Shown: positions 1-20,341 of the stretch, in pieces | Numbering within the stretch: position 1 is the first letter of the stretch | Layout: each line of letters opens with the position of its first letter | Virus record (IMG/VR): IMGVR_UViG_3300032116_001628 | Coordinates: 1-20,341 of that record | Strand: one strand, 5' to 3' | Origin: a virus | Length of the DNA: 20,341 bases | Translations under genes and position numbers: made by a program | Notes under the pieces: generated by a model | What the model was told of the DNA's origin: nothing | The model's database searches: none | The model's input: only the letters and a program-made list of their open reading frames with translations

Positions 1-186
1 GAGCATCTTCTCAATGGCGAGGCCCTGGCGCAGCAGATTGACATTTGTGAGGATGTCTTCCTCTTTAGCTGTCATATACTTCATTTCGACTTGTCCAGAA
101 GATAATGTGTTTTCTTTTGCATATACTAGACCTTTTGAAGGTAGGTCTACCAATTCTGTCGGTACCGTAAACTTTTGTTCTGCCAT
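1..186 (-). CDS. T4-type baseplate hub protein (gp26-like), 5' part only
   Basis: The first 62 codons of a gene that runs off the left edge of the window. The ATG is at 186. The N-terminus carries the pattern LVDLPSKGLVYAK (13-25), then SSGQVEMKYMTAKEEDIL (29-46) and NLLRQG. I recognise this as the start of the T4 baseplate protein family (Pfam T4_baseplate, gp26 and relatives), whose members begin with a LPSKG segment and a MTAKEEDIL segment. These proteins belong to the central hub of the contractile-tail baseplate. It follows the tail tube gene after a terminator and has its own copy of the ATATTTAT-type motif 19 bases before the ATG, so it is probably a separate transcription unit. There is no Shine-Dalgarno sequence. 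Family assignment is good from the conserved N-terminus; the exact baseplate subunit cannot be settled from 62 residues. Confidence 0.8.
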   Translation of the reverse strand, partial: MAEQKFTVPTELVDLPSKGLVYAKENTLSSGQVEMKYMTAKEEDILTNVNLLRQGLAIEKML

Positions 187-204
187 AAAACTATTCTTTT
201 TATA

Positions 205-214
205 TATAAATATA
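205..214 (-). promoter_or_regulatory. ATATTTAT-type upstream motif (putative late promoter)
   Basis: On the coding strand this reads TATATTTATA and ends 19 bases before the baseplate gene ATG. It is one of a set of near-identical motifs in front of genes in this window. It is the reverse complement of the T4 late-promoter core TATAAATA, so a promoter role is inferred from recurrence and position only. Confidence 0.45.
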
Positions 215-231
215 TGAATAATTAATTTTGT

Positions 232-264
232 AAAATAAAAAAAGCCCCTAGTAAGGGGCCTTTT
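232..264 (-). terminator. Rho-independent terminator after the tail tube gene
   Basis: The coding strand has a 6-bp perfect GC-rich stem (GCCCCT / AGGGGC, plus-strand arms 244-249 and 254-259) with a 4-base loop, followed by a run of seven T and further T-rich sequence. It lies about 25 bases after the tail tube stop codon and before the baseplate gene. The other side also has a short A/T run (TTTT at 261-264 on the plus strand), so weak bidirectional action is possible, but no plus-strand gene ends here. Confidence 0.85.
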
Positions 265-285
265 ATTAAATATTTGTTTATTAGA

Positions 286-771
286 CTAGTAGTTGAGTAC
301 GCAGTAGTCCATTCCGATAGACATTACCAATTCGGTAGGATCAGAAGTAGACCAGTCATAGTTACCAAAAGTAGCTTCTTTAATGAACGCACCTTTGATA
401 ATCCACTCACTTACAATGTCACCTACTGGACCTATGATAGACAAGTTAAGATCTTTCTTATAGAAGTCAGAATAACCGTCACGACCAGTTACAGACTCAT
501 GGTGAAGACGAACCCACTCAATCACGGCTTGTTGACCAGAAGGAGAAATTGGGTTATAGAGTGACAAACTCATATCTCTCCATTCAGCTTTACCTTTAAT
601 CTTACGGTAAACATTGATGTGGTCGAGTTTGATCTCGTTTAAAGTTACCCCTGGAGCGTCGGCCTTCTTAATCATATAAGAAGGAATACCGTCGATGTAC
701 ATCACAAATCTATTTGATACTGTAGGTTCAAACGCTGTGAACATTATTTCATTTGGATCCAATACTGGCAT
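286..771 (-). CDS. Tail tube protein (T4 gp19 family)
   Basis: This 161-residue protein is the building block of the inner tube of the contractile tail, through which DNA leaves the head. Its length matches T4 gp19 (about 163 residues). Family features visible are an N-terminal NRFVMYIDGIPSYMIKKADAP segment, a central KGKAEWRDMSLSLYNPI segment, and a C-terminal stretch with NYDWSTSDPTELVMSIGMDYC, the typical two-sheet tube fold ending in a strand that reads as a measure of relative position. The ATG at 771 fits the family start. A coding-strand AATATTTATA motif lies 23 bases upstream, and a strong terminator follows the stop, so this gene closes the tail-tube transcript. In T4 genes 18 and 19 are adjacent; here a coiled-coil gene lies between them. 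Confidence 0.93.
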   Translation of the reverse strand: MPVLDPNEIMFTAFEPTVSNRFVMYIDGIPSYMIKKADAPGVTLNEIKLDHINVYRKIKGKAEWRDMSLSLYNPISPSGQQAVIEWVRLHHESVTGRDGYSDFYKKDLNLSIIGPVGDIVSEWIIKGAFIKEATFGNYDWSTSDPTELVMSIGMDYCVLNY

Positions 772-794
772 TGTATATTAAGTTTTATTCTACT

Positions 795-804
795 TATAAA
801 TATT
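795..804 (-). promoter_or_regulatory. ATATTTAT-type upstream motif before tail tube
   Basis: The coding strand reads AATATTTATA, 23 bases before the tail tube ATG, in the 48-base gap after the preceding gene. Same motif and similar spacing as before the baseplate, sheath and 19354 genes. Possible late promoter, inferred. Confidence 0.45.
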
Positions 805-819
805 CGATAACGAATTTAT

Positions 820-1341
820 TTATGCTTGTGCTTTTTTGCCCTTAATTTTATTAATTGCATTTTTTATTTCTATTGCTGCAGCACCACCTAATAATGCAGC
901 TAATGTTGATACTCCAGATAGAAGAATATCAAACTCGTGTCCGGCCATTTTAGAAGCAGACTTGAGTATATCATATGCATTTGCAGGATCTGCAAATATT
1001 TGTGATATAATTTCTTGAACACCTTCGTTAAGCTGTCCCTCTTCTACTTTATCTTTTGAACCCATTTCCATTTCATTGATCTTCTTATCAAGCTTTTCTT
1101 TAGCAGCTTTTAATTCGTCTAATGTACGAGTTTTCTTTTCCATTTCTTTATCTATTTCTTCTATTTGATTTACTTCTTCAACTTTTTTCATTCCGTCTTT
1201 AGGAAGCTTCTTTTCTTTAACTACTGTCCAGTCACCAAAAGCCTTTCCAGACTTTTTAGCTTCAGTTATAGTCAATTGTTTTTTTACACTCTCATACAAG
1301 TGTGCTGGAACTTTGATTCTTAATACTGTATTATCATTCAT
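820..1341 (-). CDS. Coiled-coil virion-associated protein of unknown function
   Basis: I do not recognise a named family. This 173-residue protein has three visible parts: a short N-terminal segment (KVPAHLYESVKKQLTITEAKK, described by residues 10-30), a charged helical stretch at about 50-95 rich in Glu and Lys that is probably a coiled coil, and a C-terminal part (about 125-165) with a hydrophobic Ala/Leu/Gly segment (ILLSGVSTLAALLGGAAA) followed by a Lys-rich tail. Two sites, ITE-A (25-28) and LNE-G (104-107), fit the (L/I)xE cleavage rule of T4 prohead protease, which would suggest a processed virion or core component; this is speculative. It sits 17 bases after the sheath gene and lacks its own upstream motif, so it is probably co-transcribed with the sheath. 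Confidence 0.6.
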   Translation of the reverse strand: MNDNTVLRIKVPAHLYESVKKQLTITEAKKSGKAFGDWTVVKEKKLPKDGMKKVEEVNQIEEIDKEMEKKTRTLDELKAAKEKLDKKINEMEMGSKDKVEEGQLNEGVQEIISQIFADPANAYDILKSASKMAGHEFDILLSGVSTLAALLGGAAAIEIKNAINKIKGKKAQA

Positions 1342-1358
1342 CTTAAAAATCTTTTATA

Positions 1359-3104
1359 TTATTGACCAAATGTTGTGCCAGTTGGAAGAATGTTGAAGTC
1401 AAGTTGAATGAATTCCGCAGTCTTGGTTGGTTGCAAGTAAATGGTACCAACTAATTGGTTACGATCTACTACATCTGGTGTATTATTTGTCTCGTCCATC
1501 ACCACTTGGAATGCATACAAACCTTGTCTTTGTTGTACAGACTCTAAGTAAGGATTAACTTGATTTAAGAATTTATTACGAGTTACTTGGGTATTTGGTT
1601 CAAACACAATTGTTTCACCAATTTGTCCAATGTAATCTTTAAGAGCAATCAACAATCTGCGAACGTTTACACGATCAAGAGCAGAAGGCTTCTGTTGTAA
1701 AGTCTTTTGACCATAGATAACAGTACCAACTCCAGGGAATGCAGCGATCGGATTGATTTTTCCTTGATAAAGAAGGTTGCGATCATTAACAGTTAACTTT
1801 CTTTCTGGTTGAAGCACGGTTGCTAATGCACCGCGATTTAAACCTGCTGGGGCAAACCATTCTGCAGATACTTTATCATTGTATTCATATACTGCTGGTA
1901 CCAAGGTAGAAGCAGGAACAAAATTCAATTTACCAGTCTCACGGCTTCTAATTTGTACCCATGGCCAATATGTTGCACCATAAGAGTTGTCATAATTTAC
2001 AGCTTGTGTAAGTACGCTATTGATTTGAGCTCCATATCCTACCATGTCAATTACTGCGATAGCATCACCACGATCTTGAGCTAAAGTAAGAATAGAACCA
2101 ATTGTAGTTTCAGAATTTTCATTAGTTAAACCAGGAGCATAAACAACATTAAAGTCGTATGTATCTTGATTTTCAAGTAAATTTATACCAACGGCATAAT
2201 CTGCTGAATGTACACCTTGAATATTAGTTGTTGGAGTTGCAACTACTGAATTAGCAGATGGAATACTTTCAAAGAAATTTACAGGAGCTTTTCCTAATGA
2301 ACCAAAAAGAGCTCCAATTGCACCACCAAAAGATCCAGAACCTACTTTAGGCATCGAAGATGTATATTGGTTTTGGGCTATTCCGTTTTGGCTAAAATAT
2401 CCAGGTGTTGGTAAATTTACAGACTTAACTCTTACATAACGGCTCCTATTTGCATAAGATCCTGTAGTTTGTAAATAATAATCACCAGTAGAATCTGTAC
2501 GAAGAGTTTGGGTTTGATCACCAATCACATAAGCAATATAGTTATTTTGATTAGGATCTAAAGAAAGACCATTCCATGTTTCAAGGATAGTCTTACTATT
2601 ATTGTAATCGTCGCCACGACGAATAATTAAATTAAATACACCTGAACCTGTATCAACAGAAGTAATTTCCCAACGTACATTAGAAGACGATCCTGAAGGA
2701 AGTGATCCATTTACAGATAGTCCTCCAACATTATTCATTACTGTACCTACAGATAATGTTTCTAAATCAAATGATGAAGACGTTGAAGGATTGAGTACTG
2801 AAGAGGTTGCTGCTGTATAAGAACCAGAAGCTACTCTAGTAATTAACAAAGAATCACCACCTTGCTCAAAGTAATTGAGGGCAGCAATTGAAGTTAAATA
2901 CTCATAGTTAAAACCTCCAGAAATAAATGAAGCACCAAAGAGCGCTTTATATTCTGAATAGGAAGTTACTAATGTAGGAATATTAACTGGTCCAGTTACA
3001 GTAGGTCCTAAAAGTGCTGCGCCAGCGGCAACAGGTCCTTGTGTTATTTGGGATAAATCGTTTTCATTTAAGAAAACTCCTGGGCTAATAAGTGTTTCGG
3101 CCAT
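1359..3104 (-). CDS. Contractile tail sheath protein (T4 gp18 family)
   Basis: This 581-residue protein forms the contractile sheath around the tail tube. The N-terminus has the standard sheath opening ISPGVFLNENDLS, followed by a variable Ser/Gly/Thr-rich surface domain. The middle holds the conserved sheath core with YDFNVVYAPG and the AIAVIDMVG segment, then YWPWVQIRS and a PASTLVPAVY segment. The C-terminal domain (roughly the last 150 residues) has APAGLNRGAL, NPIAAFPGVGTVIYGQKTL, NVRRLLIALKDYIG and FEPNT, all typical of this family. It is somewhat shorter than T4 gp18 (about 659 residues), as in many T4-like phages. The ATG at 3104 is preceded by a motif GATATTTATT 20 bases upstream and by no Shine-Dalgarno. 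The tail tube follows two genes later. Confidence 0.96.
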   Translation of the reverse strand: MAETLISPGVFLNENDLSQITQGPVAAGAALLGPTVTGPVNIPTLVTSYSEYKALFGASFISGGFNYEYLTSIAALNYFEQGGDSLLITRVASGSYTAATSSVLNPSTSSSFDLETLSVGTVMNNVGGLSVNGSLPSGSSSNVRWEITSVDTGSGVFNLIIRRGDDYNNSKTILETWNGLSLDPNQNNYIAYVIGDQTQTLRTDSTGDYYLQTTGSYANRSRYVRVKSVNLPTPGYFSQNGIAQNQYTSSMPKVGSGSFGGAIGALFGSLGKAPVNFFESIPSANSVVATPTTNIQGVHSADYAVGINLLENQDTYDFNVVYAPGLTNENSETTIGSILTLAQDRGDAIAVIDMVGYGAQINSVLTQAVNYDNSYGATYWPWVQIRSRETGKLNFVPASTLVPAVYEYNDKVSAEWFAPAGLNRGALATVLQPERKLTVNDRNLLYQGKINPIAAFPGVGTVIYGQKTLQQKPSALDRVNVRRLLIALKDYIGQIGETIVFEPNTQVTRNKFLNQVNPYLESVQQRQGLYAFQVVMDETNNTPDVVDRNQLVGTIYLQPTKTAEFIQLDFNILPTGTTFGQ

Positions 3105-3124
3105 TTATATTATTTTTATCTAGT

Positions 3125-3134
3125 AATAAATATC
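3125..3134 (-). promoter_or_regulatory. ATATTTAT-type upstream motif before tail sheath
   Basis: The coding strand reads GATATTTATT, 20 bases before the sheath ATG, in a 50-base intergenic gap. Putative late promoter by recurrence. Confidence 0.42.
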
Positions 3135-3154
3135 TATCTTTTATTCAAAACACT

Positions 3155-3391
3155 TTATTGGAATTCTCCAGTTTCTATATTTATGTTGACGTTACCGTAT
3201 TTGTCTTTAAGCTCTTCTAGAAGTTTTCTTTCTCTGTCTTTTATTTCCTTAATTTTTTTCTTTTCTTCTTCTACTAACAACTCAATTGTTATTTTTTGGT
3301 ACTCTAGCTCTCCTAGAGTAGATGCAACTTCGATAGAGTCTTTTTTAATTAACTGTATCCTTTGTAATTCTGTTTCGGTTATATTACCCAT
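3155..3391 (-). CDS. Small coiled-coil protein, unknown function
   Basis: A 78-residue protein that is almost all helix. Residues 5-65 are dominated by Glu, Lys, Leu and Ile with heptad-like spacing (LIKKDSIEVASTLGELEY, EEEKKKIKEIKDRERKLLEEL), ending in a short NVNINIETGEF strand-like tail. No catalytic motif or membrane segment is visible. I do not assign a function; its place just before the sheath gene suggests a tail assembly or virion role. The motif CATATTTATT directly abuts the ATG, which would leave no leader if it were a promoter of the usual kind. Confidence 0.65.
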   Translation of the reverse strand: MGNITETELQRIQLIKKDSIEVASTLGELEYQKITIELLVEEEKKKIKEIKDRERKLLEELKDKYGNVNINIETGEFQ

Positions 3392-3414
3392 AATAAATAT
3401 GCTAATTGTTGAGA

Positions 3415-3446
3415 GAAATAAAATGGCCCTCTAATTAAAGAGAGCC
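3415..3446 (-). terminator. Probable terminator after the 153-residue gene
   Basis: An 8-bp stem with one mismatch (plus-strand arms 3425-3432 and 3439-3446, GGCCCTCT / AGAGAGCC) and a 6-base loop AATTAA. On the coding strand it is followed by ATTTTATTT. It lies about 30 bases after the stop of the 3476-3937 gene. The stem is less perfect and the T-run is interrupted, so this is weaker than the terminator at 232-264. Confidence 0.6.
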
Positions 3447-3475
3447 ACCTTTTATATTAAAGAACAAAAATATGA

Positions 3476-3937
3476 TTATTCATCTATTTTAACTAGTTTG
3501 AATAAAGTAGGATAGTTTCCTTCTGATTCTACAGAATCAAGATCTTCTAAGCTTAGAGATTTATACTCAAGCTCTTTTTCTTCTTGAAGAAGGTTATTAA
3601 ACTCGGTTTGGAATTCTACATACTTTGGATTAGGCTCTGCTAAAATAATTTTGCCCTCTTCATCTTTTTCTACTTTTGAATAGATAGGAATAGAAGTATT
3701 ACCAGATTCATCAGTCTCACCGAACTTTTTAATAAGATCTTCTCTTAACAAATCTACAGACTTTTTTTCTTCTACTACTTTTTTCAAAAGATCTGTTAAC
3801 CAATACTTTGTAGTTAACTTTATCTTTTCATTTAATAAACCTTTAGATATAACTTGACCTGTTTGTTGATTAGTCAAACCAGATAATTCGGCTTCTAAGT
3901 TATAGAACTCGAATAATTTAAGCGAAACTTTTTCCAT
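3476..3937 (-). CDS. Helical protein of unknown function
   Basis: This 153-residue acidic protein is not one I can name. It is predicted helical at the N-terminus (LKLFEFYNLEAELSGL) and again at 55-75 (LLKKVVEEKKSVDLLREDL), with a Gly/Asp/Glu-rich turn region in the middle and a second helical region (YVEFQTEFNNLLQEEKELEY) before a SLSLEDLDSV segment. There is no signal peptide, membrane segment or catalytic signature. It starts only 3 bases after the stop of the membrane-anchored 96-residue gene, so the two are probably translated from one message, and a probable terminator follows it. A chaperone or assembly role for a neighbouring structural protein is possible but nothing proves it. Confidence 0.65.
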   Translation of the reverse strand: MEKVSLKLFEFYNLEAELSGLTNQQTGQVISKGLLNEKIKLTTKYWLTDLLKKVVEEKKSVDLLREDLIKKFGETDESGNTSIPIYSKVEKDEEGKIILAEPNPKYVEFQTEFNNLLQEEKELEYKSLSLEDLDSVESEGNYPTLFKLVKIDE

Positions 3938-3940
3938 ATA

Positions 3941-4231
3941 TTATTTAGATTTTTTTATTGCTTTCTTTACTACTTCTTTTTTTTGAGTAGGCTTAGTTAC
4001 TGGTGCTTTTTTCTCAGCGACCTTCTTTACTACTCTCTTTTTTCTTTCTACAATTTCTTCTTGGGTTGCCACAGGTTGCTCAACTACTACAGGAACTTCT
4101 TCTACTACTACAGGTGGTTCAATCTTTTCTGGGACTTGTACTGGCTCTTCTTTTTTAACTGGCTTTTTGTCCATGTTGTATGCAATAATAATAGCTACAA
4201 CCAAAGCCACGGCGATAATTACAATTGTCAT
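3941..4231 (-). CDS. Membrane-anchored Pro/Val/Lys-rich protein
   Basis: A 96-residue protein with one N-terminal hydrophobic segment (residues 2-19, nearly all Ile, Val and Ala), a short basic turn (DKKPVKKEEP), a Pro/Val/Glu-rich extended stretch (about 28-55, PVVVEEVPVVVEQPV), and a Lys-rich C-terminus (about 63-96, with KKRVVKK and KKEVVKKAIKK). This is a single-pass membrane anchor with a stiff linker and a strongly basic tail, an arrangement reminiscent of TonB-like or inner-membrane spanin-like proteins, though no spanin partner gene is visible beside it. It could equally be a virion or membrane-tethering protein. An ATATTTAT-type motif is 15 bases upstream. Function not assigned. Confidence 0.65.
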   Translation of the reverse strand: MTIVIIAVALVVAIIIAYNMDKKPVKKEEPVQVPEKIEPPVVVEEVPVVVEQPVATQEEIVERKKRVVKKVAEKKAPVTKPTQKKEVVKKAIKKSK

Positions 4232-4246
4232 AGATGTTTATTTATT

Positions 4247-4256
4247 TATAAATATA
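4247..4256 (-). promoter_or_regulatory. ATATTTAT-type upstream motif, palindromic copy
   Basis: The coding strand reads TATATTTATA, 15 bases before the ATG at 4231. It overlaps the perfect palindrome ATTTATAAAT at 4244-4253, so here the T4-type TATAAATA core also exists on the coding strand. Orientation is therefore ambiguous at this copy. Confidence 0.42.
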
Positions 4257-4279
4257 TAAGAACTGATGAAAAGTTATAT

Positions 4280-4447
4280 CTATCCTACTTTGTATAATCT
4301 CCCTGTTAGATCATTAGCTTGCAACTCTGCTGCTTTATCTATAGCTTCTTGTTCATTATCATAAGAATAGATTGGATCTGTATCATTTAATTTAGATACC
4401 CAGATCTGATCATTTCCTGGTATGAATTGTTTTAATACAATATACAT
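4280..4447 (-). CDS. Small 55-residue protein, unknown function
   Basis: An ATG at 4447 opens a 55-codon frame ending at TAG (4280-4282). The protein starts MYIVLKQFIPGNDQIWVSKL, continues with NDTDPIYSYDNEQEAIDKAAELQ, and ends GRLYKVG. The order strand, strand, acidic turn, helix (EQEAIDKAAELQAND), strand is what a small alpha/beta fold looks like, and codon use matches the neighbours. It fills what would otherwise be a 244-base gap and has an ATATTTAT-type motif 10 bases upstream of the ATG. I judge it real on these grounds. I recall similar short proteins near structural genes in marine phages but cannot confirm this; function unknown. Confidence 0.7.
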   Translation of the reverse strand: MYIVLKQFIPGNDQIWVSKLNDTDPIYSYDNEQEAIDKAAELQANDLTGRLYKVG

Positions 4448-4457
4448 AATCTTTTAC

Positions 4458-4467
4458 AATAAATATT
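4458..4467 (-). promoter_or_regulatory. ATATTTAT-type upstream motif before the 55-residue gene
   Basis: The coding strand reads AATATTTATT, 10 bases before the ATG at 4447. Its presence supports the small gene being real. Promoter role inferred. Confidence 0.4.
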
Positions 4468-4475
4468 TAAAATTA

Positions 4476-4838
4476 TTAGGCATCTTGAACAGTATAAGCA
4501 GTATCTCTATTTGCTGTTACAGTAAAATTAGCTGAAGTGAATATACCTACTGCCGGGCAAGTTGATGTTGTTAATGATCTTCCAAATCTATATTCAATAG
4601 ACGTGTTATTTGGATCGACTATTTTAACTGTAACTGATGTACCTGATGCATATCCAGCTGAATATCTTAATGTACATGAGGTACTATTAATTAAAGATCC
4701 TACTAATGAATAATTAGTTCCATCTGTTGATATATAAAATTGAGGATCCACTCCTGGTGGATTAACTGTATCTAATTTAGCATAAAAGGTTACTGTATAT
4801 ACAACAACTGCAGATTGTACCCAGATTTTGTAAGGCAT
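4476..4838 (-). CDS. Beta-rich small virion-like protein
   Basis: A 120-residue protein rich in Thr, Ser, Val and Tyr with alternating strand-like segments (VVVYTVTFYAKL, PQFYISTDGTNYSLVG, SVTVKIVDPN, NFTVTANRDTAYTV) and only two cysteines (in STSCTLRY and TSTCPAVG). The pattern looks like a small beta-sandwich decoration or fibre-accessory domain. I do not recognise a named family. It is the third of three small genes packed behind the fibre gene (12 bases after the preceding stop), which points to a role in the fibre or distal tail. No signal peptide or membrane segment. Confidence 0.6.
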   Translation of the reverse strand: MPYKIWVQSAVVVYTVTFYAKLDTVNPPGVDPQFYISTDGTNYSLVGSLINSTSCTLRYSAGYASGTSVTVKIVDPNNTSIEYRFGRSLTTSTCPAVGIFTSANFTVTANRDTAYTVQDA

Positions 4839-4850
4839 AATATAATAATT

Positions 4851-5414
4851 TTAAGGACATTCACCAAATAAAACACAATATATTTTACTACCACTAGCAG
4901 CATTGTAAGTATAATTATAATTAAAACTAGCTGTTATAATACCCGAATTTACATATACAAGTTCAACAGAAGAAGCTAAGGGAGCTCCATCAGATCTCCA
5001 TGGTTTTCCATAATAAATAGCAAAATACCCATCATCACTTCCCGAAACATTAATACTATAAGTAACATTAGTGGTTCCTAATTCAATAGGAAGCATTGTT
5101 GTAGGATAGCATTGTGAATTGCGATCAGCATGCTGGTATAATGTTCCAGTTATTCCGGTATCAATAGAGGCATTATGGTTATAGTTATACCAAGCAGACA
5201 TTGATAAGTTAGATAAAGTAAGTTTATTAGATTGAGAAAATCTAGATCCTGAAGATAATACATTTATTGGGGCATATACTGTACCGTATCCTCCGCAAAA
5301 AGCTTGTCCCAATCCCCAAGTCCATCCACTTATAGCATAATTTGTCATTATACTTTGAGATGTTTCTACTCTTACATCATTAAACGATATTTGTCCACTA
5401 CTAGGTAATGCCAT
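4851..5414 (-). CDS. Putative tail fibre-associated protein (LPSSGQISFNDV type)
   Basis: This 187-residue protein opens with MALPSSGQISFNDVRVE, an N-terminal motif (LPxSGxISxxDV) that I recognise from many phage tail and fibre-associated proteins. The rest is Tyr, Ser, Asn and Gly rich and strand-like (YYNYNHNASIDTGITGTLYQH, SINVSGSDDGYFAIYYGKPW), ending with two cysteines in IYCVLFGECP. It fits a beta-structured virion surface protein. It lies 6 bases after the 112-residue gene and 12 before the 120-residue gene, within a tight cluster downstream of the fibre. A role in attachment of the fibre or as a distal tail component is inferred from place and composition. Confidence 0.65.
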   Translation of the reverse strand: MALPSSGQISFNDVRVETSQSIMTNYAISGWTWGLGQAFCGGYGTVYAPINVLSSGSRFSQSNKLTLSNLSMSAWYNYNHNASIDTGITGTLYQHADRNSQCYPTTMLPIELGTTNVTYSINVSGSDDGYFAIYYGKPWRSDGAPLASSVELVYVNSGIITASFNYNYTYNAASGSKIYCVLFGECP

Positions 5415-5420
5415 AATTTA

Positions 5421-5759
5421 TTACATTGAACCTGTTAACCAAGGTGCTGTTTGAACTAATACAGGAGGATTAATTTGATTTTCTATTTGTTGATATACAC
5501 TAGCAGTATATTGATTCATTTTTTCTTCACCCATAGAAGCAGTCATCCAATTGTATACTGTATTATAAGTTAAATCATTAAATGGGATAAAAGTAGATCC
5601 TGATTCGTATGTTATAGCTTGAGTTCCTATACAAGATCCTTGGTATGATCCAGTTGATCCATAAAGTTGCCAGTGAACTAAGAATACTACATCAGTTTGT
5701 CCTGATGCTGTTGGGTATGATTCTAATGGATTGAAATTCCAAGTGTAATTTATAGCCAT
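5421..5759 (-). CDS. Small conserved phage protein behind the fibre
   Basis: A 112-residue protein with the pattern MAINYTWNFNPLESYP, TDVVFLVHWQLYGSTGSYQGS, GTQAITYESGSTFIPFNDLTYNTV, and a C-terminal helix with QIENQINPPVLVQTAPW. I recognise this as a small family seen beside tail-fibre genes in T4-like marine phages (recalled as DUF7936; not verified here). Its function is unknown; by position it is a virion or fibre-assembly component. It begins 2 bases after the fibre stop codon, so translation is probably coupled to the fibre. No Shine-Dalgarno. Confidence 0.7.
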   Translation of the reverse strand: MAINYTWNFNPLESYPTASGQTDVVFLVHWQLYGSTGSYQGSCIGTQAITYESGSTFIPFNDLTYNTVYNWMTASMGEEKMNQYTASVYQQIENQINPPVLVQTAPWLTGSM

Positions 5760-5761
5760 TA

Positions 5762-8700
5762 TTATTTATTATTTACTAAATAATTAATTTGGGTTTGTAG
5801 ATTGTTTATTTGCTTTTGCTGTTCTTTTATTGCCTCTATCAATAGTGGTACTAACTTCTCATATTGTACAGTTAAATAGTCTTCTCCTGTTATTGACTTG
5901 TCATTTCCATTATTATCGAATGGAGCTAATTTAACTGCTTCAGGAAGTACTGCTTGAACGTCTTGTGCAAATACGCCAACTAATGATTCTTCTGTGTTGT
6001 AGTTGGCTAATTCTTTTGCTTTATTATTCCAGTTATAAGTAAAGCCTATCAATTTTTCTACTTTCTCTAATGGTGTTTCTATAGACTTAATATTAGTCTT
6101 TAAACGTCTATCTGATGAGTATGCTACTATATCATTTGATGCATCTATTCTACCATCAGTCGCATTTGGTGCTACATTCACACCTAGAGCTCCTGTGTTA
6201 ACTCTAGCATCTCCTACTATATCTAGTCTATATGTTGGGTTCGTATTATTAATACCAACTTCACCACTAGATTTTAATGTAACTCTTTCTGATGTGTCTG
6301 AGCTTCTAATGTGTAGACCGCCAGTACCAAAATCCATATAATTTTCTGTACCGTTTAAATGCAGTCTAAATCTATTTCCTGAATCGGCATTATTACCCAT
6401 CCATATATTAGTAACAGAATCTGTTAAGAATAAGTCTCCTCCTGTTAATGTAAGTTTTGATCCTGGTGATACTGTGCCTATACCAACATTGGTGCCATTA
6501 TCAAATATTGGAACGCCTGTATTACCAATAGTAGTAGCAGAAGTAAATTTAGCTACATAGTTTGTTGTTCCTGATACAGCTACTGATGTACCACTAGTAC
6601 CTGAACTACCAGATGATCCAGGTCCACCAGTTTGTCCAGATGTTCCAGATGTGCCGCTACTTCCTCTAGTGCCAGATGTACCAGACGAGCCAGATGTTCC
6701 AGATGAGCCAGGTGCACCAGTTTGTCCAGATGTTCCAGATGAGCCAGGTGCACCAGTTTGTCCAGATGTTCCAGATGAGCCAGGTGCACCAGTTTGTCCA
6801 GATGTTCCAGAGCTACCAGATGATCCAGGTGCACCAGTTTGTCCAGATGTTCCAGAGCTACCAGATGATCCAGGTGCACCAGTTTGTCCAGATGTTCCAG
6901 ATGAGCCAGGTGCACCAGTTTGTCCAGATGTTCCAGAGCTACCAGATGATCCAGGTCCACCAGTTTGTCCAGATGTTCCAGATGTGCCGCTACTTCCTCT
7001 AGTGCCAGATGTACCAGACGAGCCAGATGTTCCAGATGAGCCAGGTGCACCAGTTTGTCCAGATGTTCCAGATGAGCCAGGGGCTCCATTTGCTCCACTA
7101 GTACCAGACGAGCCAGATGTTCCAGATGAGCCAGGGGCTCCATTTGCTCCACTAGTACCAGACGAGCCAGATGTTCCAGATGAGCCAGGGGCTCCATTTG
7201 CTCCACTAGTACCAGACGAGCCAGATGTTCCAGATGAGCCAGGGGCTCCATTTGCTCCACTAGTACCAGACGAGCCAGATGTTCCAGATGAGCCAGGGGC
7301 TCCATTTGCTCCAGATGTACCTGCGCTACCAGATGTTCCAGATGAGCCAGGGGCTCCATTTGCTCCACTAGTACCAGACGAGCCAGATGTTCCAGATGAG
7401 CCAGGGGCTCCATTTGCTCCAGATGTGCCGCTACTTCCTCTAGTGCCAGATGTACCAGACGAGCCAGATGTTCCAGATGAGCCAGGGGCTCCATTTGCTC
7501 CAGATGTACCTGCGCTACCAGATGTTCCAGATGAGCCAGGTGCACCAGTTTGTCCAGATGTTCCAGATGAGCCAGGGGCTCCATTTGCTCCAGATGTGCC
7601 TGCGCTACCAGATGTTCCAGATGAGCCAGGGGCTCCATTTGCTCCAGATGTGCCTGCGCTACCAGCTGTACCAGATGAGCCATTTGTTCCTGAACTTCCA
7701 GAGGTGCCTGAGCTACCTGAGGTTCCAGATGAACCTGTCGTGCCTGAACTTCCAGTTGTTCCACTGCTTCCTGAAGTTCCTGAGCTACCTCGTGTACCGG
7801 ATGATCCAGAAGATCCTGCAGATCCCGATGTACCTGAACTTCCTGCTGTACCTGAGCTACCAGCAGTACCAGATGAACCTGTCGTGCCTGAACTTCCTGT
7901 AGTACCAGATGAGCCATTTGTTCCTGAACTACCAGCTGTACCAGAGCTTCCTGAGGTTCCAGAACTTCCTGAGGTTCCGCTACTTCCTGTTGTTCCAGAA
8001 CTTCCTCGAGTACCTGATGTGCCACTGCTTCCTGCCGTACCTGAACTACCTGATGTGCCAGCTGAACCAGCAGTACCTGCACTACCAGATGTGCCAGAAC
8101 TTCCAGATGTTCCTGCACTACCACCAGTGCCTGAACTTCCTGTAGTACCTGATGAGCCATTTGTTCCTGAGCTGCCTGAAGTACCTGAGCTGCCTGAAGT
8201 ACTTGAACTACCAGATGTACCAGAGCTTCCTGTTGTTCCAGAACTTCCTGTCGTACCAGAGCTTCCTGATGTTCCTGAGCTACCTCGAGTGCCAGACGTG
8301 CCAGACGAGCCTGCAGATCCTGATGTTCCTGAACTACCTGAGGTTCCGCTACTTCCTGTCGTTCCAGAACTACCAGCGGTACCAGATGAACCGGTCGTAC
8401 CGCTACTTCCTGTTGAACCTGAACTACCTGCAGTGCCTGCTGAACCAGAGGAACCTGTTGTTCCAGAACTTCCAGAAGTTCCAGAAGTTCCAGAAGAGCC
8501 AGTAGTTCCTGAACTACCTGATGTACCAAATGTTTCACCTGATGTACCTGCAGTTCCTGAACTTCCTGCTGTACCTGAACTTCCTGTAGTGCCTGAACTT
8601 CCTGCAGTACCTGACGTGCCAGACGAGCCTGCTGAACCAGAACTTCCAGATGTGCCAGAAGTACCAGATGAGCCAGTTGTTCCTGAACTTCCTGTAGTGC

Positions 8701-10681
8701 CTGAACTTCCTGAGGTTCCTGAGCTACCTCGAGTGCCTGACGTGCCAGACGAGCCTGCTGAACCAGAACTTCCAGATGTGCCAGAAGTACCAGATGAGCC
8801 AGTTGTTCCTGAACTTCCTGCTGTGCCTGAGCTTCCTGATGTTCCCGAGCTACCTCGAGTACCTGATGTGCCAGACGAGCCTGCTGAACCAGAACTTCCA
8901 GATGTGCCAGAAGTACCAGATGAGCCTGTCGTGCCTGAACTTCCTGCTGTGCCAGAAGAACCGGCAGAACCAGTAGTACCAGCACTTCCAGACGTGCCAG
9001 AAGATCCTGACGAGCCAGAACTACCTGTAGTACCTGAAGTACCAAAAGTTTCTCCTGAAGTTCCTGCGGTACCTGATGAACCTGATGCCCCAGTCGCTCC
9101 AGAAGTGCCAGACGAGCCAGAACTTCCTGATGATCCTGATGTTCCTGAGCCTATTTGATAATCATTTATGCCATAGACTCTAAAACTACTTATTTTCCAT
9201 GTAGAAGTACCAGCTGTTTGAGTTATATCAACTGCTATGGTAACATTACCACCTGCTGTAAATGGCGCTACTGCTACTAGTGTTTGTCCAAATTCATGAA
9301 TATCACCTGCGCCACCTTCACCTTGTAACTCTATTGTTTTTCTTAAGGTGCCTCCATAAGACGCACTTACAATTAATGTAGCATCAGCATTAGTTGGAGA
9401 AATAAGTACAGCTTCTACCTCAGTCATAATCTGGGTGTATGTATTTGCCGCTAGCGTATAAGATTTTACACTTGCATTATCTACTGTACCTGTTGAGTCT
9501 GTTGTATCAAAGTATAATAAATTTATTGATCCAGTTATATCTAAAGCAGGAACAGATTGTCCTGATGTGCCTGATGTACCAGTTTGTCCAGAACTTCCTG
9601 CAGTACCGCTAGATCCAGATGAGCCTGTGCTACCACTAGTACCAGAGCTTCCCGCACTTCCATTTTGTCCAGATGTGCCTGACGAACCAGTCGTACCAGA
9701 AGAACCAGAACTTCCTGTTGTTCCAGACGAGCCTGCTGTACCTGTAGAACCTGAACTTCCTGAGGTTCCAGACGAACCTGCTGAACCAGATGTTCCAGAG
9801 CTACCTGAAGATCCTGATGAACCAGACGATCCATTTTGACCAGATGTTCCTGAACTTCCTGCCGTACCTGAAGAACCATCACCTCCTGATGCACCAGCTA
9901 AGTTAACTTCCCAATTAGAATATGTTCCTGTTCCCACAACTGTTGATGGAGTTGCGAATTCAAAATATCCTGTTATAGGATTATAGTCTACAATTTGAAC
10001 CTCTTCATAGTTAAAGATATCGTATGCAATAATTGCTGTCTGAGCAATTGAGTATGCTAGCCCTCCTTCAACATATATACTACCACTAACTCCAAGGAGT
10101 AATGAACTTGTAGAATTAGTTAAGTACCTATCTCCTGATAAACCAGCAGTTCCAGCTGTGCCAGCAGTTCCAGATGTTCCAGAAGATCCTGAGCTACCTG
10201 CTGTTCCTGTACTTCCTGACGATCCTGAGCTACCAGATGTGCCAGATGATCCAGAACTACCTGAAGTCCCAGAACTTCCTGATGTTCCGGATGAACCGTC
10301 ACTACCAGCAGTACCGCTAGACCCAGAAGTACCAGACGTGCCAGATGAACCTGCAGAACCAGCAGATCCTGCACTACCTGCAGTACCTGAAGTAAATGAA
10401 GTTGATGAGATAGGTTGGCCATTAAGAATTAATGAGCCTGTTATATTTACAGAACCTGTTACTTGAATACCACTACCTGATACTAATAAACTACCAGTTA
10501 TTTCAGCAGAGCCAGAAAAAGGAAAACCAGAACCACCAAATCCGCCAGTTCCATAGAAAAAACTGCCAGATGTATCTGCTACTACAACTCTTGTTGCTAG
10601 GGTATTTGGTTGTAGATTAACTTTGAGAGTATTAAATCTAGCATTACCATCTTGCCTAGGTGCTTCTATTCTAAATCCCAT
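5762..10681 (-). CDS. Giant collagen-like tail fibre with S74 chaperone domain
   Basis: A 1639-residue fibre. Residues 1-98 form a virion-side head with GSLxVSG-type repeats (57-88). Collagen-like Gly-X-Y blocks follow at about 99-183, 266-374 and 511-1364, separated by globular beta-rich modules at 184-265 and 375-510. The triplets are mostly GSS, GTS, GSA, GTA, GTT, with GAN, GAP and GQT near the C-terminal side and almost no charged residue. Residues 1367-1520 make a tip domain (NVGIGTVSPGSKLTL, then a beta-rich region). Residues from 1523 are the Peptidase_S74 self-cleaving chaperone, with the catalytic SDRRLK (1523-1528), GVFAQDVQAVLPEAV and a C-terminal coiled coil. The family is known to trimerise the fibre and then cut itself off at this Ser. 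The gene is directly downstream of the glycosylation cluster, which may modify its Ser/Thr residues. Confidence 0.93.
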   Translation of the reverse strand: MGFRIEAPRQDGNARFNTLKVNLQPNTLATRVVVADTSGSFFYGTGGFGGSGFPFSGSAEITGSLLVSGSGIQVTGSVNITGSLILNGQPISSTSFTSGTAGSAGSAGSAGSSGTSGTSGSSGTAGSDGSSGTSGSSGTSGSSGSSGTSGSSGSSGSTGTAGSSGSSGTSGTAGTAGTAGLSGDRYLTNSTSSLLLGVSGSIYVEGGLAYSIAQTAIIAYDIFNYEEVQIVDYNPITGYFEFATPSTVVGTGTYSNWEVNLAGASGGDGSSGTAGSSGTSGQNGSSGSSGSSGSSGTSGSAGSSGTSGSSGSTGTAGSSGTTGSSGSSGTTGSSGTSGQNGSAGSSGTSGSTGSSGSSGTAGSSGQTGTSGTSGQSVPALDITGSINLLYFDTTDSTGTVDNASVKSYTLAANTYTQIMTEVEAVLISPTNADATLIVSASYGGTLRKTIELQGEGGAGDIHEFGQTLVAVAPFTAGGNVTIAVDITQTAGTSTWKISSFRVYGINDYQIGSGTSGSSGSSGSSGTSGATGASGSSGTAGTSGETFGTSGTTGSSGSSGSSGTSGSAGTTGSAGSSGTAGSSGTTGSSGTSGTSGSSGSAGSSGTSGTRGSSGTSGSSGTAGSSGTTGSSGTSGTSGSSGSAGSSGTSGTRGSSGTSGSSGTTGSSGTTGSSGTSGTSGSSGSAGSSGTSGTAGSSGTTGSSGTAGSSGTAGTSGETFGTSGSSGTTGSSGTSGTSGSSGTTGSSGSAGTAGSSGSTGSSGTTGSSGTAGSSGTTGSSGTSGSSGTSGSAGSSGTSGTRGSSGTSGSSGTTGSSGTTGSSGTSGSSSTSGSSGTSGSSGTNGSSGTTGSSGTGGSAGTSGSSGTSGSAGTAGSAGTSGSSGTAGSSGTSGTRGSSGTTGSSGTSGSSGTSGSSGTAGSSGTNGSSGTTGSSGTTGSSGTAGSSGTAGSSGTSGSAGSSGSSGTRGSSGTSGSSGTTGSSGTTGSSGTSGSSGTSGSSGTNGSSGTAGSAGTSGANGAPGSSGTSGSAGTSGANGAPGSSGTSGQTGAPGSSGTSGSAGTSGANGAPGSSGTSGSSGTSGTRGSSGTSGANGAPGSSGTSGSSGTSGANGAPGSSGTSGSAGTSGANGAPGSSGTSGSSGTSGANGAPGSSGTSGSSGTSGANGAPGSSGTSGSSGTSGANGAPGSSGTSGSSGTSGANGAPGSSGTSGQTGAPGSSGTSGSSGTSGTRGSSGTSGTSGQTGGPGSSGSSGTSGQTGAPGSSGTSGQTGAPGSSGSSGTSGQTGAPGSSGSSGTSGQTGAPGSSGTSGQTGAPGSSGTSGQTGAPGSSGTSGSSGTSGTRGSSGTSGTSGQTGGPGSSGSSGTSGTSVAVSGTTNYVAKFTSATTIGNTGVPIFDNGTNVGIGTVSPGSKLTLTGGDLFLTDSVTNIWMGNNADSGNRFRLHLNGTENYMDFGTGGLHIRSSDTSERVTLKSSGEVGINNTNPTYRLDIVGDARVNTGALGVNVAPNATDGRIDASNDIVAYSSDRRLKTNIKSIETPLEKVEKLIGFTYNWNNKAKELANYNTEESLVGVFAQDVQAVLPEAVKLAPFDNNGNDKSITGEDYLTVQYEKLVPLLIEAIKEQQKQINNLQTQINYLVNNK
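6606..7081 (-). repeat. 36/45-nt tandem units and a 143-bp exact duplication
   Basis: Within the C-terminal side of the fibre repeat, 6606-6748 and 6939-7081 are identical over 143 bases and 333 bases apart. Between them the GQTGAPGSSGTSG-coding unit starts at 6711, 6747, 6783, 6828, 6873, 6909 and 6954, so spacings are 36 or 45 bases. All are multiples of 9, keeping the Gly-X-Y phase. High DNA identity marks recent duplication by slippage or recombination. Confidence 0.9.
7081..7296 (-). repeat. 54-nt tandem repeat, four near-exact units
   Basis: Units begin at 7081, 7135, 7189 and 7243; the next, from 7297, starts alike and then diverges. Each codes for the 18-residue unit GANGAPGSSGTSGSSGTS. 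Inspection shows no base change among these units, so this block is the most recently expanded part of the fibre gene. Confidence 0.9.
8616..8993 (-). repeat. 126-nt higher-order repeat, three copies
   Basis: A segment starting GTGCCAGACGAGCCTGCTGA on the plus strand recurs at 8616, 8742 and 8868, exactly 126 bases (42 residues, 14 triplets) apart, with some synonymous differences between copies. Each copy is bounded by a Gly-Thr-Arg triplet on the protein side. This is an older, more diverged layer of repetition than the 54-nt block. Confidence 0.8.
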
Positions 10682-10698
10682 CGTGGTTTGATCTTTTA

Positions 10699-10717
10699 GT
10701 ACTTATTATATAAGTAC
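10699..10717. other. Perfect 7-bp inverted repeat in the fibre leader
   Basis: GTACTTA (10699-10705) and TAAGTAC (10711-10717) flank a 5-base loop, 17 bases before the fibre ATG. On the coding strand no T-run follows it, so it is not a typical terminator. It might be an RNA hairpin in the fibre leader or an operator; low stability is expected because the stem is A/T-rich. Confidence 0.5.
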
Positions 10718-10744
10718 ATTGACTAATGTTTACTTACTATATTA

Positions 10745-10754
10745 TATAAATATT
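10745..10754 (-). promoter_or_regulatory. ATATTTAT-type upstream motif before the fibre gene
   Basis: The coding strand reads AATATTTATA in the 100-base gap between the heptosyltransferase gene and the fibre gene. It is 63 bases before the fibre ATG, farther than at other genes, with the 7-bp inverted repeat in between. It may give the fibre a separate start from the glycosylation block. Confidence 0.42.
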
Positions 10755-10781
10755 CATTGAATCAAATCCAGAGTTTTATAA

Positions 10782-12860
10782 CTATAGTTCGTTTTTAATT
10801 AGCCTAATTACTTCTTCACCAGAAATAGTTTTACTACATTCAAATTGTCTTTGGGTGTTTTTATGTTTAGGACACCAATTCCAATCTCCTGGATCTAACT
10901 TATGCGTATTGAAGCAACCTCTACAGAAGCCATCTTTTGTATAAACTCTTATGCAATCTTCAAATTCAGTAACAGGATTAGAGAATCCAGATATAACGCA
11001 TGTTCTAGTACCTAGTGCCCAACTAAGCCAACTAAGTCCACTACTAATACCTATAAACATTTTTGATCGTTGTAGTATATCAATAGTAGCTTCTATGCTA
11101 GTATCATTTAAATATTCAACTCCAATAGGGTTTTTGTTACCCATATAACCGTCTTCTTCTTTAGATATTAGAATTACTCTATATCCTAGACTCTTTACAT
11201 AGTCAACTACTTTTTGCCAACCTGTTTTATTATTCCAATATTTAGATTGTGCTGTACTATGTACTGCAATTGTAACTATTTTTTCTTTCTTTACATTTTT
11301 CTTTACGGCCATTCTAGGCTTTACTTCTTTATAGTCAAGACCTAGAATATCAGATGCAGTCTTTTGTAGTTGTATATTTTTAAACTCACTAGAATGTCTA
11401 TTATAATCAATTGAACCGTCTTCTTTATAGAACCAACCAATTAAATACATAGCGTGTAGATTAGTAACTTCTACTGCTGGTTCAACAAATTGAAATTCAG
11501 GATATTCTTTCTCAAAGAACTTATTCCAGAATGTAGATACTATCATCTCACAACCATGCTTCTTTTCAAACTCTTTTATTTGAGGGAACCATGCTAATGT
11601 ATCACCTAAAGATTTAGATTCTAAAGCTACATAAACTCTTTTTGCTTTTAAGTTCATTTTATATTCAAAGACACTTTTACCATCATCTACTTTTATTTTC
11701 CAATCAACAAAGTAACTAACATTGGCTCTGATCCAATGATCTTTTTTAATCTTTCCTGAATGGTGAATTATACCGGTCTTTTGATCTATAAATTCTACGT
11801 TATATTCTTTGTCTAGGCCTCCTTTTATTTCTAAGTAAGGACCATTTATGAAATGGATATTAAAATCAGGTTCAGGAACTTTTGATTCTATGGCTAATTT
11901 TTTAATGGTATTATAACTATTAATAAGTTGACTAGTCATATTGTCTTCATATTTTTCTAATAATTCAATAGTCCTATTTTTCCAAGACCTTTCTATAGCC
12001 GTTGTTCTTGCTAATTTAGACTGTCTTTGATATTTTATAGGATCTAATAATTTAATTATCTTTTCTTTTATTTCTTCTGTATTTCTTTCTACTCTTACAA
12101 GTCCTTTTAACTCATTATTATCTTCATACGTACCTATAACTGGTAAACCTGATGCCATTGCTTCAAGCAGGGTTAAATTAGGATGGCCGGCCTCTAAAAT
12201 AGACGGGTGTAAAAAGATAGTATGCTGTTTATATAAGTCTCTTAACGCGTCTTCTGTAAGATCATATAGTACTGTTAGTTTATCATAAGGAAGTTTTTCT
12301 CTTTCAAAATAAGATTGATTATTTTTAGGACCTGCTATAGTTAAAGGTAACTCAAGCTCTTTAGCAGCTTGTATAGCATATCCAAAACCTTTTCTATCTT
12401 CAGCTTGATCATGTATAAAACCGTTGTTTGCTACGCATAAAAGTCTATGTTCTTTATTACCAGAAGGAGTAAAGTAGTCAGTATTAACTCCATGTGAAAA
12501 GTATTCTGGTATTCCTTCAAAATAGTCTACTAAATACTTAGCAGGTACAAACGCTTTCTTTGCATTCTTTATAGCCTCTAGGTTTTCTTTGTAAGCATGT
12601 GAATCTTTACCATATAAGTAAGCATGGTGATCATGCATAGTGAAATAATAAGGAATACCTTTCTTATGCGCCAGGTTTGCAAGATTTGCCACATGAATAT
12701 GAACTATATCATAATCCTTTATATCGTCCAGAAATAGGATCTGTGAGTCGTGGCCTAGTTCTTGGAGGCATTTATGTGTTTCCCATATAATTTTCTCTAC
12801 TGCACCCCAACCATTAGGTGGAATTGGTATTAATCCTGGCGTAACATTGATTATTTTCAT
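10782..12860 (-). CDS. GT4 glycosyltransferase fused to TibC/Aah-like O-heptosyltransferase
   Basis: A 692-residue two-enzyme chain. Residues 1-310 are a GT4 glycosyltransferase with the N-terminal GWGAVEKI loop, NNGFIHDQAEDRKGFG and LHPSILEAGHPNLTLLEAMA; the two glutamates (E223, E233) are two residues farther apart than the usual EX7E. Residues 335-395 are a beta-rich segment. Residues 405-692 match the autotransporter O-heptosyltransferase family (TibC, Aah): ALESKSLGDTLAWFP (412-426), STFWN, IAVHSTAQSKYWNN (531-544) and GISSGLSWLSWALG (604-617). C646, C649, C663 and C675 correspond in order to the four cysteines known to bind iron in TibC. That family adds heptose to Ser/Thr of repetitive surface adhesins. 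The gene starts 5 bases after the previous stop and is the last gene before the fibre, which I infer is its acceptor. Confidence 0.87.
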   Translation of the reverse strand: MKIINVTPGLIPIPPNGWGAVEKIIWETHKCLQELGHDSQILFLDDIKDYDIVHIHVANLANLAHKKGIPYYFTMHDHHAYLYGKDSHAYKENLEAIKNAKKAFVPAKYLVDYFEGIPEYFSHGVNTDYFTPSGNKEHRLLCVANNGFIHDQAEDRKGFGYAIQAAKELELPLTIAGPKNNQSYFEREKLPYDKLTVLYDLTEDALRDLYKQHTIFLHPSILEAGHPNLTLLEAMASGLPVIGTYEDNNELKGLVRVERNTEEIKEKIIKLLDPIKYQRQSKLARTTAIERSWKNRTIELLEKYEDNMTSQLINSYNTIKKLAIESKVPEPDFNIHFINGPYLEIKGGLDKEYNVEFIDQKTGIIHHSGKIKKDHWIRANVSYFVDWKIKVDDGKSVFEYKMNLKAKRVYVALESKSLGDTLAWFPQIKEFEKKHGCEMIVSTFWNKFFEKEYPEFQFVEPAVEVTNLHAMYLIGWFYKEDGSIDYNRHSSEFKNIQLQKTASDILGLDYKEVKPRMAVKKNVKKEKIVTIAVHSTAQSKYWNNKTGWQKVVDYVKSLGYRVILISKEEDGYMGNKNPIGVEYLNDTSIEATIDILQRSKMFIGISSGLSWLSWALGTRTCVISGFSNPVTEFEDCIRVYTKDGFCRGCFNTHKLDPGDWNWCPKHKNTQRQFECSKTISGEEVIRLIKNEL

Positions 12861-12865
12861 ACTCT

Positions 12866-13843
12866 TTATTTAAATCTTACAAAGCTTTTACTTCTTAATA
12901 TTCCTTCTCTTGTATATTTTTTAGTGTAGTTACCTACAGTCATAGTAAAGGTATCACTATTAGAATCTATGACTTCAGCTAAATATGTTTTAGATAATGG
13001 TAGATTCTTTGATACTACATCATTTATTTTAAAATCAATAAACTCATTAGAGTCTCCTGGGCTATTATAGATATATACGTAAGCAAGCTTATCTGTATTT
13101 TCTACTTTTACTATTCTTAGCTCAAAAGGATGTTGAATACCGTCTTCTCTAAAAGATGTTAAAGATGTTTTACTATCTTTAAAATATTCACTAAAATGCG
13201 CAGATTTTATTATCATTACATTATTTAGCTTATCTTGATTTTTTAATGATCGATATAAAAAGTTTTCTAAAATACCAAAACTACCTATTTTATAACAAAC
13301 ATCATTATATTCATCTACATTTTTAGGATCTGGGAAGTTATTTAAAAAATACTCAGTATCGCAGCAAAAAATATTAGACTCTAAAACAGGATCTGATTCT
13401 AATGAAAAAAACCAACCTTTTTTATTTTCTAAATATGCTTGGTTTGTAAGACTTTTAATCTTTTCAATATCTGATACTGAATATTCTGAATCTGATTCTA
13501 TATAGTAAAAGGTTTTATAGTAGTCTCTAGCAAATCTTAATCCATTCATTATTAGTCTATATATAGCAAAACCAGGATGGGTTGATGATCCTTCTATATA
13601 TCCTTGAAAATAGAACTGGTCACAATCTCCGTAAATATAAACGTCTTCATTTAGAACCATTTCATTTCGATAGTCATAAATGTAATAGTTAACCATATTT
13701 TGTGTTTCAATATCAGCAGGATAATGAGTACAAAGCATGATGTCAAAATGTTCTCTAAAACTATTTATACAATTCTTTAATATCTGTTTAGATTTTTCAG
13801 AAGACGGATATGATCCTAATATAACTAAGTCTTTTTTATTCAT
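12866..13843 (-). CDS. Putative GT-A-type glycosyltransferase with C-terminal beta domain
   Basis: A 325-residue protein. I place the start at the ATG at 13843, which overlaps the upstream TAA as TAATG, rather than at an in-frame TTG farther upstream. It opens DLVILGSYPSSEKS, a pattern typical of a phage/bacterial sugar-transferase group, and has a YIYDYRNEM segment (54-62), a HPGFAIYRLIMNGLRFAR segment and YYIESDSEYS (113-122), where ESD could serve as the DxD-like metal site. Residues from about 250 look like a small beta-sandwich (YVYIYNSPGDSNEFIDFKIND). Its organisation parallels the 361-residue gene two genes upstream (14934-16019), so I treat the two as distant paralogues. Donor and acceptor are unknown; the setting says glycan assembly. 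Confidence 0.68.
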   Translation of the reverse strand: MNKKDLVILGSYPSSEKSKQILKNCINSFREHFDIMLCTHYPADIETQNMVNYYIYDYRNEMVLNEDVYIYGDCDQFYFQGYIEGSSTHPGFAIYRLIMNGLRFARDYYKTFYYIESDSEYSVSDIEKIKSLTNQAYLENKKGWFFSLESDPVLESNIFCCDTEYFLNNFPDPKNVDEYNDVCYKIGSFGILENFLYRSLKNQDKLNNVMIIKSAHFSEYFKDSKTSLTSFREDGIQHPFELRIVKVENTDKLAYVYIYNSPGDSNEFIDFKINDVVSKNLPLSKTYLAEVIDSNSDTFTMTVGNYTKKYTREGILRSKSFVRFK

Positions 13844-14937
13844 TACTTCATTATGTTTATAAGACAATGATAAGAAGAGTGATAATAGATAGGATACATA
13901 GATGATATTCTATTTATAATCTCTTGTGTATATTGATTTTGTGCTTGGTCCCATATTACTAACTGTACTTTTTTAACAATATCTGCTTCTCTAGTAGATG
14001 TAAACTTTTCTAAATCATCGATAGTCTTAATAGCAAATACAGCATAGTCTTCATTACCATCTATCTTATTTATATTAAAATCATGATCAAAAAATAACTC
14101 TTTTAGTATCTGCTTTTTCTTATGGTCTATAGAATAGTCAATATATGATATTTTTAATTGCTCTGTTGAATTATTTAGATGGTGGTCCATCAAGCATACT
14201 GACTCTGAGTGTATTGGTTCAAAGTATCTGTTTAATGTATCTATGTCTTTATCTACTCTCCTTTCATTTACTCTTTTAATCAATTCAGAACCTTCTTCTA
14301 CTGCTTCATTTCCATATACTGAATGAGAGATAGAATTATCTCTATAGTTATAATAGTATAAATTCCTAGGAAGGTTTAGTATCTTTCCTTGTTCTTCTAA
14401 TGTACACAGTATTGACAAGTCATTATAGTAATACTTCATCCAGTTATTAGGATTAAAGTCATATTTTATATTAGGATTATTTCTCCATGCTCTTAAATGG
14501 GTTAGATATCCACAAGCCATGTTTGGCTTATCAATATAGTTAGGATTATGAAAATTCATCCAGTCTCCATTCTCTTTAAATAAATTTCCACAAGAGGTTA
14601 TTGCTATTGTATCAGGGAATTTTGTAAAGAAATGATGATAAACTTCTAAAGCTTTAGGTAGTGGATAATCATCTTGATCTGCTTGTACTATTATTTCAGC
14701 TTCACGGCAAAAACGTTGAGGATTGTAAAACATTTCTTTTTTATGACTCTGCTCTACATATTTAACTCGCCTATCATTTTTAGAGATATATAACAAGATC
14801 TCTTTTGCGTCATCAGATGAAAAGTCATCAGTCACTACCCACTCCCAATTTGTATACGTTTGTGCTTTTATTTTTTCATATAAACGAGATACAAATTTAG
14901 AACCATTATAAAAACTAGTGACTATTGTAAATTTCAT
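13843..14937 (-). CDS. GT2 family glycosyltransferase
   Basis: A 364-residue protein whose first 220 residues are a GT2 (GT-A fold) transferase: TIVTSFYNGSKFVSRLY at the N-terminus, the nucleotide-binding TDDFSSDD (36-43) and the metal-binding ADQDD (86-90). Residues from about 250 form a smaller unassigned C-terminal part. It would transfer a sugar from a nucleotide-activated donor, acting in the host cytoplasm during infection. The ATG overlaps the preceding stop by the classic ATGA, and its own stop overlaps the next start (TAATG), so it is translationally coupled on both sides. Specificity cannot be read from the sequence. Confidence 0.85.
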   Translation of the reverse strand: MKFTIVTSFYNGSKFVSRLYEKIKAQTYTNWEWVVTDDFSSDDAKEILLYISKNDRRVKYVEQSHKKEMFYNPQRFCREAEIIVQADQDDYPLPKALEVYHHFFTKFPDTIAITSCGNLFKENGDWMNFHNPNYIDKPNMACGYLTHLRAWRNNPNIKYDFNPNNWMKYYYNDLSILCTLEEQGKILNLPRNLYYYNYRDNSISHSVYGNEAVEEGSELIKRVNERRVDKDIDTLNRYFEPIHSESVCLMDHHLNNSTEQLKISYIDYSIDHKKKQILKELFFDHDFNINKIDGNEDYAVFAIKTIDDLEKFTSTREADIVKKVQLVIWDQAQNQYTQEIINRISSMYPIYYHSSYHCLINIMK

Positions 14938-16019
14938 TTAAATACTATTTCTGGTTGATAGTGGTAATTGGGTATATCTATATTCTGTATTTGAACAGCA
15001 TTATTTTCAAAATAAACATTGAATGTCTTATGATAAGGACTATTTTGATGCCTTATTTTTACTTGGCTAACATTTTTAACATTTGATAAATATTCATATC
15101 TCCACTGACCTGTTATTTCAAAATATAAACTAATAGTATTAATTAAATTATTTTCATGATCGTAAATATCAAAATATGCAGTTGTAGGAGAATCTGATGA
15201 AACGTTCTGCGCTGCTACACATAGATTATTTGGGTCGTTTTTATCTATATTTTTAATTATCATAACATCGGAAAGTAAACCACTAAAAACACCAACTGGT
15301 GATTGGTGTATATTAAAATGTGTATCATTAAATGTTTCATTCATAAGTTTACCATCTTGGTATAAAACATTTAGATCTTGCCTTTGTATAAGTCTATATA
15401 TAAACTCTTCTAATATTATGGCTTTATTTTCTAGACCTATTTCTTTTAGGGCTTTTTTATAGTCATATTCATTTTTAATATGCCCAAATATTTTAGTAAA
15501 AGCATCAGATGAATAGAATATTAAATGAGTTGAAATATCTATTTTATTATTTCCATAATCATTTTTATATGCATAAAAATCATATTTATTATCTTCTATA
15601 TCTTTACATACTTCTTTTATTTTTTTAAGAGAGCTAAACCCAAAAAAATCGTCAAACTCAAATCTAATAACATTATTATATCCTAAAGCTTTAGCTATAC
15701 CAGCACCTTTTATCATTGATCTTAAGACAGTTATACTATGCTTTTGAAAACCGTCTACAACAAAATTCATGGCGATTCCTCCATAATGATTCCACCATAT
15801 CATAGGTTCAGGTTTTTCATATTCTAGTTCCATTAACTGATTCTCTGGATCATAATAGTAATGGTCTACGTGCTCATAAAAGTCTAACGGGAGAGGTTTT
15901 GGAGACGTTACTAATATCTTAAAACCAATACTTTTTAATCTCTTAAGATTCTTATATGCAGTTAACTCAGCCTCTCTACTAGTTAAGTATAAGTGTATAT
16001 GTATGACAAAACTATTCAC
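14934..16019 (-). CDS. Putative glycosyltransferase with C-terminal beta domain, GTG start
   Basis: A 361-residue protein starting at GTG (16019), which overlaps the upstream TAG as TAGTG; no suitable ATG lies near. It begins SFVIHIHLYLTSREAELTAYKNL, then KILVTSPKPLP and HYYYDPENQLMELEYEKP (53-70), a pattern shared with a sugar-transferase-like group in phages. RFEFDDFF (119-126) is the candidate metal-binding segment. Residues 90-140 align loosely with the 325-residue gene downstream, and from about 260 both have a strand-rich accessory domain (TAYFDIYDHENNLINTISLYF). I am confident it belongs to the glycan cluster, less so about its exact fold. The AGAGGG before the GTG lies inside the conserved 3' end of the upstream gene and may be chance. 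Confidence 0.65.
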   Translation of the reverse strand: MNSFVIHIHLYLTSREAELTAYKNLKRLKSIGFKILVTSPKPLPLDFYEHVDHYYYDPENQLMELEYEKPEPMIWWNHYGGIAMNFVVDGFQKHSITVLRSMIKGAGIAKALGYNNVIRFEFDDFFGFSSLKKIKEVCKDIEDNKYDFYAYKNDYGNNKIDISTHLIFYSSDAFTKIFGHIKNEYDYKKALKEIGLENKAIILEEFIYRLIQRQDLNVLYQDGKLMNETFNDTHFNIHQSPVGVFSGLLSDVMIIKNIDKNDPNNLCVAAQNVSSDSPTTAYFDIYDHENNLINTISLYFEITGQWRYEYLSNVKNVSQVKIRHQNSPYHKTFNVYFENNAVQIQNIDIPNYHYQPEIVFK

Positions 16020-19000
16020 TATTTGACCCTCTTTAAGTATCCATCAGGATTGAATGTAGCATTGGTTCCAAAGAAGTCACATAAACTTCTATCTACTATA
16101 AAGTCATCATTAGTTTGTAAGAATTCATCAATAGCCCTTCTAGGTCCGCCGCCATATCTATCTGCTGCGCCAGTAAATGAAACTACACCATCTTCAACAA
16201 TAAAATAAGACTCTTTAGAAACAACTTTATGAAACTTGTTCAGTGCCTTTAATACATCTTCGTATGTGTGAGCAGCATCATCAATAACAAGTATTTTCTC
16301 AAATCCTTTTGTATTCTCTTCTATATCGTATGCATCAAACCCTCCATAGAAAAATCTGATCTGTCCATGATTAAATACTTTTTGATCGTATACTTCATTG
16401 TGTAGATTAATTGTATGGACTTGACCTTTACCTAATAGATACAATAAGTCTGCATAATATAAAGCGCCGCCACCATTTAATGTACCAATTTCAATGATTA
16501 AATCTGGTTTGATATCCATGATTATCATCTGGTATAATACATAGTCCATTGGGCATTTAAGGTATGGAACACCTTTATATTGCACTCTAAAATGTCCATT
16601 ATAGACATCAAATAAGTTAATGTCTGACTTATCAACTAATACTTGTTTATTCACGTTAGGGAAATTTTCTCTATGAACTAATCTTTGTTTTGCACCTTGC
16701 TCTTCTTTCCAGTCTACAGACTTCTCACCAAAGTGTCCATCAGGTGTAACTCTGTAAACTCCAGACGGCCATTTTTCATTCTTACATTTACCATATTGAA
16801 GCATGAGTAAACTTAATGCCCAATATCCATCAAATATGTCTTGATTAAAGAACCAATCAGGAAATACCGGATATTGTAAAATAGGGTTTTTAAACATGAA
16901 GCCATAAGATACGCAATTATGATCTACTTGATCTCTTAAAATAACATCTTCTTTGAGTCCATATAGGTTAAAAGAAGGTAGAGTTTCATCTACATTATCT
17001 TTTTCAAACTGATAATATCCGGTACAGTGTATAGAATATTCTGGATTGTTGTCTAAGAAGTTAACTTGTTTTTGTAATTTATAATCATCTGTATAAAAAT
17101 CATCTGCATCTAAAATAGTAACATATTTAGATCTAGTCTTACTCAAAATGTGATACAGCATTTTAGTATTTGGTCCTAGATTAGTTTCATTTCTTGATAT
17201 AATTACATTTGATGTATCTTTATATTTTTCAATAATATCGTATGTAGTATCTGTTGATTGATCGTCACAAATAATTAAGTCAAAATTAAATAGTGTATTT
17301 TGTTTTAGAACACTATCTATAGCTTTTTCTACATATTTTTCTTTATTATATGTAGGAATAATGACAGTAACTAGTTTGTCTTTAGGACTTTTTTTAGCAA
17401 ATATAGTTCCTATGGCTGATGAATTATATGACTCTTTTATACTTTGGTTGTTATTACTATTTTGATTCCTTATCTGATCTATATCATAACCTGCTTTGAC
17501 TAATTTTGTTACAAGCTTTTCTGCTCTACCATCATAATTATCATGGTATTCAATCAAGAAGTTATCTATTTTATCAAATATTTCAGGCTCTAAGTTATCA
17601 ATAATATCATACTCAGCACCTTCAATGTCCATTTTTAATAAAGATATTCTATCAATATTATTTTGATCAAAGAATGTCTTTAGCGATACTGCTGGTACAA
17701 CTATCTTTTCTACTTTTGAACCATTATTAATAATGTGATCTTCAGATATACTTCCAATTGTAGTATTATTAGGATCTATATAAAAGACAAGGTCTTCATC
17801 TTTAGTATAGACAGCTTTATCTATAACTTCCACATTTATGCCTTTAACTAACTGATTTAAGTTAATTAAAGACTCTTGATTAGGTTCAAAAGCATATACT
17901 TTTTTAGCGCCTTTCTTTATTGCTAAAAGTGAAAATAGTCCGCTATTTGCACCAATATCAAATACAGTTTCCATCTTATCTAACTCATAACAATCATATT
18001 TGTTATCAACAAACATTTCATTATAGTTGTTAAATAAACAATCAAAATGATTCTTGATGTCTAGCTTAAATTTGCCACTAGGTTTAGGGTTTTTTACAAA
18101 TATAGTCTTACTAAACGCTATATTGTTTTCTTTATCGTAGAACTCAACTAAGAATGATCCAAAGTGAGGATCTTTTGCAAAATCAAATGTATGAATAGGA
18201 ATTGGAATAATCCACCATGATGAACTAGGGCCAAATTCTGCCTCTGTCCAATACATAGGAGCATTAGAGTCTTTGTCTTTAATACTAATCTTATAATAAC
18301 TATTATTGTTCTTTTTATATGTAATATTGAACTTATTCTCACTACTATCAAATGTTATATCAAAATATTCGTCTACTTTATTAATCTCCATCTGTAATTT
18401 GTTTACTATCTTTTGTATGTTTTTAGACTTGTCATTAAAATCTAGGTATTCTATATTATTGTAGTCATCAAAATAGTTGAGGTATACATCTAGATTAAAA
18501 ATCAATGATGGAGTTTTCCAACTAATAGCCTCTCTAATTACTAGAGGCATTGTTTCTTTATCTGTATTTGATCCTCTAGATGTAAATAAAAACAAGTCTG
18601 CCATTTGAAAGAATAAGTCTACATCAGTTCTTTCGCCCCACCAAGTACAGTTACTTGGAAAGTTTTTCATAAGAGGCTCCCAATAGTATTGAAAATTGTC
18701 TGCTTGGTTACCAATAAAGTGAAACTGAATAGGATAGTCTTTAAGCATTCTAGCATACTCTATTACTTCTGCTTGATTCTTTCTAGGTGTAAATAGTCCT
18801 ACATTTATAATATGTTTCTTATTAGGATCTAAACCTAACTGTTTCATTAACTCTTCTCTAATATAAGTTCTATCTTTATACTCTATAGGATACTCTACTA
18901 ACTCACAAGGTATATTCAACCTCTGATATTCGTTTATTTGGTATTGACTTACCATCATAAACTTATCTGGAAAGTGTACTTTATTATCTACATTGTAGCT

Positions 19001-19354
19001 AGAATCATGTGATGTTTCAATAATAATATAGTCTCGATCTTTAGAATATAGCTCGCAGGCTAATTCATATGCCATAAACATTTCTGGGATCTCCTGAAGG
19101 TGTACAAAGTCAGGTTTGATATCTTCTATGGTTTTAAGAAGATCATGCTTATTCGCGCCTAATGTGATCAGGCGACTACCTAATATATCTAGGATTCTAT
19201 TCCTTTGAACTACTAATTTTCCTCCTGTAACATCATCCCACTCAACACAATAAACGTCAAAGTCCTTTATTAAGGACTCTATTTGTTTGTACAAGTATTG
19301 GGGCATTCCACCCGTAGATAGGTGAGGTGCAATAAACAATAACCTTTTTTTCAT
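16019..19354 (-). CDS. Multidomain enzyme: GT4, beta domain, FkbM MTase, GT2, CmcI-type MTase
   Basis: A 1111-residue chain from ATG at 19354 (an in-frame TTG just before it is less likely). Domains in order: GT4 (about 1-325; PHLSTGGMPQY loop, NVGLFTPRKN, E267 and E275 as EX7E); a strand-rich linker (about 330-422); FkbM-type SAM-dependent O-methyltransferase (about 463-600; VFDIGANSGLFSLLA, AFEPN, MDIEGAEYDI); GT2 (about 662-870; TVIIPTYNKEKYVEKAI, CDDQSTD, LDADDF); and a CmcI/rhamnosyl O-methyltransferase-like domain (about 930-1111; LIIEIGTLNGGGALYYADLL, VIDDAAHTYEDVL, FIVEDGVVS, GGGPRRAIDEFL, PDGYLKRV). It appears able to add two sugars and methylate twice. It leads the coupled glycan operon and has an ATATTTAT-type motif 17 bases upstream. 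No frameshift or stop is seen. Confidence 0.88.
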   Translation of the reverse strand: MKKRLLFIAPHLSTGGMPQYLYKQIESLIKDFDVYCVEWDDVTGGKLVVQRNRILDILGSRLITLGANKHDLLKTIEDIKPDFVHLQEIPEMFMAYELACELYSKDRDYIIIETSHDSSYNVDNKVHFPDKFMMVSQYQINEYQRLNIPCELVEYPIEYKDRTYIREELMKQLGLDPNKKHIINVGLFTPRKNQAEVIEYARMLKDYPIQFHFIGNQADNFQYYWEPLMKNFPSNCTWWGERTDVDLFFQMADLFLFTSRGSNTDKETMPLVIREAISWKTPSLIFNLDVYLNYFDDYNNIEYLDFNDKSKNIQKIVNKLQMEINKVDEYFDITFDSSENKFNITYKKNNNSYYKISIKDKDSNAPMYWTEAEFGPSSSWWIIPIPIHTFDFAKDPHFGSFLVEFYDKENNIAFSKTIFVKNPKPSGKFKLDIKNHFDCLFNNYNEMFVDNKYDCYELDKMETVFDIGANSGLFSLLAIKKGAKKVYAFEPNQESLINLNQLVKGINVEVIDKAVYTKDEDLVFYIDPNNTTIGSISEDHIINNGSKVEKIVVPAVSLKTFFDQNNIDRISLLKMDIEGAEYDIIDNLEPEIFDKIDNFLIEYHDNYDGRAEKLVTKLVKAGYDIDQIRNQNSNNNQSIKESYNSSAIGTIFAKKSPKDKLVTVIIPTYNKEKYVEKAIDSVLKQNTLFNFDLIICDDQSTDTTYDIIEKYKDTSNVIISRNETNLGPNTKMLYHILSKTRSKYVTILDADDFYTDDYKLQKQVNFLDNNPEYSIHCTGYYQFEKDNVDETLPSFNLYGLKEDVILRDQVDHNCVSYGFMFKNPILQYPVFPDWFFNQDIFDGYWALSLLMLQYGKCKNEKWPSGVYRVTPDGHFGEKSVDWKEEQGAKQRLVHRENFPNVNKQVLVDKSDINLFDVYNGHFRVQYKGVPYLKCPMDYVLYQMIIMDIKPDLIIEIGTLNGGGALYYADLLYLLGKGQVHTINLHNEVYDQKVFNHGQIRFFYGGFDAYDIEENTKGFEKILVIDDAAHTYEDVLKALNKFHKVVSKESYFIVEDGVVSFTGAADRYGGGPRRAIDEFLQTNDDFIVDRSLCDFFGTNATFNPDGYLKRVK

Positions 19355-19371
19355 CAACCTAAGTCTTTATT

Positions 19372-19381
19372 TATAAATATA
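19372..19381 (-). promoter_or_regulatory. ATATTTAT-type upstream motif before the glycan operon
   Basis: The coding strand reads TATATTTATA, 17 bases before the ATG at 19354. As at 4247, it overlaps a palindrome ATTTATAAAT (19369-19378), so both orientations of the core are present. If a promoter, it would drive the whole coupled glycosylation block. Confidence 0.45.
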
Positions 19382-19423
19382 TAAAAACTAAGACTAAGTA
19401 TAAAATAATTTAATCTAGTATAA

Positions 19424-19747
19424 TTAAACTAAAGTTAAATTAAGAAGCCCAGTAACTACTATAAAAGCATCATTATTAATGTCTCCACCCATAGAACCCC
19501 AATTTGTGTAAGTAGTTCCTGATACTTCTATTGTATCTTTTAGTAATATTTCAGTAATAGTATTAGTAACTGTGGCTACTTGTTCATCAGGTTGCGATAC
19601 TTCTTCTTGTACTTCTATTACCGATATTAGATAGTATTTGAATACGGCTTTATTACTTAGATTATCATAGCTTATTACCATGTCAAAGTAATTAGCAGTA
19701 ACGTTTTGTCCTCTAACAGGAAAAGTGTATGGTTGAATTTGTCTCAT
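19424..19747 (-). CDS. Small tail-associated protein, unknown function
   Basis: A 107-residue protein beginning MRQIQPYTFPVRGQNVTAN and ending in NDAFIVVTGLLNLTLV. The pattern QIQPxTxxxxGQ at the start, a central strand pair (NKAVFKYYLISV), a TYTNWG segment and a terminal LNLTL strand resemble short virion or tail-fibre accessory proteins in T4-like marine phages, from memory. There is no membrane segment or catalytic motif. It stands between two glycosyltransferase genes, with a 23-base gap to the upstream gene that contains the ATATTTAT-type motif, so the glycan genes are interleaved with virion genes. Confidence 0.6.
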   Translation of the reverse strand: MRQIQPYTFPVRGQNVTANYFDMVISYDNLSNKAVFKYYLISVIEVQEEVSQPDEQVATVTNTITEILLKDTIEVSGTTYTNWGSMGGDINNDAFIVVTGLLNLTLV

Positions 19748-19761
19748 TTAAATTATTTACG

Positions 19762-19771
19762 TATAAATATT
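19762..19771 (-). promoter_or_regulatory. ATATTTAT-type upstream motif before the 107-residue gene
   Basis: The coding strand reads AATATTTATA, 14 bases before the ATG at 19747. It overlaps the stop codon of the upstream gene by one base. Putative late promoter by recurrence. Confidence 0.43.
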
Positions 19772-20341
19772 TACTGATTATCAAATTCTTTATACATTTC
19801 ATTCCATTTTGCATCTGATTCTTTAGGTTCCCATCCTGATATCCATGGTCCTCCTAGTGTATAGTGGAGTATTGTTGCTTTATTAAGTAATAAATTATCA
19901 TTTATATCTACTAAATGATTCCACTTATTATCTAATTCACCTATTTCTTCATCTTTTAACCATTTGAAAGCATGTAAATCCCTACCAGGCCATTTATTTA
20001 AATTATGTAATGTTAATTCTTCATGTGCAGGATGATTACAATTAATTAACATAACAGATGACCAGTTTTTTCTGTTATAATAAACAGAGGCTTGATCTAC
20101 CATTTTTATTTCACTACTCCCCACCTTTTGTTGGTGTTTAACAACCATCACAGCATACTGTGGATCTGCTTGATCAAATAATTCATCTATATTTTCTAAA
20201 GCAATAATATCACAATCAGCAAACAAAACCCAACCTTTTTCCATAAATGGAATTGCAAATCTAGAAATAGAAAATTCAGTAGTTTGAGGAGCTTCTGATA
20301 TAGGGCACCACATTTGGTTTCCTCTCCATTCAATAGGTCTA
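19771..20341 (-). CDS. DxD glycosyltransferase (GT8-like), 3' part only
   Basis: The reading frame is open to the right edge of the window and upstream codons add RPIEWRGNQ before the Met at 20313, so the true start lies outside and the Met is internal. About 189 residues are visible. WCPISEAPQTTEFSISRF, GWVLFADCDII (with the DCD metal-binding motif), YAVMVVKHQQ, RKNWSSVMLINCNHPAH, GRDLHAFKWL and a C-terminal HYTLGGPW segment follow the order known for a GT8-related group that transfers sugars with a DxD metal site. It is probably another member of the glycan cluster, transcribed just upstream of the 107-residue gene. Donor and acceptor are unknown. Confidence 0.78.
   Translation of the reverse strand, partial: RPIEWRGNQMWCPISEAPQTTEFSISRFAIPFMEKGWVLFADCDIIALENIDELFDQADPQYAVMVVKHQQKVGSSEIKMVDQASVYYNRKNWSSVMLINCNHPAHEELTLHNLNKWPGRDLHAFKWLKDEEIGELDNKWNHLVDINDNLLLNKATILHYTLGGPWISGWEPKESDAKWNEMYKEFDNQ

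Follow-up and report, generated by a model that had tools for sequence, protein, structure and literature searches.

A TibC/Aah-type enzyme encoded by a phage probably places sugar on the phage's own collagen-like fibre, and partner domains encoded beside it would then probably lengthen and methylate the glycan. Gene neighbourhoods in both phages and bacteria suggest, at the level of sequence, that enzymes of this type glycosylate Ser/Thr-rich collagen-like proteins. The stretch of DNA analysed here (the window) is the entire IMG/VR record IMGVR_UViG_3300032116_001628, 20341 bases. In the original prediction, the phage was proposed to heptosylate Ser and Thr residues of its own fibre; co-occurrence, proximity, repeat composition and bacterial gene pairs support self-glycosylation by the TibC-type step, and the heptose of the prediction gained no support.

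Organization of the block and its fibre

All genes of interest are on the minus strand of the window (Table 1). Within the block, consecutive genes are separated by -1, -4, -25 and +5 bases, followed by 100 bases to the fibre gene, and the glycosyltransferase set lies in or beside the structural (tail) module, an arrangement by which virus-encoded glycosylation of virion proteins is recognized. The presence of a TibC/Aah-like domain in a glycosyltransferase and methyltransferase block right before a 1639-residue fibre was confirmed by a TIGR04414 match of 284.6 bits, against a curated cut-off of 200 for this equivalog model. Further glycosyltransferase domains and two methyltransferase domains, also predicted, were recovered in the 1112-aa protein (GT4, FkbM, GT2 and RMNT_CmcI, the last of rhamnosyl O-methyltransferase type) and in the 364-aa protein (GT2). 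Because of these family scores, the annotation of the block is beyond chance.

Table 1. Features of the window
Feature	Position	Strand	Evidence
Tail sheath; places block in tail module	1359..3104	-	family search
DUF7936 protein, directly downstream of fibre	5421..5759	-	family search
Collagen-like fibre, 1639 aa, proposed acceptor	5762..10681	-	gene list, Pfam, triplet count
692-aa protein, GT4 + TibC/Aah-type (GT9, TIGR04414), proposed initiating O-glycosyltransferase	10782..12860	-	profile/PDB searches, residue alignment
333-aa protein, predicted GT-A-like fold + beta C-terminal part	12866..13867	-	predicted model
364-aa GT2 glycosyltransferase	13843..14937	-	PF00535, 54.8 bits
361-aa protein, predicted GT-A-like fold	14934..16019	-	predicted model
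1112-aa enzyme: GT4, FkbM methyltransferase, GT2, RMNT_CmcI methyltransferase	16019..19357	-	family search
107-aa protein amid glycosyltransferase genes, function unassigned	19424..19747	-	gene list
GT8-like protein, truncated by record end, possible extra block member	19771..20340	-	phrog_28018

The 1112-aa protein has two possible starts, TTG at 19357 or ATG at 19354. The 333-aa and 361-aa proteins appear GT-A-like in their predicted models; family searches with these two proteins returned nothing meaningful, a single DUF2913 match being far below cut-off. The true start of the 333-aa protein may be the ATG at 13843. At the end of the record, the truncated protein matches phrog_28018 at 122.6 bits and GT8 at 20.1 bits, the latter below the Pfam cut-off, and the 107-aa protein yielded no family match (a tape-measure PHROG at 11.4 bits was not significant). 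Phage glycosyltransferases have a known role in DNA hypermodification, as described in the relevant part of PMC12619734, and glucosylation of phage DNA could be considered here. This explanation has next to no probability, however, as no DNA-modification family was over cut-off in the block searches and the studied TibC-type members act on protein.

The fibre was described originally as carrying about 350 mostly Ser/Thr triplets, in good agreement with the 341 Gly-X-Y triplets counted in runs of six or more, where Ser (369) and Thr (179) occupy 548 of the 682 X/Y positions (80%) and Pro occupies 18 of 682. GSS and GTS are the commonest triplets, and non-repeat inserts interrupt the array. Pfam Collagen (PF01391) matches these long in-register Gly-X-Y repeats at 457.1 bits, over the Pfam cut-off, and a Peptidase_S74 chaperone domain forms the C-terminus of the protein. 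Both families of serine codons are used in the array (AGY 90, TCN 279), and Ser is therefore held at the protein level.

The TibC-type enzyme and its sugar donor

The 692-aa protein has its GT4 domain at the N-terminus and its TibC/Aah-type domain at the C-terminus, and it matched TibC in the PDB at E 2e-56. In the TibC study (PMC4358343), residues with assigned roles include the catalytic base Asp-110 and the iron-finger cysteines, Arg-286 touches adenine and is tied to ADP-sugar specificity, and the modified residue given there is Ser, not Thr. The window enzyme keeps the catalytic Asp-110 and all four iron-finger cysteines, together with the donor-site residues Thr-226, Lys-230 and Trp-305. 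In an alignment of 63 phage domains, Asp-110, Lys-230, Trp-305 and Cys-339/342/358 are present in every one and Cys-370 in 62, with Thr at position 226 in 57 domains and Ser in the other 6. The equivalent of Arg-286 is Thr in the window enzyme and Arg in 22 of the 63 domains, at a place where nearby alignment gaps leave the register not beyond doubt.

Heptose as the transferred sugar is not supported: the window has Thr in place of Arg-286, which is linked to ADP specificity, and a profile search for HldE (TIGR02199) in 41 TibC records yielded 0 matches over cut-off and 4 weak ones. A "cytidylyltransferase like protein" of phage Mel-JY01, considered as an ADP-heptose lead, was dropped, with no NCBIfam match.

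In the proposed mechanism, the 692-aa protein would use its TibC-type domain to attach a sugar directly to Ser, and perhaps Thr, of the fibre's Gly-Ser/Thr-X repeats in the infected cell; the remaining glycosyltransferase domains would probably extend the glycan on the fibre, and both methyltransferases encoded by the block would probably methylate it before the fibre enters the virion. We infer the acceptor, the order of the steps, the identity of the sugar and the function, which may be a hydrated, protease-resistant or host-facing fibre. The fibre glycan may also be methyl-capped and may provide stiffness, protease resistance or receptor binding, as originally proposed.

Pairing of enzyme and collagen across phages

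In order to follow this pairing beyond the window, 50 phage records of at least 30 kb with Ser/Thr collagens were sampled. TIGR04414 was found in 29 of the 50, compared to 0 of 34 Pro/charged-collagen records (14 + 20) and 0 of 36 random phage records, with counts inflated by near-duplicates, so that records are not independent, and a random sample unmatched for habitat or host. The co-occurrence that the original prediction had proposed to survey is thus present. In 27 of the 29 records the enzyme lies 0.6-15.2 kb from the collagen; as for the remaining two, the enzyme of G085 lies 9.1 kb from another collagen match (L204), and G109 has the pair at opposite contig ends. Among the 24 records with at least 10 kb on both flanks, 20 have TIGR04414 within 16 kb of the collagen, and the other four Ser/Thr collagens are without TibC. 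Microcystis phage Mel-JY01 carries a TibC-type enzyme and a Ser/Thr collagen 1.7 kb apart.

Repeat composition also goes with the enzyme. All 16 collagens located only via TibC have a Ser+Thr fraction of X/Y of 0.73-0.97, compared to 0.19-0.41 in random phage collagens (5 of 6 measurable). Runs of Gly-Ser/Thr were found at 17 of 53 TibC loci and at none of 120 random loci; they also occur in 2 of 80 sheath relatives and at 1 of 79 Pro-collagen loci. Both run-bearing sheath relatives match the window's sheath with 100% identity and have a sequence that ends inside the fibre, and none of the TibC-less sheath relatives reaching past the fibre has such runs. The inflated counts and unmatched sample would fit a purely ecological association, in which large phages of some habitats collect accessory genes with no functional link between them, and yet the short spacing, the composition of the repeats and an independent adjacency in bacteria render this very improbable.

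The original prediction noted that the known enzyme genes sit next to their acceptor genes; this does not hold generally in phages, and exclusive TibC-collagen adjacency was rejected as a rule, with runs at only a part of the TibC loci and some enzymes located before the sheath. Within the fetched stretch, a Gly-Ser/Thr run was present in only 9 of 23 TibC lineages (70% identity), and a PF01391 match was absent from 22 of 50 TibC records, many of them fragments. Neither the 176-kb record G037 nor the phage LR756504, of 636 kb, has such a match. Relatives of the 1112-aa enzyme were found at 7 loci, and of the three new records two have TibC (L145, L146) and one does not (L143); with so few loci, and TibC in two of three new records, this enzyme without TibC gives no usable control.

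These exceptions bear on an alternative to which we assign a small but appreciable chance, namely that the acceptor is another tail protein, such as a Ser/Thr-rich beta-type fibre or the sheath, and that the Ser/Thr collagen is a mere module companion. At L015, L016, L019 and L022 the enzyme block precedes the sheath and tube in a fetched stretch with no collagen, although all four records carry collagen elsewhere, and the fibres beside the enzyme at L011 and L030 have a short stretch of only 7 and 6 Gly-X-Y triplets, respectively, and consist mostly of a Ser/Thr-rich, non-collagen repeat. This alternative nevertheless leaves unexplained why the collagens of TibC phages, compared to others, are rich in Ser/Thr, and it gives no account of the two-gene units of bacteria, in which tail genes were not observed.

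Two-gene arrangement in bacteria

In the order of Methylobacter luteus, a (Gly-Thr-Ser)n protein lies at most 1.5 kb from a phage-like enzyme in 6 of 7 genomes, and in the seventh (G434) no such neighbour was found in 14 kb of sequence. Three MAGs likewise have a TibC-like gene beside a (Gly-Thr-Ser)n protein, and in an Arenicellales MAG (L443) the array lies directly before the TibC-like enzyme. The (Gly-Thr-Ser)n partners are small, secreted-looking proteins, and their enzymes fall outside the autotransporter branch. The only PF01391 gene adjoins TibC in 4 of 9 bacterial genomes, and in a fifth one of two does; in G236 a collagen is present, yet off the TibC contig (L449). As 65 of 201 genomes of the order have a PF01391 match over cut-off, mere co-occurrence in bacterial genomes is weak evidence, and what counts is adjacency and composition alone.

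These neighbourhoods also bear on the possibility that the block alters host surface glycans (lipopolysaccharide or O-antigen), for example to exclude other phages. GtrB-like PHROG matches of two block proteins are consistent with this, as is the opinion on glycosyltransferases of the pelagimyophage host-recognition cluster given in part of PMC7029224. We consider it improbable, since the TibC-type domain belongs to an established type of protein glycosyltransferase (PMC4358343, in the part describing TibC), the enzyme tracks Gly-Ser/Thr proteins as neighbours, bacteria included, and such repeats are missing from the TibC-less sheath relatives described above.

In a tree of these enzymes, nine rows, including TibC and five with AIDA-stalk neighbours (L447, L448, L453, L454 and L455), fall on one side of a branch with 100/100 support, and the window enzyme falls outside. 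An AIDA stalk was also sought beside the same-branch enzymes at L445, L446 and L456, with no match. Tentatively, and with somewhat less than an even chance, there may exist a large, mostly phage-borne TibC-type family dedicated to Gly-Ser/Thr collagen repeats, with bacterial two-gene units in at least two branches and the autotransporter heptosyltransferases as an offshoot with a changed acceptor.

Comparison with known systems and implications

With TibC/Aah (BAHT; TIGR04414; structures 4rap/4rb4), the window enzyme has in common the catalytic domain, the Asp, the iron-finger cysteines, the Thr/Lys/Trp sugar-site residues and a gene adjoining a repetitive, Ser/Thr-rich partner. Unlike TibC/Aah, it is fused to GT4, is phage-borne, lacks the adenine-contact Arg and neighbours a Gly-X-Y collagen in place of an AIDA-type strand-loop-strand autotransporter stalk; autotransporter models had no match among the scanned window proteins. 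Chlorovirus PBCV-1 (2p6w, 2p72, 2p73) also encodes a glycosyltransferase for a virion protein, and these capsid glycosyltransferase domains are among the top solved-structure matches of the 361-aa model (for 2p6w, TM 0.64 normalized to the target and 0.39 normalized to the query). The PBCV-1 acceptor is a capsid protein with an Asn-linked glycan, and the system, unlike the window, involves no collagen. The collagen glycosyltransferases of mimivirus are not known to be of TibC type. As covered in part of PMC9546862, mimivirus resembles the window in modifying collagen-like proteins with its own glycosyltransferase, and differs in that the sugar is on hydroxylysine and the virus infects a eukaryote. 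In Clostridioides difficile, the gene for SgtA lies immediately upstream of that for the collagen-like protein BclA3, whose repeats carry sugar; unlike the window, this is a non-viral system of a GT-A-type UDP-GlcNAc enzyme and GPT triplets of a spore protein (PMC7157674, in the relevant part). Mycobacteriophages likewise have glycosylated virion proteins (Freeman et al. 2023, cited in PMC12619734), with modification of capsid and tail-tube C-termini, and the part of PMC12619734 describing them names no collagen-like acceptor. No paper linking a TibC-type enzyme to a collagen-like repeat was found in searches of the open-access PMC literature.

If the phage enzyme does glycosylate its fibre, phages would own a collagen glycosylation system, and there would be a reason how very long, nearly proline-free Gly-Ser/Thr fibres function. 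An acceptor would also be provided for phage glycosyltransferases that papers, in the parts describing them, assign to host-surface or DNA modification. The bacterial two-gene systems would serve as simple, direct test beds, and the acceptors of the TibC family would extend from beta-helical adhesins to collagen-like repeats.

A glycosyltransferase block directly upstream of a Ser/Thr-rich fibre

The window is an entire IMG/VR record and comes from a contractile-tailed phage, with a tail sheath encoded on the - strand; a short - strand protein is presumably the tail tube, judging from gene position. The glycosyltransferase and methyltransferase block that the original prediction placed before the fibre is seen in the window in both gene order and families (see table), the two GT-A-like members being recognized by structural model only. 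Genes overlap or almost abut from the 1112-aa gene through to the 692-aa gene, and the fibre gene begins 100 bases later. The 333-aa and 361-aa proteins, which lack a family match, were modelled with mean pLDDT values of 78.7 and 85.5, and their nearest solved structures were mostly GT-A glycosyltransferases, a likeness at the level of fold only. A PBCV-1 capsid glycosyltransferase domain was among the top matches of the 361-aa model (TM 0.64 when normalized to the target, 0.39 to the query).

Features of the window (order of transcription numbered) and of related loci
Order	Feature	Coordinates	Strand	Description
1	GT8-like gene		-	cut by record end
2	107-aa gene		-	
3	1112-aa enzyme	16019-19357	-	GT4, FkbM, GT2, RMNT_CmcI
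4	361-aa protein	14934-16019	-	
5	GT2 protein	13843-14937	-	GT2
6	333-aa protein	12866-13867	-	
7	692-aa protein	10782-12860	-	GT4 + TibC-type domain
8	1639-aa fibre	5762-10681	-	collagen-like
	835-codon open frame	6651-9158	+	Pro/Glu/Val-rich, antisense to collagen repeat
	Mel-JY01 collagen frame	L429:2-3049		Ser/Thr collagen, ~1000 aa
	DUF2827 protein	L159:15710-16933		TibC-less stretch
	DUF2827 protein	L198:5751-6983		TibC-less stretch
	Bacteriorhodopsin-like gene	L206:672-1463		PF01036

The fibre had been described as carrying about 350 mostly Ser/Thr, nearly Pro-free Gly-X-Y triplets, and counting in runs of at least six gave 341, with Ser or Thr at 548 of 682 X/Y positions and Pro at 18. 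GSS (128) and GTS (85) are the most frequent triplets. Both Ser codon families are used (AGY 90, TCN 279), so the residue itself is kept, beyond mere DNA repetition. The 835-codon + strand frame arises merely from how Gly-X-Y triplets are encoded and is liable to mislead gene prediction.

The TibC-type domain appears to retain the transfer machinery

Assignment of a TibC/Aah-like domain to the 692-aa protein was confirmed by the TIGR04414 profile (284.6 bits, where 200 is the cut-off), by the two PDB TibC sequences matching at E 2e-56, and by residue conservation. The window domain and 62 further distinct phage domains (n=63) were aligned to TibC, for which residue roles (Asp-110 base, iron-finger Cys, Arg-286 adenine contact) are given in PMC4358343. 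Asp-110, Lys-230, Trp-305 and iron-finger Cys-339/342/358 are kept in 63/63, and Cys-370 in 62/63; at position 226, 57 domains have T and 6 have S. Since catalytic, sugar-site and iron-finger residues are kept, the transfer machinery of the window domain looks intact, though the adenine-contact Arg-286, found in 22/63, is replaced by Thr. At the Pro-300 equivalent, 31 domains carry Ser, 30 Gly and 2 Ala; the window domain shares its Ser with AAH, an enzyme that takes both heptose forms.

Enzyme and Ser/Thr collagen co-occur in phages

The first survey comprised 53 loci encoding relatives of the 692-aa protein or its TibC part; because these were picked by enzyme alone, the composition comparison is free of collagen-query bias. 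Runs of at least five Gly-[Ser/Thr-type] triplets occurred in the fetched DNA of 17/53 loci (9 of 23 lineages), compared with 0/120 random loci, 2/80 sheath relatives and 1/79 Pro-collagen loci. In the two positive sheath relatives the sheath is 100% identical to that of the window, and the contigs stop within the fibre or its repeat. Collagens near TibC, measurable at 16/53 loci, had a Ser+Thr share of X/Y of 0.73-0.97; random phage collagens had 0.19-0.41 (5/6 records measurable), and the Pro/charged set (n=79) had 0.02-0.34, as expected from its query. PF01391 (Collagen) was over cut-off in 27 of 50 TibC records, weak in 1 and without a match in 22.

At three of these loci (L023, L025, L029), sheath-like proteins adjoining TibC are large (766, 760 and 1317 aa vs 581 in the window) and may contain inserted domains. 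Three others (L015, L016, L019) carry two adjoining frames upstream of the enzyme block with LFPTPLY / LFPSPLF near the start, which we take to be reminiscent of 2OG-Fe(II) oxygenases; a hydroxylase close to a collagen system, if true, would merit attention.

The second survey started from at least 76 loci matching the window repeat, best matches only. Among the matches listed, the 50 longest Ser/Thr-collagen records included 29 with TIGR04414 over cut-off, and the 23 shorter records included 4; the remaining three loci fall in records that were already part of the analysis (those of L163, L153 and L059). It was found in 2/32 sheath-relative records, in 0/36 random records of at least 30 kb, of which 6 had some collagen over cut-off, and in 0/34 Pro/charged-collagen records of at least 30 kb (14 + 20; one weak 18.7-bit match). 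Fisher tests on the survey comparisons gave ~1e-9 and smaller, for records that are non-independent and a random sample unmatched for habitat; grouping the 28 loci in which the domain is visible leaves 16 groups at 90% identity and 9 at 70%.

Many enzyme-negative Ser/Thr-collagen records end close to the collagen. Where each flank measured 10 kb or more, the enzyme was present in 20/24 and always within 16 kb, and with shorter flanks in 9/26, both among the matches listed. The four well-flanked records without TIGR04414 were those of L159, L178, L198 and L206. DUF2827 proteins in L159 and L198 may be an alternative enzyme, and L198 also has a GT4 protein in the fetched stretch. The L206 record, viral by listing and with Ser/Thr collagen, has a bacteriorhodopsin-like gene and may be other than phage. 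Twelve records (G083, G084, G085, G086, G087, G090, G091, G092, G093, G095, G105, G207) contain a second weak TIGR04414-like frame of ~310-320 aa, 2-3.5 kb from the main enzyme, possibly a further GT9-type enzyme of the same pathway.

By tblastn, the TibC part was found in 4 of 50,697 phage records, LR756501 and LR756503 being equally long, and three were studied. LR756501 (735 kb) had 72 collagen matches and LR756504 (636 kb) had none. Microcystis phage Mel-JY01 (PP395634) encodes a 1226-aa protein annotated FkbM (TIGR04414, 317 bits), 1.7 kb after a Ser/Thr collagen frame whose repeat part is absent from the annotation and whose final stretch is annotated as a hypothetical protein. Opposite-strand hypothetical genes are called at this repeat, and an IgA-binding protein model matched far below cut-off, via repeats.

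Bacterial neighbours follow enzyme type

As an independent test, six aligned phage domains were used to scan bacterial genomes, which yielded 18 loci. Four (L438, L440, L441, L450) are phage-looking contigs in MAGs with Ser/Thr collagen and TibC genes. Because L438 and L450 carry sheath/tube homologues, and L438 and L440 (with a weak match in L441) encode proteins related to the 1112-aa enzyme, these contigs are probably phage DNA binned with bacteria. In five bacteria (Methylobacter luteus, Methylobacter sp. BlB1, and Polaromonas, gammaproteobacterial and Arenicellales MAGs) the enzyme gene adjoins a small protein with a Gly-Thr-Ser array, secreted-looking or lipoprotein-like as judged by eye. 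PF01391 was searched in nine bacterial genomes, positions being matched to TibC loci by hand. The sole PF01391 gene adjoins TibC in four (M. luteus, Polaromonas, gammaproteobacterium, Arenicellales); in BlB1 the gene beside TibC is one of two such places. Collagen is present in a Thioalkalivibrio MAG but absent from its TibC contig, and the last three genomes had no PF01391 match.

Within the order of M. luteus, TIGR04414 was over cut-off in 11/201 genomes. Four score ~655 bits, three with an AIDA-stalk neighbour and the fourth with neighbours showing weak cadherin-like and RTX matches. The other seven (304-327 bits) include M. luteus and BlB1 and represent fewer lineages because three are close relatives; in 6/7 the enzyme lies no more than 1.5 kb from a (Gly-Thr-Ser)n protein. 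Bacterial neighbour type thus tracks enzyme type. Collagen is common in this order (65/201 genomes), and of 30 loci inspected, 29 had a Ser+Thr share of at most 0.50, the sole higher one adjoining TibC.

In a tree of 91 TibC-type domains, which is unrooted, sampled by phage queries and carries no direction of transfer, a branch with 100/100 support separates nine rows from the rest, among them TibC and the five whose neighbour has an AIDA stalk; neighbours of the other three gave no AIDA match. Seven bacterial (Gly-Thr-Ser)n-type rows cluster with one phage and the bacterial row G434 (95/88) within phage diversity; elsewhere in the tree, the gammaproteobacterial and Arenicellales rows are each other's partners (100/99). 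Membership of the window enzyme in the autotransporter heptosyltransferase group was rejected on its neighbour, tree branch and Arg-286 position.

A proposed route to a glycosylated fibre

Known relatives of the idea are SgtA-BclA3, where the SgtA gene directly precedes that of a collagen-like spore protein (PMC7157674), the reported collagen-modifying enzymes of mimivirus, and the reported virion glycosylation in mycobacteriophages. No literature linking TibC-type enzymes, phages and collagen was found in searches of open-access PMC. TibC modifies Ser of a repetitive acceptor (PMC4358343), and by analogy the phage enzyme would glycosylate fibre chains during synthesis. The remaining block domains would lengthen and methylate the glycan, with the GT-A-like proteins and the GT4 domain of the TibC-type protein itself as natural candidate extenders; judging only by the methyltransferase families, we infer that methylation would cap it. 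The glycan might stiffen or hydrate the fibre, shield it from proteases or have a part in receptor contact. We propose that the window enzyme combines a TibC-like mode of action with a different acceptor.

What the first reader, a model, noticed from the sequence alone, without database searches (positions are those of the whole stretch)
10782..12860. TibC-like iron-site heptosyltransferase fused to a GT4 enzyme in a phage
The C-terminal half keeps the family motifs (ESKSLGDTLAWFP, HSTAQSKYWNN, GLSWLSWALG) and the four ordered cysteines C646, C649, C663, C675 that in TibC coordinate iron and hold the active dodecamer. The fused GT4 domain could extend the first sugar or deliver the next one. 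Its EX7E-type motif has two extra residues (E223, E233), which may change donor handling. Such a fusion inside a phage virion-gene region is unusual to my knowledge.
Basis: partly seen in the sequence, partly recalled or inferred. Interest (0 to 1): 0.72.

Follow-up and report, generated by a model that had tools for sequence, protein, structure and literature searches.

The report
Phage sugar enzyme for collagen-like fibres
A tailed phage carries a two-part sugar-adding enzyme, one part a clear relative of the iron-containing bacterial adhesin heptosyltransferase TibC, and this enzyme type keeps turning up in phages and in some bacteria together with proline-poor, collagen-like glycine-serine/threonine repeat proteins, which are therefore its likely target.

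Summary
The 692-aa ORF (10782-12860, minus strand) is a GT4 glycosyltransferase fused to a TibC-family domain (TIGR04414, 284.6 bits, cutoff 200; PDB TibC E=2e-56). All four iron-finger cysteines and D110/T226/K230/W305 of TibC are kept. The setting is a contractile-tail phage with a glycosyltransferase island and a collagen-like fibre gene immediately downstream.

The reading needs correcting. TibC's adenine-contacting R286 is T592 here, the ring-forming thumb is shortened, and the protein lies outside the TibC clade, among mainly phage sequences. "Heptosyltransferase" and "dodecamer" are unproven. The fusion recurs in about 30 viral loci, and its EX9E motif is invariant.

New result: this enzyme type tracks Gly-(Ser/Thr)-X repeats. 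In 151 Methylococcaceae genomes, 7 of 8 carriers versus 4 of 143 others have such repeats (p=8e-9); 7 of 8 carry a repeat protein adjacent. Of 31 viral contigs (at least 40 kb) picked only by the repeat, 18 encode the enzyme domain, versus 4 of 50,697 phage records.

Best explanation: it O-glycosylates Ser/Thr of proline-poor collagen-like fibres and the GT4 half extends the sugar. Acceptor inferred; donor open. A homologue with a repeat fibre occurs in Microcystis phage Mel-JY01, so it is testable.

The parts
10782..12860 (-). Fused GT4 / TibC-like glycosyltransferase, 692 aa
11931..12860 (-). GT4 domain, residues 1 to about 310, with EX9E motif E223/E233 (DNA 12162-12194)
   Evidence: Pfam PF13692/PF00534; motif invariant in relatives
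10785..11864 (-). TibC-like domain, residues about 333-692: beta-barrel then GT-B core; D420, T536, K540, W611 kept, R286 position = T592
10836..10925 (-). Iron-finger segment with C646, C649, C663, C675
   Evidence: aligned with TibC C339, C342, C358, C370; invariant in all 37 distinct viral homologues
5762..10681 (-). Proposed acceptor: 1639-aa collagen-like fibre, 341 Gly-X-Y triplets (X = Ser/Thr 86%), C-terminal Peptidase_S74 chaperone domain
12866..13867 (-). Unassigned ORF of the island, weakly similar to 14934-16019
   Evidence: no family match
13843..14937 (-). GT2 glycosyltransferase of the island
   Evidence: PF00535
14934..16019 (-). Unassigned ORF of the island
   Evidence: no family match
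16019..19357 (-). 1112-aa multidomain protein: GT4, FkbM methyltransferase, GT2, RMNT/CmcI methyltransferase; possible extension and capping of the glycan
   Evidence: Pfam; related ORF in 23 of the compared loci
19771..20340 (-). GT8-like glycosyltransferase, cut by the window end
   Evidence: PF01501 5e-4, below the curated cutoff; phrog_28018
1359..3104 (-). Tail sheath (context)
286..771 (-). Tail tube (context)

Best explanation
The gene encodes a virion-modifying glycosyltransferase. Its C-terminal TibC-like domain transfers a sugar from a nucleotide donor onto Ser/Thr of Gly-(Ser/Thr)-X collagen-like repeats in the phage's own fibre (ORF 5762-10681), in the host cytoplasm before the fibre is assembled. 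The fused GT4 domain adds the next sugar, and other glycosyltransferases and methyltransferases of the island extend and cap the glycan. The glycan probably stabilises or shields a long fibre that has almost no proline and few charged residues in its repeats. Shown by computation: family membership, conserved catalytic and metal-site residues, both folds, the fusion, the neighbouring fibre, and the two-way association of enzyme and repeat. Inferred: the acceptor, the GT4 role, the effect on the fibre. Open: donor sugar and oligomeric state.
For: TIGR04414 and TibC matches; D110/T226/K230/W305 and all four Cys invariant in 37 distinct viral homologues. The fibre gene follows 101 bp downstream; a fibre-like gene also follows directly in L002, L004, L006, L007 and L023. 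In bacteria the standalone enzyme sits beside a secreted protein with GTSGTSG repeats in unrelated surroundings. In 151 Methylococcaceae genomes the repeats occur in 7 of 8 carriers and 4 of 143 others, p=8e-9, and a repeat protein is adjacent in 7 of 8. Reverse test: 18 of 31 viral contigs picked only by the repeat encode the enzyme domain, against 2 of 87 loci picked by sheath or tube (p=4e-11) and 4 of 50,697 phage records. Microcystis phage Mel-JY01 has both; Flavobacterium phage immuto, with a 54% identical sheath, has no match to the enzyme and no repeat in the 33 kb read. Rosetta stone: in L063 and L064 the same GT4 is a separate gene just upstream.
Against: No biochemical data. Some viral records with the enzyme show no such repeat (near-identical records G023-G025, the clade of L024-L032, LR756504 within 20 kb), though these are fragments or partial views. 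One of the 8 Methylococcaceae carriers (G005) has no adjacent repeat protein. 13 of 31 repeat-bearing contigs lack the enzyme domain, so other enzymes or no modification must serve there. The GT4 is not a constant partner: other relatives have methyltransferases or stand alone. The 2-of-87 base rate used 10-kb flanks while the 31 contigs were searched whole.
Confidence: 0.62

Rival explanations
1. A true O-heptosyltransferase on a new acceptor: the domain uses ADP-heptose made by the host, as TibC and AAH do.
For: Match above the TIGR04414 equivalog cutoff; D110, T226, K230, W305 kept; HldE (TIGR02199) is found in 7 of the 8 Methylococcaceae carriers and gmhA-like genes in all 8.
Against: R286, whose alanine mutant abolished or largely diminished heptosylation by TibC, is T592, and is Thr, Val, Ala, Ile or Met in most of the phage-type group. 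HldE is widespread and its presence says nothing about its use here.
Confidence: 0.4
2. Same acceptor, different donor: loss of Arg286, which reads adenine N1, marks a change to another nucleotide sugar.
For: The TibC paper gives R286 as the basis of ADP specificity; R286 is absent in 22 of 37 distinct viral homologues and in all nine bacterial loci L055-L062 and L065; at least 4 changes of state on the tree.
Against: Threonine or another residue could still accommodate adenine; other members near the phage group keep Arg (L020, L044, L063, L064, LR756501).
Confidence: 0.35
3. The island remodels the host's surface polysaccharide and its place beside the fibre gene is incidental.
For: Several GT2, GT4, GT8-like and methyltransferase domains in the island, a common reading for phage glycosyltransferase islands.
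Against: The TibC family acts on protein; the repeat association recurs in bacterial chromosomes without visible phage genes nearby; reverse test 18 of 31.
Confidence: 0.15
4. The enzyme modifies phage DNA or a different virion protein such as sheath or tube.
For: Phage glycosyltransferases can act on DNA or on capsid and tail tube (reviewed in PMC12619734); in some loci the enzyme gene sits right before the sheath gene.
Against: Does not explain the bacterial GTSG partners; relatives picked by sheath or tube mostly lack the enzyme.
Confidence: 0.1

Closest known systems
TibC / AAH, bacterial autotransporter heptosyltransferases (TIGR04414; PDB 4RAP, 4RB4; PMC4358343)
   Same: Beta-barrel plus GT-B core, catalytic Asp, Thr/Lys phosphate site, Trp, four iron-finger cysteines
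   Different: Fused to GT4; R286->T; short thumb; outside the TibC clade (100/100); a Gly-Ser/Thr fibre beside it and no autotransporter
Mimivirus L230, collagen lysyl hydroxylase-glucosyltransferase (PMC9614988)
   Same: Virus-encoded two-domain enzyme that adds sugar to the virus's own collagen-like protein; works like this proposal
   Different: A different family by its description; acts on hydroxylysine; here Ser/Thr is proposed and no hydroxylase is seen in the window
BclA, glycosylated collagen-like exosporium protein of Bacillus (reviewed in PMC8968730)
   Same: Prokaryotic Gly-X-Y protein that is glycosylated, possibly for stability
   Different: Different triplets; enzymes not compared here
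Collagen-like tail fibres of E. coli O157 prophages, EPclP (PMC3368898)
   Same: Phage Gly-X-Y fibre without hydroxyproline
   Different: Rich in Pro at X and in charged residues, and the recombinant protein was not glycosylated; the fibre here has 2.6% Pro and 1.9% charged residues at X/Y
Glycosylated mycobacteriophage virions (Freeman et al. 2023, as cited in PMC12619734)
   Same: Phage virion proteins carrying glycans
   Different: Capsid and tail-tube C termini; relation of the enzymes not tested here

Membership tests
TIGR04414 / BAHT (TibC, AAH) | Score above the curated cutoff | tested here: met
   284.6 bits vs 200; but in Methylococcaceae classic members score 654-663 and this type 303-327, so the cutoff spans two groups
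TIGR04414 / BAHT (TibC, AAH) | Four cysteines of the iron finger | tested here: met
   C646, C649, C663, C675
TIGR04414 / BAHT (TibC, AAH) | Catalytic base D110 with T226, K230, W305 | tested here: met
   D420, T536, K540, W611
TIGR04414 / BAHT (TibC, AAH) | R286 contacting adenine N1 | tested here: not met
   T592
TIGR04414 / BAHT (TibC, AAH) | Full beta-hairpin thumb for ring assembly | tested here: not met
   SKEEDGYMGNKNPIGV is shorter and lacks F265/V266
TIGR04414 / BAHT (TibC, AAH) | Groups with TibC in the family tree | tested here: not met
   TibC clade 100/100 without the window
TIGR04414 / BAHT (TibC, AAH) | Autotransporter gene beside it (often, per PMC4358343) | tested here: not met
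   No autotransporter among the window ORFs scanned; a collagen-like fibre follows
TIGR04414 / BAHT (TibC, AAH) | Iron binding and dodecamer | not testable with these tools
   Needs purified protein
TIGR04414 / BAHT (TibC, AAH) | ADP-heptose donor and Ser acceptor | not testable with these tools
   Needs an assay
GT4 | GT4 profile match and GT-B fold | tested here: met
GT4 | EX7E motif | tested here: not met
   EX9E, invariant in the fusions and in the unfused GT4 of L063/L064

The most novel reading that the evidence does not exclude
Phages and some methane-oxidising bacteria share a dedicated O-glycosylation system for proline-free Gly-(Ser/Thr)-X collagen-like proteins, run by a distinct iron-finger glycosyltransferase subfamily with a changed nucleotide-sugar donor; the sugar takes over the stabilising role that hydroxyproline has in animal collagen.
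Probability: 0.33. Interest if true: 0.85.

Novelty: new variant of a known kind. Interest (0 to 1): 0.66.

Why it matters
If right, it gives an acceptor and a function to a recurrent but unannotated phage enzyme (no PHROGs family matches the window's TibC-like domain), extends the TibC family beyond autotransporters, and offers an answer to how proline-poor collagen-like phage fibres are stabilised or shielded. It is directly testable, because a homologous enzyme and a repeat fibre occur together in the named phage Mel-JY01 and in Methylobacter luteus.

Tried and rejected
Whole-window DNA match to phage records: none. Host pathway as a donor test: HldE is present in most carriers; one carrier, G081, lacks a match to HldE domain II and has a truncated domain I, too ambiguous to exclude ADP-heptose. 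Loss of R286 as the sole driver of the repeat association: rejected, since R286-keeping L063, L064 and LR756501 also lie near GTSG repeats; the viral contrast of 13/16 against 2/9 records (with the L046 repeat counted; nominal p=0.009) involves related records. Sheath/tube-picked loci as a 2x2 test: too few positives to decide alone, kept as a base rate. Long ORFs in other frames of the repeat (6580-9045 minus, 6651-9158 plus) rejected as artefacts of a period-9 DNA repeat. Literature searches found no description of TibC-like enzymes in phages or of such fibres being glycosylated by them, but the library is partial; no held paper mentions Mel-JY01.

Full report
Observation. The ORF at 10782-12860 on the minus strand is real and encodes 692 residues. 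Pfam finds a GT4 glycosyltransferase in its N-terminal half and a GT9-like core in its C-terminal half. TIGR04414, the TibC/AAH model, matches residues 351-689 with 284.6 bits against a cutoff of 200. phmmer aligns residues 372-688 with crystallised TibC at 2e-56. With the residue numbers of the TibC paper (PMC4358343), the catalytic base D110, the phosphate-binding T226 and K230, and W305 correspond to D420, T536, K540 and W611; the iron-finger cysteines C339, C342, C358 and C370 correspond to C646, C649, C663 and C675. The AlphaFold model (pLDDT 87, pTM 0.55) has TibC as best structural match (TM 0.84 on the target) and GT4 enzymes next, so both domains fold as expected. Whether the cysteines meet is inferred from the fold match, not measured.

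Where it departs from TibC. The adenine-contacting Arg286 is Thr592. In TibC an alanine there abolished or largely diminished glycosylation, and the contact is given as the basis of ADP specificity. Across 37 distinct viral homologues (window included) the other active-site residues and the four cysteines are invariant, while position 286 is Arg in 15 and Thr, Val or Ala in 22. The thumb that joins dimers into the TibC ring is shortened. In a maximum-likelihood tree with column 286 masked, TibC and classic bacterial members form a clade at 100/100 that excludes the window; the window lies among phage sequences, with the Methylococcaceae copies and two Burkholderiales copies in the same part of the tree (the deeper forks there are weakly supported). 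So it belongs to the TibC superfamily but not to the classic autotransporter heptosyltransferases; heptose and dodecamer remain unproven.

The fusion. About 30 viral loci carry the same GT4 fusion, mostly at 44-73% identity, and a 735-kb phage has it too. EX9E (EAGHPNLTxLEA) is invariant in them. In L063 and L064 the same GT4 is a separate gene close upstream of the TibC-like gene, a Rosetta-stone argument that the two act in one pathway. Other relatives carry FkbM or another methyltransferase, a dehydrogenase, or a second GT9-like stretch instead, so the TibC-like domain is the constant part.

The acceptor. Directly downstream (101 bp) is a 1639-aa fibre with 341 Gly-X-Y triplets, X being Ser 45% and Thr 41%, with 2.6% Pro and 1.9% charged residues at X/Y, ending in a Peptidase_S74 chaperone domain. 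The bacterial standalone homologues, in Methylobacter, other Methylococcaceae and a MAG labelled Polaromonas, sit beside small secreted proteins with GTSGTSGTAG-type repeats, in surroundings without visible phage genes. In 151 Methylococcaceae genomes, a pattern for these repeats hits 7 of 8 carriers of this enzyme type and 4 of 143 others after removal of matches with non-Ser/Thr codons (Fisher p=8e-9). Seven of the eight have a repeat protein next to the enzyme gene. The three genomes with classic members (654-663 bits) have none. In these proteins the position after Gly is mostly Thr or Ser while the next position varies, which suggests that residue as the acceptor.

Reverse test. Viral contigs of at least 40 kb picked only because they hold the DNA pattern for six Gly-Ser/Thr-Ser/Thr triplets were searched whole: 18 of 31 encode a TibC-like domain at 247-480 bits; two controls with GTT or GAS repeats do not. 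As base rates, 4 of 50,697 phage records hold the TibC-like part, and 2 of 87 loci picked by a related tail sheath or tube do within 10 kb (p=4e-11). The two denominators differ in extent and records are related, so the p-value is indicative. Most of these 18 proteins lack the GT4 signature, so it is the TibC-like domain that goes with the repeat. The closest sheath relative among named phages, Flavobacterium phage immuto, gave no match to the enzyme and has no such repeat in the 33 kb read. Microcystis phage Mel-JY01 has both: its enzyme has Ile at 286 and the same short thumb, and its repeat fibre is annotated on the wrong strand.

Mechanism. Most likely the TibC-like domain attaches a sugar to Ser/Thr of the Gly-X-Y fibre in the host cytoplasm, the GT4 domain adds a second sugar, and the island's other glycosyltransferases and methyltransferases finish the glycan. 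The prophage collagens of E. coli, which also lack hydroxyproline, rely on Pro and charges (PMC3368898), both nearly absent here; a glycan could supply stability or shielding. From general knowledge, glycosylated threonine stabilises vent-worm cuticle collagen, but there the threonine is in the Y position and here the conserved residue is in X, so this step is a hypothesis. The donor is open: heptose (about 0.4) or another nucleotide sugar because of R286T (about 0.35).

Known parallels. It works like Mimivirus L230, which sugars that virus's collagen-like proteins (PMC9614988), without being related to it as far as its description goes. Bacterial collagen-like proteins are mostly unglycosylated, with BclA as an exception (PMC8968730).

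Limits. No experiment; viral records are fragments; related records are not independent; some enzyme-bearing records show no repeat; 13 of 31 repeat-bearing contigs lack the enzyme.

Noticed in passing
L167 (PP395634.1) 1-2520, plus strand: Mel-JY01's Gly-Ser/Thr fibre lies on the plus strand at the genome end; the record annotates the antisense VPEVPELP frame (739-2298 minus) as a hypothetical protein.
   Followed up: partly
window 6580-9045 (-) and 6651-9158 (+): Long spurious ORFs (821 and 835 aa) in other frames of the repeat; an annotation trap.
   Followed up: yes
L022 10001-12962: A GT4-TibC fusion followed directly by a second, separate TibC-like gene (281 aa).
   Followed up: no
L046 5242-7989: TibC-like domain fused to an FkbM methyltransferase and a short-chain dehydrogenase.
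   Followed up: no
L043 9995-12469: 824-aa protein with two GT9-like stretches and a DUF6165 domain.
   Followed up: no
window 12866-13867 and 14934-16019: Two ORFs without Pfam, NCBIfam or PHROG matches, weakly similar to each other (22%, E 5e-5); perhaps glycosyltransferases.
   Followed up: partly
Methylococcaceae genome G081: HldE domain II not found and domain I truncated inside a 1932-aa open frame, although gmhA is present.
   Followed up: partly
L063, L064 and L067: Contigs labelled as Winogradskyella, Flavobacteriales and Chloroflexi MAGs look like phage DNA: L063 has sheath- and tube-like genes beside the enzyme.
   Followed up: partly
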